From positions 1-64,000 of the forward strand of contig JAISZG010000013.1 of the NCBI GenBank assembly GCA_031269355.1: 64,000 nt of DNA. Direction: 5' to 3'. The stretch is from Oscillospiraceae bacterium (GTDB taxonomy: Bacteria; Bacillota; Clostridia; Christensenellales; Aristaeellaceae). The notes under the pieces were generated by a model. It was not told the origin of the DNA. It made no database searches and saw only the letters and a program-made list of their open reading frames with translations. Shown one piece after another: positions 1-64,000 of the stretch. Each line of letters begins with the position of its first letter. Position 1 is the stretch's first letter. A program made the translations under genes and the position numbers.

Positions 1-1275
1 GGCGCAAAAAGCAAAAATCCGCTAGCGTTCAAATACTACGACGCGGACAAAGTAGTATATGGCAAAAAAATGAAGGACCACCTCCCCTTCGCGTTGGCAT
101 GGTGGCATGCGCTAAGCGCGACAGGCCAGGACATGTTCGGCCCCGGCACCGCCGACAAAAGCTTTGGCGCAACGCCCGGCACGATGGAACACGCGCGCGC
201 GAAATCGGATGCTGGCTTTGAATTAATGCAAAAATTAGGCATTGAGTATTTCTGCTTCCACGATGTCGACCTGGTTCCGGAAGCTGATACGATCACGGAA
301 ACGAACAAGCGCCTCGACGAAATTACCGATTATATAAAGACGAAGATGGACGCGACCGGGATCAAGTGCCTGTGGGGCACGGCGAACCTGTTCAGCAATC
401 CTCGATTTATGAACGGCGCGGGATCGTCCCCATCGGCGGCAGTGTACTGCCACGCGGCCGCGCAGATTAAAAAGGCTATCGAACTAACCGTTAAGCTTGG
501 CGGGCGCGGTTATGTGTTTTGGGGAGGGCGCGAGGGATACGAGTCGCTTCTCAATACCGATATGAAATTCGAAATCGAAAATATCGCCGCGCTTATGAAG
601 ATGGCGGTGTCGTACGGTCGGTCCATCGGATTTACGGGCGATTTCCTTATCGAGCCAAAGCCAAAGGAACCGATGAAGCATCAGTACGATTTCGACGCCG
701 CGACTGCGATCGGCTTCCTGAAAGAATACGGCCTTGATAAGGATTTCAAACTGAATATTGAAGCGAACCACGCGACGCTGGCCGGGCATACGTTCCAGCA
801 CGATCTGCGGGTCAGCGCCATTAACGGCATGCTGGGTTCTATCGACGCGAACCAGGGCGACTACCTCATCGGTTGGGATACGGACGAATTCCCGTTCGAC
901 GTATACGAAACCACGCTGGCGATGTACGAGGTGCTCAAGGCGGGCGGCATTCCGGGCGGCTTCAACTTCGACGCGAAAAACCGCCGCAGCGCATATACGC
1001 CGGAGGATATCGTTCACGCGTTTATATTGGGCATGGATGCGTTCGCGCTGGGGCTTATCAAAGCCGCCGCGATAATCGAGGACGGGCGCATAGACGGGTT
1101 CGTTAAGGAACGCTACGCGTCGTTCGATTCAGATATCGGGCGCAAAATCCGTTCAGGCAAGGCTACGCTGGGCGAACTCGCCGCGATCGCCGAGAAGAAC
1201 GGCTCGCCCGCGCTTCCCGCCAGCGGACGGCAGGAATACCTGGAGAGCGTGCTTAACAGCGTGCTGTTTGGTTGA
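1..1275 (+). CDS. xylA: Xylose isomerase (5' end cut by window edge)
   Basis: Interconverts D-xylose and D-xylulose in the cytoplasm, the first step of xylose catabolism. The frame is open from base 1 ([21 protein letters not shown] before the ATG at 70), matching the family's N-terminus, so the true start lies upstream and the ATG at 70 is internal. Family signatures are visible: FCFHDVDL with catalytic His and Asp, [16 protein letters not shown] with the catalytic Lys, [17 protein letters not shown] and [10 protein letters not shown] with metal ligands. The usual length is about 435-440 residues and 424 are present here. xylB follows 75 bp downstream, so the two are probably one operon. Confidence 0.97.
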
Positions 1276-1297
1276 TGAATTTAATATAATTTCCGTT

Positions 1298-1321
1298 GGG
1301 GGAGGCGCGTTCGCCTCCCCC
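1298..1321 (+). other. Perfect hairpin between xylA and xylB
   Basis: A perfect 10-bp stem (GGGGGAGGCG / CGCCTCCCCC) with a CGTT loop lies 23 bp after the xylA stop. No T-tract follows, so an mRNA-stabilising or partial-termination hairpin is more likely than a full terminator. Confidence 0.6.
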
Positions 1322-1350
1322 GCTTATACGTTGTTTGGGGGCGATATAGC

Positions 1351-2874
1351 ATGAAATACGTGATCGGTCTTGATCTTGGCACATCGGGCACGAAAACCGT
1401 ATTGTTCGACGAGGAAGGCCGGGCGATCGCCAGCGCGTCGAAGGAATACCCCATGTATCAGCCGCACAACGGTTGGGCGGAGCAGGAACCGCACGACTGG
1501 CGCGACGCGGCGTTTGAGACGATCGCCGAGGTTGTGCGCGGCAGCGGCGTCGATCCGCGCGATATCATATCGATGGGCATGTCCGGGCAGATGCATGGAC
1601 TGGTCATGCTGGATGAGGACGGCGAGACTCTCGGACGGTCGATCATATGGGCGGATCAGCGCACAGGCGCCGAGTGCGAGGAGATTACGCGGACGGTCGG
1701 CGCCAAGCGGATGATAGAAATCACAGCGAATCCCGCGCTGACAGGCTTCACCGCTTCCAAGATCAAATGGGTGCAGAATCATGAGCCGCAGCGCTGGGCG
1801 CGGTGCCGCCATATTTTGCTGCCCAAGGATTATCTCCGATATGAATTGACCGGAGACTTCGCGACGGAGGTTTCCGACGCAAGCGGGATGCAGCTACTCG
1901 ACGTGCCGAAGCGCGGCTGGTCGAGGGAAGTGTGCGGCAAGCTGGGCGTGTCGCTGGATCAGCTTGCCAAAGTATACGAATCGCCTGAAATTACCGGGCA
2001 TATATCGGAAGAAGCGGCGAAGAAAACCGGTCTTTCAACAACTACGCTGATGGTCGGAGGCGCGGGCGACAACGCGGCTGCGGCGGTCGGTACGGGCGTC
2101 GTGCGGGATGGGCGCGCGTTCTGTACGATAGGCACGTCCGGCGTGGTGTTCGCACATACGGATACGCTGTCGATCGATCCAAAGGGGCGCGTGCATACGT
2201 TCTGCTGCGCGGTGCCAGGCGCGTGGCACGTGATGGGAGTAGTGCAGGCGGCAGGCCTTTCGCTGCGATGGCTGCGCGACGAAATATGCGGCGAGGAAAA
2301 GCGGGAAGCGGAGGCGCTGGGAATCGATCCCTACGATGTGATGAGCCGAGAGGCGGCGCTAAGTCCCATAGGCGCGAACCGGCTTATCTATTCGCCCTAT
2401 TTGATGGGCGAGCGCACGCCGCATCTCGATCCGGACTGCCGAGGCGCCTTCTTCGGCCTCAGCGCGATGCATACCAGGCGCGACTTGATCCGCGCGGTGA
2501 TGGAAGGCGTGACGTACGCTCTGAACGACAGCGTGGAGATACTGCGGGGCATGGGCGTTACTCTGTCGAACGTGCTGGCGGTCGGCGGCGGCGCGCGCTC
2601 CGGGCTGTGGCGGGAGATGCTGGCCGACGTGTTCGGCTGCCCAATAGGAACGCTCGCAAGCTCGGAAGGCGCGGCACTGGGCGCCGCGATATTGGCGGGC
2701 GTCGGCGCGAACCTGTATACAAACGTGCCGGATGCGTGCGAGCGGATGATTCGCCAGCGCGGAGTTCAGCAGCCGGACGGCGCGCGCGGCGAGGCGTACG
2801 CGAAGGCATATAATCTATATACGAAGCTGTATCCAGCGCTGAAGGATCTTTATCCTGAACTAAAAAATATATGA
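1351..2874 (+). CDS. xylB: Xylulokinase
   Basis: Phosphorylates D-xylulose to xylulose 5-phosphate for the pentose phosphate pathway. At 507 residues it is the normal length for the FGGY carbohydrate-kinase family. The N-terminal phosphate loop reads GLDLGTSGTKT, MSGQMHGLV matches the sugar-binding region, and MGERTPHLDPDCRGAFFGLS plus the glycine-rich AVGGGARS form the C-terminal ATPase half. The ATG at 1351 follows a G-rich ribosome binding site. Its place right after xylA makes xylulose, not glycerol or gluconate, the likely substrate. Confidence 0.95.
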   Translation: MKYVIGLDLGTSGTKTVLFDEEGRAIASASKEYPMYQPHNGWAEQEPHDWRDAAFETIAEVVRGSGVDPRDIISMGMSGQMHGLVMLDEDGETLGRSIIWADQRTGAECEEITRTVGAKRMIEITANPALTGFTASKIKWVQNHEPQRWARCRHILLPKDYLRYELTGDFATEVSDASGMQLLDVPKRGWSREVCGKLGVSLDQLAKVYESPEITGHISEEAAKKTGLSTTTLMVGGAGDNAAAAVGTGVVRDGRAFCTIGTSGVVFAHTDTLSIDPKGRVHTFCCAVPGAWHVMGVVQAAGLSLRWLRDEICGEEKREAEALGIDPYDVMSREAALSPIGANRLIYSPYLMGERTPHLDPDCRGAFFGLSAMHTRRDLIRAVMEGVTYALNDSVEILRGMGVTLSNVLAVGGGARSGLWREMLADVFGCPIGTLASSEGAALGAAILAGVGANLYTNVPDACERMIRQRGVQQPDGARGEAYAKAYNLYTKLYPALKDLYPELKNI

Positions 2875-2975
2875 ACTGAACCATGCGGGTATGGGGCGAG
2901 GGCAGAAAGCCCCGCTCTCGTTCGGGGACGTCGTGGGGGCAAAGCCCCGTCTAAAAGGGTCGGGAGGCGGTTGAC

Positions 2976-4529
2976 TTGTCTGAATGGCTTTTGGAAATGA
3001 AGGCGATCACAAAGGAATTCCCCGGAGTGAAGGCGCTCACCGACGTCGACCTTCGCGTACGTGAAGGAGAGGTCCACGGCGTAGTAGGCGAGAACGGCGC
3101 GGGAAAATCTACGCTGATGAACATTCTCAGCGGCATATACCCGCACGGATCATACAGCGGGCGGTTTTACTTCAACGGAGAGGAATGCCGTTTCCGCAGC
3201 ATTCGAGATTCCGAGGAAAAGGGAATCGTTATAATCCATCAGGAACTGGCGCTGGTGCCATATCTGTCTATCGCGGAGAATATGTTTCTGGGCAACGAGC
3301 GGCGAAAGCACGGCGTCATCAATTGGGACGAAACATATGAAAAGGCTCGCGAGCATCTGCGCCTGGTTGGATTGGCGGAAAATCCTCATACGCTTATAAA
3401 AGATGTGTCGCTGGGAAAGCAGCAGCTGATCGAAATAGCGAAAGCTCTTTCGAAAAACGTTAGGCTTCTTATTCTGGACGAACCGACATCCTCCCTTAAC
3501 GAGCGCGACGCCCAAAATCTGCTCGACCTGCTGATCGAATTCAAGCGCACGCGCGGACTTACGTCGATCATAATATCCCATAAACTGAACGAAATCGCGT
3601 ATGTCGCCGATAAGATAACGATTATACGCGACGGCGCAACCATCGAAACGCTGGATAAATCGACTGACGACGTATCCGAGAACAGGATTATACGCGGCAT
3701 GGTCGGGCGCGACATGAGCCAGCGATACCCTGCGCGCGAACGATGCGCGAAGGAAACGCTCGCACTGGAGATCAGCCGATGGAGCGTGCATCATCCGCTA
3801 TACACGGAGCGCAAGGTAGTAGACGACGTGTCGATAAACGTGCGCCACGGAGAGATCGTGGGCATGTACGGCCTGATAGGCGCAGGGCGCTCGGAGTTGG
3901 CGATGAGCGTATTCGGCAGGGCGTACGGCGCGCACATCAGCGGATCTGTGAAGAAGAACGGCGCAGCCATATCGCCTGATACGATACCCAATGCGATCAA
4001 GCAGGGGTTCGCGTATATCACGGAGGATCGCAAAGGCGACGGACTGGTTCTATCCAATTCAATACTGCGCAATTTAACGCTGGCGCGCATGGATAGGGTA
4101 AGCGAAAAAGGGGTGATAGATCCCGATAAAGAGCGCGGTGGCGCGTATGAATACAAAGAACGGCTGGGCATAAAGGCGCCGAACGTGGATCAACTGGTTG
4201 GCAACCTATCCGGAGGCAACCAGCAAAAAGTGCTGCTGGGAAAATGGATATTCGCTCAGCCGGATATTTTGATACTAGATGAACCGACGCGCGGCGTGGA
4301 CGTCGGCGCAAAATATGAAATTTATAAAATAATAAATGAATTAGCGGAGCAGGGTAAGGCGATTCTCCTTATATCCTCAGAATTGCCTGAAATATTGGGT
4401 ATGTGCGACCGCGTGTACGTTATGCACGAGGGGCGTCTTTTGGCAGAATATCCAGCAGACGAAGCGACTCAGGAAAGTATAATGCGCGTTATACTGCAAA
4501 CCAATCGAGGGGAAGGGGAAGCGTCATGA
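2976..4529 (+). CDS. mmsA: Monosaccharide ABC transporter, duplicated ATP-binding protein (MmsA/XylG type)
   Basis: Cytoplasmic ATPase driving sugar import, 517 residues with two fused ABC domains. The first has Walker A GENGAGKST, a degenerate signature VSLGKQQ and LLILDEPTSSL. The second has a degenerate P-loop GLIGAGRSE, signature LSGGNQQK and LILDEPTRGVD. A degenerate second P-loop is usual in the RbsA/XylG/MglA family. The stretch PHGSYSG...RSIRDSEEKGIVIIHQE resembles the multiple-monosaccharide subgroup (MmsA/GguA). The start is TTG at 2976, supported by GGGAGG at 2962-2967; no in-frame ATG lies nearby. It overlaps the permease gene by 4 bp. Xylose is the likely cargo because xylA and xylB precede it. 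Confidence 0.92.
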   Translation: MSEWLLEMKAITKEFPGVKALTDVDLRVREGEVHGVVGENGAGKSTLMNILSGIYPHGSYSGRFYFNGEECRFRSIRDSEEKGIVIIHQELALVPYLSIAENMFLGNERRKHGVINWDETYEKAREHLRLVGLAENPHTLIKDVSLGKQQLIEIAKALSKNVRLLILDEPTSSLNERDAQNLLDLLIEFKRTRGLTSIIISHKLNEIAYVADKITIIRDGATIETLDKSTDDVSENRIIRGMVGRDMSQRYPARERCAKETLALEISRWSVHHPLYTERKVVDDVSINVRHGEIVGMYGLIGAGRSELAMSVFGRAYGAHISGSVKKNGAAISPDTIPNAIKQGFAYITEDRKGDGLVLSNSILRNLTLARMDRVSEKGVIDPDKERGGAYEYKERLGIKAPNVDQLVGNLSGGNQQKVLLGKWIFAQPDILILDEPTRGVDVGAKYEIYKIINELAEQGKAILLISSELPEILGMCDRVYVMHEGRLLAEYPADEATQESIMRVILQTNRGEGEAS

Positions 4530-5782
4530 TACAGCAGGCTGCGCAACCCAGGATAAAAACCAAAACGGATACGAATCTGCGTCAGTACATGATGCTTCTG
4601 ATACTTGTGCTGATCATAGGATTCTTCCAGATCGTAACGGGCGGCAAACTGCTCAATCCAATGAATGTATCCAACATAATATTTCAAAACGCGTATGTAG
4701 TTATACTCGCGGTGGGCATGCTGCTGTGCATATTGACCGGCGGCAACATTGACCTATCGGTAGGCTCCGTCGTCGCGTTTATCTGCGCGTGCGCGGGCAC
4801 GTTTATAATCACGTGGAAGTGGGATCCCTACGCGTCGATGATTCTGTGCCTTGGCATATCCATTCTTATAGGGATGTGGCAGGGCTTCTGGATCGCGTAC
4901 GGACGCATCCCGCCGTTTATTATGACGCTGTCGGGAATGCTGCTGTTTCGCGGGCTTACGCTCATGATACTGAACGGACTGACGCTAGCGCCGTTCCCCG
5001 CGTCGTTCCTTAATTTTTCCACAGGCTTCGTATTCGCGGGGGATCCGCTGAGCGCGCTTAACCCGTTTGGCCTGAGAAACGCGACGTCGCTGATAATAGG
5101 CGTGCTGCTCGCGCTGGCTTTCATAATATCGCAGGCGCTCGGATACGCGCGGCGTAAATCGAAGGGCTACGACGTCGAGAGCCTGCTGTCGTTCGTGATA
5201 AAGGCCGCCGTCATCGCGGCGGCGGCGATCGCGCTGTTTTATACGCTTGGCCGCTACAGGGGTGTACCGACGGTGCTGGTAACTCTGGGCGTTATCCTTT
5301 TGGTCTATTCATTCCTTACGTCGAATACCGTAATCGGACGGCATTTATACGCGCTGGGCGGCAACGAGAAGGCGGCGCGCCTGTCGGGCGTTAAGACAAA
5401 GTTTCTGATGTTCCTCGCGTATACGAACATGTCCTTCCTTGCGGGCGTAGCCGGGCTTGTATTTGCCGCCCGGCTGAATTCCGCCTCGCCGCAAGCCGGA
5501 CAGGGGTTTGAAATGGACGCGATCGCCGCTTGCTTCATAGGCGGCGCGAGCGCGTACGGCGGCATCGGAACTATCGGCGGCACGTTGATAGGCGCGCTTA
5601 TAATGGGCGTGTTGAACAACGGCATGTCGATAAGGGGATTGGACTCGAACCTGCAGCAAGTGATAAAGGGCAGCGTTCTGTTCATCGCGGTCGCGTTCGA
5701 CGTAGTATCAAAGCAGCGCCTTCTGACGCCCGTGATAGACAGGGCGAAAGATTTGCTGAATGTGCGCGGAAAAGCCGCCTGA
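4526..5782 (+). CDS. mmsB: Monosaccharide ABC transporter permease (MmsB/XylH type)
   Basis: Integral membrane partner of the preceding ATPase, 418 residues and rich in hydrophobic helices, with the conserved GNIDLSVGSVVAF and GRIPPFIMTLSGMLLFRG segments of the BPD_transp_2 permeases. The start is the ATG at 4526, overlapping the upstream stop (ATGA) with GGAAGGGG upstream; the same frame is open further 5' but lies inside mmsA. The long insert between helices is typical of the XylH/GguB subgroup. No periplasmic binding protein gene is downstream; it may lie upstream of xylA, outside the window. Confidence 0.92.
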   Translation: MIQQAAQPRIKTKTDTNLRQYMMLLILVLIIGFFQIVTGGKLLNPMNVSNIIFQNAYVVILAVGMLLCILTGGNIDLSVGSVVAFICACAGTFIITWKWDPYASMILCLGISILIGMWQGFWIAYGRIPPFIMTLSGMLLFRGLTLMILNGLTLAPFPASFLNFSTGFVFAGDPLSALNPFGLRNATSLIIGVLLALAFIISQALGYARRKSKGYDVESLLSFVIKAAVIAAAAIALFYTLGRYRGVPTVLVTLGVILLVYSFLTSNTVIGRHLYALGGNEKAARLSGVKTKFLMFLAYTNMSFLAGVAGLVFAARLNSASPQAGQGFEMDAIAACFIGGASAYGGIGTIGGTLIGALIMGVLNNGMSIRGLDSNLQQVIKGSVLFIAVAFDVVSKQRLLTPVIDRAKDLLNVRGKAA

Positions 5783-5806
5783 ATTCAACGAATGGAGGAC
5801 GAGGGT

Positions 5807-6325
5807 ATGCTTCCGGAACTGCGCTATATGAATGGGGAAGAACGCAACAGCCAAATGCTTATGGTGATTCAAGATTCACTGGCCGAGGAGACGGATGAAA
5901 TCGCAAATCTCGCGACGGTCGCGGCGTACATGTACGCGTTTATGGAACGGGTTAACTGGGTTGGATTTTACTTTGTGAAGGGCGACACACTTATCGTGGG
6001 TCCATATCAGGGACAGCCCGCATGCGTACGCATCCCTATGGGCAAGGGGGTATGCGGAACCTGCGCCGAACAGCGCAGCGCCGTGACGGTGGATGAAGTT
6101 GGCAAATTCCCGGGATATATATCGTGCGATATATCCACTAGATCGGAAATCGCCGTTCCTGTATACAAAAACGGCGAGCTGTTTGCGGTGCTGGATATCG
6201 ACAGCCCGGAACCCGCGCGCTTCTCGGCCGCGGATAAGATAACCGTTACGGAGGCTTCGCGGTTGGTCGGAGCGTGTTTGGACAGAGCGGAAGCGACGAA
6301 GGTCGCGCTGGAAGCCGTAGTATAG
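5807..6325 (+). CDS. msrC: GAF-domain free methionine-(R)-sulfoxide reductase
   Basis: Reduces free Met-R-sulfoxide, an oxidative-damage repair activity of fRMsr-type GAF proteins. The protein is about 172 residues and is a single GAF domain. It shows NWVGFYFVKG, GPYQGQPAC, GKGVCGTC, ISCDISTRSEIAVPV and LDIDSP, including the three cysteines expected of the active fRMsr subgroup. The ATG at 5807 is preferred because GGAGG lies 7 bases before it. An in-frame ATG at 5792 would add five residues but has no ribosome binding site. A terminator follows. Confidence 0.9.
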   Translation: MLPELRYMNGEERNSQMLMVIQDSLAEETDEIANLATVAAYMYAFMERVNWVGFYFVKGDTLIVGPYQGQPACVRIPMGKGVCGTCAEQRSAVTVDEVGKFPGYISCDISTRSEIAVPVYKNGELFAVLDIDSPEPARFSAADKITVTEASRLVGACLDRAEATKVALEAVV

Positions 6326-6373
6326 CGCATAATATTACAATCGCCAACCGATCGCAGGCGAAAGCCAGCAGGA

Positions 6374-6412
6374 CTGCCGCGCCATGGAAAAGCTTCCGGC
6401 GCGGCAGTTTTA
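6374..6412 (+). terminator. Rho-independent terminator after msrC
   Basis: A stem CTGCCGCGCC / GGCGCGGCAG (6374-6383 with 6398-6407) is followed by TTTTA. An outer perfect inverted repeat, GGCGAAAGCC (6357-6366) with GGCTTTCGCC (6415-6424), encloses it and ends just before the next gene's ribosome binding site. Confidence 0.8.
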
Positions 6413-6439
6413 TCGGCTTTCGCCGCTGGAAAGGATATT

Positions 6440-7417
6440 ATGATTACGCTTGCGAACATATCCAAAACGTTCAATGTCGCCAGGCGCGCCAAAGGCGCGG
6501 GCGCGGCGTTCAAATCGCTTTTCAGGCGGGAGTATAACTATATCAAAGCGCTGGACGGAATCTCTTTTCATATAGGCGAAGGAGAAATTGTCGGCTATAT
6601 CGGGCCGAACGGCGCGGGCAAATCTACCTCCATAAAGGTGATGAGTGGTATTCTTGTGCCCGACGGCGGAGAGTGCGAGATACTGGGCTATACGCCGTGG
6701 AAGGACAGGCGAAAATTCGTCGGGAATATAGGCGTGGTGTTTGGTCAGCGCACACAGCTTTGGTGGGACGTGCCTATCGCGGATTCGTTCGATCTTCTGC
6801 GCGATATATACGCTATACCCGCCGACGCCTATAAGCGCAGCCTGGACATGCTCGCCGACGCGCTGGACTTGGGCGCGTTCATAAACACTCCCCTCCGACA
6901 GGTGAGTTTGGGGCAGCGCATGCGAGCCGAGATCGCGGCGTCGCTACTGCACAATCCAAAGATACTGTTTCTGGACGAGCCTACCATAGGGCTTGACGCA
7001 GTGTCAAAGCTGGCGGTGCGGCAGTTTATTAAAACGATCAACGCGGAGCGGAAACTTACCGTAATACTAACCACCCACGATATGAACGACATAGAAGCGC
7101 TCACAAACAGGGTGATACTGATAGGCAAAGGGCGCATACTTCACGACGGATCGATGGCGAAAATTAAACATAAATTCGACTCATACAGAACGCTGACGGT
7201 AACGTTCGCGCCTCACGACGCCCCCGTTCATATTGCGAACGCGGATATAATATCATGGGGCTGCGAACGCGCGGTATACCGGCTGGATATATCGCGAACG
7301 AACATATCGGCGGCGCTCGCGTCGCTCGGCAGCGAGCTGAACATACTCGATATGATCAGCGAGAGCCCGCCCGTTGAAGAAATTATCGCCGGGCTATATA
7401 AGGAGCACGGCATATGA
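6440..7417 (+). CDS. ABC-2 type exporter ATP-binding protein
   Basis: Cytoplasmic ATPase of an export system, 325 residues. It has Walker A GPNGAGKST, VFGQRTQLWWD around the Q-loop, the signature region VSLGQRMRAEIAASL, Walker B ILFLDEPTIGLD and the switch His in LTTHDMNDIE. The FGQRTQLWWDVP segment is typical of the COG4586 (viologen/daunorubicin-exporter-like) subgroup. GGAAAGGA precedes the ATG. It overlaps the next gene by 4 bp (ATGA), and the two membrane proteins that follow complete the transporter. The cargo cannot be read from the sequence. Confidence 0.9.
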   Translation: MITLANISKTFNVARRAKGAGAAFKSLFRREYNYIKALDGISFHIGEGEIVGYIGPNGAGKSTSIKVMSGILVPDGGECEILGYTPWKDRRKFVGNIGVVFGQRTQLWWDVPIADSFDLLRDIYAIPADAYKRSLDMLADALDLGAFINTPLRQVSLGQRMRAEIAASLLHNPKILFLDEPTIGLDAVSKLAVRQFIKTINAERKLTVILTTHDMNDIEALTNRVILIGKGRILHDGSMAKIKHKFDSYRTLTVTFAPHDAPVHIANADIISWGCERAVYRLDISRTNISAALASLGSELNILDMISESPPVEEIIAGLYKEHGI

Positions 7418-8217
7418 AACCATATATCGCCCTGTTCAGAATGAGGATGATCGCCGGAATGCAATACCGCGCCGCAGCGTGGGCCGGCGCGGCCACCCAG
7501 TTTTTCTGGGGGCTGATATTTATAATGATATATAGCGCGTTTTACCGAAGCAGCGCTGTCGAACCGCCGATGCGCTGGAACCAGCTGGCCACTTATATAT
7601 GGCTGCAGCAGATGTTCTTATTCATTGTAATGATATGGGCACAGGATAATGAATTGCTTCGCCATGTCACCGACGGTAACGTCGCGTACGAATTATGCCG
7701 CCCGTATGATTTGTTCAAAATCTGGTGCGCGCGGCTGCTCGCGTTTCGGCTGTCGAGCAGCTTTCTGCGATTCCTTCCTATTCTTATAATAGCGTTCCTG
7801 CTGCCCGCCCAATATAAAATGTCGCCGCCAGTCAGCTTGGGCGCGGCGGGGCTGTTCCTGATATCGCTCTCGCTGGGATTGTTAATCGTTACTGCCGTAT
7901 CAATGTTTATATATATATTGACTATAATAACGTTGTCTCCGGTGGGTTCGCGGCTTATAATAAGCGTAGCCGCAGATTTTCTGATGGGCGCGGTAATACC
8001 TATTCCGCTTATGCCCGCGTCGCTACAACGCGTGCTCGACTGGTTTCCGTTCCGCTATATATCCGATTTGCCGTTTAGAATATATTCAGGCAGCATCGCG
8101 GGCGGCGACGCGCTATTTCAAATGGGTGTTCAAGTCGCATGGATCATCGGGTTGTTTATGCTCGGAAGACTGTCGTTCAACAAGGTTATGCGCCGCGTTG
8201 TAATACAGGGAGGATGA
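7414..8217 (+). CDS. ABC-2 family permease, first subunit
   Basis: A membrane protein of 267 residues with about six hydrophobic helices. It resembles the ABC2_membrane_6 (COG4587) permeases that pair with COG4586 ATPases. It contains the TDGNVAYELCRPYDLF segment typical of these proteins (position-dependent domain boundary followed by an Arg-Pro). It is translationally coupled to the upstream ATPase by the ATGA overlap and abuts the second permease. Confidence 0.82.
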   Translation: MKPYIALFRMRMIAGMQYRAAAWAGAATQFFWGLIFIMIYSAFYRSSAVEPPMRWNQLATYIWLQQMFLFIVMIWAQDNELLRHVTDGNVAYELCRPYDLFKIWCARLLAFRLSSSFLRFLPILIIAFLLPAQYKMSPPVSLGAAGLFLISLSLGLLIVTAVSMFIYILTIITLSPVGSRLIISVAADFLMGAVIPIPLMPASLQRVLDWFPFRYISDLPFRIYSGSIAGGDALFQMGVQVAWIIGLFMLGRLSFNKVMRRVVIQGG

Positions 8218-8218
8218 T

Positions 8219-8998
8219 ATGATATATATCAAATATTTAAATATGCATATAAAATCGTTATCTCAATACCGCGCCTCTTTATGGATGATGATAGCCGGGC
8301 AATTCTTCATATCCTTCTTCGCGTTCGCCGGAATATACCTGCTGTTCGAACGCTTTGGCTCTATCGACGGCTGGACGTTTGGCGAGGTCGCGCTGTGCTT
8401 CGCTGTGGTGCAAACAGCGTTTGCCATTACCGAATGCTTCGCGCGCGGCTTTGATATGTTTCAAAGGATGATCATAAACGGCGATTTCGATCGCGTGCTG
8501 CTTCGTCCGCGGAGCACGCTCTCGCAGGTGCTCGGCTCCGACTTTGAGCTTAGCAGGGTTGGGCGGTTGGCGCAGAGCATTTTCACGCTGTGGCTGGCGG
8601 CGTCGTGGCTGGAGACAAGCTGGTCGGTCGCCAAAATAATTACGCTGATATTTATGATATTCAGCGGTATATTTATATTTACTGGCATATTTATACTCGG
8701 CGCAACCGTTTGCTTTTTTACGGTGCAGGGGCTGGAGATAATCAATATATTCACGTACGGCGGACGGGAAATAGCCGCGTATCCGCTGACTATATACAGC
8801 AAGTGGATAATGCGGTTCTTCACGTTTATTATCCCGTTCGCCTGTTTTAATTATATGCCATTAATGTTTCTCGTAGGCAAAGCAGGCGGGAACGACGCGC
8901 TTTATATGCTAACGCCGCTGCTGGGAATGCTGTTTATATTACCCTGCATTTTTGTATGGCGATTTGGGGTGAGGCGGTACCTGAGCACGGGCAACTGA
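8219..8998 (+). CDS. ABC-2 family permease, second subunit
   Basis: A polytopic membrane protein of 259 residues, probably COG3694-like. The motif INGDFDRVLLRPRSTL parallels the DGNVAYELCRPYDL motif of its neighbour, so the two permeases are diverged relatives forming a heterodimer. The ATG at 8219 starts 1 bp after the upstream stop, with GGGAGG just before it. A strong terminator ends the operon. Confidence 0.82.
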   Translation: MIYIKYLNMHIKSLSQYRASLWMMIAGQFFISFFAFAGIYLLFERFGSIDGWTFGEVALCFAVVQTAFAITECFARGFDMFQRMIINGDFDRVLLRPRSTLSQVLGSDFELSRVGRLAQSIFTLWLAASWLETSWSVAKIITLIFMIFSGIFIFTGIFILGATVCFFTVQGLEIINIFTYGGREIAAYPLTIYSKWIMRFFTFIIPFACFNYMPLMFLVGKAGGNDALYMLTPLLGMLFILPCIFVWRFGVRRYLSTGN

Positions 8999-9023
8999 CG
9001 AAATCATAAGCGGTTGCCAATCC

Positions 9024-9063
9024 AAGCCGCGTGCCGATGAATTGTATCGGCACGCGGCTTTTT
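9024..9063 (+). terminator. Rho-independent terminator of the ABC-2 operon
   Basis: A perfect 15-bp stem (AAGCCGCGTGCCGAT with ATCGGCACGCGGCTT), 7-base loop and T-run. It lies between convergent operons and may slow transcription from the nrdG side too. Confidence 0.92.
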
Positions 9064-9079
9064 CGATTGCGCCCATATA

Positions 9080-9577
9080 TCACGCGGAAATCGTTACGGC
9101 ATACTCGTCTCGCAGGCTCTTCGCCACGTCGATAAGGCGCTGATTGCGGCTGCCGCGCCAACGCAGTTCCAACGAACGCTCGCCCGGCATGAACCTGCCG
9201 TCGACAAGCACGTCCGTCAATTCGAGCAGCGCATATATATCGGGGTCGCGCTTCGCCATGAACAGCAGCTCCTCAAACGTCCAGCCGGAATATGTCCACA
9301 CATTCAAACCCCGTCGGCGCGCGGTCCGCGCGAGCGCAGCGCAGTCCCGCGCCTGTAAAAAAGGTTCGCCCCCTGAAAGCGTCAGCCCGTCTGTCAGCGG
9401 GTTCTTCAGCAGTTCGGCCTCAATTTCGGCGACGTCGCGTTCCATCCCGGCGTTAATATCGTGCGTTTGCGGATTGTGGCAGCCCTCGCAAGTATGCGCG
9501 CAGCCCTGCGCAAACACGGTAAAGCGCAGACCGGGGCCGTCGACGATTGAATCCTGCACTATTCCTGCGATTCTCAT
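9080..9577 (-). CDS. nrdG: Anaerobic ribonucleotide reductase activating protein
   Basis: Radical-SAM activase that installs the glycyl radical on NrdD. It has 165 residues, with the cluster-binding Cys triad in GCAHTCEGCHNP (CxxxCxxC) and the TLSGGEPFLQ motif typical of NrdG-like activases. The start overlaps the nrdD stop (ATGA), so the two are co-translated. Confidence 0.95.
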   Translation of the reverse strand: MRIAGIVQDSIVDGPGLRFTVFAQGCAHTCEGCHNPQTHDINAGMERDVAEIEAELLKNPLTDGLTLSGGEPFLQARDCAALARTARRRGLNVWTYSGWTFEELLFMAKRDPDIYALLELTDVLVDGRFMPGERSLELRWRGSRNQRLIDVAKSLRDEYAVTISA

Positions 9578-11898
9578 ATTCCGTGCTTCACCCTATCAGC
9601 TTCTTCGGCTCGCTTGCCGTCGTTGAAGCGTTTCAGCGTTCCGACGAGATAGCCGGTTATTCGCCGTATGCGTTCAAACCCGACCAAACCGTCCTGCTCC
9701 GTTCTGCCGCAATTGGGACAAACGTCTCCGATTATACCCGCGTATCCGCATACAGGGTCTCGATCCACGGGATGGTTGATCGATCCATAGCCTATGCCGG
9801 ATTCTTTCATGCAGCGAACGACTTTTTCATAAGCGGCGAGATTTTCAAGCGGATTTCCGTCCATCTCGATATAGCTGATGTGTCCGGCGTTCGTCAGCGC
9901 ATGATACGGAGCCTCACGTTTGATTTTTTCAAACGCGCTCAGCGGATGGTACACGGGAACATGGAAGCTGTTTGTGTAATAATCGCGATCGGTCACGCCG
10001 GGCAGCACGCCGTATTTCTTTCTATCCAGCTTTACAAACCGCCCGGAAAGCCCCTCCGCAGGCGTGGCTATCAGCGAGAAGTTAAGCCCGCGCCTTTGCG
10101 ATTCCTCATCGCAGCGCCTACGCATATGCGATATGATTTCCAGGCCAAGGTTCTGCGCGCGGTCGCTTTGCCCATGATGCTCGCCTATAAGCGCGACGAG
10201 CGTTTCCGCAAGCCCTATGAATCCGACGGTGAGCGTGCCGTGCTTCAGAACCTCGCGCACTTCGTCCGTCCACGCGAGCTTTTCCGAATCCAGCCATACG
10301 CCCTGCCCCATCAGGAACGGGTAGTTGTATACGTGCTTGCGGCATTGAATCTCAAACCGTTCCAGAAGCTGGGCGACCACGAGGTCAAGCTTATGATCCA
10401 ATTCCTCGAAGAAACGCGGAATCTCTCCCTTCGCCTTTATTCCGATCCTCGGCAGATTGATAGACGTGAACGAAAGATTTCCGCGTCCGTTGCTGATCTC
10501 GCGTTCCGGATCATATACGTTTCCGATCACTCGCGTGCGGCAGCCCATATACGCAATCTCCGTTTCCGGTTGCCCGGGCTTATAATACTGGGCGTTGAAC
10601 GGCGCGTCGAGGAACGAGAAGTTTGGAAACAGACGCTTCGCAGAGCATCGGCAAGCGAGCTGGAACAGATCGTAGTTCGGATCGCCAGGCTGATAGTTTA
10701 CGCCTTCCTTAACGCGGAAAATCTGAATCGGAAAAATCGGCGTTTCGCCGCTGCCCAATCCTGCCTCCGTGGAAAGCAGTATGTTTTTCATCACCATGCG
10801 CCCCTCAGGCGAGGTATCCATGCCGTAGTTGATGGATGAGAAAGGCGTTTGCGCGCCCGCACGGCTGTGCATTGTGTTAAGGTTATGTATGAACGCCACC
10901 ATCGCCTTGTATGTCGCCCTGTCCGTCTCCTTGCGGGCGTGATAATGCGCCGCTTGCTGTGCCTTTTGCAAATCGTCGCCCGCGCCGAAACGGCTTTCCA
11001 GCATGGGCATCTCTGCGGCGAGATAAGCGTCCGTCTCCTCCAGCGTTGGCACAAGCCCCGTTTCAATTTTCACCTCATCTATGATCTCGCGTATCACCTC
11101 TTCGGGATCATCCAAGGCGCGAAGGAACATCAGCGCTTTAGCGAGGTTCTGCCGGTAAAGGCGAACGAATGTTTTGCGCACGCCATCCGCCATGCCGTAG
11201 TCGAAGTTGACTATGCTTTGCCCGCCGTGCTGATCGTTTTGGTTCGATTGGATCGCTATGCACGCAAGCGCGGCGTACGACGCGATTTCCTTTGGCTCGC
11301 GCAGCGTGCCGTGGCCGGTTGAGAACCCGCCCTTGAACAGCTTGATAATATCAATCTGCGTACAGGTTGTGGTAAGCGTTAGAAAATCGAGATCATGAAT
11401 ATGTATATCCCCCGAGTTATGCGCCTGCGAATGATCCGGATTTAGCACGAACATATTGTAGAACTGCTTCGCGCCTTCGCTGCCATATTTTAGCATTACG
11501 CCCATAGCGGTGTCGCCGTCTATGTTCGCGTTCTCGCGCTTCACGTCGGAATCGCGAGCGTCTGCGTAGGTTATCTCTTCGTATGTTTGCATTAGGCGCG
11601 TGTTCATTTGGCGGCGGCGGTTTCGCTCGTTTCTGTATAGGATATACGCTTTCGCGGTCGTGACATAACAATTATCCATTAGTACTTTTTCTACGATATC
11701 TTGAATATGTTCGACTTCCGGAATGGCCTCGCCCTCGCGCTCGAGTATGGCGAGCACCTCTTCGGCGAGCTTTGCCGCGATATCTTCGCCTCCCGGCCTG
11801 TATGTAGCATTAAACGCCTTGACGATAGCGCCTGATATTTTTGAGAGATCAAAGTCCGCGGTCCTTCCGTCCCTTTTCTTTATTCCGGTAACAACCAC
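9574..11898 (-). CDS. nrdD: Anaerobic ribonucleoside-triphosphate reductase
   Basis: Class III reductase making dNTPs without oxygen, 774 residues. An N-terminal ATP-cone (GIKKRDGRTADFDLSKI) precedes the catalytic barrel. The C-terminus has the zinc-site cysteines (CGYAG and CPNCG) and the glycyl-radical loop RRITGYLVGTLKRFN. The start is GTG at 11898, chosen because AGGAGG sits 5 bases upstream; the frame runs further but through a regulatory palindrome. Its presence argues for anaerobic growth. Confidence 0.95.
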   Translation of the reverse strand: MVVTGIKKRDGRTADFDLSKISGAIVKAFNATYRPGGEDIAAKLAEEVLAILEREGEAIPEVEHIQDIVEKVLMDNCYVTTAKAYILYRNERNRRRQMNTRLMQTYEEITYADARDSDVKRENANIDGDTAMGVMLKYGSEGAKQFYNMFVLNPDHSQAHNSGDIHIHDLDFLTLTTTCTQIDIIKLFKGGFSTGHGTLREPKEIASYAALACIAIQSNQNDQHGGQSIVNFDYGMADGVRKTFVRLYRQNLAKALMFLRALDDPEEVIREIIDEVKIETGLVPTLEETDAYLAAEMPMLESRFGAGDDLQKAQQAAHYHARKETDRATYKAMVAFIHNLNTMHSRAGAQTPFSSINYGMDTSPEGRMVMKNILLSTEAGLGSGETPIFPIQIFRVKEGVNYQPGDPNYDLFQLACRCSAKRLFPNFSFLDAPFNAQYYKPGQPETEIAYMGCRTRVIGNVYDPEREISNGRGNLSFTSINLPRIGIKAKGEIPRFFEELDHKLDLVVAQLLERFEIQCRKHVYNYPFLMGQGVWLDSEKLAWTDEVREVLKHGTLTVGFIGLAETLVALIGEHHGQSDRAQNLGLEIISHMRRRCDEESQRRGLNFSLIATPAEGLSGRFVKLDRKKYGVLPGVTDRDYYTNSFHVPVYHPLSAFEKIKREAPYHALTNAGHISYIEMDGNPLENLAAYEKVVRCMKESGIGYGSINHPVDRDPVCGYAGIIGDVCPNCGRTEQDGLVGFERIRRITGYLVGTLKRFNDGKRAEEADRVKHGI

Positions 11899-11939
11899 TG
11901 CGCCCTCCTTATTCTTCTGCCGCGATAATATACCGCCAT

Positions 11940-11955
11940 ACACAATAAATTGTGT
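11940..11955 (-). promoter_or_regulatory. Candidate NrdR box upstream of nrdD
   Basis: ACACAATAAATTGTGT is a perfect palindrome matching 15 of 16 positions of the NrdR consensus as I recall it (acaCwAtATaTwGtgt). It overlaps the likely promoter (TATATT at about 11922-11927 on the minus strand). A weaker match at 11982-11997 is 42 bp away, about four helical turns. NrdR represses nrd operons when ATP/dATP-bound; no nrdR gene is in the window. Confidence 0.7.
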
Positions 11956-12221
11956 TATTCGCACCATGTCATGAGAAAATCATACAACATATAGACGGCA
12001 ATGTCAATCAAGTAAATGCGGCAGCGGAAAATTTTATGACTGCCGCTTTCGAACATTTGCGCGAACTCACAACCCGCTCCAATGCGCGGCATTTGCGCGG
12101 CGTTCATTGCGACATGGAATCAAAGCGCGCGGCATATCGTTTATCTACATGGAGCATATAATTGGAGTTCAAGGGAATGCTGAAAGGGCGCACACGCAAG
12201 CGCGCGGGGAGGGATTATCAA

Positions 12222-12740
12222 ATGAGAGCGGCGGTTCGCAGACGAGGCGATAAATTATGGGCATGCCTGTTCCTGGCGCTGATGATCCTCACCGTATTTA
12301 TGATCTGGTCTTTTTCAATGGAAAATCTGCGCGATTCCGACCGAACCAGCAACGCCGCGCTGCGCATAGTCGAGGCGGTCGCGCGGCAGTTTAAATTTCT
12401 GCGCCGCATACTTGACGCAGCGCGCTTAACCCCATATACGATTGAACAAAGCTTTCGCAAGATAGCTCACTTCGTAGAGTTCGGTCTTTTTGGTATGGTT
12501 ACGCAGGGATTCATAATCGCCATACGCCGCTTTACCGGGCACAACATGGTGCACGGGCTGTCGGCAGGTTTATTGGTAGCGGTTGTGGACGAGACGATTC
12601 AAGCGATGCACGATCGCGGCGCTCGATTCACGGACGTACTAATAGACTTTGGCGGCGTGATGTTCGGAAGTTTGCTGGCGTGGATGGCGTACGCGTTGTT
12701 CCATGCGTGCGTTCGCGCGCGAATCCAGCGAAATCCATAG
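12222..12740 (+). CDS. VanZ-like membrane protein
   Basis: A membrane protein of 172 residues with the VanZ-family pattern: FRKIAHFVEFGLFG, then VVDETIQAMHDRGARFTDVLIDFGG. In enterococci VanZ gives low-level teicoplanin resistance; most clostridial homologues have no known function. The ATG at 12222 has GGGGAGGG 8 bases before it. A TTG at 12162 or ATG at 12177 would add 15-20 basic residues but with weaker sites. It stands alone between operons. Confidence 0.85.
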   Translation: MRAAVRRRGDKLWACLFLALMILTVFMIWSFSMENLRDSDRTSNAALRIVEAVARQFKFLRRILDAARLTPYTIEQSFRKIAHFVEFGLFGMVTQGFIIAIRRFTGHNMVHGLSAGLLVAVVDETIQAMHDRGARFTDVLIDFGGVMFGSLLAWMAYALFHACVRARIQRNP

Positions 12741-12826
12741 AACGAACCGCGCGCCTGCATACGCGCGATCCGCTCTGCTTTTTTGATGATAACCCTATAA
12801 AAACAATTCCTCGATAAATTTAAGCG

Positions 12827-14566
12827 TCACGCCGTCTCAATGCTGGCCGCCTGCTCCAAATGCAGCCGCTCTATGCCAAGCTCGCGCAGCTTATATTTTA
12901 GTATCTTTCCCGCCGCGTTCATAGGCATTTCATCTATGAATTCTACATATCTGGGCGCTTTGTAGCGCGACATTCCCTCGCGCACAAACTCTATCAATTC
13001 TTCAGGCGACGCCTGCATACCCTCGCGGATGATCACAAACGCGAGCACTTCCTCGCCATATTTCTTATCCGGCACGCCGACGACCTGCACGTCCTTTATC
13101 GCCGGATGCGTATACATGAATTCCTCGATCTCGCGGGGATATATGTTCTCGCCCCCGCGAATAATCATATCCTTCAGCCGACCTGTCACTTTGAAATAAC
13201 CGTTGTCCATGCGCACGCCTATGTCGCCTGTGTGCAGCCAGCCGTCCTTGTCTATCACAAGGCTTGTAGCTTCCGGCATTTTATAGTAGCCCTTCATCAA
13301 ATTATATCCCTTGCCGACGAACTCGCCCGGCGTTCCGTTGGGAACTTCCTCGTTCGTTTCCGGGTCGACTATTCGCACTTGAGTATGGGGCAGCGGGAAG
13401 CCGACGGTACTCACACGCAGATCAACGGAATCGTCAGCGCGCGTTTGGGTCATGCCGGGCGACGTTTCCGTTTGACCAAATACGATGGTGATTTCGTGCA
13501 AGTGCATAAGCTCGATAGCGTCGCGCATCGTTTTGATGGGGCAAGGAGAGCCTGCCATAATTCCAGTGCGCAGATGCGAAAAATCAAAGCGCGCGAACTC
13601 CGGGTGCTCAAGCATAGCGATGAACATCGTGGGCACGCCGTGAACAGCCGTGCAGCGTTCCGATTGAAGGATTTCCATTTCGCGCAGCGCGTTGAAGCGT
13701 TCCATCAGCACCATCGTCGTGCCGTGCGTCAGGCTGCTCATCACACCGAGCACGCATCCAAAACAGTGGAACAGCGGCACCACGATAAGCAAGCGGTCTC
13801 TCTCCGTAAATTTCATTCGATCGCCCATACCCTGTCCGTTGTTTACCAGGTTAAAATGAGTAAGCATAACGCCCTTAGGGAAGCCGGTAGTCCCTGATGT
13901 ATATATCATACTGATTACATCATGCGGGTTCAGCGACGCGCGGCGCTCGCTAAGCGCGTCGACAGGCACGGTTTCGGCGAGTCGATATAATTCATCAAAG
14001 TGATAGAATCCCGAGGGAGTGTTCTCCGGCTTGCCTATATATACGACGTTCTTCAGGCACGGCAGTTTAGCGCTTGTGAACGAACCCGGCGCGGACGTAT
14101 CCAGTTCCGGACATATCGAGCGTACATGCTGTATATAGCTGTTGCCGCGCACGGAGTCGATTGTTATAAGAGTATGCGTATCGGACTGGTGCAGCAGGTA
14201 TTCAAGCTCAAATTGTTTATAGTTCGTATTCACCGTTACCAGCACGGCGCCTATCTTGGCTGACGCGAATTGGATGAGCGGCCACTCCGGAACATTTGTC
14301 GCCCATATTGCGACCTGCTCGCCTTTTTTAACGCCCATCGCCATAAGGCCTCTCGCTACGCGGTCAGTCTGTTCCGCAAAGTCCTTCCACGTCCACCTCA
14401 CTTCGTACTCCGGCGCTACTATACATTCGTTATTTGGATACAGCGCCGCCATTTGATCAAGCTTGTCGCCAAGCGTAATTTCAATCAGCGGTTTATCAGC
14501 AAAACGGTCCCGCGTCGGATCAAGGTTCGTTTGGATAACAGGAATATCCATATTCATAGCATTCAT
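12827..14566 (-). CDS. AMP-binding acyl-CoA synthetase (fatty-acid ligase type)
   Basis: Adenylates a carboxylic acid and transfers it to CoA; substrate unknown. It has 579 residues with the ANL motifs YTSGTTGFPKGVML, FGQTETSP, DGWLHTGDIGVR, GRLKDMIIRGGENIYP and a C-terminal AGKILKYKLRE with the catalytic Lys. The start at 14566 (MNAMNMDIP) follows GGAAGGA by 11 bases. The frame is open further upstream but runs through a T-box leader, so that part is not coding. Control of an acyl-CoA ligase by a T-box is unexpected; see findings. Confidence 0.9.
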   Translation of the reverse strand: MNAMNMDIPVIQTNLDPTRDRFADKPLIEITLGDKLDQMAALYPNNECIVAPEYEVRWTWKDFAEQTDRVARGLMAMGVKKGEQVAIWATNVPEWPLIQFASAKIGAVLVTVNTNYKQFELEYLLHQSDTHTLITIDSVRGNSYIQHVRSICPELDTSAPGSFTSAKLPCLKNVVYIGKPENTPSGFYHFDELYRLAETVPVDALSERRASLNPHDVISMIYTSGTTGFPKGVMLTHFNLVNNGQGMGDRMKFTERDRLLIVVPLFHCFGCVLGVMSSLTHGTTMVLMERFNALREMEILQSERCTAVHGVPTMFIAMLEHPEFARFDFSHLRTGIMAGSPCPIKTMRDAIELMHLHEITIVFGQTETSPGMTQTRADDSVDLRVSTVGFPLPHTQVRIVDPETNEEVPNGTPGEFVGKGYNLMKGYYKMPEATSLVIDKDGWLHTGDIGVRMDNGYFKVTGRLKDMIIRGGENIYPREIEEFMYTHPAIKDVQVVGVPDKKYGEEVLAFVIIREGMQASPEELIEFVREGMSRYKAPRYVEFIDEMPMNAAGKILKYKLRELGIERLHLEQAASIETA

Positions 14567-14589
14567 ATCAGATATAATCCTTCCCATAA

Positions 14590-14870
14590 AATCATAATAA
14601 AAACCTTCATCTCTATACAGAGACGAAGGTTCTCTTCGCGGTTCCACTCTGCTTGGCGTATTCACGCCCAGCTCATTCGAATCCAAACAGATTCGTCTCC
14701 CTGTTACGGTGGAGTTCCGTCCGGCGCTACTTAGGTTCGGCTGTCGCCTCGCCTGTTGGTCCGACCGCTCCCGGGTCAGTTTCAACGAACTACGCTGCCG
14801 CCTCGCATCAACCGGCGGCTTTCTGAAAACGCGATCTTCCGTCTACTCGTCCCGATCCAAGCGTTTATCC
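14590..14870 (-). ncRNA. T-box leader (tRNA-sensing riboswitch)
   Basis: Read on the minus strand: a Stem I with AGTA near its base and a GGTTGATG distal loop (14806-14813); a specifier region around GAAACTGACCC (14773-14783); the T-box core AGAGTGGAACCGCG (14637-14650); then a terminator, AACCTTCGTCTCT / AGAGATGAAGGTT with a GTAT loop and T-run (14599-14631). The specifier is ambiguous by one base: CUG (Leu) if the base after it is the conserved A, ACU (Thr) if the frame is set by UGAA. Uncharged tRNA should promote readthrough into the acyl-CoA ligase gene. Confidence 0.88.
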
Positions 14871-14897
14871 ATTAATGAAGATATATGACTATCTCTT

Positions 14898-15242
14898 TTA
14901 TTTCTTTTCGCGGATTCTGGCGGCCTTACCGGAGAGGTTGCGCAGGTAATACAGTTTCGCGCGACGCACGCGACCGCGTCGGATAACGTCTATATGATCG
15001 ACACGTGGAGAATGGATTGGGAAAGTTCGCTCAATACCTACCCCGTATGATACGCGGCGCACCGTAAACGTCTCGCGGACGCTTCCGTTTCTCCTGGCAA
15101 TTACAACGCCTTCGAACGCTTGCAGGCGTTCGTTTTTGCCTTCAACCACCTTGACCCATACGCGCAATGTGTCGCCCACCTGGAACGAAGGAATGTCTTT
15201 GCGCAGCTGCTCGCTTTCCAGCGAACGGATAATATCTTGCAT
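14898..15242 (-). CDS. rplS: Ribosomal protein L19
   Basis: Large-subunit protein at the 30S-50S interface. It has 114 residues, the full family length, with [32 protein letters not shown] and [11 protein letters not shown] characteristic of bL19. The usual trmD-rimM partners are not adjacent. A strong promoter and a leader of about 95 nt precede it. Confidence 0.98.
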
Positions 15243-15374
15243 GTCGGCGCCGCTCCTTTACTTGTAGGCGTTCTTGCTTGTTACGGATGCGGCGTAGAAC
15301 TACGTTCAACCATCCGCAGAGGACCGCCTGTTGTCACAAACGTAATTATAACACGGAAAAGGTTGTATTTGCAA
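15243..15374 (-). promoter_or_regulatory. rplS promoter and structured leader
   Basis: TTGCAA (15369-15374) and TATAAT (15345-15350) are 18 bp apart, with an extended TGT before the -10. The leader pairs GCGGATGG with CCGCATCC, in the manner of the L19 autoregulatory leaders of Firmicutes. The promoter is convincing; the leader class is a tentative assignment. Confidence 0.65.
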
Positions 15375-15546
15375 GCGCAATATAAATCCGGATACACATT
15401 GCAATCCAAGAAATTTTATCGGATATTTTGTGCACATATGTGCAAACGATTCGAGCGCATCAAATTTAGCGGATACAAAAAATCGGAGGCGAGCGAATCT
15501 CTCGCGGGAGGATTTCGCCCAAGCGACTGAGTTTATTTTAGAAAGA

Positions 15547-15570
15547 CGCGGAAGCCATTCGGCTTCCGCG
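15547..15570 (-). terminator. Terminator after the zinc-ribbon gene
   Basis: A perfect 10-bp stem CGCGGAAGCC / GGCTTCCGCG with a 4-base loop, followed on the minus strand by TCTTTCT. Confidence 0.7.
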
Positions 15571-15606
15571 ATTGATCTGTGCATCTGGTGCGTATGCGGG
15601 CAGGTT

Positions 15607-15885
15607 TTACCGGCGCGCTGCGAAGCATTCGCTGCAATAGATCGGGCGGTCGTTCTTGGGAATGAAGGGAACGCGGGTCGGCGCGCCGCATGCCGCGCAT
15701 GTGGTCTCAAACATTTCACGCGCTTCGCCGCTTGCGGGTCTGGAGGCCTTGCGAGCTTGGCGGCACGCCTTGCAGCGCATTGGTTCGTTCTGGAAACCTT
15801 TTTCCGCGTAGAATTCCTGCTCACCCGACGTGAACACGAATTCTGCTCCGCAATCCTTGCAGACCAGCGATTTGTCCTGATACAT
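15607..15885 (-). CDS. Small double zinc-ribbon protein
   Basis: 92 residues with four CxxC pairs: CKDC and CKAC form one ribbon (LVCKDCGAEFVFTSGEQEFY, MRCKACRQARK), and CAAC and CSEC form a second. The first half matches the zinc-ribbon family PF13451, common in Firmicutes and of unknown function. GGGGGG lies 9 bases before the ATG. It sits 22 bp downstream of the U-tract of a structured RNA, which could be its leader. Confidence 0.85.
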   Translation of the reverse strand: MYQDKSLVCKDCGAEFVFTSGEQEFYAEKGFQNEPMRCKACRQARKASRPASGEAREMFETTCAACGAPTRVPFIPKNDRPIYCSECFAARR

Positions 15886-15907
15886 GGTTTAACCCCCCGC
15901 ACTGTTT

Positions 15908-16196
15908 AAAAAAATCCGGTTCCGGTAATTCAGCTGACCTGGTCTTTTACCCCACACTCGCCGTCTGTGAACATTGCCGCCGGATTCTCATCCGCGCACG
16001 CCGTTCCTCTCGAAAAGATATCCGGGAAATATATTGCCCGGTTCAACGCACGATTTCTCGTACGCCGCCATCTCTCCGGCCGGACTTACCCCTAGACCGC
16101 GCCATGCTCGCCGGCTCTCATTTTAAGCCGGGTTACGTGGATCGTTTTGCCCGCGACTGGCTTCGACTTACAACCACAGACCCGAAATTCGGAACC
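15908..16196 (-). ncRNA. Structured RNA of about 290 nt, class not recognised
   Basis: Non-coding, with its own promoter and a U7 end (15908-15914). The 5' GGTTCCG pairs with CGGAACC just before the U-tract (15918-15924), closing the molecule. Internal hairpins read directly: CCGGCT/AGCCGG, a 7-bp stem on a GAAA tetraloop (CGTACGA/TCGTGCG), CCGGG/CCCGG, and GGAT/ATCC on a GAGA tetraloop. It lacks the conserved cores of RNase P, tmRNA, 6S and SRP RNA, and it does not fit the cobalamin riboswitch. It may be a free RNA or a leader for the zinc-ribbon gene. Confidence 0.65.
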
Positions 16197-16202
16197 TAGT
16201 AT

Positions 16203-16231
16203 AGTATATTGTTTTTTCGCAAAAAATGCAA
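16203..16231 (-). promoter_or_regulatory. Promoter of the structured RNA
   Basis: TTGCAT (16226-16231), a 17-bp spacer and TATACT (16203-16208). The predicted start, about 7 bases on, coincides with the GGTTCCG that closes the RNA. Confidence 0.65.
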
Positions 16232-16272
16232 GCGGTATTTTGTAAATTGTGAAAATATGTATAAGCCCGGGT

Positions 16273-16320
16273 ATTGCTGCGAAACCCGCAATAGATAGCT
16301 ATTGCGGGTTTCGCAGTAAT
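16273..16320 (-). terminator. 48-bp palindrome downstream of trxB
   Basis: Two 22-base arms (16273-16294, 16299-16320) pair with one G-T wobble around a 4-base loop. There is no T-tract on either side, so it may act as a terminator or transcript-end stabiliser for trxB. Confidence 0.5.
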
Positions 16321-16430
16321 AACAATCGCCGCTGCCGCAGCGAACTATCGCGCGAGCGGAGATGATGATACGCACGAGCACCTGCGAGAGTATCAAATAT
16401 GGGACGGGCGCAGGCGCGCGTATACTATTT

Positions 16431-17393
16431 TTACCGGTGATTATCCACAGTCATATAGTCTGCGGTATTCCGTTCGCTCTCTCCGAATCGCAGATCCTGC
16501 ATGGCCATAGTCGCGGCGATCGCCCCGTCGGCCGACGCGGTGACAATCTGCCGAAGCGGTTTCGCGCGCAGGTCGCCCGCCGCATACACGAGCGGAAGAT
16601 TCGTACGCGTATCCTCGCCCGCGATAATATATCCCGACAAGTCTGTCGCAACCTGCCCTGCCGCTATCGCAGTATCCGGGTGCCCGCCGACCGCGATGAA
16701 CGCGCCCTCCGCGTCCAGTTCGCTGCGCTCGCCGGTTTTCGTGTGCGCGACTTCCACCGCCCGCAGCTTTTTCTCTCCAATGAACGAGGTGACGACGTGA
16801 TCCCATAAAACCGTTATTTTTTTATGATCCAGTATTTTGCGCACAAGCGCGTGGTCGGCGCGCATTGCGTCTCTGCGGTGTATAATCGTTACGTGTTCAC
16901 ATAAGTTAGATAAATATAACGCGTCTTCCGCAGCCGTATTTCCCCCGCCAATAACAACAGCGCGCTTTCCGCGCATCATAAATCCATCGCATGTAGCGCA
17001 CCAACTGACGCCGTGTCCGCGAAGCTCTTCCTCGCCGCGAGCGCCGGTTTTGCGCGGCTGCGCGCCCATCGCGAGTATGACGGCTCTCGCTTCGACGCCA
17101 TGGTCGGCGGTCAGCGTCGCGCGCTTTATGTCGCCCGTCAGCGATAGATTGGAACATGTGTCGTATCGAATATTCAGCCCCGCTTTGACAGCCTGCTTTT
17201 CCATGGCCATAGCTAGCTCCGGTCCACCCACTCCCGAATCGAACCCGGGATAGTTTTCAATTAGATTCGCGGTGGACGCTTGCCCGCCCGAAAATTTGCG
17301 CTCTAGCAACAATGTGTCAAGTCCCGCGCGCACTGCGTAAAGCCCTGCGGTAAGCCCCGCAGGTCCGCCGCCGACTATCAACAGATCCAGCAT
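16431..17393 (-). CDS. trxB: Thioredoxin reductase
   Basis: FAD/NADPH enzyme reducing thioredoxin, 320 residues, the standard low-molecular-weight form. It has the FAD motif GGGPAGLTAGLYA, the redox pair in WCATCDGF, the NADPH fold GGGNTAAEDAL with HRRDAMRA, and C-terminal YAAGDLR. No thioredoxin gene is adjacent. The C-terminal 15 residues beyond the conserved core are hydrophilic. Confidence 0.96.
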   Translation of the reverse strand: MLDLLIVGGGPAGLTAGLYAVRAGLDTLLLERKFSGGQASTANLIENYPGFDSGVGGPELAMAMEKQAVKAGLNIRYDTCSNLSLTGDIKRATLTADHGVEARAVILAMGAQPRKTGARGEEELRGHGVSWCATCDGFMMRGKRAVVIGGGNTAAEDALYLSNLCEHVTIIHRRDAMRADHALVRKILDHKKITVLWDHVVTSFIGEKKLRAVEVAHTKTGERSELDAEGAFIAVGGHPDTAIAAGQVATDLSGYIIAGEDTRTNLPLVYAAGDLRAKPLRQIVTASADGAIAATMAMQDLRFGESERNTADYMTVDNHR

Positions 17394-17526
17394 TCAAGAA
17401 CCCCCGATCCAATTTGGAGCGTGGCATTATACCCCGCCGCATTTGATGGTATGGGTCTGCGCCGCATACCCGCCAATAAATTCGCCGTATATAATATATC
17501 ACCTCTAGCGTCAATATAAACCTGTT

Positions 17527-17976
17527 TCAGCCGCCAATTTGCATGCGCAGATAAACTTTATCCCGAAGCTGCACGCCGTTTTCATAAATAGGATGGTCAT
17601 AATGACGTAAAATTTCATCTGTGATCGTATGCGAATAAGCAAATCCATTATGTTTATAAAACGGAATGGTTAGCGGACTGTCGCCCGTGCCTACCCACAG
17701 CGTTCTACCTCTTTCCGCATATTCGAGTTTTATATATTTTATTAACGCGCTCGCGTAGCCCTTCCGCTGAAATGCGGGATCGGTCGCGAGATTCTGCAAT
17801 TCGAACGAACCGTCGCCCTCGTCCGTGACCACGCACACGCTTTTTAACCCGTCATCAAATAGCGCGTATAAATCGCCTCGGTCAATATAAGCGTCTATGC
17901 TCCGCTCGTCCTCGTCCGCAAGCAGCAGCAGCGGTAAATACGATCGTTTGTTATCCACGATCTTTCGGATATCCAT
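17527..17976 (-). CDS. GNAT-family N-acetyltransferase
   Basis: Acetyl-CoA-dependent acetyltransferase of unknown substrate, 149 residues. The acetyl-CoA-binding motif A is visible as LATDPAFQRKGYASALIKYI, followed by IPFYKHNGFAYSHTI. The start at 17976 is chosen because the frame upstream runs through the rpsI terminator. GGGAA lies about 12 bases before it, a weak site. Confidence 0.85.
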   Translation of the reverse strand: MDIRKIVDNKRSYLPLLLLADEDERSIDAYIDRGDLYALFDDGLKSVCVVTDEGDGSFELQNLATDPAFQRKGYASALIKYIKLEYAERGRTLWVGTGDSPLTIPFYKHNGFAYSHTITDEILRHYDHPIYENGVQLRDKVYLRMQIGG

Positions 17977-18011
17977 ATCATATTGTTTCCCTTTAATTAT
18001 TATATTAATAT

Positions 18012-18066
18012 CAAAAGCGCCTTCCGTTCGCAGCCGGAGCATACCGGCGGCGGCGTGGAAGGCGCT
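18012..18066 (-). terminator. Terminator of the rplM-rpsI operon
   Basis: AGCGCCTTCC (18057-18066 read on minus) pairs with GGAAGGCGCT (18016-18025), with an inner CCGG/CCGG hairpin, followed by TTTTGA. Confidence 0.75.
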
Positions 18067-18091
18067 TGGCAAATTTCCTCGCGGGAATAAA

Positions 18092-18484
18092 TCAGCGCTT
18101 CGAGAACTGTGGCGCGCGGCGCGCGGCCTTCAAGCCATACTTCTTGCGCTCTTTCATACGCGGATCGCGCGTGAGCAGTCCGTCTTTTTTAAGGGGGGCG
18201 CGCAAATCCGGATCCGCCTTGCAGAGCGCGCGAGACACGCCGTGTCGAATAGCGCCCGCCTGGCCGGATAGGCCACCGCCTATAACGTTTACTATCACAT
18301 CAAAACGCGCACCCGTTTCCGTTAACACAAGCGGGCGGCGAACCGTCATCTTGAGCGTTTCCAGCCCAAAATAGTTATCGATATCGCGCTTGTTTATGGT
18401 TATCTTCCCATCGCCGGGCAAAAGGCGAACGCGCGCGATGGCTGTCTTTCTGCGACCGACCGCCTGATATGCTGCCTGAGCCAT
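18092..18484 (-). CDS. rpsI: Ribosomal protein S9
   Basis: Small-subunit protein whose C-terminal tail reaches the P-site tRNA. It has 130 residues, full length, with [15 protein letters not shown], a [19 protein letters not shown] core and the conserved QFSKR end. The ATG at 18484 follows AGGAGG by 7 bases. It is 13 bp downstream of rplM, the usual operon pair. Confidence 0.98.
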
Positions 18485-18497
18485 ATTATTTTCCTCC

Positions 18498-18926
18498 TTA
18501 CAGTACAAGCAGTTCGGGTTTCTGCGCCTCGTGCGGGTGTTCGTCTCCGGCGTAGACGCGCAGCTTCTTTGCCATTTGACGCCCCAGCGGTCCTTTGGGC
18601 AGCATGCCTATAATAGCATGCCTAACGGCGAACTCAGGCTTTTCCTGCAGCAGCTTGCGGTAAGGTGTAGCCTTCAAGCCGCCGGGATATCCGGAGTGAT
18701 GATAGTAGATTTTCTGATCCAGCTTACGCCCGGTCAGCTTTATCTGATCGGCGTTTATTATAATCACGTTGTCGCCCGTATCGCAATGCGGCGTGAATAT
18801 CGGTTTATTCTTGCCGCGAAGTATCGAGGCGACCTGGCTGGCAAACCGCCCTAGCACAAGATTCTTGGCGTCGACGATATACCACTTGCGTTCAACCGTC
18901 TCAGCTTTCGCCATGTAGGTATTCAA
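18498..18926 (-). CDS. rplM: Ribosomal protein L13
   Basis: Early-assembling large-subunit protein, 142 residues. It has [37 protein letters not shown] and the [12 protein letters not shown] motif of bacterial L13. The start is TTG at 18926: the family begins M(K/N)TYMAK, and GGGAGGG (18934-18940) is 7 bases upstream. The ATG at 18914 is too far from it. TTG may damp translation. Confidence 0.97.
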
Positions 18927-18933
18927 AACCAGA

Positions 18934-19066
18934 CCCTCCCTGGTAGTTGATCAAAAATCGACTTGCGCACCGCTGGTCATACGGCACACAAAAGCATACG
19001 GCATAACCGGGGCTAACGGGTCTGCCGACGCTAAGGATTATAACGCATTTTGTGGGCGTATGTCAA
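18934..19066 (-). promoter_or_regulatory. Consensus promoter and leader of rplM-rpsI
   Basis: A full-consensus TTGACA (19061-19066) and TATAAT (19037-19042) are 18 bp apart. The leader of about 100 nt between them and the start codon could hold an L13-type leader; I cannot assign its fold with confidence. Confidence 0.85.
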
Positions 19067-19354
19067 GGCTGCGAAAAGATTTGACTGGGCAAGTGCACGA
19101 AAAATAAATGAATATTTTTCATAAGATTAACTAGGTAATACATAAAATTTATCATAAATATGATATATTCTAAAACGACGCGTTGTATACACAAGAAATA
19201 TACTGGCCAAAATTTGCCGTAAATGGAACGACCATCCAATTTCGGCAATACTGATACTTCGGCATAAACTGGGCAGCGCCGGGAAGCAAGCTCGCTTTTG
19301 TTTATGCTTTTTTCTCACCGGCAATCGCTGGTGCTTTTTCCGCTAAAGCTGCAA

Positions 19355-19388
19355 TAAAGGCTGCCCTGGCATATTGCCGGGACAGCCT
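19355..19388 (-). terminator. Terminator of the ugp-type operon
   Basis: AGGCTGTCCC and GGGCAGCCT pair (minus strand), followed by TTTATT, 26 bp after the binding-protein stop. The flanking 19067-19350 shows no gene on either strand; a weaker plus-strand hairpin with CTTTTT sits at about 19318-19341. Confidence 0.75.
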
Positions 19389-19413
19389 GACTGCAGATAT
19401 GCGCTACATAGAA

Positions 19414-20730
19414 CTACTCGTTGGCGATGTTGTAGTTCTCAATTGCCGCGTTGATCGACGCTGCCATTGCCGCGACTGCCTGTTCAGGCGTCAACGACCC
19501 ATCTAGTACTTTCTCGATATTCTGTTCAACCGTCTGCCGCGCTTCCGTAAAGACACCCAGCAAAGCGCCGCGCGCCGCGAGGGTTGTCGCATGCAACTGG
19601 TCGATCGCGGTGCGGAACTGCGGCCGCGCGTCCAGGTGCGCTTGCATCTCAGGCAAATCATAAGTTTGCACGTTGATAGGGAAGTAGCCCGTTTGAGTAT
19701 TCCAGTAATATTGTACTTCCGGACTGACAAGATACTTTACGACGTCCCACGCGGCTTCCTTGGACGCATCGTCGCCCTTCTCCATCAGCCACAGCGAACC
19801 ACCACCGATCGATACGCCGCCGTTAAAACCCGTGATTAAGTCGGGCAAGTAACCCGTACCAACTTCGAATTGTCCGTCGACCGCATTGAGAATGCCGTTC
19901 AACGAAGCGGTCGATCCAAATATAATTGCGGCTTTGCCCGTCGCGAAGCTGGTCTGGTACGGCGAGTCGCCGCGTCCCAGATTGGCTACGATCCCCTCAT
20001 CGACGAGTTGTTTCCAACGGCTCAGCAGAGCAACGCCGCCGCCGTTACTGTCGAATTCAACCATCGTCGCCGTAGCATCGCGACCGTTGCCATTGTTGGC
20101 ATAGGTAAGCCCTTGCTTCGACATATATTGTTCGAAAAACCAGCCGTAGATTTGCATAGCAAAGCCGTAAATGCTCTCGCCATTTTCCTCATGAGTAAGC
20201 GCTCTGGCCGCCTGCTCCAGCTCGTCCCAATTTTGTGGCGGCATTTCAGGATCCAAACCGGCTGCCGCGAACGCGTCCTTATTATAATATAATATCGGGG
20301 TAGAAGAATTAAATGGCATGGAGTATAGTTGATTTTCAACCGTATAATATCCCGCAATGTTCGGCTCGATTACGTCTTTTTCCCAGCCGTCACGATCTAT
20401 CAGCGTTTGTATGGGTACCGCGTTGCCGCTGTCGATCATCCAGCGCGTGCCGATGTCATACAGCTGCATGATGTCCGGCGCGGCGTCGGTGCCCGCCAGG
20501 CTCTGCAGTTTTGTTATCGCGTCGTCATAGCTGCCTTGAAACTGTGCTGTCACATGCACTCCCTCGTGCGTGGCATTATAATCAGAAACCATTTTGTCAA
20601 TCGCCTCGCCGCCCATGCCGCCCATCGAGTGCCAAAATACGATTTCGAGATCCGCCGCGTTCGCCCCGACGCTCCAGCAACTGATAAGCAAAACCACCAA
20701 TGTCAACAATGCCGTTCCTTTTTTCAACAT
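19414..20730 (-). CDS. ABC transporter substrate-binding lipoprotein (UgpB-like)
   Basis: Extracytoplasmic solute receptor, 438 residues. The start at 20730 (MLKKGTALL) follows AAGGAG by 8 bases; an in-frame ATG further up is an N-terminal false start. The signal peptide ends in a lipobox LISC, so the protein is probably lipid-anchored. The family-1 fold shows EIVFWHSMGG, APDIMQLYD and GKAAIIFGSTAS. HSMGG and the ugpQ-permease-permease neighbours suggest a glycerol-3-phosphate or glycerophosphodiester ligand, but family-1 receptors also bind oligosaccharides. Confidence 0.85.
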   Translation of the reverse strand: MLKKGTALLTLVVLLISCWSVGANAADLEIVFWHSMGGMGGEAIDKMVSDYNATHEGVHVTAQFQGSYDDAITKLQSLAGTDAAPDIMQLYDIGTRWMIDSGNAVPIQTLIDRDGWEKDVIEPNIAGYYTVENQLYSMPFNSSTPILYYNKDAFAAAGLDPEMPPQNWDELEQAARALTHEENGESIYGFAMQIYGWFFEQYMSKQGLTYANNGNGRDATATMVEFDSNGGGVALLSRWKQLVDEGIVANLGRGDSPYQTSFATGKAAIIFGSTASLNGILNAVDGQFEVGTGYLPDLITGFNGGVSIGGGSLWLMEKGDDASKEAAWDVVKYLVSPEVQYYWNTQTGYFPINVQTYDLPEMQAHLDARPQFRTAIDQLHATTLAARGALLGVFTEARQTVEQNIEKVLDGSLTPEQAVAAMAASINAAIENYNIANE

Positions 20731-20790
20731 CTTGTTCGCTCCTTTTTTCTTCATGTTCCGCAAATATATATAGAACGGTTTCCACCGTAT

Positions 20791-21675
20791 CTACCCTTTT
20801 ACCGCGCCAGCTGTCAAGCTTTGCGCCATCTTCTTATGCCCGATGGCAAAGAAGAGGATGGATGGCGCGAGTATACATATGCATCCTGCGTTGATCAGCC
20901 CCATCGACAAGCTTTCTTGGAATTGCAGCATGCTTATGCCGATCTGTACGGTACGTTTTTCCGGGGTATTTGTAACAAGCAGCGGCCACATATACTGGTT
21001 CCACGTATTGATGATAGTATACACGGACAGAGCGCCCAGCACAGGAGTGGACAACGGCAACAGTATCTTCGCGAAAAACTGTATATCGCCGCACCCGTCG
21101 ATCTGCGCCGCTTCCTTCAATTCTTTTGGTGTGGTGAGATAGAATTGCCTAACGAGAAATACGCCCATGGCGGATGTGGTGAACGGCAGTATCAGCGCTT
21201 GATATGTATCGCTCAACCCCATTGAAGAGATCGTCAAAAAGTTTGCGATGATCGTCGCCTCACCTGGAATCATCATTGTAGCCAGTACTGCGATGAACAA
21301 CGCACCTCGCGCTTTGAATCTAAAGAATACGAATGCGTATGCCGCCATAGAGCAGGTCAGTATCTGCCCGAGACAAACGCTTAGCGATACAAAAGCGCTG
21401 TTGCCAATGAACCGAAAAATCGGTATGGTTCGCAGTACATGGGCATAATTCATAAGAGAGGAGTTGACCGGAAACAGTTTGGGCGGGTATGACATTATGT
21501 CACGCTCCTGCATCAGGCTAATGGAAAATCCATACAGCACCGGCGCCGCCATCATCAATCCCAGCAGCAGGCAGGCAACTACCCTGAGAACCATTATAAC
21601 TCGCCGTTTGACTGAGTTGGCTACCGTCCGTCGGACTCCATGAACGGTCGGCAATCTTAGCTCGTAAACGATCAA
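20791..21675 (-). CDS. ABC transporter permease (UgpE-like, MalG type)
   Basis: Inner-membrane permease of 294 residues with six helices. The EAA loop is KELKEAAQIDGCGDIQFFAKILLP, which contacts the ATPase, and the C-terminus AGAVKG is typical of MalG-type subunits. The apparent start is TTG at 21675, overlapping the upstream stop; a shorter start near 21590 (MVLRV) is possible. No ATPase gene is in the operon, so a shared MsiK-like ATPase elsewhere is expected. Confidence 0.87.
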   Translation of the reverse strand: MIVYELRLPTVHGVRRTVANSVKRRVIMVLRVVACLLLGLMMAAPVLYGFSISLMQERDIMSYPPKLFPVNSSLMNYAHVLRTIPIFRFIGNSAFVSLSVCLGQILTCSMAAYAFVFFRFKARGALFIAVLATMMIPGEATIIANFLTISSMGLSDTYQALILPFTTSAMGVFLVRQFYLTTPKELKEAAQIDGCGDIQFFAKILLPLSTPVLGALSVYTIINTWNQYMWPLLVTNTPEKRTVQIGISMLQFQESLSMGLINAGCICILAPSILFFAIGHKKMAQSLTAGAVKG

Positions 21676-22604
21676 TTATAGAACACGCCCTTTCTCTCGA
21701 ATCGAAACTGCATCAGCGTGATCGACAGCAACAATAAAAACAACAGCATGGACATAGCGGCGGCGGAGCCATATCGTTTGTTTTGAAACGCTTCCAAATA
21801 AATGATGTATCCCAGCGTAAGGGTAGTGGTGCCTGGGCCTCCTTGCGTTAGCAAGCGAACCTGTCCAAAGGATTGGAAGCTGGCGATAAGGTTGAAGAAT
21901 ATTACGAAGAACAGCGTCGGCGATATCATAGGCAGTTTTATGTGCACGATCTGTCTGAGCGCGCCGCAACCATCCAAACTGGCGCTTTCAATCAATTCAG
22001 CGGGCACGCAACGAAGTCCCGTAACTAAGAAGATGAACGTAAAACCTACTTGCAGCCAGACCGTCACTAACGCGACGGAAAACAACGCTGTGTTTTTATC
22101 AGTCAACCATTGAAACTGCGTGCCAAGCACATAGTTCAGCACCCCTACGGACGGATGAAACGCCATGCGCCACACGATTGCCGCAGATGCTGACGCTACT
22201 GCCATCGGCAGAGAAAACAACACCTCGGTCACAGGCGAAAGATATTTCACGCGTTTTTCCGCTATCAGGGCCATCAGCATACCCAATATGAGTGTCGGTA
22301 TAAATACCATCGGCATGAACCGCAATGTTACCAGTAAGGATTGTTTGAAATCCGGCGACCTAAACAGGTTAAGATAATTGGCGAATCCGACAAATTTCTT
22401 GAGTATACCGCGATTGTTTGTGATATAGCCGCTCATGACAATTGTTTTTATGAACGGAAAATAGTAGAACATAGCGAACACCAGCAAGCTTGGCGCCAGG
22501 AACAGATATGGCGTAAGCCGATGCAGGTGACCTTCGAGCGAGCCTGTGCGCGCCCGCGTCTTACCGATCACAGGTTTTGACACCGCATTGTTCGCAGGTA
22601 TCAT
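21672..22604 (-). CDS. ABC transporter permease (UgpA-like, MalF type)
   Basis: Permease partner of 310 residues with six helices. It has TPYLFLAPSLLVFAMFYYFPF at the first helix and an EAA loop AELIESASLDGCGALRQIVHIKLP. The start ATG at 22604 overlaps the ugpQ stop (ATGA). The frame is open further upstream, but that part lies inside ugpQ. Confidence 0.88.
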   Translation of the reverse strand: MIPANNAVSKPVIGKTRARTGSLEGHLHRLTPYLFLAPSLLVFAMFYYFPFIKTIVMSGYITNNRGILKKFVGFANYLNLFRSPDFKQSLLVTLRFMPMVFIPTLILGMLMALIAEKRVKYLSPVTEVLFSLPMAVASASAAIVWRMAFHPSVGVLNYVLGTQFQWLTDKNTALFSVALVTVWLQVGFTFIFLVTGLRCVPAELIESASLDGCGALRQIVHIKLPMISPTLFFVIFFNLIASFQSFGQVRLLTQGGPGTTTLTLGYIIYLEAFQNKRYGSAAAMSMLLFLLLLSITLMQFRFERKGVFYN

Positions 22605-23347
22605 GCCTTTTTGCTCCCGCGCAAAGCGGCGTGCACCCGATCCGGATAATTGCTGATGATCGATCCCCGCTTCACGAGCTTGCACATTTCGGCAATCTCC
22701 TCCGGTTCGTCCACAGTCCATACATTTATATCCAGCCCCAGATCCGCACAGTACGCAGCCAACTGCGGTTCGTATTGCGCGAGCAGGAAATAAGGATTCA
22801 ACGCCTTTGCGCCGCAATGGAGAGCGTATATCCACGCTTCATACATAGGCTGCATATATAACAGTGCCGTATATATCTCCGGCGCGATGCGCGCACACTG
22901 CACCATGGAAATGTGATTGAACGATGAAAGCTGCACCTGCTCGACCATATCCATGGAGCGAACCAACTCAATCACGCGCGTCTCTAAACCGGGAGAAGTA
23001 ACTGACATGTTCTTCAGTTCGATGTTCAGCATCAGATCGCGCTTCTTGACCAGTTCAAGTACATCCGCCAACAATGGAATCCGTTCACCCGCAAATACGG
23101 CATCATACTTTACGCCCGCGTCAAGTTTTTGTAGTTGTGAATATTCCATCGCGTCTACCCGGCCGCTGCCTGTCGTCGTTCGATCCAATGTATCGTCATG
23201 GATAACGATTAAGGCGCCGTCTGCGCTCATATGAACATCGGTCTCAAAACCGTCACAATTTCCCTCAAAAACGGCTTTCTCAAATGCCAGCATCGTGTTC
23301 TCCGGATATTTTCCGCTAAATCCCCGATGTGCCATATTCAGTGTCAC
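22601..23347 (-). CDS. ugpQ: Glycerophosphodiester phosphodiesterase
   Basis: Cytoplasmic hydrolase of glycerophosphodiesters to glycerol 3-phosphate and an alcohol. It has 248 residues with no signal peptide. GDPD motifs: AHRGFSGKYPENT with catalytic His, GFETDVHMSADG with metal-binding Glu and Asp, VIHDDTLDRTT, and C-terminal NVWTVDEPEE. The start is GTG at 23347 with AGGAGGG 6 bases upstream. As first gene of the operon it supports a glycerophospholipid-scavenging role for the transporter behind it. Confidence 0.92.
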   Translation of the reverse strand: MTLNMAHRGFSGKYPENTMLAFEKAVFEGNCDGFETDVHMSADGALIVIHDDTLDRTTTGSGRVDAMEYSQLQKLDAGVKYDAVFAGERIPLLADVLELVKKRDLMLNIELKNMSVTSPGLETRVIELVRSMDMVEQVQLSSFNHISMVQCARIAPEIYTALLYMQPMYEAWIYALHCGAKALNPYFLLAQYEPQLAAYCADLGLDINVWTVDEPEEIAEMCKLVKRGSIISNYPDRVHAALRGSKKA

Positions 23348-23386
23348 AGGATCCCTCCTATCTGCAACCTATGATACTATGGTTTT

Positions 23387-23426
23387 GTAAAGTACATAAA
23401 CAGGCATCGGTAAAACTTCCGTAAAA
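23387..23426 (-). promoter_or_regulatory. Possible Pho-box-like direct repeats upstream of ugpQ
   Basis: On the minus strand, TTTTAC occurs at 23426-23421 and 23415-23410, an 11-bp period, and CTTTAC recurs two periods later (23392-23387). PhoP/PhoB boxes are 6-bp repeats with 11-bp period, and ugp genes belong to the Pho regulon in other bacteria. Confidence 0.4.
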
Positions 23427-23942
23427 TCGGAGGTGGCAAAAAAGCGAGACGACCGGCTATTTTATGTAATCGGAACTATATGTATGATCTCGCTGCATCC
23501 GGCCAAGGAACCGCATAACATGCGGCAAGCCGAATTATTATTATCGCATAATCAAACCAGACTGCGCATAATGCGCGCGACATTGCAGCAGCGCGTCATC
23601 ATTTGCTATCCAAAGAAATAATCCAACGACTGAGCGCGTCACCCCAGCCAGCGCTTTTCTGCATGAAGGATGCTGTCGGCACGATAAGCGAATCGATGTA
23701 AATATTAATTTTATAATTTATTTAACAATATGACAGCCCGCGAATTTGCACGGCGGCAATAAGCGAAATATTGTGAATATCAGTCGCCTTTCCGTGTCGA
23801 CAGCGTATAGGGTTGTAACTAAATCATTTCGCTGCGGCGCTTTCGTTCAACCGCTATGAATAGTTACCTCAACGTGGTATAATCCTATATCATTCGAGGT
23901 TTTTTACGCCGCACGAATAGCGGGGGCAAAACGCATTCGATC
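23427..23942 (+). other. Intergenic region with one promoter-like site
   Basis: About 520 bp without a convincing gene. A 62-codon frame (GTG 23433) has no separate ribosome binding site and no family resemblance. Near the right end, TGGTATAAT (23875-23883) is an extended -10 that could serve the downstream membrane-protein gene. A very AT-rich patch lies at about 23697-23730. Confidence 0.5.
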
Positions 23943-23960
23943 TTGAAAGGGGCAGCATTC

Positions 23961-24911
23961 GTGTTATCAAATTTCTTCAACAAAATGTATTATGGAAAAG
24001 CTGGAAAAGGCGACTACCGCCCGGAAGATTTGCCCGCCAATCGCTGGCAGCTGTTCTTTGAAATGCTTCGCATCCGCTGGAGCGGGCTGGTTCGCGCGAA
24101 TCTTTTCTATGTTCTGTTTTGGCTGCCAGCGATATTGTGGACCGCACTAAACGCGGGGGCGCTTTACAATGTGCTGGTAGCGTCGTTGGAAGAGGAGGGG
24201 CTGCTTGCCGCCGACGCGATGACTACGCTTATATACCAATATCTAATCGGTATGATCCCATGCATCGCGATCACCGGCCCGTTTACCGCCGGAATAACTA
24301 TGATACTGCGAAATTGGGCGCGCGATCAGCACAGCTTCTTTATGAGCGATTTCTGGGAAACCGTGAAAACGAACTGGAAGCAAGCGCTGGCTGTTTCTGC
24401 GGTAACAAGCGTTATGCCGTTTATACTTTGGATGTGCTGGACTTTTTACAGTTCGCTTGCCGCGCAGAATTTCTTGTTCGTGATTCCTCAGATGCTCACT
24501 ATGGTAGCCGGCGGCGTATGGGCGCTGTCGCTTACGATTATGTATCCGCTCATGATCACATATGACCTGAAGCTTGGCGCGCTTATCCGCAACGCGGTGA
24601 TACTATCGGTAGGACGGCTGCCCCAGGCGCTGGGCATACGGCTCGTCACCCTCATAATCCCGTTTATCGCGGCTGCGCTGATTCTGTTTACACCGATAGC
24701 CGGATACACGCTGCTGGTGATAATATTGTTCTACATCGTGCTCGGATTCGCGCTCAATCGATTTATATACGTATCGTTCGCCAATATGCTGTGCGATAGA
24801 TATATCAATCCGCGAATAGAGGGCGCGGCGGTAAATATGGGTCTGCGCCAGTATACCGACGAGGATTACGAGACCGATCCTACGCTTCCGCAGCCCAAGC
24901 GCGATGATTGA
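23961..24911 (+). CDS. DUF624-like membrane protein
   Basis: A protein of 316 residues with about six hydrophobic segments (for example RANLFYVLFWLPAILWTALN), resembling the YesL/DUF624 family often found by carbohydrate-transport genes. The start is GTG at 23961 with GAAAGGGG 8 bases upstream; an in-frame TTG at 23943 overlaps that site and is rejected. The hydrophilic C-terminus ends DPTLPQPKRDD. Function unknown. The methyltransferase starts 13 bp downstream. Confidence 0.65.
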   Translation: MLSNFFNKMYYGKAGKGDYRPEDLPANRWQLFFEMLRIRWSGLVRANLFYVLFWLPAILWTALNAGALYNVLVASLEEEGLLAADAMTTLIYQYLIGMIPCIAITGPFTAGITMILRNWARDQHSFFMSDFWETVKTNWKQALAVSAVTSVMPFILWMCWTFYSSLAAQNFLFVIPQMLTMVAGGVWALSLTIMYPLMITYDLKLGALIRNAVILSVGRLPQALGIRLVTLIIPFIAAALILFTPIAGYTLLVIILFYIVLGFALNRFIYVSFANMLCDRYINPRIEGAAVNMGLRQYTDEDYETDPTLPQPKRDD

Positions 24912-24923
24912 TCACGCCTATAG

Positions 24924-25670
24924 ATGATGTACGAAGGGTTCGCCGAGATATACGACGCGCTTATGTCCGACGTCGACTACGCGGTGTGGGCTAACCATTA
25001 CCAGGCGCTGTTTGCGCATATGGGCGTCAGTGCAAAGCGCGTGCTGGATTGCGCGTGCGGTACGGGCGGCATGACGTTCGCGCTGCAAGCACTGGGGTAT
25101 CAGACTACCGGATCGGACGCGTCTATAGAAATGCTATCCAAAGCGGCGGAGAAAGCGCGCCGTCTAGGAATCGCTATCCCGTTCGTTCGGCAGGATTTGC
25201 GCAAACTTCAAACCCACAGGGCGATGGACGCGATAGTATGCGCATGCGACGGAGTAAACTACCTGCTGAAGCCAAACGACGCGCGCGCATTCTTCGCCTC
25301 GGCGTTTCAGGCTCTTCGGCCCGGCGGCGGTCTTTTCTTCGACATATCCTCCAGGTACAAGCTGGAGAACGTGCTCGGCTATCAAACGTACGGAGAGGAT
25401 CGTGGAGACATATGTTATTTATGGCAAAATCGTTATAATAGTATAAGCCATATAATTCATATGGATTTAACATTCTTCACCAAGCAGCCCGACGGCAGAT
25501 ACGCATGCTTCCGCGAGACCCACAATCAGCGCGCGTATGAAACGGACGAGCTGCTCGTTCTGCTTGCGGAAGCGGGATTCTCGCGCGCTGTCGCATATGG
25601 CGGCATGTCCATGCTGCCGCCCGCAGCGGAATCGGAACGAATACATTTTGCGGCTGTGCGAGTGGAATAG
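24924..25670 (+). CDS. Class I SAM-dependent methyltransferase
   Basis: 248 residues with a Rossmann methyltransferase core: motif I VLDCACGTGGMTFALQ, SDASIEMLSKA at the adenosine-binding strand, AIVCACDGVNYLL and LRPGGGLFFDISS. It resembles the uncharacterised clostridial methyltransferases with an N-terminal YDALMSDVDY segment. Substrate unknown. Start ATG at 24924 or 24927. Confidence 0.85.
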   Translation: MMYEGFAEIYDALMSDVDYAVWANHYQALFAHMGVSAKRVLDCACGTGGMTFALQALGYQTTGSDASIEMLSKAAEKARRLGIAIPFVRQDLRKLQTHRAMDAIVCACDGVNYLLKPNDARAFFASAFQALRPGGGLFFDISSRYKLENVLGYQTYGEDRGDICYLWQNRYNSISHIIHMDLTFFTKQPDGRYACFRETHNQRAYETDELLVLLAEAGFSRAVAYGGMSMLPPAAESERIHFAAVRVE

Positions 25671-25724
25671 TCGAATCGTCCGGCGCATACGCGGCTAATA
25701 TATCGGTTGGACAAATAAAAAATC

Positions 25725-25759
25725 CGCAAGAAAATTCAAAGAAGGCTTGCGTGTTTTTT
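25725..25759 (+). terminator. Short terminator before hslO
   Basis: A 6-bp stem CGCAAG / CTTGCG with a 15-base loop and TGTTTTTT. It is weak but well placed, 10 bases before the hslO ribosome binding site. Confidence 0.5.
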
Positions 25760-25779
25760 GGAGCATTGGAGGAAAACGG

Positions 25780-26646
25780 ATGCGCAACGATTCGGCGCTG
25801 CATATTACAGTAAGGACTGGCGAAGCGCGGGCGATACTTTGCGAGACGACGCAAACTGCGGAAACGGCGCGCCAAATACACCGGGCAAGCCGCACATGCG
25901 CGGCGGCGCTCGGCAGAGGGTTGTCGGCAGCGGTATTGCTCAGTTCCACCCAGAAAACAGGGCGGCTGACGCTTACGTTCAAGGGCGGCGGTCCGGCCGG
26001 CGCGCTGGTAATGATCGCCGCAGAAGGCGTGCTGAAGGCGACGATAGACGATCCCGCCGTAGAACTGCCGTTAAAAGCGAACGGTCAGCCGGACGTAGGC
26101 GGCGCGATCGGGCGCGAGGGGCGCGTAACCGTCGTTCGCGATCTTGGCTTGAAAGAGCCGTACGTCGGTCAAAGCTCGCTGGTTACGGGGGAAATCGCGG
26201 AAGACCTGTGCCTTTATTGCACGGTATCCGAGCAGCAGCCTTCCTTGTGCGCGCTGGGAGCGCGCGTGGGCGAACGCGTGCTTTCCTCCGGTGGGCTGCT
26301 AATCCAACCGCTTCCCGGCTGCTCGGAACAGACTATTACGGATTTGGAAGCACGCGCGCTGGCGTTCTCGAATATCTCTGGTTTACTGGAGAGAGAATCG
26401 CCGGAGGAACTGGTAAATTCTTTGTTTAACGGAATGGATCCAGTTGTGCTCTCCAGCAGGCCACTCGCTTATCAATGCGATTGCAGCCGCGAACGGATGG
26501 AGCGGGCGCTCATATCGATGGGCAGGGACGAATTGCAATTGCTGATAGAAGAGCAGGGCGGAGCGGAACTTGTCTGCCACTTTTGCCGAAGCGCGTACGC
26601 GTTTGACGCGGGACAGCTTCGAGTCTTGATGAAAGAGCAGGATTGA
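25780..26646 (+). CDS. hslO: Redox-regulated chaperone Hsp33
   Basis: Holdase chaperone activated by oxidative unfolding. It has 288 residues with the GRLTLTFKGGGPAGALVM and DPAVELPLKANGQPDVGGAIG core, and the C-terminal zinc switch CDC...CHFC (residues near 237-266). The ATG at 25780 follows GGAGG by 7 bases; an earlier in-frame ATG lies in the terminator. The TPR-protein gene begins 3 bp after its stop. Confidence 0.95.
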   Translation: MRNDSALHITVRTGEARAILCETTQTAETARQIHRASRTCAAALGRGLSAAVLLSSTQKTGRLTLTFKGGGPAGALVMIAAEGVLKATIDDPAVELPLKANGQPDVGGAIGREGRVTVVRDLGLKEPYVGQSSLVTGEIAEDLCLYCTVSEQQPSLCALGARVGERVLSSGGLLIQPLPGCSEQTITDLEARALAFSNISGLLERESPEELVNSLFNGMDPVVLSSRPLAYQCDCSRERMERALISMGRDELQLLIEEQGGAELVCHFCRSAYAFDAGQLRVLMKEQD

Positions 26647-26649
26647 CCG

Positions 26650-28698
26650 ATGTCGGAGCATAGGCAGGGCTGGGGGCAAGTATTGCCGTTCGCCAGAAGC
26701 GCCAACGAATTGCAGCGCCGCGCGCTGTCTCAGCGCAAGGGGAAGCAGTGGCTGGAGGCGGCGGAACTGCTCCGCCGTGCGATGGAGCAGGAGCCTGACA
26801 ACGAACGTGTGCTGCTTGATCTAGCAAAAACCTACGCCGAGATCGGATGCGCCGCGCTGTCCAACCGCGTGCTGCTTCGCGCGCTGCGGCAAAATCCCAA
26901 TTGCAAAGAATGTTTCTTTGAGATGGGATGTAATTATTATAATATGCAGGCATGGTCGCAGGCTCACGACTGCCTCAGCCTGTACATCAGAAACTGCCCG
27001 CTTGGGAAAAATCGCAAAGAAGCAAACGACATGATCCTGTTCCTTTATTTACAGCAGAACTCCAGGGTGGAAAAGCGTATACAGCGTGCAACCCAAGCAT
27101 ACGAGGCCGGCAAGCATAACCTTGCTGCGCGACTTATGAGACGCACGTTCGCAGTATCTCCGTTGAACGGGGACGCGCACGCGGTCGCCGCGTTCCTGCA
27201 GCTGTCAGACGGCAACGCCGAAGCCGCCCTTGGGCTTGCGCGGCATGCGTGCAGGCTAGATCGTCATAACACCCGCGCGTTGTGCGCAATGGTAGTCGCG
27301 CTTGATCAGCTGGGCAGCCGATCCGCGGCGGAGCGTTTCCTGGCACGCGCTGTACGCGCGGCGGAATCTGAGGCGGAGCGCGTAATGGTCGTCCATACCG
27401 CATGCGAAATAAGCGCTTACGCTCAAGCACTCACGGTGCTGCAAACGCTTGCGGGCGATCAGCCGATGGATCCTTCGCTGACCCACCTGCTTGCGGTGTG
27501 CTACTGCCAGGTAGGGCGCGAAAAGGAAGCGCTGCCGCTGTGGGCGCGCATGCGCAGGATCGATCCCGACGACACGGTTTCAGATTACTGCTTTGAATCT
27601 TTGCGCGCGGCAATAGCCCGCGAGGAAACGTTTGTGCCCAACCACGTTCGTCAAGTGCCTATGGATGAAACCCTGCGCCGCTTATCGCGCATACGCGCGC
27701 TGGCGGACGGCGACGTCGATACTCTCCAGCACGCATGGCAAAATCGCGATGAGATTCGTAAGCTTGTCAGTTGGGGATTGAATCAGCCTGAGCCGCGCAT
27801 ACGCAAGGTAATGCTCGGACTGCTGCGAGTCGTCGGCGACGATAACGCGCGCTGGATGCTGCGCGACGCGCTGCTGTCGACAGATCACCCCGACGACTTC
27901 AAGCAGCTGATACTCGAGCTGCTGTTCGAATTGGGCGATCCCGGACCGCACTACGTGGCGAATAATCAGGGCTTCTCCACCGCGTTCGTGCAGGCTGCGG
28001 AAGAATCGGAACTTCCTGAAATGCACGAGGACGCGCTCGCCAAGCTCGCGGCGCATCTGCGATCTGAATTTGGCGAAGTCGTAGAACAACTGCGCGACAT
28101 GTGGCGGCAGCTGCTTAAAGAAGAAGGCACCATAGTAGATATGGATAGCTGGCTTGAAGCGCTCGAGTGGGTATACCGTACTGAGAACGGCCAGGAACTT
28201 GCGCATCCGGATCGCCGCGTAATGCGTCGCGTCAGGCGCATGCAGATGATCTGGGACGGCGCGCTGAACGAACCGGTATCCGACGGCGAGGCAATCGGCG
28301 AAATAAATCGCCAAGGCGGATATTCGCTTGATAAATGGCCCACTCTGGAAGGCTGGCTGGACGGTCAGGAAGATACGCGATCCGTCGCGCTTCAGCAAAA
28401 CGAACCCGACTCCGGCTCGCAAAAGGCAGGCAATCACAAGCGCGCGTCGAAACCCCGCGCGTCAAAACCCGACGCCGCCGAGAAGCCGTCAAAGCGCAAA
28501 CGCGCAATCGAATCAAACAAAGCTAATAAAGGCGCCGCGCCAGAATCTATAGCGCCCGATAAGCCCGCGACTAACCGAAGAGGTTCCAGCGCGCCAGCAC
28601 AATCCGCACAGGACGCCGCCGCAGGGCCAGACGCTGGAACCGCCGCAAAACCGCCTCGCAAGCGCAGCTCAAAAGCGAAGCCTGAACGCGGCGACTGA
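26650..28698 (+). CDS. Large TPR-repeat protein with basic low-complexity tail
   Basis: 682 residues, with no signal peptide or membrane segment. The N-terminal half consists of TPR-like helices (for example KQWLEAAELLRRAMEQEPDN and CKECFFEMGCNYYNMQAWSQ). The middle (about 340-560) is helical, HEAT-like. The last 120 residues are Lys/Ala/Pro-rich with PSKRKRA and PPRKRSSKAK patches. The next gene encodes another helical-repeat protein. Function unknown; a scaffold is likely. The PRKRSS motif recurs in the TED-like proteins P1 and P3 downstream. Confidence 0.75.
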   Translation: MSEHRQGWGQVLPFARSANELQRRALSQRKGKQWLEAAELLRRAMEQEPDNERVLLDLAKTYAEIGCAALSNRVLLRALRQNPNCKECFFEMGCNYYNMQAWSQAHDCLSLYIRNCPLGKNRKEANDMILFLYLQQNSRVEKRIQRATQAYEAGKHNLAARLMRRTFAVSPLNGDAHAVAAFLQLSDGNAEAALGLARHACRLDRHNTRALCAMVVALDQLGSRSAAERFLARAVRAAESEAERVMVVHTACEISAYAQALTVLQTLAGDQPMDPSLTHLLAVCYCQVGREKEALPLWARMRRIDPDDTVSDYCFESLRAAIAREETFVPNHVRQVPMDETLRRLSRIRALADGDVDTLQHAWQNRDEIRKLVSWGLNQPEPRIRKVMLGLLRVVGDDNARWMLRDALLSTDHPDDFKQLILELLFELGDPGPHYVANNQGFSTAFVQAAEESELPEMHEDALAKLAAHLRSEFGEVVEQLRDMWRQLLKEEGTIVDMDSWLEALEWVYRTENGQELAHPDRRVMRRVRRMQMIWDGALNEPVSDGEAIGEINRQGGYSLDKWPTLEGWLDGQEDTRSVALQQNEPDSGSQKAGNHKRASKPRASKPDAAEKPSKRKRAIESNKANKGAAPESIAPDKPATNRRGSSAPAQSAQDAAAGPDAGTAAKPPRKRSSKAKPERGD

Positions 28699-28868
28699 CT
28701 TGCCGCTCATAATATCAACTCGCTCCGCACGCTGTCGGCGAATGCGTATCGTTGAAAAACGATCCGCAATCTCTTGCGGCGCGCGGCGCATAGTGCGGAA
28801 GATCATACCATATATTATAGTTTAATATATATTATTATGGCTCGTATAAACACTAAAGGAGGCCGCGC

Positions 28869-29729
28869 ATGGCGATGAATGACGATTTCCCTTGCATTGA
28901 TTTTGACGAAGCGTTCCAAAAATTCGCGCATGCATGGATGCGTGAAAACTCCGCAAAATACGGCGGAGACATGGACAAGCTGGAGGCTCGCCTGCAGGAC
29001 GTGTATCTGCGATGGTTAAACCGACCCGCGCGATGGCTGGACGGGCAAAAGCCAAGCGAATATTTTCTAAAATATAACGACCCTAATAAGCTCATCGAGT
29101 GGCTGCGCGAATACGACGTGCAGCATGTTCGCGTTCCCGATCTGCTGCTGGAACGCATACCCGCGCTGCCTAATGCCGAGGATGCGCTGATGCGCGCGCT
29201 CGAGGAAGTATCCACGCCATATACAGTCAGGCTGATGATAGTATCCATGCTGCGCGAGATAGAATCCGCGAAACCCATGGCGCTATATATCGAATGGATA
29301 GCAAAGCGTATATCTCCCCGGGACGAGCTGGCGGACATGGCGGCCGAATCGCTGGAAGCTATAGGCGCGATCGTTATGGAACCAATATTCACCGCGCTCC
29401 CACGTTCAAACCCAGCGGGACAGGAAACTTTTCTAGACGTGCTTACTATGCTTCCGTTCGATGAGCGCACATACGAGCTCGCGGTAAATATGTTCGAGAC
29501 CCGTACCGAACGGACAGCGCTGTACGCTTCATACCTCGGCAAGCTGGGCGATCCGCGAGCGCTCTTATATCTGGAAAAAGCGGTGAACGAAAGAAACCTG
29601 AATTATCTGGATTTCATAGAGGTGCGCAACGCTATCGAAGAGCTTGGCGGCGACGCTCCGTCGGCAAGCGACTTTGCCGGCGATCCGTTTTACGAAATGA
29701 TGCGCGCAATGGAGGGCGATATGGGATGA
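28869..29729 (+). CDS. HEAT-like helical repeat protein
   Basis: 286 residues, soluble. Degenerate helical repeats from about residue 75 (DLLLERIPALPNAEDALMRA, TVRLMIVSMLREIESAKPMA, DELADMAAESLEAIGAIVME) resemble HEAT/PBS-lyase repeats. AGGAGG stands 7 bases before the ATG. The HD-hydrolase gene overlaps its stop by 4 bp, so the two are probably co-translated. Function unknown. The preceding 170 bp hold small hairpins and an AT-rich promoter-like stretch. Confidence 0.7.
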   Translation: MAMNDDFPCIDFDEAFQKFAHAWMRENSAKYGGDMDKLEARLQDVYLRWLNRPARWLDGQKPSEYFLKYNDPNKLIEWLREYDVQHVRVPDLLLERIPALPNAEDALMRALEEVSTPYTVRLMIVSMLREIESAKPMALYIEWIAKRISPRDELADMAAESLEAIGAIVMEPIFTALPRSNPAGQETFLDVLTMLPFDERTYELAVNMFETRTERTALYASYLGKLGDPRALLYLEKAVNERNLNYLDFIEVRNAIEELGGDAPSASDFAGDPFYEMMRAMEGDMG

Positions 29730-30394
29730 CTATATCACAAATAAAAAAAGACCCCGCAGTTCAATTGCTGCTCGAAGCGGCAAACCGACACCTGGCTGCG
29801 CTTGGCTATACCGATCACGGACCGCGCCATGCCGGATTCGTCAGCAAATACGCGGCTATGATCCTCGAATCGCTTGGATACGACGAGCGCATGACCCGCC
29901 TTGCTGCTATCGCCGGATACCTGCACGACGTTGGCAACAGCGTCAATCGGAATAATCATTCCGCCAGCGGAGCGTGCCTTATGTTTCCGCTGCTGCTGCG
30001 CATGGAAATGCCGTTCGACGAAGTGACCGAGATAATCACGGCGATTGGCAACCACGAGGAAGATACCGGCGCGATCTCAAGCCCAATCGCGGCCGCAGTG
30101 GTTATCGCGGATAAGGCGGACGCGCATAAAAGCCGCGTTCGCAACGGCGCGCCTGCCGCAGGCGATATCCACGACCGGGTGAATTTCTCGATACAGCGCA
30201 ACCGCCTTTGCGTCGACGCGGATACGCGGGTGATCGTCAGCCGTATAGATATGAACGAGACCAGCTCCGTAATGGAATATCTTACGATATATATGACCCG
30301 TATCGTGATGTGCGAGAAAGCCGCCGCCTTCCTTGGCTGCACATTCGATTTGGTTATCAACGGGCGGTCGATAAACGGACGCGTAAGATCATAA
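29726..30394 (+). CDS. HD-domain phosphohydrolase
   Basis: 222 residues. The HD metal site is visible: YTDHGPRHAGFV, AGYLHDVGNSVNRNNH (the HD doublet) and IGNHEEDTG, with VIADKADAHKSRV closing the fold. Such proteins hydrolyse nucleotides or phosphoesters; the substrate is not readable. It is coupled to the helical-repeat gene by an ATGA overlap. Confidence 0.85.
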   Translation: MTISQIKKDPAVQLLLEAANRHLAALGYTDHGPRHAGFVSKYAAMILESLGYDERMTRLAAIAGYLHDVGNSVNRNNHSASGACLMFPLLLRMEMPFDEVTEIITAIGNHEEDTGAISSPIAAAVVIADKADAHKSRVRNGAPAAGDIHDRVNFSIQRNRLCVDADTRVIVSRIDMNETSSVMEYLTIYMTRIVMCEKAAAFLGCTFDLVINGRSINGRVRS

Positions 30395-30424
30395 GCAACT
30401 TATTTATATATTTATATCGTTAGG

Positions 30425-31618
30425 ATGAATCATATGTTAACAGCCACACTGCTTCCCGGTAAGGAAAAACGCTTGATCGGCGGGCATCCCTGGGTATTCA
30501 AAAGCGACATAGCCGGCGTTGCAAACGAGTCTGACTGGAGCGTCGAGCGACCGCTTGCGCAGGTGCGCGCGTCAAACGGGAAATTTCTCGCCGTCGCGAT
30601 GTACAACCCTCAATCGCAAATCACGCTGCGCATATTGACAAAGAGGGATGAACCGATCGACGAGGCGTTCTTCCGCGCAAAGGTTCGGCGGGCTGTCGCC
30701 CTTAGAAAACAATACTCTAGCGAACCATCCTGCCGGTTGATATTCGCGGAATCAGACGGACTGCCCGCTTTCATCGCGGATCGATTCGGCGATGTACTGG
30801 TCGTGCAGTCGCTGGCGCTTGGCATCGAGCCGTATAAACCGTGGCTTGTCGACGCTCTTGTGTCCGAAACCGGAGCGCCCAACGTATGGGAACGCAGCGA
30901 CGCGCCCGTACGGGAACTGGAAGGCTTGCCTCAAACGGCGGGATTGCTGCGCGGAAGCGTACCCGACCGCGTCGCGTTTTCAGAAAACGGACTGACATTT
31001 TACGCGGACGTAAAACAGGGACAAAAGACGGGGTACTTCCTTGATCAAAAGGAAAATCGCGCGGCTGTCGCCAAGTATGCACGCGGCGCCCGCGTGCTGG
31101 ACTGCTTTACGCACACGGGATCGTTCGCCATTCACGCGGCGAAATACGGCGCGGCGGACGTCGTAGGCGTGGATATATCGGAAAGCGCGATCGAACTGGC
31201 TCGCGAGAACGCGCGGCTGAACGGGCTGGAAGATCAAATTGGATTTATCGAGGCAAACGCGTTCGACTTCCTGCGCACAGAAGAAAAGAGCGGCGCAAAG
31301 TACGATATGATAATACTCGACCCGCCCGCGTTCACCAAAACTCGCGCGGCGATGGACGCCGCTCTCAGAGGATACAAAGAGATCAACCTGCGCGCAATGA
31401 AGCTTCTTCGATCGGGCGGCGGCATCCTTATCACCTGCTCCTGCTCGCAGCACGTGGGCGCGGATGAGTTTGGCGCGATGATCCACGCGGCGGCAAGGGA
31501 CGCCAAAGTTACCGCGCAAATATTAGAAAAGCGCGGCGCCGCTTCGGATCACCCCGTGCTGATCGGCGCGCGTGAAACTGAATATTTAAAGTTCTGGATA
31601 CTTAATATATATGCATGA
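30425..31618 (+). CDS. rlmI: 23S rRNA (cytosine-5)-methyltransferase, RlmI family
   Basis: 397 residues: an N-terminal PUA domain (KRLIGGHPWVFKSDI), then a SAM-dependent methyltransferase with VLDCFTHTGSFAIHAAK, GVDISESAIELARENARLNG, IILDPPAFTK and a catalytic-loop TCSCSQH. This matches COG1092 (RlmI, m5C1962 in E. coli); exact site specificity is inferred. Confidence 0.9.
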   Translation: MNHMLTATLLPGKEKRLIGGHPWVFKSDIAGVANESDWSVERPLAQVRASNGKFLAVAMYNPQSQITLRILTKRDEPIDEAFFRAKVRRAVALRKQYSSEPSCRLIFAESDGLPAFIADRFGDVLVVQSLALGIEPYKPWLVDALVSETGAPNVWERSDAPVRELEGLPQTAGLLRGSVPDRVAFSENGLTFYADVKQGQKTGYFLDQKENRAAVAKYARGARVLDCFTHTGSFAIHAAKYGAADVVGVDISESAIELARENARLNGLEDQIGFIEANAFDFLRTEEKSGAKYDMIILDPPAFTKTRAAMDAALRGYKEINLRAMKLLRSGGGILITCSCSQHVGADEFGAMIHAAARDAKVTAQILEKRGAASDHPVLIGARETEYLKFWILNIYA

Positions 31619-31649
31619 TCAAACTATTTTCATCATAAGCGATTATGCT

Positions 31650-31687
31650 AAGCCTTTTATAATTAAAATTCTTTATATAAAAGGCTT
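31650..31687. repeat. AT-rich inverted repeat at convergent gene ends
   Basis: AAGCCTTTTATA (31650-31661) pairs with TATAAAAGGCTT (31676-31687). It overlaps the dcd stop codon and could form a hairpin in either transcript, but no T-run follows the arms. Confidence 0.5.
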
Positions 31688-32181
31688 GGCTGCACGTCGG
31701 AGTTATCCTGATATTTCCCACTGCAGTATGGCTCATATTCGCCCTTTATAGTATGATAATAAATCTGGCAGATTTGCACCATCGGATATATGCGAATGGG
31801 ATGTATGCAATGCATCTCAAGTGTCCAATAGCCTCGGAATCCTACATCGCCAAACCCGGCGGTTACGTGGATATATAACCCCAATCGTCCAAGCGAGGAG
31901 CGCCCTTCGAGCATTGGAACAAAGCAATCCGTCCTTGTATACTCGTATGTGCGCCCAAGGTACAACCGCCCAGGCTCAAGCATCAGCCCCGACTCGGGAA
32001 TTGTCAGCGCTTCCGTGCGGTGAGCTTTTTTCATATCAAGTTCATCATCTTGATATATTAATAATTTATTGTTCAACCGGAGGTTGCAGCTGTTTGGGTT
32101 GATTAGCGATCGATCGAACGGCGTTATCTCTATGCTCCCTAGTTCCATTTGTCTCAGGATTTCTAAACCTGATAAGATCAT
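31663..32181 (-). CDS. dcd: dCTP deaminase
   Basis: Produces dUTP (or dUMP if bifunctional) from dCTP for thymidylate synthesis. It has 172 residues with ILSGLEILRQMELGSIEI, the LEGRSSLGRLGLYIH phosphate-binding motif and GFGDVGFRGYWTLEM. Whether it is the bifunctional deaminase/diphosphatase cannot be decided by eye. Confidence 0.93.
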   Translation of the reverse strand: MILSGLEILRQMELGSIEITPFDRSLINPNSCNLRLNNKLLIYQDDELDMKKAHRTEALTIPESGLMLEPGRLYLGRTYEYTRTDCFVPMLEGRSSLGRLGLYIHVTAGFGDVGFRGYWTLEMHCIHPIRIYPMVQICQIYYHTIKGEYEPYCSGKYQDNSDVQPSLLYKEF

Positions 32182-32229
32182 ATATACCTCTATCGGATTT
32201 GACCGTCACTCGATTTGGCTTTATAAGAT

Positions 32230-33408
32230 TCACCCGCTTAATCGGTGCGGTTGAATAGTTGCGACGGCATATGCGGCAATGCCCTCTTCCCTGCCTACAT
32301 AACCCATCCGCTCTGTAGTAGTAGCCTTCACGTTAACAAAGTCGCAGGATAAACCAAGCGAGCGAGCGAGCGTCTCTCTCATACGCGGAATATATGGCGC
32401 AAGCCTTGGCTTCTGCGCGGCTATCGTAACGTCGGCGTGCAGCGGCGTAAATCCTCGCACGCGAAGATCGCCGACCACCTTCTCCAGCAGCACGATAGAG
32501 CTTATTCCCTTATACGCAGGATCGGTATCAGGGAACCAACGTCCGATATCGCCCTGACACGCCGCGCCAAGCAGCGCGTCGATAAGCGCGTGCACCGCCG
32601 CGTCCGCGTCGCTGTGCCCGAGAAGCCCTAGCGAATGCGGTACCTGGACGCCGCACAATATTAACGCGCGATCCGGCGCAAATCTATGCGCATCCATACC
32701 AAACCCAGATCGCGCGGGCTGCTCTAGCTGAAAGAGGATCCGCTCGGCTATCGCGAAATCATTCGGCGCGGTAAGCTTGAAGTTCGCGGGATCGCCTTCA
32801 ACCAAAGCGACCGTGCGGCCGATCCGCCGGACAAGCTCCGCGTCGTCGGTAGCATCCGCTTGAATGCGCGCCGCCCACGCGTGAGCGGCGCGCAGCAAAT
32901 CAACGCGAAATATTTGGGGGGTCTGCACCGCGCGAAGCTTGTCGCGGGAAATTATCCCGCCGCCTTCCTCGGACGTTTGCAATATCGTATCCGTAATAGG
33001 CGTCGCGGGTATCGCCGCGCCTGTTTCATTCGCCTGAGCGAAGCATCTATCTATCAATTCCCGCGTCACAAACGGTCGCGCCGCGTCATGCACCGCCACC
33101 CACGACGCGCTTGACGGAAGCTTATCCAAGCCGCGCGCCACCGATTCCCGCCGCGTAGCTCCGCCCGTCGTTACGACGATCGGCAGAATCGCCCGCGCAA
33201 CCGGCTCGATTGACGACCATAGCGATCCGTCGTCCGCGCCTATTATCACGACAGCGCCATCCACCGACTCACGAAACGCGGCGAGACAGCGAAGCAGCGG
33301 GCACACGCCTGCGACTGGAGAAAACGCCTTGTTAATCGCCTGACCGGAGCGCAAGCCCCGCCCAGCGGCGGCGAGAAGCAGCCAGCGTCCCGACAATCCG
33401 CCCGCCAC
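32230..33408 (-). CDS. ispDF: Bifunctional IspD-IspF enzyme (MEP isoprenoid pathway)
   Basis: 392 residues with two fused enzymes. IspD (about 1-230) makes CDP-methylerythritol: AAAGRGLRSG is a slightly altered nucleotide loop, and VAVHDAARPFV and AVQTPQIF are typical. IspF (about 233-392) makes the cyclodiphosphate: GFGMDAHRF, LLGHSDADAAVHALIDALLG, DIGRWFPDTDP and the ATTTERMGYVGREEG end. The start is GTG, directly after the rqcP stop, with GGAGG 8 bases before it. Confidence 0.94.
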   Translation of the reverse strand: MAGGLSGRWLLLAAAGRGLRSGQAINKAFSPVAGVCPLLRCLAAFRESVDGAVVIIGADDGSLWSSIEPVARAILPIVVTTGGATRRESVARGLDKLPSSASWVAVHDAARPFVTRELIDRCFAQANETGAAIPATPITDTILQTSEEGGGIISRDKLRAVQTPQIFRVDLLRAAHAWAARIQADATDDAELVRRIGRTVALVEGDPANFKLTAPNDFAIAERILFQLEQPARSGFGMDAHRFAPDRALILCGVQVPHSLGLLGHSDADAAVHALIDALLGAACQGDIGRWFPDTDPAYKGISSIVLLEKVVGDLRVRGFTPLHADVTIAAQKPRLAPYIPRMRETLARSLGLSCDFVNVKATTTERMGYVGREEGIAAYAVATIQPHRLSG

Positions 33409-33669
33409 CTAGAATCCTCCCTCGGGTTCTGACAGCACGCGGTACATATCGGCGGCGTCGGCTTTAAGCGCATGCTCTTTCACGGAGACTATCTCATATT
33501 GTCCAACGCGGTTTCCGAATCGGATTTCAAGCCGGTCGCCTTCCTTTACCTCGGCGCCCGGCTTGCCAACTTTTCCATTGATCATAACGCGACCCGCGCC
33601 GCACGCTTCGTTAGCGACGGTTCTGCGCTTTATGATTCGAGAAACTTTTAAGTATTTATCCAGCCGCAA
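33409..33669 (-). CDS. rqcP: S4-domain ribosome-quality-control protein RqcP
   Basis: 86 residues. MRLDKYLKVSRIIKRRTVAN is the S4 RNA-binding fold, with GRVMINGKVGKPGAEVKEGD following. This is the RqcP/YabO family, which helps RqcH add C-terminal Ala tails to stalled nascent chains. In Bacillus it also lies near mazG and spoVB. Confidence 0.9.
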   Translation of the reverse strand: MRLDKYLKVSRIIKRRTVANEACGAGRVMINGKVGKPGAEVKEGDRLEIRFGNRVGQYEIVSVKEHALKADAADMYRVLSEPEGGF

Positions 33670-33692
33670 GGGTACTCACTCCCGTCGCGGAT

Positions 33693-33968
33693 TCAGGACT
33701 GCAGCGCTTCGCGAAGCTGCTTGCCCGGCTTAAACGACGCGGACGTCGAAGGCGGGATATCGATCTCCTCGCCTGTGCGTGGATTGCGCGCTTTGCGAGC
33801 CGGGCGATGCTTCGTTTCAAACGTTCCGAATCCGACTAATTGCACTTTCTCGTCCTTTTGAAGTGTTTCCACGATAGTATCCAAGAATGCTCCTACGATT
33901 TTCTCCGCATCCTTTTTAGAAAGGTTCGCCTTCGCCGCAACAGCCGCGCTCAGTTCCGTCTTGTTCAC
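33693..33968 (-). CDS. hup: HU DNA-binding protein
   Basis: 91 residues, standard length. It has MNKTELSAAVAAKANLSKKD, the VQLVGFGTFETKHRPARKAR core and RNPRTGEEIDIPPS, the DNA-contacting arm. Nucleoid protein. AGGAGG precedes the ATG. The 148 bp before it have no gene. Confidence 0.97.
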   Translation of the reverse strand: MNKTELSAAVAAKANLSKKDAEKIVGAFLDTIVETLQKDEKVQLVGFGTFETKHRPARKARNPRTGEEIDIPPSTSASFKPGKQLREALQS

Positions 33969-34116
33969 GCGAATGATCCTCCTCGTTTAAATCCGGGCGA
34001 TTCCGAAGCCAAGCCTGAATTCGCCCAGTATTTCATAGCATGATAAAGCACGCCATACGCTATTCGTCGGAAGCTTTGCAATTCCTGCCTATAGAGCGAA
34101 ATATTTCTTGAAAATC

Positions 34117-35109
34117 CTAACTTTTTTTGTAAGCGCCGCTATCGAACCCCGATGAGCTAGCCACCAGATATAACGGTCTGCCCTGTACTTCTTGATATAT
34201 GCGCCCGACGTACATTCCCACTACGCCCAGCGCCGCCAATATCCAACCCGTGCACTCGATGAAAATGGCGCACACAAGCGATAACAAGAATCCAAAATCG
34301 CCTCCGGCGCGCCCGGCAAGCGCTAAGATAAGCAACCCAAGCAGCCACACAATGCCTGCGGCTGCGGCACCGACGCCGGACAGCGCAATCCAGCCAAGCG
34401 GCTTGAGAGAAAACGAAAATACGCCGTCTCCCGCGAGTTTCAGCATTTTCCCGAGCGGATATTTCGTCTCGCCCGCAAATCGCTTGTCGCGTTCGAATTC
34501 GACCGCAGTCTGCCGAAAGCCAATCCACGCGAATATTCCGCGCAGGAAACGATTATGTTCGCGCATTCCTCTAACGGCGTCCGCAGCCTTGCGAGACACA
34601 AGCCTGAAATCTCCCGTATCCGGCGGAATATAGCACGACGTAAGTTTATTAAGAAGCCTGTAGAATCCCCACGCGGTAGCTTTTTTGAACGCGCTGTCGC
34701 CCTCGCGGCTTATGCGCTTGCCATATACCACGTCGTACCCCTCGCGGTATTTGTCGAGCATAGCGGGAATCAGCTCGGGCGGATCCTGTAAATCGGCGTC
34801 GATTATTACGATCGCGTCCCCGCTAGCGTAATCCAGCCCTGCGGTTACAGCGAGCTGGTGCCCGTGATTTCTCGCAAACGATACAACCTTAACATGGTCG
34901 TCCTGTTTTTGCAGTTCCGTCAGTATCGACAGCGAACGATCCTGACTGCCGTCGTCCACGAATATCAGCTCATATTGAACGCCTATATTTTGTATCGTAT
35001 CTGTCAAACGGCGGCTGCATTCCGTTATGCTCGCCTGTTCGTTATATACCGGTATAATTATTGATAAATATATATCATCAGCGCTAGAGCCCAATTGCTT
35101 ATCCATCAT
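34117..35109 (-). CDS. GT2 glycosyltransferase with C-terminal membrane helices (GtrB/DPM1-like)
   Basis: Probably transfers a sugar from a nucleotide donor to polyprenyl phosphate. It has 330 residues: a GT-A domain (SIIIPVYNEQASI, FVDDGSQDRS, IDADLQDPPE with the metal-binding Asp residues, PPDTGDFRLVSRKAAD), then two hydrophobic helices after about residue 230. The start (ATGATGG at 35109/35106) overlaps the mazG stop. It interrupts the usual mazG-hup neighbourhood, suggesting a local insertion. Confidence 0.9.
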   Translation of the reverse strand: MMDKQLGSSADDIYLSIIIPVYNEQASITECSRRLTDTIQNIGVQYELIFVDDGSQDRSLSILTELQKQDDHVKVVSFARNHGHQLAVTAGLDYASGDAIVIIDADLQDPPELIPAMLDKYREGYDVVYGKRISREGDSAFKKATAWGFYRLLNKLTSCYIPPDTGDFRLVSRKAADAVRGMREHNRFLRGIFAWIGFRQTAVEFERDKRFAGETKYPLGKMLKLAGDGVFSFSLKPLGWIALSGVGAAAAGIVWLLGLLILALAGRAGGDFGFLLSLVCAIFIECTGWILAALGVVGMYVGRIYQEVQGRPLYLVASSSGFDSGAYKKS

Positions 35110-36557
35110 GAAGGGATTTCCTCCGCTTTCGATTGGTTCCAATACCGGTCGAGTTCATCCGGGCTCATATTGCGCATATCTCCGCCGACTGCGGCGACAG
35201 CTCGTTCGACACGTTCGAAACGGCGGATGAATTTATCCGTAGAGCCGGTCAGCGCAAGTTCCGGTTGCACTCCCGCAAGGCGCGATACGTTTACCACGGC
35301 GAACAGCAGATCTCCAAGTTCTTCCTCTAAGCGCGCGTGAGGTTCGTTCTTGCCTATCGCATTCCGCACTTCTTCCGTCTCTTCTTGAATTTTGAATAGC
35401 GCATCGAGCGCCGTGCTAAAGTCGAACCCGACGCCGCGCGCCTTCTTTTGTATTTTGGACGCGCGCATAAGCGCCGGCAGCTGGCGCGGAACATCCCTCA
35501 TAACGGCGGTTTGGGTATCTAGTTTCTTTTCAATCTTCTTTATCGCTTCCCAATTAGTTATAACCGCATCACTTGTGCTTGCAAGAACATTTCCAAATAT
35601 ATGAGGATGCCTACGTATAAGTTTTTCGCATATTCCGCTCGTCACGTCGAGGATATCAAACCCGCCGTGCTGTTCGCTAACGCAGGCGTGAAATACAACC
35701 TGCAGCAGCGAATCGCCCAGCTCGTCCGCGAGTTTATCGGGATCGTTCATATCTATCGCCTCGATTACCTCGCAAGCTTCCTCCAGTATATATTCGCGCA
35801 GCGATTGATGATCCTGTTCGCGATCCCACGGACACCCGCTCTGCGGATCGCGCAAACGAGCCATCACGTCTACCAGATCGTAAAAGTCTCGACTAGCGCG
35901 CGATTCCACAGGAACCGGCGGCACTACAAGCCATGACGTATGATCGAACGCTCGTTCATGATCCAGTTCGGACAGCGGTATGGCGACGACCGATGCAATC
36001 GAGCCAAGCGTAACCAAAAGATCAGGAGGATAAACGGTAAGCAGCTTCAGCTTTACTTCGCCCGCCGTCAGTCGGTCGTTTAATTCCGTCACCACCAAGC
36101 CCATATTGGGATTTAGCCTCGCGCCTGGCAGTTCAGCCGCGCAAACGGATACGACGCCTTCCGGATACGACGCGCCCGCCGCAGCCAAAGCGCGCTCGGT
36201 ACGGCCTGCGCCAGGCAGCGTTTCTACTGCTCCGCCGGGCAGCAGCGCGTTCAGACGCCGCACGCTTCGATCCGACGCGGGGTCCGCGACCGCGTAGGCG
36301 CACGGCGCGGCGTCTATAACGGCGCGCGCTATCGCGTCCGACAGCTCGTCGAAATCATCATATTGAGAATAAAGGGAGTCCAGCGCTTCAAATGATTTGC
36401 CGTTCTTTTTAAGCCAAGCGGACGCGGGATTCCGCGAGGTGCGCAGTATAAGTCGCGGCGCGTTCAGCAGCGCGTCGCTTGCTCTAATCGTCAGCTCCCG
36501 CCAATCATCCGCAAGAGGTATTACGGTAACTCGCGGTTGTTCGACCGTCATCATCAT
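35106..36557 (-). CDS. mazG: YabN-like protein: degenerate tetrapyrrole-methylase domain fused to MazG
   Basis: 483 residues. The C-terminal half is a nucleotide pyrophosphohydrolase: DLVDVMARLRDPQSGCPWDR, REYILEEACEVIEAI with EExxE metal ligands, a DELGDSLLQVVFHA helix, and a second MazG copy (EETEEVRNAIG, LEEELGDLLFAVVNVSRL). The N-terminal half aligns with the tetrapyrrole-methylase fold by shape (AGEVKLKLLTVYPPD, AFDHTSWLVVPP), but its SAM loop, normally GLGPGD, reads PLADDW. It starts among three ATGs at 36557-36551 after AAAGGA, just past the spoVB stop. Confidence 0.9.
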   Translation of the reverse strand: MMMTVEQPRVTVIPLADDWRELTIRASDALLNAPRLILRTSRNPASAWLKKNGKSFEALDSLYSQYDDFDELSDAIARAVIDAAPCAYAVADPASDRSVRRLNALLPGGAVETLPGAGRTERALAAAGASYPEGVVSVCAAELPGARLNPNMGLVVTELNDRLTAGEVKLKLLTVYPPDLLVTLGSIASVVAIPLSELDHERAFDHTSWLVVPPVPVESRASRDFYDLVDVMARLRDPQSGCPWDREQDHQSLREYILEEACEVIEAIDMNDPDKLADELGDSLLQVVFHACVSEQHGGFDILDVTSGICEKLIRRHPHIFGNVLASTSDAVITNWEAIKKIEKKLDTQTAVMRDVPRQLPALMRASKIQKKARGVGFDFSTALDALFKIQEETEEVRNAIGKNEPHARLEEELGDLLFAVVNVSRLAGVQPELALTGSTDKFIRRFERVERAVAAVGGDMRNMSPDELDRYWNQSKAEEIPS

Positions 36558-36582
36558 CAATCCTTTGTTATATATTAATACA

Positions 36583-38205
36583 TTAATCGTCGCGGGCTTT
36601 TGCCGCGCGCTGCAAACGCGCCTTTCCTGCAATCCTATCCAGCGCGGGAAACTGAGCGAGATCCGCCCGCCTCACCGCGCCCGTCAGCGGCGCCGCCACG
36701 ATATACGCGCCTACTCCCAATACGACGAGCAGCAATGTTTTAACGCTTGAGTCGGAACCTATAAAGCGGATCGATAAGGCGACTGCAATCGACATTACTA
36801 GCGTGGCCAGCGCGGGGCGAATCAGCATACTCCCCCACTCCACTCGCACCTCCGTTCGCTTGAACGTGTATGCCAGGTTGATGCCCGCCGATATCGTATA
36901 ACACGCCAGCGACGCGATAGGCGCTCCATATATATTAATCCGAGGCGTTCCGATCAGGAAATAATTAAGCGCCGCCTTAACCGCCGCACCGACTAGCAGC
37001 GTATACATGGGTATTTTCTGCGCGCCCATTCCCTGCAGCACTCCCGTCGTAGCCTGCACAAGTATAAACAAAGGAATCGTAAACGCGCCTATCGACAGCA
37101 GGCGACCGGCAGTCCTGATTTCCTCCAGCGGATAGCGCGGGTACAGCAGCGCGACTATGGGCGTTGACAGCAGCGACATGCCAAGCGCGCACGGCAGCCC
37201 TATCAATATCGACAATCGCAGGCTCAGCGTCGTTTGCTCTCGAACTTCGCGCTTATCTCCTCGAGATCTTGCGGCGGAGATGGTTGGAACAAGGCTCATA
37301 GCTACGGCTATCGCCAGCGCGGTAGGCACGTTAAGCAGCGACAGCACCGATCCGGATTGCAATCCATACAGCGAGCGAGCCTGTTCGCTTGTAAAGCCCG
37401 CGCTCTGCAGGCGGTTTAATATCATAGCGGAATCGATTGTGCCGACCAGCGGCACGATCGCCGCTCCAAGCGTGATAGGCACCGCTATGCGCAGCATGCG
37501 AACCCACAGCGGCGAGCGCGTTTCCATCGCCTCTCCACGCGGCTCGGCGGTCGCCTTCCCGACATATTTTACTCGATTGCGATTAACCGTTATAAGCATA
37601 TATAATAATGCCAATGCCTCGCTGATCGTGATGCCTAGCAGCGCGCCGGCGGCCGCGTGCACTACGGACACCCGCAAGCCCAGTATCGACAGCGGGAACG
37701 ATATTATCACCTTACCCAGCTGCTCAATCAGCTGAGAAACGGCGGTCGGCGCCATCGAGCAGTGTCCCTGCATATAACCTCTATATGCAGACATAATGGA
37801 TACGATGAGCACCGACGGCGCAATCATCAGAAAGCCTATCCGCGCGTCCGCAGCGCCGATGCTTTCGGCAAGAAAGCGGCTGCCCAACGCCATCAGAAGG
37901 GCTAGCGGCAAGCCGATGCCGCCCAGCATCTTAAGAGCCGTACCCAGCACGCGGGACGCGCCTTGCTCATCGCCGCGCGTTTCAGCCTCCGCCACCATGC
38001 GGGATATCGCCACGGGCAGCCCTGCGGACGATAGCGTCAAAAGAAGGTTATATGTGGGATAAACCGCCTGATAAAGCCCTATGCCCTGCGAACCTATCTG
38101 CGCCGAAAGCGATACTCTAAAAACCATTCCGATAACTTTGCATATTAATCCGGCAGCGCCCAGCGCGGTAAACCCACCCAGCATCGTTTTGCGTTTTTCT
38201 GTCAT
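36583..38205 (-). CDS. spoVB: SpoVB/MurJ-type polysaccharide flippase
   Basis: A polytopic membrane protein of 540 residues (about 14 helices) of the MOP superfamily. It has GLICKVIGMVFRVSLSAQIG, GSQGIGLYQAVYPTYNLLLT and GLPVAISRMVAEAETRGD, as in SpoVB/YabM. SpoVB is needed for spore cortex peptidoglycan in Bacillus; relatives flip lipid-linked precursors in growth. GGGGAGG is 4-5 bases before the ATG. Conserved next to mazG. It is divergent from the TED-like cluster. Confidence 0.88.
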   Translation of the reverse strand: MTEKRKTMLGGFTALGAAGLICKVIGMVFRVSLSAQIGSQGIGLYQAVYPTYNLLLTLSSAGLPVAISRMVAEAETRGDEQGASRVLGTALKMLGGIGLPLALLMALGSRFLAESIGAADARIGFLMIAPSVLIVSIMSAYRGYMQGHCSMAPTAVSQLIEQLGKVIISFPLSILGLRVSVVHAAAGALLGITISEALALLYMLITVNRNRVKYVGKATAEPRGEAMETRSPLWVRMLRIAVPITLGAAIVPLVGTIDSAMILNRLQSAGFTSEQARSLYGLQSGSVLSLLNVPTALAIAVAMSLVPTISAARSRGDKREVREQTTLSLRLSILIGLPCALGMSLLSTPIVALLYPRYPLEEIRTAGRLLSIGAFTIPLFILVQATTGVLQGMGAQKIPMYTLLVGAAVKAALNYFLIGTPRINIYGAPIASLACYTISAGINLAYTFKRTEVRVEWGSMLIRPALATLVMSIAVALSIRFIGSDSSVKTLLLVVLGVGAYIVAAPLTGAVRRADLAQFPALDRIAGKARLQRAAKARDD

Positions 38206-38477
38206 TCAACCTCCCCGGCGCCGTTTAACGCCGTTACAACAGGGATAAGAAGCACAGCGCGTCCACGTTTGCTTCAAACAGTCATGAGGATTTCGGCAAA
38301 GGAATAAGAATCCATGCACGGATTTTATCTGCGGCGAACCAAGCCGAGCACTGTTATTATAGACAGCTTAATCGGAAACTACAAGTGATCGCACGATTTT
38401 TACCCGCGAACGCCAAACTTGTAAGTATCTGATTAATAGTGATGATTGATAAATTTAGCCATCGAAGGAGCAGCGAT
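38206..38477 (+). other. Divergent intergenic region upstream of the TED-like cluster
   Basis: 272 bp between spoVB and P1. I found no convincing vegetative, sigma-E or sigma-K promoter: no CATA-type -10 lies near P1, and TTGTAA (38419-38424) lacks a good -10 at 17 bp. AAGGAG at 38465-38470 is the P1 ribosome binding site. Confidence 0.5.
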
Positions 38478-40916
38478 ATGACGGATTCGATCTCCATGAC
38501 GCCCACCGATCCTATGGAACCAGAATTGGAATGCGATATCAACTCGACTTCCAACCTAAAAAACGTTCCGAATCGTCGTGGCCGCTCGGCAATACGGAAC
38601 GACGGCGGCGCGTCCGACGATACCGCAGCGGGCGAAGGCGCGCTTTCCGCAGCGTTGGATGCGGACGAATCATCCGACGAATCCGCCGCGCCAAAATATA
38701 GACGCCGCGCCTCCGCGAGCGCGCCGGAATCCTCGGCTTCGGCGGCGCCGGTCGAATGCGATCCCGGCGATATTGCCGACGAAACTACGCCTGACGAAAC
38801 GCAGCCCGCAGAGGATAAAGCGGGCGCGGAGTCCGATCCATATAATTATGATATCAAAAATAATATTGACGAATCTCCCGCCGATCAGGACGCGCCGCAT
38901 TGGCCCGGCGCTACGTTCCGCGCGGACACGACATCCGCCGCGTTAGAGCTGCGCGCCGACATAATAGCGCAGCTGGTAAATAACCCGGCGATCAGCACGG
39001 AAGAGCTGGAATCCCTCGCATCCGGGAAGCCGAGGGTAGGCCCGTGCGAGAGCGCTCCGTTCACGTGGAATGCCACCGTGTGCGAGTCTGGGAAGGAACT
39101 CTTCATTAACGAGACGCAAATGACTTCCTGCGATGTAATGGCTCGATATAAACTGGATCACTTCAGCGGGATTCCGCATCAATGGTATCCATTGCACGCG
39201 ATTGTCGACGGCGAGGATTGCCCTGCGTACTGTATGGAACACACTGCCGCATCACCAAACGGCACCTATCAATCGGTTAATTTTGCCGCCGCAATGGCAG
39301 GCAAGCCGCCCAATATCAAATGCGCCGTGGCATGGCTGCTCGCGAACGGCTATAATTGCACATCAAAAAAGCAACTCGCGGCCTGGCAAAGCGCGATGGG
39401 CGTATCCGGTTTGGACGACTATGATTCGCAAGCCGCCACGGCCGGCGCGATGTGGAAGCTTCTCGCCCAAATTCCGTCCAGCGGCATATTTCACGCATGC
39501 AAAGGTTACAGTGATAGTACTGTCGAACAAATAAACAAAGCTATGGAATTCCTGGTAATGAACGCAAAAAAATACGGGGACAGCCACGACTGCATGAGCG
39601 GCTCTGGCGACACCCCGAATTGCACGCACACCTGCGCCGGAACAAGCGACGACAGCACTAACCCGCCCGGCGAGGATCACTCCGGCAATATGCACGAGAT
39701 GATATCGTCCAACAGCGATAAGCCTGCAAAGGCAAGGGACGCGGACACCCCTATACTGTCGAACTGTCACTCCGACGGCCAGGCGCTAAAGGTTTGCGCG
39801 CACAACACGCGCGATCTAAACTGGGACGTAATGCCAAACGAAGTGCGGATTGAGTGCGGACGGCTTTTGGTCGGACCATACCGTATTCAAGCCAACGCGG
39901 AAAATGAAGTCGTTGAAGAGCGCATGTTTAAACTTGAGCCGTCCTGCGGCTGCACGGACAATTTCGACGCCGTAGTCTCGGACTTCTGCGGCAATCCGCT
40001 GGGCGATACCCCGTCTATCGGCAAAGAATTCTTCCTATCGCTCAAAGTTTCCGGACGTTACATTTGCTATACGATGTGCGTGAAAATCGTACTGCGCGAA
40101 TTCGCCGTATTGTTCACCGTAACAGACGCGGCCACGCAGGATTCAGGCGTAGGCGCGCGCCCGTGCTGCGTGGAGGAAATCTCCTGCATATGCACCTGCG
40201 TCGAGGTGCCCTACGAGGAGCCGATGGTTCCGCCACCGCTGCCGCCGGTAATCTTCTTCCCGCCCGCGCCTCCTCCTCAGCAGCCGGATCAACCGCCGCC
40301 CATTATCAATCCGCCTCCCATTCTCGTACCGCCGCCGCTGCCGCCCACGCCGCCGCCCTTGCCGCCGAATCCCCCGCCGATCGTCATTCCGGCGCCGACC
40401 CCGCCGATACCGCCGCCGATCGTCAATCCTACTCCTGTGCTGGTGCCTCCTCCTCCACCGCCTCCGCCGCCGCCGCCGGTCGTCACACCGCCGCCGGTCG
40501 TACTGCCCGCGCCTCCGCGACCAAATCCGCCACCGCCGCCGCCCATGCCGCAGCCCATAATAGTAGTGCCGCAGCATCCGCAGCCAGCGCCGCCGCCGAT
40601 AATTCTGCCTCCACCGCCGCCCGCTCCGCCGCCGCCGCCACCACCGCCGCCCGTTCTGCCGCCGCCTCCGCCGATTCCCCCACGTGCTCGGCCCGCCGTA
40701 AGGCTGCCTGAGCTTCCTACGTCGAGGTTAGCGGGCGTTGCGGTTCAGCCGGTTCGCCCTCCCAGACCGCCGCGTCCGCAGGTTCCCGGAAGGCCGCCCG
40801 CACCTGTATTCCCGCCGCCAGGCTTCCTTCCGCCACAATATGGCGCGCCTATTCCGCCGCCTCCCCCGCCTCCGCCCTGCACGGGCATCGGACCACCCGT
40901 TCCGCCGAACTGCTGA
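38478..40916 (+). CDS. P1: TED-like, Cys-rich, polyproline protein (thioester Gln lost)
   Basis: 812 residues, start ATG 38478 after AAGGAG. Disordered acidic N-terminus (1-200, with YRRRAS patches). TED-like module about 205-385: PAYCMEH with Cys252, KCAVAWLLANGY, and TAGAMW where TQxAIW is expected, so the partner Gln is Ala322. Linker with NCTHTC. Cys-rich module about 428-572, with VGPYR, SCGCTDNF, GRYICYTMC, RPCCVEEISCICTC. Then about 238 residues of proline runs ending PPNC. No signal peptide, membrane helix or LPXTG. P2 follows 62 bp on without a terminator. Family known for covalent adhesion; this role is inferred. Confidence 0.85.
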   Translation: MTDSISMTPTDPMEPELECDINSTSNLKNVPNRRGRSAIRNDGGASDDTAAGEGALSAALDADESSDESAAPKYRRRASASAPESSASAAPVECDPGDIADETTPDETQPAEDKAGAESDPYNYDIKNNIDESPADQDAPHWPGATFRADTTSAALELRADIIAQLVNNPAISTEELESLASGKPRVGPCESAPFTWNATVCESGKELFINETQMTSCDVMARYKLDHFSGIPHQWYPLHAIVDGEDCPAYCMEHTAASPNGTYQSVNFAAAMAGKPPNIKCAVAWLLANGYNCTSKKQLAAWQSAMGVSGLDDYDSQAATAGAMWKLLAQIPSSGIFHACKGYSDSTVEQINKAMEFLVMNAKKYGDSHDCMSGSGDTPNCTHTCAGTSDDSTNPPGEDHSGNMHEMISSNSDKPAKARDADTPILSNCHSDGQALKVCAHNTRDLNWDVMPNEVRIECGRLLVGPYRIQANAENEVVEERMFKLEPSCGCTDNFDAVVSDFCGNPLGDTPSIGKEFFLSLKVSGRYICYTMCVKIVLREFAVLFTVTDAATQDSGVGARPCCVEEISCICTCVEVPYEEPMVPPPLPPVIFFPPAPPPQQPDQPPPIINPPPILVPPPLPPTPPPLPPNPPPIVIPAPTPPIPPPIVNPTPVLVPPPPPPPPPPPVVTPPPVVLPAPPRPNPPPPPPMPQPIIVVPQHPQPAPPPIILPPPPPAPPPPPPPPPVLPPPPPIPPRARPAVRLPELPTSRLAGVAVQPVRPPRPPRPQVPGRPPAPVFPPPGFLPPQYGAPIPPPPPPPPCTGIGPPVPPNC

Positions 40917-40978
40917 CGAGCGACGGTTCATCAGCGGTTATGATAATCTGGCCGTGCGCGGCCTAAAGGAGTGCTAGC

Positions 40979-43084
40979 ATGCCGGATACAGACAGCCGCG
41001 CATACGACGAAACTAGTTCCGAAGAAATTATATCTGGAGAAGAAACTTCCGGAGAAGCGACTGCCGAAGAAACGCTTTCTGAAGAAACGACTTCTATAGA
41101 AACGGCGTATAACGAATCGAACGCCTATTACTCCCCCGATATACCCGGCATTGATTTGCGCGAAGGAAATTCTTTGCGCTGCCTGGACGACTCGCCGCTT
41201 TTTAGTTGGAATCCGACAACCTGCGGAAAAGGGCATCATGTAGTTACCGAAAAAAATGATGGATATACTTGCGCCAATAGCCCCACGGTTTCCGATCAAT
41301 GCCCCGCCGGCGCAGGCGCAAGCGGCATGCAGTTTAAGGGATTTGGCTTTACGCGCGGTTTTTACCCTATTCATGCGAAGCAATGCGAGGGAATCAACGT
41401 TCCATTATACTGCATGGATCACCATGCGAAATCTCCAAACGCAACAAGCCCTTCTTTAAGTTTTGATGAAGCCGCCCCCGGCGTTGGACCGGAGAGCAAG
41501 TGCGCGATAGCATGGGTGTTAGCAAACGGGTATAACACATACACGCATACAAGATTAGGCGAATGGTTCTCCGGATTAGGGGCAAGCGGCGACTGCCTCG
41601 ACGCATTCGTCATCACACAGGCGGTCGTATGGACCCTACTCGGCCAAGTGCCGTCCGACGCGCGATTTTCAAAATGCGGCGGAGGCGCTGCACCAGTGTT
41701 GAATAAAGCGTACCTAACCCTGCTGCGTATGGCGACAGAATACGGAAATACGCACGATTGCAAAAGCGGTTCAGGAGATACGCCCGCATGCCAGTGCGAC
41801 TGCACCAGCGACGTTCACTCCGGCGACATCGACGAGATGACGCCATCAAATTCAGGCGAGACCCCTAAATTCCGCAACCCGAACGAACCCGTGCTGTCCA
41901 ACTGCGACGCGGACGCGCAGAGCATAAAGGTTTGCGCGAGCAACACGCGCGACCTTACATGGGAAGTGGTACCCAGCGAACTTCGAATCGTCTGTTCGCA
42001 TATTATCGTGGGACCAATTCGCGTGAAGGATACGGCAAACCCCCATTACAACGAATCCACATCGCCAGGCGACGAACCTGTATTCAGAATAGAAGCGACT
42101 TGCGGCTGCTCCGAAGGATTCAGCCATAAGTTTACCGATTATTGCGGAAGCGAGCTAGAAGACGGCCCAAAGGTAAACGAAGATTTTTATGTTATGATGC
42201 CCATAACAAATATGCAGATGTGCTTTACTATCTGCACCAGGATAATACTGCGCGAATTCGCCGTATTTTTCATAGGCGCAATACCTGGGGAGCAAGTATC
42301 CGGTTTGGCCGCGAGACCATGCTGCGTACCTGAAGTCGCGTGCATCTGCATTTGTGTTGAAATTCCTTTGGAACCGCCCCCGCCGCCGCCGCCACCACCG
42401 CCAATCGTGTACTTTCCGCCGCCGCCGGTACAGCCGCCGCCCAGACAGCTGCCGCCAATTTATAATCCGCCTCCCGTGCTTGTCGCGCCGCCGCAACCGC
42501 AGCCGCCCGACTACGTCCCGCCGCCGCCGCCGATCGTCGTCGATCTGCCGCCGCCGCCAGAACTGCCGCCAATTATAAATCCGCCCAGCGTTCTGGTTCC
42601 GCCTCCGCCGCCCCCCCCGCCGCCGCTCCCGCCGATCCAACCGCCTCCGCCCGTGATCCAGCCGCCACCTCTCCCGCCGCCTCCTCCGCCGCCACCGCAG
42701 CCGCAGCCGATCGTCGTGCTTCCGCAGCCTCCGCGACGTCCGCCGCCCCCGCCGCTACAACCGCCACCCATAATAGTGCAGCCTCCCCCGCCCCCGCCTC
42801 AGTTGCCTCCGCCGCCGCCCGTTCCCCCGCCCAGGCTGCCAAGGCCGCCGGTGCGAGTCGTCATCGGACCGCAGATCCCGCCCCCGCCGCCCGTTCCGCC
42901 GCGCAGAGGGCTGTATGGCGCACCGCAGCCCGCCAGGCCTCCCGCCATACCGCCGCGCGTTCCATACCCGTGGACACCCGGTATGCAGCCACCTGGAAGG
43001 CCGCCCGCCGTTCCCGGTTATCCTCCAAGACCCGCGTACCCGCCGCCGCCGGGTACGATAATTCCGCCGCACGATCGGTGTTAA
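40979..43084 (+). CDS. P2: TED-like, Cys-rich, polyproline protein (intact Cys-Gln pair)
   Basis: 701 residues with AAAGGAG 8 bases before the ATG. A short acidic N-terminus has EETxSEE-type repeats (20-45). TED-like module: LYCMDHHAKSPN with Cys145, KCAIAWVLANGY, and ITQAVVW with Gln214, so an internal thioester is possible. CQCDC linker. Cys-rich module about 305-455 (VGPIR, TCGCSEGF, MCFTICTRIILREFAVFF, RPCCVPEVACICIC). Polyproline tail about 465-701 with NPPPVLV- and NPPSVLV-type modules. No export signal. Closely similar to P1 throughout; the pair is an operon ending at the 43092-43139 terminator. Confidence 0.87.
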   Translation: MPDTDSRAYDETSSEEIISGEETSGEATAEETLSEETTSIETAYNESNAYYSPDIPGIDLREGNSLRCLDDSPLFSWNPTTCGKGHHVVTEKNDGYTCANSPTVSDQCPAGAGASGMQFKGFGFTRGFYPIHAKQCEGINVPLYCMDHHAKSPNATSPSLSFDEAAPGVGPESKCAIAWVLANGYNTYTHTRLGEWFSGLGASGDCLDAFVITQAVVWTLLGQVPSDARFSKCGGGAAPVLNKAYLTLLRMATEYGNTHDCKSGSGDTPACQCDCTSDVHSGDIDEMTPSNSGETPKFRNPNEPVLSNCDADAQSIKVCASNTRDLTWEVVPSELRIVCSHIIVGPIRVKDTANPHYNESTSPGDEPVFRIEATCGCSEGFSHKFTDYCGSELEDGPKVNEDFYVMMPITNMQMCFTICTRIILREFAVFFIGAIPGEQVSGLAARPCCVPEVACICICVEIPLEPPPPPPPPPPIVYFPPPPVQPPPRQLPPIYNPPPVLVAPPQPQPPDYVPPPPPIVVDLPPPPELPPIINPPSVLVPPPPPPPPPLPPIQPPPPVIQPPPLPPPPPPPPQPQPIVVLPQPPRRPPPPPLQPPPIIVQPPPPPPQLPPPPPVPPPRLPRPPVRVVIGPQIPPPPPVPPRRGLYGAPQPARPPAIPPRVPYPWTPGMQPPGRPPAVPGYPPRPAYPPPPGTIIPPHDRC

Positions 43085-43091
43085 CAAAAAC

Positions 43092-43139
43092 GCGGCGGCG
43101 GAAATCGCAATCGCCTGCGGCACTAGACCGCCGCTTTTT
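43092..43139 (+). terminator. Terminator of the P1-P2 operon
   Basis: GCGGCGG (43092-43098) pairs with CCGCCGC (43128-43134), followed by TTTTT. A second 9-bp hairpin, AGGAGGCGC/GCGCCTCCT, is at 43153-43175. The remaining bases to 43437 hold no gene and no promoter I can name. Confidence 0.75.
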
Positions 43140-43437
43140 ACAAACACAATACAGGAGGCGCGGTATGCGCCTCCTCGTCGTTGTATCTTCTGTTTACCTT
43201 ATACGTGAACTTTCTATTGATCCTTTGATGATTCTTTAAGCGCCAGTTAATTTACGGATGAGCCCCCACACGAAACAAGGCTTGTTCTATTTAACATTTT
43301 CAATACTCCGCGCATACGCTATTAAGGTTCCTCACATACCCAATTTGACAAACTGCCGAGAAATCGAGCGCTGATTTCGCTGATGTGCTTGATATATAAG
43401 CGCCTGATATATTCGAAGATTCAAAGGAGTGAACGGA

Positions 43438-46266
43438 ATGGCTGAATCAAGCATACTGCCTGGAACCGAACCAGAACTCATCGGCGCCGCGACGGATACT
43501 CCGTCCGCCTGCCAGGATGGTTCGAATGATTCTGCGGCTCCAACAGTTCGCCGTTCATCCAGAAAGCGAAATTCGAAGAAGCCGCAGCCGACGCAATTGG
43601 ATATGAGCGATCCAAATCCCTTGCCTGTGCCGGAATCCGTAAGCGAGGATCTCAAGCACGCCAGCGCCCCAAGGCGCAAACCGCGCAAACGCTCGTCCAC
43701 TGCCGCGTCTGCGGATACGACGGCGCAGGTTGAGGAACGTATTGCTCCAGCGTCCGCGCGCGACCAGGAAAACATGTCCGCAGACGCCACCGCGTCGCAG
43801 ATCAACGCCGACGCGTCCGACGGAGCATACGGTGTATCGAACCTGTCGCGCAGTTCAAACGCTCAGCCAGGCGCCGCGATGAAGGCAGTCGCCTACGATC
43901 CGTTCGAGCAGCCGTCGAACGAACCGGATATTTATGGCAATATAGAAATTAGCAATGATGAAGATTTGGCCGCGCTCGATAATAAAATAGCGCTCAGCCT
44001 AGCCGCCACGTCGCCGGATGCAGACCGAGATCCGACTTCCATTGCGGACGACGCAAGAGAGAGAATCGAAATCGCGCAAGGCCTGCTTCGCAACGTGAAT
44101 ATAAGCACCTCACAATTATCTGATTATAATCAATCGAACGGCGCGTATTCAACTGCGGCGTCGCCGCAAACATTGAGTAGCGTCGGCAATGTGTCGACCA
44201 TCCGCACCAACCCGCAAATCACCAGGATCACTCGCGAAGATGTAACAAGAGCGCAAGGGGAATTAAGTCAGGACGTAGTGGCCGGCGGAACGGGCATGAC
44301 CTGGGAGAAGGTGAGCATCGATCCTGGTAAATCCTGCGAAACGAGACAGTATCGCGTTTGGTTCGCAGACGACACTGACGTCACGGAACTTGATTCGTTC
44401 ACCACAATAAAAGACGGAGTTGAGCAAGTCGGATACTGCATCGATTTCCGTGCGGAAGCGCCGAACGGGTCATATCGCAGCGTCGAACCGGGCGTAGCGG
44501 CAGACGGATCGTCTCCAAGCTCTCGCTGCGCGATCGCATGGCTGCTTGGCAACGGATATCATAACGACACTGATTTAGCCGCATGGCAAGCCGCGCTAGG
44601 CGTCTCCGGACTCACGGAATTGGACGCTCAGTATGTAACGCAGCTGGCCATCTGGGTATGCCGCGCAAAGATTATGACGTCCGACTATCATTTTACGACC
44701 TGCGATCCAAGCATAATGCGCCCGGAGCATCCTTGGGAGCTCGATGAAGCACCCGGCACGGTGCACCCTCCGATAGATTCGGTGACGGGATTGCAGCCAG
44801 CCGATAACGCCGAAAATCTAGAAAAGGCCACGCGCAGGCTGGTCGAAATGGCCACGGCCTACGGCAGCACGCATTCATGCGAAAGCAGAACCGGCGACGT
44901 ACCACATGGCATAAACGATCAAGTAACCGGCGACAATCCAGACAGCGCAAGCGGAAGCCTTGAAAATATGACCGCCTCCAAATCCAGGGGCGCGCCTAAA
45001 AACGGGCGCGGAAACGGCATGCCAGTCGTGTCTAACTGCAACGCGCCCGCGAACTCAATATCGGTTTGCGCCCAGGATACTACAAGCATCACATGGGAAG
45101 CGTTCCCCAATGAAATGCGCGTGGTATGCGGTCGTATGATGGTTGGGCCGTTTAAGTTCACCGCCGAAGCGGATAACATGAAGCCCGATTCGGCAAGCTT
45201 TAACGCCGAGGCGATATGCGCGTGCGTGGACGGGTTTGGGTACAGCTTCGCGGACGGCTGCGGCGTGCCGCTCGAGGACGGCAAAAATCCAAAAAGCGGC
45301 GAAGAATTCTACATCCTTCTTCGCATAATCGACAGCTTTATTTGCTTCCGGCTATGCGTCCAAGTTTTGTTATATGAAACGCTGGTATGGTTTTTGACCA
45401 CCTACAACCCCAGGCAGCAGGATATCGGAACGCGCACTGGCGGTCGCGAAGTGCCGGAAGTCGCGTGCATGTGCGTATGCATTCAGATACCGCCCGCTTC
45501 TGACGACGCGTTCCCGCCGACTCCACCGGCGTTCATGCCGCCGCCTCCGCCACCTCCTCCACCGCCTCCTCCGCAGCAGCCCGCGATAATAGTTCCGCCG
45601 CCGATTATCGTGACGCAGCGGCAGCCACCTCCGCCGCCGCCACCACCGCAGCAGCCTTCTACTCCTGTGATAATAATGCAGAACAATCCGCCGCCTCCGC
45701 CGGCGATAATACATCAACCGCCAATGATTATGGCGCCGCCTCCGCCACCTCAACCGCCAGCGCCTCCGCCGCCGCATCGGGTTGTGGTCGCGCCGCCGCC
45801 CCCGCCGCAGCCGCCAAGGCCGCAGCCCCCTCCACCGCCGTCCGTTATCCTTCCGCCGCCGCCTCCACCGCCGCCGCCGCAAAGATCGCCTATATTCCCG
45901 CCGCCGCCACCGCCGCCGAGGCCGCGTCCCACCATGCCTCCGCCTCCGCCGCCACCGCCTCCCGAACCGCCGGTCGTGATGATTCTGCCTTCGTACGCGC
46001 CGCCGCGACCGACAATCAAACGACCGCCGCCGCCGCCCGGCGCCTTCAGGCCTGCCATTCCGCCCCGCGCCCCAAACCCGTGGCCTGCCGAATCGTACCG
46101 CAGGCCCGCGCAGCCGCCGCAGAGATACGCGCCTCCCGGATGTCCGCCCGGATTCGTGCCGCCATACCCGCATCCGGCTGAATCGCCGCCGTTCGGCAGA
46201 CCCAATCCGCCGTACAATGGCTCCGCCACACCCGGCAACGGAAGCGATTGCGATCCAAATATGTAA
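43438..46266 (+). CDS. P3: TED-like, Cys-rich, polyproline protein (intact Cys-Gln pair)
   Basis: 942 residues, the largest paralogue. ATG 43438 has AAAGGAG 8 bases upstream. A Ser/Asp-rich N-terminus of about 290 residues carries basic patches (SSRKRNSKK, KPRKRSST). TED-like module: GYCIDFRAEAPNGSY with Cys334, RCAIAWLLGNGY, VTQLAIW with Gln402, so both thioester residues are kept. Linker without the CxC seen in P1 and P2. Cys-rich module about 530-685 (VGPFKF, ICACVDGFGY, FICFRLC, VACMCVC). The polyproline tail of about 258 residues has the longest uninterrupted runs. No export signal. P4 starts 20 bp after its stop. Confidence 0.87.
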   Translation: MAESSILPGTEPELIGAATDTPSACQDGSNDSAAPTVRRSSRKRNSKKPQPTQLDMSDPNPLPVPESVSEDLKHASAPRRKPRKRSSTAASADTTAQVEERIAPASARDQENMSADATASQINADASDGAYGVSNLSRSSNAQPGAAMKAVAYDPFEQPSNEPDIYGNIEISNDEDLAALDNKIALSLAATSPDADRDPTSIADDARERIEIAQGLLRNVNISTSQLSDYNQSNGAYSTAASPQTLSSVGNVSTIRTNPQITRITREDVTRAQGELSQDVVAGGTGMTWEKVSIDPGKSCETRQYRVWFADDTDVTELDSFTTIKDGVEQVGYCIDFRAEAPNGSYRSVEPGVAADGSSPSSRCAIAWLLGNGYHNDTDLAAWQAALGVSGLTELDAQYVTQLAIWVCRAKIMTSDYHFTTCDPSIMRPEHPWELDEAPGTVHPPIDSVTGLQPADNAENLEKATRRLVEMATAYGSTHSCESRTGDVPHGINDQVTGDNPDSASGSLENMTASKSRGAPKNGRGNGMPVVSNCNAPANSISVCAQDTTSITWEAFPNEMRVVCGRMMVGPFKFTAEADNMKPDSASFNAEAICACVDGFGYSFADGCGVPLEDGKNPKSGEEFYILLRIIDSFICFRLCVQVLLYETLVWFLTTYNPRQQDIGTRTGGREVPEVACMCVCIQIPPASDDAFPPTPPAFMPPPPPPPPPPPPQQPAIIVPPPIIVTQRQPPPPPPPPQQPSTPVIIMQNNPPPPPAIIHQPPMIMAPPPPPQPPAPPPPHRVVVAPPPPPQPPRPQPPPPPSVILPPPPPPPPPQRSPIFPPPPPPPRPRPTMPPPPPPPPPEPPVVMILPSYAPPRPTIKRPPPPPGAFRPAIPPRAPNPWPAESYRRPAQPPQRYAPPGCPPGFVPPYPHPAESPPFGRPNPPYNGSATPGNGSDCDPNM

Positions 46267-46286
46267 TCATAAGGAGTGTGCTCAAG

Positions 46287-47264
46287 ATGCGTGAACGGAA
46301 GCATTCGTCCGGAACAGAAGCCGACGTATCCGCGATCGAAAACGCGGCGATTGAATCGACCGTGGATAGCTCCGTCCAGCCTGAGCGCGTTCAGCGAAAG
46401 CGTCGCTCGCCTGCCGCCGTCGGCAAATCGCACAACGATGAATCGGCGCGGCAGCCAGACGACACGTACGCCGCTGATATGGCAGCAAATCCTCCGCCGC
46501 AATCCCAATCGGCTTTCGCAGCGCCCAGCCAACCGGACATCGTCTCCGACGTCGCGGTGGTGCCAATCGCCGACGCGTCAGATTACGACAGTGAAAGATA
46601 TTCCGATCTGCCAAAGAGGGCGTTTAACAATCTATGGCTTGCGGAGCCGCTGCGCTACATACGGGCTATGCTTCCGCCGAAAGTTACCGCGCCGGAGTTT
46701 GAGTCGATACCAAATCTCGACTCGGGAAGCATATATATCGATAACATTCGAATCGACCCGCAGGAATCCTGCGACTCCTCCGGCTATCGACTCGCCGACG
46801 GACGCGCGCTGTCAATTCCATCCATGACCGTACAATTCAATGGCCAAATCGCTCCGGCCTACAGCCTTAGCAGGGATGGAAGCGGCCCGCTAGACGCGCT
46901 CGCCAGAGCGGACGCGCGCGTTCAATGCGAGGTCGCGTGGCTCATAGCAAACGGCTTTGGAAACGATACGGACGACGATGCCTGGCAGCGTGAGTTAGGA
47001 GTAGAGGGGCTAGCGCAAATTGATGAATACTACGCCACTCAAATCGCTATTTGGATGGTGCTTGGGCAAACGCCGATGGACACTCGCGTAATTCCGTGCC
47101 GCGCCGATAACGCCAGGCTGGCCTCGCAGGTGGATACGGCCGCGCATGCGCTGCTTGAGAAGGCGCGAGCCTTTTCCGATTCGACATGGTTTACTAACGA
47201 ATTCAATCCCGAAACGAAAGGGCGACGCATTCGATTCAGCCGCGAATCCTCCATTCGGAATTGA
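46287..47264 (+). CDS. P4: TED-like module alone (thioester Cys replaced by Ser)
   Basis: 325 residues. ATG 46287 is 10 bases after AAGGAG. N-terminus disordered with QRKRRSP. The TED-like module is complete, but PAYSLSRDGSG has Ser193 where the others have Cys (AGC for TGC, one base); QCEVAWLIANGFG and ATQIAIW with Gln252 are present. The Cys/Ser-to-Gln distance is 59 rather than 68-70. The protein ends soon after the TED (RRIRFSRESSIRN), lacking the Cys-rich and proline modules that P5 supplies. Its stop lies in a tandem 15-bp repeat. Confidence 0.82.
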   Translation: MRERKHSSGTEADVSAIENAAIESTVDSSVQPERVQRKRRSPAAVGKSHNDESARQPDDTYAADMAANPPPQSQSAFAAPSQPDIVSDVAVVPIADASDYDSERYSDLPKRAFNNLWLAEPLRYIRAMLPPKVTAPEFESIPNLDSGSIYIDNIRIDPQESCDSSGYRLADGRALSIPSMTVQFNGQIAPAYSLSRDGSGPLDALARADARVQCEVAWLIANGFGNDTDDDAWQRELGVEGLAQIDEYYATQIAIWMVLGQTPMDTRVIPCRADNARLASQVDTAAHALLEKARAFSDSTWFTNEFNPETKGRRIRFSRESSIRN

Positions 47265-47289
47265 ATCATATCAAATTGAATCATATCAA
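47261..47289 (+). repeat. Tandem 15-bp repeat at the P4 stop codon
   Basis: TTGAATCATATCAA occurs at 47261-47274 and 47276-47289, followed by the partly similar TTTGAATATTGAATTG. The first copy holds the P4 stop (TGA 47262-47264). It marks the break between the TED half (P4) and the Cys-rich half (P5). Confidence 0.75.
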
Positions 47290-47436
47290 TTTGAATATTG
47301 AATTGCTTTCAATCACCGGATGAGGTATGGAAGCGCGTCGATCTGCTTGACCGCTTACCATCAAAACGAAGCGCTGCGCATGCTCCCGAAATCGGACCAA
47401 GGCTTGTTCGCGCCCGGTCAATTAGGAGGAAAACAT

Positions 47437-49053
47437 ATGGCAGCTTGTAACGCAAATTCCCCTACGCCTTATTCAACGCCCTCCATTGCGCCGCAAAGCG
47501 CGAAATCGGTTACGCTCTCAAGCGGTTCTGCAGCCTGGACTAACTCACCGTCAAATAACGCTGTTTCATCTGTTGGCAGCAATTCGCCCGTTGATGGCGG
47601 TTCCATTAACGGCGAAGCTAACACCAACATAATCTTATCTTCATCCCGCGCCAACCGGGGTTTTGACAATCCCGGCGATTGTTGCGGGCTGACACTTCCG
47701 TTCCGCGTTGACTGTCGCGCCGACGCGCAGGGCCTATACGCATGCGCGCAAGATAAAGGAGGCGTCACATGGAGTACTGATCCCGTCCATATGCCCCATG
47801 ATGTGCGGCTTGTCTGCGGTCGTTTGCTGGTAGGCCCGTTTTACGCGACGGGCAGCGGAAAATTCTTTCTCGAATCTTCAATGTGCGGATGCACGGAACC
47901 GTTTTCCGGCTCGTTCGCCAACGAATGCGGAAGCCCCGCGAAGCCGGAGTTTGGTCAAGATTTTTGGGTATCAATAAAAATCACCGGGCGCTATATGTGT
48001 TTTAACGTATGCGTTTCCCAAACTTCTACAAGGCGCGACATTATGTTTGCGAAACCGGAGGCGAGCGACCAACTGCTGGCGTTCCGCTCGGAGCCGCGCT
48101 TCGCCAAGACGGATTCCTGCGTATGCGTTTGCGCGGAGGTTCCCGCCGAAGAAGAGATACCTCCCGCCCCGCCTGCCGCCGCGCCTATTTTCTACCCGCA
48201 GGCACCGAATCCGCCTAAGCCGCCGCCGCTGCCGCCTCAAATAATCAATTCAACGCCGGTTATACTGCCGCCCGAAATGCCGCCGCAGCTTCCGTCGCCG
48301 CCCCCTCCGCCGCGCGAGATATTGATCGAGCCGCCAATACCGCCGTTGCCTCGGCAAATTATCAATCCGCCGCCCATGACTATTCCGACGCCTCCGCCCG
48401 CGAGACCAGCGAAGCCGATAACCTTGGAGCCGCCGATATTATACACCTTCCCCGAGCCCCCTGCCCCGCCGCCGCCCGCGCCACCGCCGCCTCCTCCGAG
48501 GTTCGTGCAAGGGCCGCCCCCGCCCCCGCCTCCTCAGGCGGTGATACACCTGCCGCAGCCGCCGTCTCCGCCGTCGCCGCCAGCCGCGCCTCCTATGCGG
48601 ATTCCAGGCAGGCCTGCGCCGCCGCCCGTGGTTGTAGTATCGCTCCCCATGCAGCCCCCTCCCATTCCGCCGCGACCCGCCTGTCCTCCGGGATTCGTCG
48701 CTGGTGCGCGCCCATTCCCCATGCGCCCAACGTTCGCCCGCACTCCCCAACGACCGTTCAGATATGGTCAGCCGCCGATGTTTGGCGCCGTTCCGCTGCC
48801 ATACAATTCTGCTCCGATGAGCATGCGTCCGCCAAACTCGCCTCCGTTCGGACCGCAGCCTGATCCGTTTGGCTATACCCCTCCGACGCAGCCGACGTTT
48901 GGCCCGCAGCCGTTTGATATGTCAAACTGCGAAGAGTATACGTTTGGTCCTCATCCCGGCGATTCGTTCCCCGGCGCGTTCGACTGCGAGGACGACGAAT
49001 ATATTATTATTGAAGAATATGAATGTTCCCCCGAGTTGGATCGTCAGGAGTGA
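47437..49053 (+). CDS. P5: Cys-rich and polyproline protein without a TED
   Basis: 538 residues. ATG 47437 has AGGAGG 8 bases upstream, a strong site of its own. A Ser/Asn/Pro-rich N-terminus of about 80 residues replaces the TED. The Cys-rich module (about 85-235) matches the paralogues: PHDVRLVCGRLLVGPF, SMCGCTEPFSG, GRYMCFNVC, SCVCVCAEVP. The proline tail of about 300 residues becomes Phe/Gly-rich near the end and closes with an acidic stretch (DCEDDEYIIIEEYECSPELD) unique in the set. With P4 it equals one P1-like protein in two pieces. P6 begins 5 bp after its stop. Confidence 0.83.
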   Translation: MAACNANSPTPYSTPSIAPQSAKSVTLSSGSAAWTNSPSNNAVSSVGSNSPVDGGSINGEANTNIILSSSRANRGFDNPGDCCGLTLPFRVDCRADAQGLYACAQDKGGVTWSTDPVHMPHDVRLVCGRLLVGPFYATGSGKFFLESSMCGCTEPFSGSFANECGSPAKPEFGQDFWVSIKITGRYMCFNVCVSQTSTRRDIMFAKPEASDQLLAFRSEPRFAKTDSCVCVCAEVPAEEEIPPAPPAAAPIFYPQAPNPPKPPPLPPQIINSTPVILPPEMPPQLPSPPPPPREILIEPPIPPLPRQIINPPPMTIPTPPPARPAKPITLEPPILYTFPEPPAPPPPAPPPPPPRFVQGPPPPPPPQAVIHLPQPPSPPSPPAAPPMRIPGRPAPPPVVVVSLPMQPPPIPPRPACPPGFVAGARPFPMRPTFARTPQRPFRYGQPPMFGAVPLPYNSAPMSMRPPNSPPFGPQPDPFGYTPPTQPTFGPQPFDMSNCEEYTFGPHPGDSFPGAFDCEDDEYIIIEEYECSPELDRQE

Positions 49054-49058
49054 ACGAT

Positions 49059-51338
49059 ATGAATAAGCGGATGCGTCGATTCGAAATTGAGCCACCCGCC
49101 GTTGATTCAACGTGCCTCGTTCGCGCGCGGCACGCGAAAGCGGATTCGTTCGAAACGCCTGCACCCGCCAGCGAACAGCGCGTTCGGCGAGCATCGCGAT
49201 TCGCTTCGCTTTACGCGCTGTTGGAGTGCGCATACGAAAAACCGGAAGACTCGCAGCCTATCACCGCACGCCGCAGAAGGGTCGATATGCGCGCGGAGCT
49301 ATATGATAGCATCGCGCGCGGCGGCATGCATATTGATCATAATGTAGTTGATCCATCACAAATACATAATTCACATAATTATATCGAAGCAGATATCGAG
49401 CCGATAGTTGCAGAACCGCCAACCTCTGCCGAGGATTACGCGGCTCCGCTCCGCCCGACCGTACGCGTTGAAATGGCTAACGACGTGCTCATCGGCCCAC
49501 CGGGCGAACCGTTCGAAAACGTGCGGATTCATAATCAGCCGGACGATTCATGCTCAATAAAAGGATACCACCTAAACGATCCGCGTAACCAACGGATCAG
49601 CTATATATCAGCCGTAAATGACGGCGTAACCCTTCCCGCATATTGTCTGAATTATTTCCTGGACGCGCCGCACGGAACCTCGCATATAAGCGGCACGCTG
49701 GAGAGCGGCGTTATTGACGAGCCTCCTGAAATTCGCTGCGCCGTCGCGTGGCTGCTCGCGAATGGATATGGAAGGGGTACTGTCGTTTCCGAATGGCAAG
49801 CCGCCCTCGGCGCAGTCGGGCTGGACGCGAACGACGCGCGATTCATCACGGCGGCGGCGATCTGGCTTATTCAAGAACAGCTTGATCCCGCGGCACGATT
49901 TATTCCATGCGGAGCCGGAACATCGCAGGAGCATATTGACCAGCTGAATATCGCGCTGGAAAAGCTATTGGAACTGGCGAAACAGTATGGGGAAGATAAT
50001 CCCGACTGCGCGGGCGGAGACGGATACGACATGCACTGCGTGCCCGCGCCTGAAGACGCAGCATTAACACGCGGAACTGGCCGCGCTTCTGCAAGTAAAG
50101 CGGTCAAGCGTGAGACGGTAGAATTGATATCCCGCGCGTCCGGCAATTGCGGCACCGGCAGCCAACCCATAGCGGTATGCAAGACGGATAGCGAGAAAGT
50201 TAAATGGGCGAGCGTACCTAATATTATCCGCATAGTCTGCGGAAAACTGCTCGTCGGCCCGATAAGTTTCGAAGGAGCGGACGCAAGCGAAAGCGGCGAT
50301 CCACCGGAAATAACGCTCGAACCATGCTGCGCGTGCGGCGAAGCGTTCAGCTATCAATTCGCCGATTCCTGCGGCAATCCAACCACGCCAATGCCAGGCG
50401 AGGATTTCTATTTATTATTAAGGATCACCGGGCGATTTCTTTGCGTTACACTATGCGTTAATTATGTCGAATGGGCTACACACGTTTGGTTTATTATCAC
50501 GCCCGGTAATAAACAGAACGTGGGCACTCGTCAAAAATGCCGCATCGAAACGGCTGCGGAAGATATCGCGTGCATGACCATTTGCTTCTCCCTATTGGAG
50601 AATGAACCGCAGTTGCTTCCCGCTCCGACGCCTATATTTTATCCGCCCGCACAGCCGTGCGAGCCTCCCCCGCTTCCTCCTCCTATATTTAACGCTCCTC
50701 CCATCGTTATGCAGAGCCAGTGCCCTCCGCCCTATATGGCGCCCGCTCCGCCCCAGCAAATACTCGTCGCGCCCGCTGCGCCGCAGGCGCCGCCGCGCAT
50801 TATCAACTATCCGCCCGTCATTGCGCCGACGCTGCCCGCACCGTCGCAAGAGCCCCGGCTGATCGCGCATCCGCCAACGCTCGTCGATCAGCCGCCCCCT
50901 CCCCCGCCGCCGCGCATTCCGATTCAGCGCGAACCTGTTATGATATCGCTGCCGCCATATCAGTTTGCAGCTCCAGCGCGGCATGCGGTGACTTCGCCTC
51001 CGATTCTCACCGCCGAACAAACGCGCGGCGCATGCCCGCCGTACAGAACCGCACAGGCGCAGGCTTTCTCCTCCGATATGTCCGCGCGCGGTTGGAAGAT
51101 TCATATGCCCGGCTCGCATCATCCAGTAAACGCGGCTCCGCCGTTCCCCATTATCAGCGCTCCCCCGCCGCCGCCGTACGAATTCACTCCGCCGCCTCGC
51201 GAGCCACCGCCGCCGCCCGGTTTTATGCCTACGCCGCAATATCCCCCCGGCGCAATTCCGCCGCCGCACTGTTCTACCTCATTTCTGGAAGGTCACGCGC
51301 CAGAAGGTCGGTCGTCGAAAAACAATACTACTTCATAA
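49059..51338 (+). CDS. P6: TED-like, Cys-rich, proline-rich protein (thioester Gln lost)
   Basis: 759 residues. ATG 49059 follows AGGAG, which overlaps the P5 stop. TED-like module: PAYCLNYFLDAPHG with Cys196, RCAVAWLLANGYG, ITAAAIW with Ala265 in place of Gln. Cys-rich module about 360-520 (GKLLVGPISF, CCACGEAFSYQFADSCG, GRFLCVTLCVNYVEWATHVWF, ACMTIC); the end lacks the last CxC of the others. The tail is proline-rich but less pure, with Gln, Ala, Ile and Cys, and ends in a polar stretch with no anchor motif. Last gene of the P3-P6 string; the most diverged. Confidence 0.83.
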   Translation: MNKRMRRFEIEPPAVDSTCLVRARHAKADSFETPAPASEQRVRRASRFASLYALLECAYEKPEDSQPITARRRRVDMRAELYDSIARGGMHIDHNVVDPSQIHNSHNYIEADIEPIVAEPPTSAEDYAAPLRPTVRVEMANDVLIGPPGEPFENVRIHNQPDDSCSIKGYHLNDPRNQRISYISAVNDGVTLPAYCLNYFLDAPHGTSHISGTLESGVIDEPPEIRCAVAWLLANGYGRGTVVSEWQAALGAVGLDANDARFITAAAIWLIQEQLDPAARFIPCGAGTSQEHIDQLNIALEKLLELAKQYGEDNPDCAGGDGYDMHCVPAPEDAALTRGTGRASASKAVKRETVELISRASGNCGTGSQPIAVCKTDSEKVKWASVPNIIRIVCGKLLVGPISFEGADASESGDPPEITLEPCCACGEAFSYQFADSCGNPTTPMPGEDFYLLLRITGRFLCVTLCVNYVEWATHVWFIITPGNKQNVGTRQKCRIETAAEDIACMTICFSLLENEPQLLPAPTPIFYPPAQPCEPPPLPPPIFNAPPIVMQSQCPPPYMAPAPPQQILVAPAAPQAPPRIINYPPVIAPTLPAPSQEPRLIAHPPTLVDQPPPPPPPRIPIQREPVMISLPPYQFAAPARHAVTSPPILTAEQTRGACPPYRTAQAQAFSSDMSARGWKIHMPGSHHPVNAAPPFPIISAPPPPPYEFTPPPREPPPPPGFMPTPQYPPGAIPPPHCSTSFLEGHAPEGRSSKNNTTS

Positions 51339-51345
51339 AGAAACA

Positions 51346-51371
51346 AGCGGCGGATCGAATGATCCGCCGCT
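51346..51371 (-). terminator. Terminator between P6 and the sugar ABC operon
   Basis: A perfect 11-bp stem, AGCGGCGGATC / GATCCGCCGCT, with a 4-base loop. The minus strand continues TGTTTCTTT, so it fits the minus-strand operon best and may serve P6 too. Confidence 0.75.
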
Positions 51372-51395
51372 CAAGTCTATCGATAGATATATTTT

Positions 51396-53057
51396 TTAAC
51401 GTTCGGGCAATTTCGTAGTGCTGCCCGCTTCGTACGCCGCCAGGCGCTCGTCTATGATCTCTTGATAACCCGCGTCCAAATACGCCTGCGACAGTTCGGC
51501 ATACAGCGCGTCAAACTCCGCAGGATCGCACTTGACCAACTGCGCGAAGTATTCCTGATACAGGCTCAGCAGCGGCGCGGTGTATTCAGCTTCGGCATCG
51601 ATCGCAACCGCGAATATTGGATCGGAATACGCGTTGCCTTCCGCCGCTATATCCTTCAACTCGCCATATTTCGCCAGCATTTCAGGGAGGAAATCCTGCG
51701 GCAATCCCTGCGGGGCCAGCGCCGCGATTGTCTGCTCGATCGTTCCGACCTTCTTCGAGGCGTGCACCAGGCACGTCATGTCGATGTTCATGTTGTGGTT
51801 GAGCATCTCAGGTCCGCGATAGTCGCCGTCCACGATCGGCAGCCCGTCTTCGCCTATGGTGTAGGTTACGCCCTCAACGCCGTCCTCCAATACGAACAGC
51901 ACTTCCGGCTGAGACATCCATTCCATCAGCATCCACGCGGCCTTGAGTTGATCCGCAGTCGCCAGCGAGGAGAAGCCGACGATCATGCCGAACGGGTTAT
52001 CCGCGCGAACCTGAGCGGCGGGCACTACGCCTTCTTCCACTAGACCATAGTCGCTTTCGATAGCGAGCTTCGCGTCCGGATTCTGCTCGTAGAACGCCTT
52101 CAGCCAATCAACCGACGCGGACATATATCCGCTGTACCTGTACGATTTCCCGTTGATGAAGTCCGTCATCGCCTGCGAAGCGATGCCCGCGCCCATCATG
52201 TCGGCTTCCAGGTCAAATTCCTTCGAGTACCATCCCTGGTTGTATTCCGCGTTTCTGCGGCGCAGCAGCCGCTCCGTCGGGTACCAGCCTAGGCTGGCGG
52301 TGCCCAGCGAGGAATGCTGCACCCACTCCGCTTCATCCACCGGGATATCGCGGAACGGGAAATTCTCCACATACGCGGACGCCGGAAGCGCCAGCGGCAG
52401 CGGCGCTATATCGGTCAGCCCCGCCGCGATGATCGCGTTGATCGCTTGCTGGGTTTCCTCGTAGCTCTTCGGCACGGACGTAAAACCGACCTGCTCCAGC
52501 CAGTCCATCCGCACAAACGTATAGTACGTGAACGGCGTGTCGTAATACGGGCGCTCGGACAGCACGAAATATGTCTCGCCGTTGATATCCGTATAGCCCA
52601 GCTGATTGTGATCAACCATGGCCTGGTAGTACGTTGGCGCTACTTTCGCGAATTCATTTATGTCGATCGCCTGCATAGCGCCGTCGTTGGCCCACTGCGC
52701 AACCTTGGGATAGTCGTATTCCATCATGATCGTCGGCGTGTCTCCGCCCGCGATAAGCAGGCTGTACTTCGTCATAACATCGCCGCGCGGAATCGCGACG
52801 TACTGCACGTCGATATTCCACTTATCGCCAAATTCCGACTGAATCCACTTCGTCCAGTAGTTGTCGTCAACCGCAGGATATCCTTCCTTCGAGCGGTCGT
52901 ATACTGGCACCGTAATCTTGACGCGCTGCTCGAACGCCGTCCAATCGGCGGGCAGCGTCGGCGATACGCTCGGTCCCTCGGCGATCGCCATTGGCGCGAG
53001 CGACAGCAGCATAGCCGCCATCAACGCAAGCGCGAGCCATCGAGTCTGTTTCTTCAT
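51396..53057 (-). CDS. ABC transporter extracellular solute-binding protein (LplA-like)
   Basis: 553 residues, start ATG 53057 after GGAGG. The signal peptide is ALALMAAMLLSLAPMAIAEG with an AxA-type site and no lipobox Cys. The mature part is a large family-1 receptor (ADWTAFEQRVKITVPVYDRS, GGDTPTIMMEYDYPKVAQWA, GKSYRYSGYMSASVDW). The size and the adjacent LplB/LplC-type permeases suit an oligosaccharide importer; the ligand is unknown. No ATPase gene is adjacent. Confidence 0.88.
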   Translation of the reverse strand: MKKQTRWLALALMAAMLLSLAPMAIAEGPSVSPTLPADWTAFEQRVKITVPVYDRSKEGYPAVDDNYWTKWIQSEFGDKWNIDVQYVAIPRGDVMTKYSLLIAGGDTPTIMMEYDYPKVAQWANDGAMQAIDINEFAKVAPTYYQAMVDHNQLGYTDINGETYFVLSERPYYDTPFTYYTFVRMDWLEQVGFTSVPKSYEETQQAINAIIAAGLTDIAPLPLALPASAYVENFPFRDIPVDEAEWVQHSSLGTASLGWYPTERLLRRRNAEYNQGWYSKEFDLEADMMGAGIASQAMTDFINGKSYRYSGYMSASVDWLKAFYEQNPDAKLAIESDYGLVEEGVVPAAQVRADNPFGMIVGFSSLATADQLKAAWMLMEWMSQPEVLFVLEDGVEGVTYTIGEDGLPIVDGDYRGPEMLNHNMNIDMTCLVHASKKVGTIEQTIAALAPQGLPQDFLPEMLAKYGELKDIAAEGNAYSDPIFAVAIDAEAEYTAPLLSLYQEYFAQLVKCDPAEFDALYAELSQAYLDAGYQEIIDERLAAYEAGSTTKLPER

Positions 53058-53298
53058 TGCATTTCCTCCTATTATTCTTGGTTTCTTGGTTGATCTATCG
53101 TCGACAGCCACAGTCGGCTGCTCGAGATGACTGGTTGTCCATTCTTTCAACAAGCTATAGTTTTTATCTATTGTATAATAAACATTATTTAATATGACAT
53201 ATAGTCTATAACCGCACACCGTCGCTTCGTTATGTACGCTTCCAACATTAACGCTCGCTTTCCAAATTGAACGCATATCTATTTACGGAAAAAACAGC
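53058..53298 (-). other. Leader region of the solute-binding protein gene
   Basis: 241 bp, AT-rich, between the permease stop and the receptor gene. It holds a small hairpin CAGCC/GGCTG and AT-rich -10-like stretches, perhaps an internal promoter raising receptor expression. The receptor frame is open through most of it but without a start signal. Confidence 0.4.
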
Positions 53299-54186
53299 TC
53301 AGCCCTTTACAGCCCCGATCATAACCCCCTGCACGAAATACTTCTGCACAAACGGATACAGCACCAATATCGGCACCGTGGCGAACATAATAGCGGCCGC
53401 CTGCAAAACCTCCGGCGTTGAAACCACCGCCGCCGATTCCGACATGCTTATCGCGTCGGAACCGGATGAGAGAATCATATTTGAGAGTAAATATTGAATA
53501 GGCTGCAGCGCCTTCCTGGTAATGTAATACTTTGCATCCGCATAAGCGTTCCAGCGGCCTACCGCGTAAAATAGGCACAGCGTCGCGATTATCGGCTTTG
53601 ACAGCGGCAGCACGATCCGCGTTAGAATCGTCAGATTTGACGCGCCATCAAGAAACGCCGCTTCTTCCAAGCTATCCGGTATACCCGATTGAAAAAAAGT
53701 TTTCATTATCAGCATGTTGTAAGGCGAGAACGCGAGCGGCAGCACGAGCGCCCACATGGTGTTGAGCAAGCCCAGCTGCTTTAGAAGCAGGTATTCCGGG
53801 ATCAAGCCCGCGCTGAAATAGAGAGTGAACATAAGCAATAGCGCGAATAAACTCCGTCCCCGCAAACGTTTGCGCGACAGCGGATACGCCGCGCATATCG
53901 TAAGCGCCAGCCCGATCACCGTAAAAAGGATAGTCATCCACACGGAATAGATCATCGCGTGCGTCAATTGACCGTCGCGGAATATCGAGCGATACGCGTC
54001 AATATTTATTCCCTTCGGCCAAAGCGCGACGGACTTTGCCATAACGGCGGTGTTGGATGAAATGCTCTTCGCCGCAACGTGCACAAACGGCAGAACGCAT
54101 GTCAAACATAACGCAGTTAGTATTATCACGATTATCCAATCCGCCATTCCCGCGCGGCGTTTGGAAATCTGCGTCGTGCTCGTCAT
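53299..54186 (-). CDS. Carbohydrate ABC permease (LplC-like, MalG type)
   Basis: 295 residues, six helices. EAA loop: DSLEEAAFLDGASNLTILTRIVLP; C-terminus QGVMIGAVKG is typical of LplC-type subunits. ATG 54186 has GGGGAG 6 bases upstream; a TTG two codons earlier is less well spaced. It lies 13-20 bp downstream of its partner. Confidence 0.9.
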   Translation of the reverse strand: MTSTTQISKRRAGMADWIIVIILTALCLTCVLPFVHVAAKSISSNTAVMAKSVALWPKGINIDAYRSIFRDGQLTHAMIYSVWMTILFTVIGLALTICAAYPLSRKRLRGRSLFALLLMFTLYFSAGLIPEYLLLKQLGLLNTMWALVLPLAFSPYNMLIMKTFFQSGIPDSLEEAAFLDGASNLTILTRIVLPLSKPIIATLCLFYAVGRWNAYADAKYYITRKALQPIQYLLSNMILSSGSDAISMSESAAVVSTPEVLQAAAIMFATVPILVLYPFVQKYFVQGVMIGAVKG

Positions 54187-54205
54187 TGCCAACTCCCCTT
54201 TCCCG

Positions 54206-55165
54206 TTAAATCAGTCCGTCCTCGCCAAGCTTTTTCGCCACGCGATCTGCAGCTAGCACAAGCAGCAACCCGACTAGCGACTGAAACAAACCCACCGCCG
54301 TCGCGCGGCTGAAGTTGCCGCCCGCCAATCCCTTCTCATAGATATATATCGCCAATTGATACTGGAACGGCTTAACCTGCACATTGCCCAGCGAATCAAG
54401 TCTCTCGAAGTTCGAACCCATCACGCGCCCCAGATTCATAATCAAAAGAGTTACCATCGTCGGGCGAATACCGGGCAGCGTCACGTGCCAGATCTTGCGC
54501 AGGCGACTCGCGCCGTCGACTGTCGCAGCCTCGTACAGCTCCGCGCTGATGCCGGTGATCGCGGCCAGATATATGATCGATCCCCAGCCCATGCCCTGCC
54601 ATACTCCGATGAGCAGATAAGTCACCGCCCAATGCCACTTCTCCGTTAGGAACGGGATGCCCTGATCAATCACTCCCGCGTTGCGCAGAAGAATATTGAC
54701 CAATCCGGTTTCCGGCTTGAACAGCGTCAGCGCGATCGACGCGATAATTACCCATGAGAGAAAATGCGGCAGATATAAAATTGTTTGCGATATACGCTTA
54801 AATTTTTTCAAGCGCAGCTCGTTCAGCAGAATCGCCAGCAATATGGGAATCGGAAAACCGACGGCCAAGTCTAGAAAGTTGAACGACAGCGAGTTGGACA
54901 GCGCTCGCGTAAAATCTTTATCGCTGAACACTTTTGCAAAAATATCAAAGCCTACCCACTCGCTTCCGGCATAGCCCCTAGCGGGTTTATAATTCATAAA
55001 CGCGATCCGAAGCCCCGGGTACGCCGCGTATTTGAAAAGGATTACAAAAGCCACGGCGATTAGCAAGAGGACATAAAGCTGCCCGTCGCGGCGAATATCC
55101 TTTACCAAACGAATCAAGCCGCGCTTTGGATCGGCACGTCTGGAGATATTTACCAATGTCCTCAC
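54206..55165 (-). CDS. Carbohydrate ABC permease (LplB-like, MalF type)
   Basis: 319 residues, six helices. GQLYVLLLIAVAFVILFKYA forms the first helix; the AELYEAATVDGASRLRKIWH segment is the EAA loop. RAFMNYKPARG-like wording (RIAFMNYKPARGYAGSEWVG) is characteristic of LplB. The start is GTG 55165 with G-rich sequence immediately before it; the exact start is uncertain by a few codons. Confidence 0.88.
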   Translation of the reverse strand: MRTLVNISRRADPKRGLIRLVKDIRRDGQLYVLLLIAVAFVILFKYAAYPGLRIAFMNYKPARGYAGSEWVGFDIFAKVFSDKDFTRALSNSLSFNFLDLAVGFPIPILLAILLNELRLKKFKRISQTILYLPHFLSWVIIASIALTLFKPETGLVNILLRNAGVIDQGIPFLTEKWHWAVTYLLIGVWQGMGWGSIIYLAAITGISAELYEAATVDGASRLRKIWHVTLPGIRPTMVTLLIMNLGRVMGSNFERLDSLGNVQVKPFQYQLAIYIYEKGLAGGNFSRATAVGLFQSLVGLLLVLAADRVAKKLGEDGLI

Positions 55166-55209
55166 CCCCGCTTTTGAAAAGCTTTACATTATTCTATCAG
55201 ATATGATGA

Positions 55210-55237
55210 AATAATGCAAGAACACTTTCGCATTATT
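55210..55237 (-). terminator. Candidate terminator of the opp operon
   Basis: AATAATGC / GCATTATT with a 12-base loop and TTT on the minus strand, 34 bp after the oppF stop. AT-rich, so only moderately stable. Confidence 0.4.
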
Positions 55238-55270
55238 CCACAAACATTATTTATATATTTCTAAATATTT

Positions 55271-56233
55271 TTATTGACCGCCTCGCCGCACTCGCACTAT
55301 CGCGGCACGCTCCCTATAAGCGTCGAGTTCTCGTTTATTGCCGTATACAAAATGCCCCGGTTCCACCTCCGCCATGCAGGGCTTATCAATCGTATAATCA
55401 TGAACGCCGGGATCGTACAGCTCCAAAACCTTTCGTTTTTCAATCAGCGGATTGGGTATGGGTATTGCTGAAATCAGCGCGCGGGTATACGGATGCAGCG
55501 GATTCTCAAACAGCCGTTCCGTTCGCGCCAGTTCCACGATTATTCCCTTTTGAATTATCGCTATGCGATCGGTAATAAACCTCATCACCGACAGGTCGTG
55601 GGCGATAAGCAAGTACGTCAGATTATGTTCCTTTTGAAGCGCGCTCATCAAGTTAAGCACCTGCGCGCGTATCGACACGTCCAGCGCGGAGATCGGTTCG
55701 TCCGCTATTATAAACGACGGATTCATAATCAGCGCGCGCGCTATGCCGATTCGCTGGCGTTGCCCTCCCGAGAACTCGTGCGGAAATCTGCTCGAAAACT
55801 CCGGAAGAAGCCCGACGTCCAGCAACGCTCCGCGAACGCGCTCCCTGCGCTGCGCCGCGCTAAGGTTCTTATTTATATTTGTTAGGCCTTCCGACACTAT
55901 ATAATCCACTTTCGCCCGCTCATTCAGCGAAGCCATCGGATCCTGGAATATCATTTGAATATCGCGTACGACCGCCCTATCGTCCTGTCGCGGAAGCTTG
56001 CCGCTGATCCGCTTTCCCTTGAATAACACCTCGCCTTTTGATATCGGGTTAATGCGGATTATCGCGCGGCCGATCGTCGTTTTGCCGGAACCGGATTCCC
56101 CGGCTAGCCCAAACGTTTCTCCCGGATAAATATCAAACGAAACGCCGCGTACCGCCGTAAACTTACGGCGTCCGCCACCAAACGTAACATGCATATCGCG
56201 CACGGAAACGAGCGGCTCTTTTTGGTTCATCAT
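55271..56233 (-). CDS. oppF: Oligopeptide ABC transporter ATPase OppF
   Basis: 320 residues. Walker [13 protein letters not shown], signature [15 protein letters not shown], Walker [13 protein letters not shown] and switch LIAHDLSVM, with the C-terminal [21 protein letters not shown] segment of the OppD/F and DppD/F group. Start among ATGs at 56233/56230 after GGGAG. Pairs with OppD. Confidence 0.93.
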
Positions 56234-56286
56234 CAATCTCCCATCGCGCGGCGGTCGAAATTTTTATTATGTAATATCACAAATCT

Positions 56287-57426
56287 TCAACCCATTCGCG
56301 TCAGTTCCCTAATATTGCGAATCGCCTCCGGAGGCTCTACCTGCGGAGCGCGCGGATCAAGAAGCCACGTTCGCGCTTTATGCGTCGGAGAAACGCTGAA
56401 ATACGGCGGCCTGTGGAGAAAATCTATCTCCAGCGGATGGGGATTGCGCGGCGCGAACGCGTCGCCTCTGATCGGATGAAACAAATTGGGCGGCGTTCCT
56501 TCGATCGTATAAAGATCCTGCTTACGCGTTCCAAGCTGAGGCAGCGACGAAAGCAGCGCCCATGTATATGGATGGCGAGGGTCGAAGAATACCTCGTCGC
56601 ATGAGCCTAGTTCCACAACGTCGCCTGCATACATCACCGCGATGCGGTCCGCCACGTTCGCCACCACGCCCAAATCGTGCGTTATATATATCAATGTAAG
56701 CGCGTACTTATCCTTAAGCGAGTTGATCAGCTGAAGTATCTGCGCCTGTATAGTTACGTCCAGCGCTGTGGTCGGCTCGTCGCAAATCAGCACGCGCGGC
56801 CCGCACGCCAGCGCGATCGCGATAACCACGCGTTGGCGCATGCCGCCGGAAAATTCGTGCGGATACTGCCGGTAACGGCGTTCCGGTTCAGAAATGCCCA
56901 CGTCCCGCAGAAGCTCGAGCGCGCGATTATCGGCTTCCTTGCCGTGCATATTTTGGTTATACCTGAGCGCCTCGCGTATCTGCCAGCCAACCGTCTTAAG
57001 CGGATTCAGGCTTGTCATCGGATCTTGCATCACCATCGCTATGCGCTTGCCCCGAATTCCGCTCCAGTCACGCTCGCGCTTTAGCTTAGCCAAATCGATT
57101 CCGTCAAATATAATCGAGCCGCCGTTCACCCAGCCGTTCTTGTCGAGCAGCCCTATCAGGTTTTTCATCAGCACGGATTTACCGGCGCCGGATTCGCCTA
57201 CGATGGCCAACGTTTCATTTGGATATATGTCAAGCGATATGCCGCGAAGCGCGTGCAGCGTCTGTCCGCGCAGCCGGAATCTCACATCCAGATCGCGAAT
57301 AGAAAGCAGCGACTGCCCAGCTCCCGCCGTCCGCTCACCGTCAATCGACCGCGCATAAGCTCGAAGCGCCGTGCGGTGCACCTTCGTGCCCAGCGCGTGC
57401 GATCTTGAGGTGTTTTGATCGTCCAT
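56287..57426 (-). CDS. oppD: Oligopeptide ABC transporter ATPase OppD
   Basis: 379 residues. Walker [13 protein letters not shown], signature [15 protein letters not shown], Walker [12 protein letters not shown], switch [14 protein letters not shown]. The C-terminal extension ([19 protein letters not shown]...) is typical, though its Cys pattern is poor. ATG 57426 has GGAAGGG 8 bases upstream and lies past the oppC stop; a longer frame overlapping oppC is rejected. Confidence 0.93.
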
Positions 57427-57466
57427 AATATTTTCCCTTCCGTGCCGATCCGCCGATCCGTGTAGA

Positions 57467-58543
57467 TTATTGGTGATTTTTAGGATCGGCCGCGTCGGCG
57501 AACGCATTGCCTATCAGGTAAAAACAAATGGTAATTATCGAAAGAACTACCGCCGGAAATATCAGTTGGTAGCGCAGCGACGGCGACATCATCAATATGC
57601 GTCCGGAGTTGATCAGGTTGCCCAGCGAAGGCGTTTCAACCGGAACTCCAAGCCCTATATATGTAAGAAAAACCTCCATGCCTATCGCGTCCGGAATGGA
57701 AAGCGCCATCCGCAGCATTATTACCGATACCATCTGCGGCAGCAAATTTCGAAGAATCACCTTGCGCAGTCCCGATCCCAAACACCGCGACGCCAGATTA
57801 AAATCCTGATCGCGTATAATCATTACAAGGTTGCGTATAAATCGGGCTAGCACAATCCAGCTTGTAAGAGACATAGCTATGATTATCGTTCGCACGCTTG
57901 GCCGCATTATGTACGATGCAAGTATTAAAAGTATTGTGGTCGGTATATTATTTAATACATTATATATTTCAGTAAACAGAAAATCCAGCTTGCGCACATA
58001 GCCCCATAGCATTCCCATTGTGATTCCGATCAGCGCTTGCAGCACCGCCACCGTAAGGCCAATGAACAGCGAAGTGCGCGTGCCCGACCATATCCTCGCC
58101 CAGAGATCCTGCCCTATCGAATTTGTGCCAAACCAAAACACGCCATCCGGCCTGCGGTTGATTATTTGCAACCCGGTTTCCGGATTGTTGTTTATTTTAT
58201 TGGCGTCCATTTGTCCCGGCAGTATCGGTTGAACAAGGGTAAACAACACTATCAAAAGAACGGTCGCCATGGATATCACCGCGACCGGATTTTTCATGAA
58301 CATCCGCAGCGTGCTGCGCCAATAGGAATAATCATTCGAAGCCGTGCGTTCGGCCTCCGCCGCGTCGTGAACCGCAGGCGAAAACAATTCGACCGGAACG
58401 GCGGCTGCCTGTTCGGCGGATAAATCGTCCGGCGCAATCGCTCCCGCGCCCGTGGTTATTATAATTTTGTATCTTTCAAGCGCGCTCAGCGCGCCGTCCG
58501 CCGCTGCCTCAACTTTTTTTTGCGCGTGCGAATATTTACTCAT
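57467..58543 (-). CDS. oppC: Oligopeptide ABC transporter permease OppC
   Basis: 358 residues. A cytoplasmic N-terminus of about 90 residues, longer than usual, precedes the first helix (NPVAVISMATVLLIVLFTLV). It has the OppC-type periplasmic loop FGTNSIGQDLWARIWSGTRT and ASRCLGSGLRKVILRNLLPQ at the ATPase-contact loop. The start overlaps the oppB stop (ATGA). Confidence 0.93.
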   Translation of the reverse strand: MSKYSHAQKKVEAAADGALSALERYKIIITTGAGAIAPDDLSAEQAAAVPVELFSPAVHDAAEAERTASNDYSYWRSTLRMFMKNPVAVISMATVLLIVLFTLVQPILPGQMDANKINNNPETGLQIINRRPDGVFWFGTNSIGQDLWARIWSGTRTSLFIGLTVAVLQALIGITMGMLWGYVRKLDFLFTEIYNVLNNIPTTILLILASYIMRPSVRTIIIAMSLTSWIVLARFIRNLVMIIRDQDFNLASRCLGSGLRKVILRNLLPQMVSVIMLRMALSIPDAIGMEVFLTYIGLGVPVETPSLGNLINSGRILMMSPSLRYQLIFPAVVLSIITICFYLIGNAFADAADPKNHQ

Positions 58544-59484
58544 CAGCGTGCTTCCGCCTTCCGGGTAAGACTGATACGCGGATCGACCAGCGCCATAAAT
58601 ATATCTCCCAGCAGAAGTCCGACAATCGTAAGCACCGCGAATACTATCACAAGCGCCTGAACCATAGTGTTGTCCTGCCGCTTTATAACATCCACCATCA
58701 GTCCGCCCATGCCAGGAATCGAATATAAGGATTCAACATATATGGAACCCGCCAGCGTCAGCAAAAGCGAGTTTGGTATCAATTGAACTATTGGCACAAC
58801 CGCGTTTCGGAAAACATGCCGGAACCAGATCACCGCGCCCGGAACGCCTTTGGCGCGCGCCAGTTTTATGTAATCCTTGTTGGATTCGTCAACCGCATAT
58901 CTTCGCATCCACATCGCATAGTAGGCGACGGAGGGCAGCGCCAGCGATATAAGTGGAAGGATCATAGTTTCAAGTTTATCAGGATTATATAGCAGGCTTA
59001 TATTCAGCGCCTGCGTGCCGTATAGCTGCAGGAATAAATAATATAGCGCGGCAGGCACAGCTTGCATAATAACTATGTAAACAGTACCGAATTTATCCCA
59101 CAGACCGCCCTTTTTCCGCGCCATCAATACGCCGAGGCCAAGCCCTAGCGGTATGCTTATTCCAACCGCAATCATTCCGAATCTAATCGAGAACGGCGCT
59201 TTGTTGGCTATAATTTTTGTTATAGAATAATTCTGTCGATATCGCATAGATGTGCCAAGATCGCCGCGCAGCAATTGCTTGAAAAAGTTGAACAACTGAA
59301 CCGGCACCGGATCCAGAAGCCCCATTTTACGCAGGCCGTTTTCCACCTGGAGCGGCGTCATCTTATCGAAGCTGGGGAAATAACCTTCGATCGGCATCAT
59401 TCGAAGCAGGCAAAACACGACGACTATTATAATAAAAAGGCTGATCAGTGACCGCAGCAGTCTCTTCCCGATATATACGAGCAT
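58543..59484 (-). CDS. oppB: Oligopeptide ABC transporter permease OppB
   Basis: 313 residues, six helices. MLVYIGKRLLRSLISLFIII starts the first helix; LARAKGVPGAVIWFRHVFRN is the EAA loop; ESLYSIPGMGGLMVDVIKRQD is typical of OppB. ATG 59484 follows GGGAGG by 7 bases; the upstream extension has no site and crosses the oppA-oppB hairpin. Confidence 0.93.
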   Translation of the reverse strand: MLVYIGKRLLRSLISLFIIIVVVFCLLRMMPIEGYFPSFDKMTPLQVENGLRKMGLLDPVPVQLFNFFKQLLRGDLGTSMRYRQNYSITKIIANKAPFSIRFGMIAVGISIPLGLGLGVLMARKKGGLWDKFGTVYIVIMQAVPAALYYLFLQLYGTQALNISLLYNPDKLETMILPLISLALPSVAYYAMWMRRYAVDESNKDYIKLARAKGVPGAVIWFRHVFRNAVVPIVQLIPNSLLLTLAGSIYVESLYSIPGMGGLMVDVIKRQDNTMVQALVIVFAVLTIVGLLLGDIFMALVDPRISLTRKAEAR

Positions 59485-59504
59485 CGCGCATCCTCCCGTA
59501 AATA

Positions 59505-59535
59505 CCGGAATGCCCCCCGCTTGGAGGCATTCCGG
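59505..59535 (-). other. Hairpin between oppA and oppB
   Basis: A perfect 10-bp stem CCGGAATGCC / GGCATTCCGG with an 11-base loop and no T-tract. It probably protects or partly terminates the oppA message, giving more receptor than permease. Confidence 0.6.
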
Positions 59536-59570
59536 CACACCGAACGCTAACTTGCCTTAATCTCGTTGGA

Positions 59571-61433
59571 TTATTTATCCAGTGAAGCCGCGCGCGCCTC
59601 CACCCAATCCGCATAGATCGCCAGGAACTGCGCTTCAGTTAAAGGTTCTTCTAATACGCGCGTGCCCTTCCAGTACCCATCCGAACTGTCGGGACGCTCG
59701 AACGGATTGAACTTCGCAACGAAATATCCCTCCGTATCCGCGCAGTAGGGAATCGCCAGCGCGTGATTCAGCAGATATGCCTCCGCAATCGCAAACTTTT
59801 CGTAGCGTTCTTCGGAGTATGTTTTTACAGCCTGCGCTTCCCGCAGCAGCGATAGATACTCGGCGTACTGAGCCTCGATCGAGTCTCCCTGCGCCTTGTC
59901 TATGAACGTCCATGTGTTGTCCGGTCGGAACGCCGGGGTCCACGCGTCCGGATCGTCGTAGCTGCCGCCGTTGTTCAGCTTCATGAACGCGTATTTACCC
60001 GCTCTGCGAACCTCCGCGAGAAATCCTGTGGACGGGCCGGCCTGGATTATGCACTCGATGTAATCCGCGCCAAGCAGTTCCGTCAGCTGCTGCTTGACAA
60101 CCTGCACTTCCAGTTCCCAGGAAGCCAGATTCGGGTTGTATGGCATCAGCACTTTAATGGGGAACTTCGCGCCTGCGGCTGTCAGCTCTTCAACGGCTTT
60201 CGCCTTGTACTCCAGCGCCTTGGCTTCGTCAAACTGGTTGTTTTCGCGGTCTGAGATTTCCTTCATCGGACCGACCTGCGTGAAATCCAGCCCGTTGATG
60301 TTGCACCAGCCTACCGGCGTGATCGTGTTTGTCTGCTGCATCTGCGGGTTGTATGGATCCTGCGCCAGCAATCCCTTATAGCGGTTCAATCCCCAGTACA
60401 GCGACTGGCGGAAATTCTCGTTGTTGATCGCCAAGCGCCAATTCTCCGGTTCGTACTCCGCGTCGAACAGAGGATCGTAATTGAAGCCGTAATAATACAT
60501 ATACGTTGTATCCGGCTGCCCTGGAATTACAATATCCGTTTTCGTTGGATCCTGCTTCCATTCTGTGATCAGCGCCGGATCAAGCAGCGCGTAATCCACG
60601 TCGCCGCGCACGAACATCTCGGGCGCCAGCGTGCTGGCTTCCGCGTTGTAGGACATTATGATCTTCTGGATGTATACGCTGTCCGCGTCGTAATAAGACG
60701 GATTCTTCTCATATATGCGGCGATATTCAGGTTCGAACGTCGTCATGATATAAGGCCCGATGAAGTACATCGATTCGTTATCCAACCCGTACGAATCTCC
60801 AAGTTCCGCCAACAGCGGATAGTAGGCCGCCATATACGCGCCGCAGGTGGATATAAAGTATGGAAGCGGCCCCGTAAGCGTGGCCTCAAGAGTATAATCA
60901 TCAAGCGCCTTGAAACCCAGCGTCGACAAATCGGTTTCCTCGCCCGCCACGATTTCGTGCGCACCCGCGATTATGCCGTCGAAATAAATAACGCTCCCCG
61001 AGGCGTTGACAGGATCGACGATATAGTGCGCTACCGCCACGAAATCATGCGCGGTAAGCTCGCCCTTTTCCGCGCCTGTGTTGTCTACCCATTGAAGACC
61101 CTTGCGCAGGTGGAACGTGTAGACCGTCTGATCCTCGCTCACATCCCAGCTTTCCGCAAGCCCCGGCACCTTATTGCCGTAGATGTCCACAGTTACCAGG
61201 CCTTCCACGCAATTGGCGACAGCCTGCCAGTCGTTCGCGCTGCCAGACACGGAGAACGAACATAAGCTCGTGGCTTCCGTGCTGTACAAAAGCCTTAGCG
61301 TCTGATCGGCCGCATACTTAAGGCCGTAGTTGTCGTCCGCGCTTTCCGCAAATGCCGGAAGCGCTGACGCCGCCATTAACAGCGCGAGCAGCAGCGCCGC
61401 GACTTTTCCGGCGGGTTTCCTAAAACCGTTCAT
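59571..61433 (-). CDS. oppA: Peptide ABC transporter substrate-binding protein OppA
   Basis: 620 residues, family-5 receptor. The signal peptide VAALLLALLMAASALPAFAE has no lipobox Cys. Conserved features: VEGLVTVDIYGNKVPGLAES, TVYTFHLRKGLQW, LTAHDFVAVAHYIVDP, FRQSLYWGLNR. GGAGG is 8 bases before the ATG. First gene of the oppABCDF operon. Peptide import is the default reading; nickel or glycan-peptide ligands are possible. Confidence 0.93.
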   Translation of the reverse strand: MNGFRKPAGKVAALLLALLMAASALPAFAESADDNYGLKYAADQTLRLLYSTEATSLCSFSVSGSANDWQAVANCVEGLVTVDIYGNKVPGLAESWDVSEDQTVYTFHLRKGLQWVDNTGAEKGELTAHDFVAVAHYIVDPVNASGSVIYFDGIIAGAHEIVAGEETDLSTLGFKALDDYTLEATLTGPLPYFISTCGAYMAAYYPLLAELGDSYGLDNESMYFIGPYIMTTFEPEYRRIYEKNPSYYDADSVYIQKIIMSYNAEASTLAPEMFVRGDVDYALLDPALITEWKQDPTKTDIVIPGQPDTTYMYYYGFNYDPLFDAEYEPENWRLAINNENFRQSLYWGLNRYKGLLAQDPYNPQMQQTNTITPVGWCNINGLDFTQVGPMKEISDRENNQFDEAKALEYKAKAVEELTAAGAKFPIKVLMPYNPNLASWELEVQVVKQQLTELLGADYIECIIQAGPSTGFLAEVRRAGKYAFMKLNNGGSYDDPDAWTPAFRPDNTWTFIDKAQGDSIEAQYAEYLSLLREAQAVKTYSEERYEKFAIAEAYLLNHALAIPYCADTEGYFVAKFNPFERPDSSDGYWKGTRVLEEPLTEAQFLAIYADWVEARAASLDK

Positions 61434-61531
61434 CCTGACACCTCCTCGATTTTTCTCCTGGTTTTACCGCCTTATGGCGACGAATCCGCCGCCTAAAGGT
61501 ATTTAGTTACCGCCCCCGCCGCCCCGAATTA

Positions 61532-61734
61532 GGGCGTGTTCGAAAAATATCTCGAGGCTGAATGTGCTGGATTTTTATTCAGCGCAAGGAGCCATGAGGG
61601 AGGCGTAGTGAAGCTACGTCGACTGCGCGTAAACCCGCCGCCGCCTGTGGCGGATGAAGGCGGGTTGGAGCGCGCGACGCCACGATGGATAAAAAGACAG
61701 TACATTCAGACCGAGAGATTTTTCGAACACGCCC
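61532..61734. mobile_element. MITE-like inverted-repeat element with TA duplication
   Basis: Perfect 18-bp terminal inverted repeats (AGGGCGTGTTCGAAAAAT at 61531-61548; its complement at 61718-61735) bound about 205 bp. The similarity between arms extends further (CTGAATGTGCTG against CTGAATGTACTG). TA lies at both edges (61530-61531 and 61735-61736), as after IS630/mariner-type transposition. The interior encodes no transposase. It abuts the stop codon of the serine hydrolase. Confidence 0.75.
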
Positions 61735-62795
61735 TAGATGAAGCTGTGCCCCCCGCCCGCCAAAGCGCGCGAGTACGCAGCATATACTCGATTATGAAAT
61801 ACGCGGCGGAAGCGCAGCGACAGTTGATTTTCACGCGTAGGATGCACCCGATTGCTCAGCAGAACGGCAAACAGGCCGCTTTGAGGATCTACGGCGAAGC
61901 TGGTACCGGTGAAGCCGGTATGGCCGAACGAACCGGTCGGAAAAAGATCGCCGATAAAGTTCGAAGGCGAACCTGATATATGAAAGCCCAATCCCCTATA
62001 GGTATCACAGCCTGGCGTATAGTTTGCGGTCGCTTTGCGGAACGTCGCCGGAGCCAGGTAATCCGCTCCGCCCCGCGCAAGCATGGAAGCGTATCTCGCT
62101 ACGTCGCGGACGTCGGAAAAAATTCCGGCGTTACCGGAAACACCTTTCAGAAAGCGCGCGTTTTCATCATGGACTATGCCGCGCCAAGCGACGCCGGACG
62201 CCTGGTCGATCTCAGTCGGCGCGATGTCGGCCTTTGCGCCCCAATCCGTTTCCAGCGGATTGTATGTGGTGCGCACAAGCCCCAGCGGCTTAAACACCTT
62301 GTCGCGGGCGAGCGCGTCCAAAGGCGCGCCATATATTATCTCAAGAATCTTTCCAAGCAATATATAACCCATGCAGCTGTAATTCGGCGTTCCGTCCGGA
62401 ATATCTTCAAGAGGTCTTCGCAATATCGCGCCGACCGCGTCTTTGGGATCGTCCAATTCCAGATCCAGTCGGAACGTCGGCGTTAGTTTCGCAGTATGCG
62501 TCATCAATTGAAATACGGTTATTTCGGATTTATCCTGCGGAACATTGTCGAAAAAACGCGCAAGCGGATCGTACAGCGTAAGCGCGCCCTCCTCAATAGC
62601 GCGCAGCGCGATCATAGTCGCCCCGACAGGTTTTGTAAGCGACGCCAAATCAAACAGCGTATCATCCCTAGCGCCGCCTGCGGCACATACGAACAGTACC
62701 CTCTCGCGAACACCCACGGCTGCCGCAGCCGAGGGAAACGTTCCGTCGAGCACAGCCTGATCCAGCATAGGTTTAATAAAGTCAAATTCTCCCAT
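61734..62795 (-). CDS. Serine hydrolase of the beta-lactamase/class C family
   Basis: 353 residues, no signal peptide. Catalytic SxxK in LFDLASLTKPVG, PNYSCMGY at the usual YxN position (Cys replaces Asn), and GHTGFTGTS as the KTG-like HTG motif. Such proteins are esterases or peptidases rather than resistance enzymes. The family begins close to FDFIKPMLDQAV, so the start is ATG 62795; no ribosome binding site precedes it and a promoter places the mRNA start at the ATG. Its stop TAG is built from the TA at the edge of the inverted-repeat element, so the C-terminus may have been altered by insertion. Confidence 0.9.
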   Translation of the reverse strand: MGEFDFIKPMLDQAVLDGTFPSAAAAVGVRERVLFVCAAGGARDDTLFDLASLTKPVGATMIALRAIEEGALTLYDPLARFFDNVPQDKSEITVFQLMTHTAKLTPTFRLDLELDDPKDAVGAILRRPLEDIPDGTPNYSCMGYILLGKILEIIYGAPLDALARDKVFKPLGLVRTTYNPLETDWGAKADIAPTEIDQASGVAWRGIVHDENARFLKGVSGNAGIFSDVRDVARYASMLARGGADYLAPATFRKATANYTPGCDTYRGLGFHISGSPSNFIGDLFPTGSFGHTGFTGTSFAVDPQSGLFAVLLSNRVHPTRENQLSLRFRRVFHNRVYAAYSRALAGGGHSFI

Positions 62796-62830
62796 GAGTT
62801 TAGTATACAACAACGCATGTGTATTTTCAA
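62795..62830 (-). promoter_or_regulatory. Promoter giving a leaderless serine-hydrolase mRNA
   Basis: TTGAAA (62825-62830), 17-bp spacer, TATACT (62802-62807), six bases, then the ATG at 62795. Transcription should start on or within a base or two of the start codon. Confidence 0.7.
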
Positions 62831-62914
62831 GCGCGGCGGCACACAACTTTAGCACTGCGCCGCGCGATTTCAATTCTGAAGAATTCTAAAAATGCAATAT
62901 GCCGCGTTGAGATA

Positions 62915-62932
62915 TGTTATAATATATGTATA
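62915..62932 (+). promoter_or_regulatory. Extended -10 promoter of the response-regulator gene
   Basis: TGTTATAAT (62915-62923) is an extended -10, 8 bases before the ATG at 62932; no ribosome binding site lies between. No good -35 is present, as is usual for extended -10 promoters. Confidence 0.6.
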
Positions 62933-63633
62933 TGAATGAGCACGACAAGGCCACTTTGCTTATCGTGGACGACGATCCGGATATCCGGGAAGTGCTGCGG
63001 CTGCTGCTATCCGGCGAGGGGTATGCGATACGAGAGGCGGCGAGCGGCCTTGAGGCGCTTGGGCGGCTCGACGGCGCGGACGCGATCCTTCTTGATGTTA
63101 TGATGCCCGGCATGAGCGGGTTTGAGGCGTGCGGCGAGATACGCAAGCGAAGCAACGCGCCTATTTTGTTCCTCACCGCGCGCTCTCGGGAGGTGGATCG
63201 CGTGCTTGGCCTAAAGCTGGGCGGCGACGATTATTTATGCAAGCCGTTTTCGCCTTCGGAGCTAAGCGCGAGAGTGGCTGCGCTGCTGCGTCGATACCGG
63301 GTGTATCAGGGCAAAACGGAACGGCCGGGCACTCAAACTATCGAGCGCTGCGGGCTTATTATAAATATTGGTACGGGGGACGTCAGCCGCGGCGGCAAGC
63401 GCATACCCCTCACGGATTTGGAGCAGCGGCTGCTTCTTTATCTTGCGCGCCGTCCGGGAGAAACCATAGCGGCTGCGGAACTGTACGCCGCCGTGTGGCG
63501 CGAGCCTTATCTGCTCTCATCCGCAAGCACGATAATGGTTCATGTGCGAAATCTGCGGAAAAAGCTGGAGGCGGATCCAAAGCAGCCCGCGCTTATCAAA
63601 ACCGTTTGGGGGAAGGGATATCGTGTTGACTAG
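62932..63633 (+). CDS. OmpR/PhoB-family response regulator
   Basis: 233 residues. Receiver domain: LLIVDDDPDIREVLRLL with the acidic pocket, phosphoacceptor Asp in AILLDVMMPGMSGFEA, switch Thr in LFLTARSRE and Lys in YLCKPFSP. C-terminal winged helix: PLTDLEQRLLLYLARRPGE, SASTIMVHVRNLRKKLE, KTVWGKGYRVD. ATG 62926 or 62932; the second fits a leaderless start. The sensor kinase gene overlaps its end. Targets cannot be inferred. Confidence 0.95.
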   Translation: MNEHDKATLLIVDDDPDIREVLRLLLSGEGYAIREAASGLEALGRLDGADAILLDVMMPGMSGFEACGEIRKRSNAPILFLTARSREVDRVLGLKLGGDDYLCKPFSPSELSARVAALLRRYRVYQGKTERPGTQTIERCGLIINIGTGDVSRGGKRIPLTDLEQRLLLYLARRPGETIAAAELYAAVWREPYLLSSASTIMVHVRNLRKKLEADPKQPALIKTVWGKGYRVD

Positions 63634-64000
63634 ACTGCGCCCCCGCACGCTCAGCCATTATTTGGCGGCGCTCGTTATCTGCGCATTTGTCGGCGTATGC
63701 GCGATTTTCTTTTTTGTAAAGCCGTTGGCGGATTCCGCGATATGCGATTTTTATGCCGCGCGTCCCACGCTGGCCGCACGGGAAGCTTCGTCGCTTATAG
63801 GCGACCTTCAGCGGGAGGTGCTGGAAAAGGGCTTATCATCCAAGGATGCAAACGCTATATCCGATTGGGTGCGCCGAAATCCGCTGCTTATATTATTAAT
63901 ATATAAAAACAATATTTTAATATATGATTCCACAACGCTCGCAAGCTCGATACTTCACACGCATATGAACGAGCACGTTCCTATAACGCATCAGGCGGTC
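63623..64000 (+). CDS. Sensor histidine kinase, N-terminal part (cut by window end)
   Basis: The frame is open to the last base; 126 codons seen. The start is GTG 63623 or TTG 63626 after GGAAGGG, overlapping the regulator's stop. One membrane helix (YLAALVICAFVGVCAIFFFV), then an extracytoplasmic segment (SSLIGDLQREVLEKGLSSKD, LLILLIYKNNILIYDS) resembling the sensor part of VanS-like kinases. Kinase domains lie outside the window, so the assignment rests on context and the N-terminal layout. Confidence 0.8.
   Translation, partial: MLTRLRPRTLSHYLAALVICAFVGVCAIFFFVKPLADSAICDFYAARPTLAAREASSLIGDLQREVLEKGLSSKDANAISDWVRRNPLLILLIYKNNILIYDSTTLASSILHTHMNEHVPITHQAV

Follow-up and report, generated by a model that had tools for sequence, protein, structure and literature searches.

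In the published work considered here, thioester domains (TEDs) are parts of exported surface adhesins, nearly always with secretion signals (PMC4450167; PMC6194298; PMC8092201). In the class II domains a β-sandwich is inserted ahead of the C-terminal strand that bears the bond-forming Gln, and the Gln of the TQxxPhiW motif, a conserved helix motif, is neither the thioester residue nor essential (PMC4450167; PMC6194298). The class II TEDs BaTIE (6fwv), EfmTIE86 (6fwy), SaTIE (6fx6) and TIEpLS20 share with the family described here an N-lobe with a YC motif and a TQxxPhiW helix, as well as the β-sandwich insert and a Gln on the C-terminal hairpin, and the predicted fold of the family aligns with theirs over the whole domain. 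Unlike them, the family has no Sec signal, no isopeptide/ester stalk and no LPXTG motif; its TED copies have 17–24 core cysteines, and a polyproline tail replaces the Cna stalk. The class I TEDs Cpa, SfbI and CpTIE have the N-lobe fold and the position of the thioester Cys and Gln in common with the family, but they are devoid of the β-sandwich and, in contrast to it, are exported and sortase-anchored. By profile and predicted fold, then, the family is of the TED class, yet it is without the signal peptide and the LPXTG of the known exported adhesins.

The window (the whole stretch of 64,000 nucleotides that was analysed) carries the family between positions 38478 and 51338, as six adjacent ORFs on the + strand (P1 to P6), each preceded by a good Shine-Dalgarno site. 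Four are complete copies (P1, P2, P3 and P6) and one further copy is split into P4 and P5; the six adjacent genes of the preliminary description are therefore present, whereas the single order of modules that it gave to all of them does not apply to P4, the TED half, or to P5, the Cys-rich half plus polyproline. P1 (38478–40916, +; 812 aa) has a disordered N-terminus, a predicted class II-type TED with Cys252 (at 39231) and Gln554 (at 40137), and a polyproline tail from about residue 571. The same layout is seen in P2 (40979–43084, +; 701 aa; Cys145 at 41411, Gln439 at 42293), in P3 (43438–46266, +; 942 aa; Cys334 at 44437, Gln661 at 45418) and in P6 (49059–51338, +; 759 aa; Cys196 at 49644, Gln486 at 50514). 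P4 (46287–47264, +; 325 aa) consists of the TED N-lobe alone, with Ser193 (at 46863) in place of the thioester Cys and neither a Cys-rich half nor polyproline, while P5 (47437–49053, +; 538 aa), which is in a different reading frame and has its own AGGAGG site, comprises the Cys-rich half (Gln212 at 48070) and polyproline, without the N-lobe. The polyproline tails of P1, P2, P3, P5 and P6 are 242–305 aa long, with 30–52% Pro, close to the 240–300 residues first proposed for every member. By the gaps and a hairpin, P1–P2 and P3–P6 look like two transcription units, in agreement with the two operons suggested before: the P2–P3 gap of 353 bp contains a terminator-like hairpin (43147–43190, +; GGAGGCGC-GGTAT-GCGCCTCC), a likely operon boundary. 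Elsewhere in the same genome, one more complete paralogue, P7 (660 aa), is found at the end of contig C35.

The assignment of the first module to the thioester domains is borne out by profile searches and, for P3 and P6, by the predicted fold. P1, P2, P3, P4, P6 and P7 all score above the Pfam gathering cut-off of PF08341 (22 bits), with E-values of 8.8e-07 (P1), 3.2e-07 (P2), 4.5e-09 (P3), 2.5e-06 (P4) and 2.5e-05 (P6); since these five scores exceed the gathering cut-off, the match is well beyond chance. P5 falls below the cut-off in the same Pfam search, the Cys-rich half lying outside the coverage of PF08341, and only P3, among the cluster proteins, passes the cut-off of the NCBIfam TQXA domain. 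When a profile of the family TED was compared with the sequences of solved structures, the best match was a class II TED, 6fwy (E 9e-05). The YC(M/I/L) motif is kept in P1 (AYCM), P2 (LYCM), P3 (GYCI), P6 (AYCL) and P7 (AYCL), but not in P4, where Ser replaces Cys (AYSL). The TQxAxW motif, listed earlier as a common trait, is kept in P2 (TQAVVW) and P3 (TQLAIW) and is lost in P1 (TAGAMW) and P6 (TAAAIW).

Is the Cys-rich half a module of its own? This was the preliminary view, in which a TED adhesin carries a separate, uncharacterised Cys-rich module, and in its favour the Cys-rich half lies outside PF08341 and a profile built from it alone has no match among the sequences of solved structures. 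The predicted structures lead elsewhere. AlphaFold2 models were obtained for P3 (44299–45498; pLDDT 66.4, pTM 0.60) and P6 (49512–50600); the two models are of moderate confidence (pLDDT 66–68, pTM 0.56–0.60) and were built on shallow alignments made up of the window sequences and the related locus L018. The test set beforehand called for a TED fold and for Cys–Gln proximity in P2 and P3; the TED fold was found in the P3 model, which aligns with BaTIE (6fwv) at Z 17.1 over 252 residues (model residues 2–398; rmsd 5.2) and with EfmTIE86 (6fwy) at Z 15.1 over 260 of 280 residues (rmsd 4.6). Lower scores were obtained with the class I TEDs (Z 11.7–13.4) and with SaTIE, of class II (Z 12.0), and the next unrelated fold scored 7.6. 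For P6, 6fwy (Z 12.2) and 6fwv (Z 12.0) align over 235–243 residues, the other TEDs score 9.5–11.3 and the next fold 6.5. Both models match 6fwv and 6fwy across nearly the whole of the target TED, including the predicted β-sandwich insert and hairpin, which come between helix 3 and the strand with the Gln. Because they span complete class II TEDs, the Cys-rich part is predicted to supply the β-sandwich and the hairpin with the Gln; in the models, the N-lobe (barrel and helices) would be the "thioester module" of the preliminary description, and the Cys-rich part would be the β-sandwich insert followed by a long C-terminal hairpin, the two forming one class II-type domain and not two. With both halves aligned in this way, and with the sole co-conserved Gln (see below) sitting in the Cys-rich half, a separate module is highly improbable.

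The co-conservation alignment comprised 16 rows from eight genomes. A single Gln is kept in all nine Cys-positive copies with data at that position, and no other Gln is so kept; it is Arg in all four orthologues with Tyr or Phe in place of the Cys, although these four make up one clade and count as about one event. The Gln is present even in the very divergent copies of genomes G027 and G034, in which little else of the Cys-rich half is recognisable. By arithmetic from the alignment ends, which assumes that the last 8–12 aligned residues are free of gaps, P3 Gln374 and P6 Gln335, as numbered in the models, coincide with Gln267 of CpTIE (382 and 343 being aligned with 275) and with Gln575 of Cpa (385 with 586, and 347 with 587), and lie one residue off Gln261 of SfbI. 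Gln267 of CpTIE and Gln575 of Cpa are known thioester residues. The Cys-to-Gln spacing is 290–327 residues in the complete copies of the cluster, as against 171–204 in BaTIE, SaTIE and EfmTIE86. The fold and the Cys/Gln residue pair are well supported, and in P1, P2, P3, P6 and P7 the predicted pair, we infer, probably forms an internal thioester reactive with amines. The Gln of TQxAxW, to which the preliminary description had assigned the bond, was rejected as the thioester partner: the literature speaks against it (PMC4450167; PMC6194298), and P1, P6 and the copy from genome G023 have lost TQ but retain the Cys, P1 and P6 keeping the probable Cys/Gln pair.

Some members appear to have given up the chemistry. 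Judged by their sequences, P4 and P5 represent a split, thioester-dead copy that would be unable to form the bond. Orthologues that lack both the Cys and the Gln occur in a single genus, in four of its genomes, and have a dN/dS of 0.19–0.24. Since these dead orthologues are under purifying selection, the fold does more than carry the thioester. Their persistence at a dN/dS of about 0.2, along with the Ser for Cys in P4 and the splitting of that copy, would agree with a fold kept as a Cys-rich structural scaffold in which the thioester is dispensable; however, every other copy with data retains both Cys and Gln, even the very divergent ones of G027 and G034, and we hold this alternative to be decidedly unlikely. 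The dead orthologues (L018:1494, L020:6350, L036:9005 and L038:154) also have an upstream element in common, GACATGTT followed by an ATACACT-like box, the spacing of which fits neither σE nor σK.

The absence of a signal peptide and of a sortase motif, as first described, was confirmed for the whole set. No signal peptide was found in P1–P7 by 12-residue hydropathy near the N-terminus: the peak value did not exceed 1.27 in any of the seven family members encoded by this genome or in their relatives, whereas a solute-binding protein encoded in the window, taken as a control, reached 2.43. No LPxTG-like motif was found in P1–P7. Nor can a missed start hide a signal, because the reading frames stay open for no more than about 22 codons ahead of the called starts; a wrong start codon was thus ruled out. 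In the same bacterial family, ordinary TED proteins carry clear signal peptides, with h-region scores of 2.7–3.6, and contain few cysteines (one locus, cut near its N-terminus, was excluded from this judgement). The characterised TED proteins are surface adhesins (PMC4450167; PMC6194298; PMC8092201), and proline-rich regions often accompany TEDs in the literature, as would be expected if P1–P7 reached the vegetative cell surface or the medium by a non-Sec route and acted there as ordinary covalent adhesins. Against such a route, the signal, the membrane anchor and the sorting motif are all absent, the TED proteins of close relatives carry normal signal peptides, and no secretion genes were recognised among the neighbours scanned; we regard it as unlikely. 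A Cys at position 3 or 4 recurs in the relatives: several, among the N-termini compared (L018:1494, L020:6350, L036:9005, L038:154 and L021:1092), start with MPCN, and P7 and P5 start with MACS and MAACN, respectively.

Because an export signal is missing, and because of the Cys content and the genome context, we would tentatively place the proteins at the spore, and we give about an even chance to the reading that proteins of the P1–P7 type are made by the mother cell and are thioester proteins of the spore surface, with the polyproline as a stalk. Having no Sec signal, they would most likely be synthesised by the sporulating mother cell, to be built into the outer spore layers, where the 17–24 core cysteines would link them through disulfides, as in other Cys-rich exosporium proteins. 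The polyproline tail of about 250 residues may serve as a stalk or anchor, and the thioester could attach the spore to a surface through a covalent bond, or could serve to cross-link the proteins of the coat. More tentatively, we envisage a self-gluing spore, possible though not the expected outcome, that displays mother-cell-made thioester adhesins on polyproline stalks, with neither Sec nor sortase, and whose locus keeps dead and split copies as well. Spore surfaces characteristically contain Cys-rich proteins (PMC7333573). CsxA, CotY/ExsY and CdeC are exosporium proteins of spore formers that are likewise Cys-rich, a comparison of how the proteins may work and not of sequence relationship. 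We know of no thioester domain in any of them. A literature search combining thioester domain with exosporium found nothing, and one combining it with spore found nothing relevant among the papers listed.

The spore coat is covalently cross-linked. This, the lack of an export signal and the Cys-rich core would also suit internal covalent cross-linkers, the thioester joining coat or intracellular proteins through their lysines with no target outside. The known TED target bound by SfbI is, however, a host protein, fibrinogen (PMC4450167), and a purely internal function seems improbable. A family that has no export signal, and in which the class II insert is Cys-rich and the tail polyproline, would mean that TEDs also work at a site supplied from the cytoplasm, for which the spore surface is the most plausible candidate. 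It would offer a ready test of covalent chemistry in spore attachment, and its conserved dead paralogues let the structural and the chemical roles of the fold be separated.

When 308 genomes of the bacterial family were searched with the profile of the Cys-rich half, 8 of them, representing 5 of 50 genera, were found to hold the proteins; among 396 genomes sampled from the order, the window's own was the single one with a match. Spo0A is present in all eight genomes that hold the family and SpoIVA in seven of them; σK is over the cut-off in G000, and the genes for Spo0A, SpoIVA and σK are all found in the window's genome. SpoIVA also occurs in seven of nine genomes whose only TEDs lie outside the family, most of these TEDs having signals, and co-occurrence with sporulation therefore does not discriminate. 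Divergent from P1 lies the gene for a SpoVB-like MATE flippase (36583–38205, −), which is also found beside the copies of a related genus (L036, L020), and next to it that for a YabN-type methyltransferase/MazG pyrophosphohydrolase (35106–36632, −), a conserved neighbour; the synteny of the two genes is shared by the window's genus and genus g29. A gene for a sigma factor of the SigF/SigG type converges on the G027 copy, and P7 lies near pheS/pheT, away from sporulation genes. Among the cluster proteins there was no Pfam or NCBIfam match to coat-protein families. A scan for σE and σK promoters gave an exact match to the σK consensus of B. subtilis, the only one in the window, 117–145 bp upstream of P3 (43293–43321, +), but the pattern has 34 matches genome-wide and 34 with the reversed-pattern control, and for want of enrichment the match is not counted as promoter support.

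One G463 copy adjoins two large proteins that have SpaA/prealbumin-like C-terminal domains and Cys clusters but no signal peptides (L039, 2695–8000, −). These SpaA/β-helix-like neighbours were rejected as a partner system, near-full-length relatives being found only in genus g29 and none in the window's genome; they are possibly another family of signal-less surface proteins. In the G027 copy (L021, 1092–2747) the tail is made of Cys-Pro repeats (CPACPACPDCPACPPPKPCPPC) and not of plain polyproline. Elsewhere in the window are a raiA RNA (RF03072, 141.8 bits; 15925–16190, −) and a T-box leader (RF00230; 14616–14868, −), the latter at the start of a gene for an AMP-binding enzyme (12827–14785).
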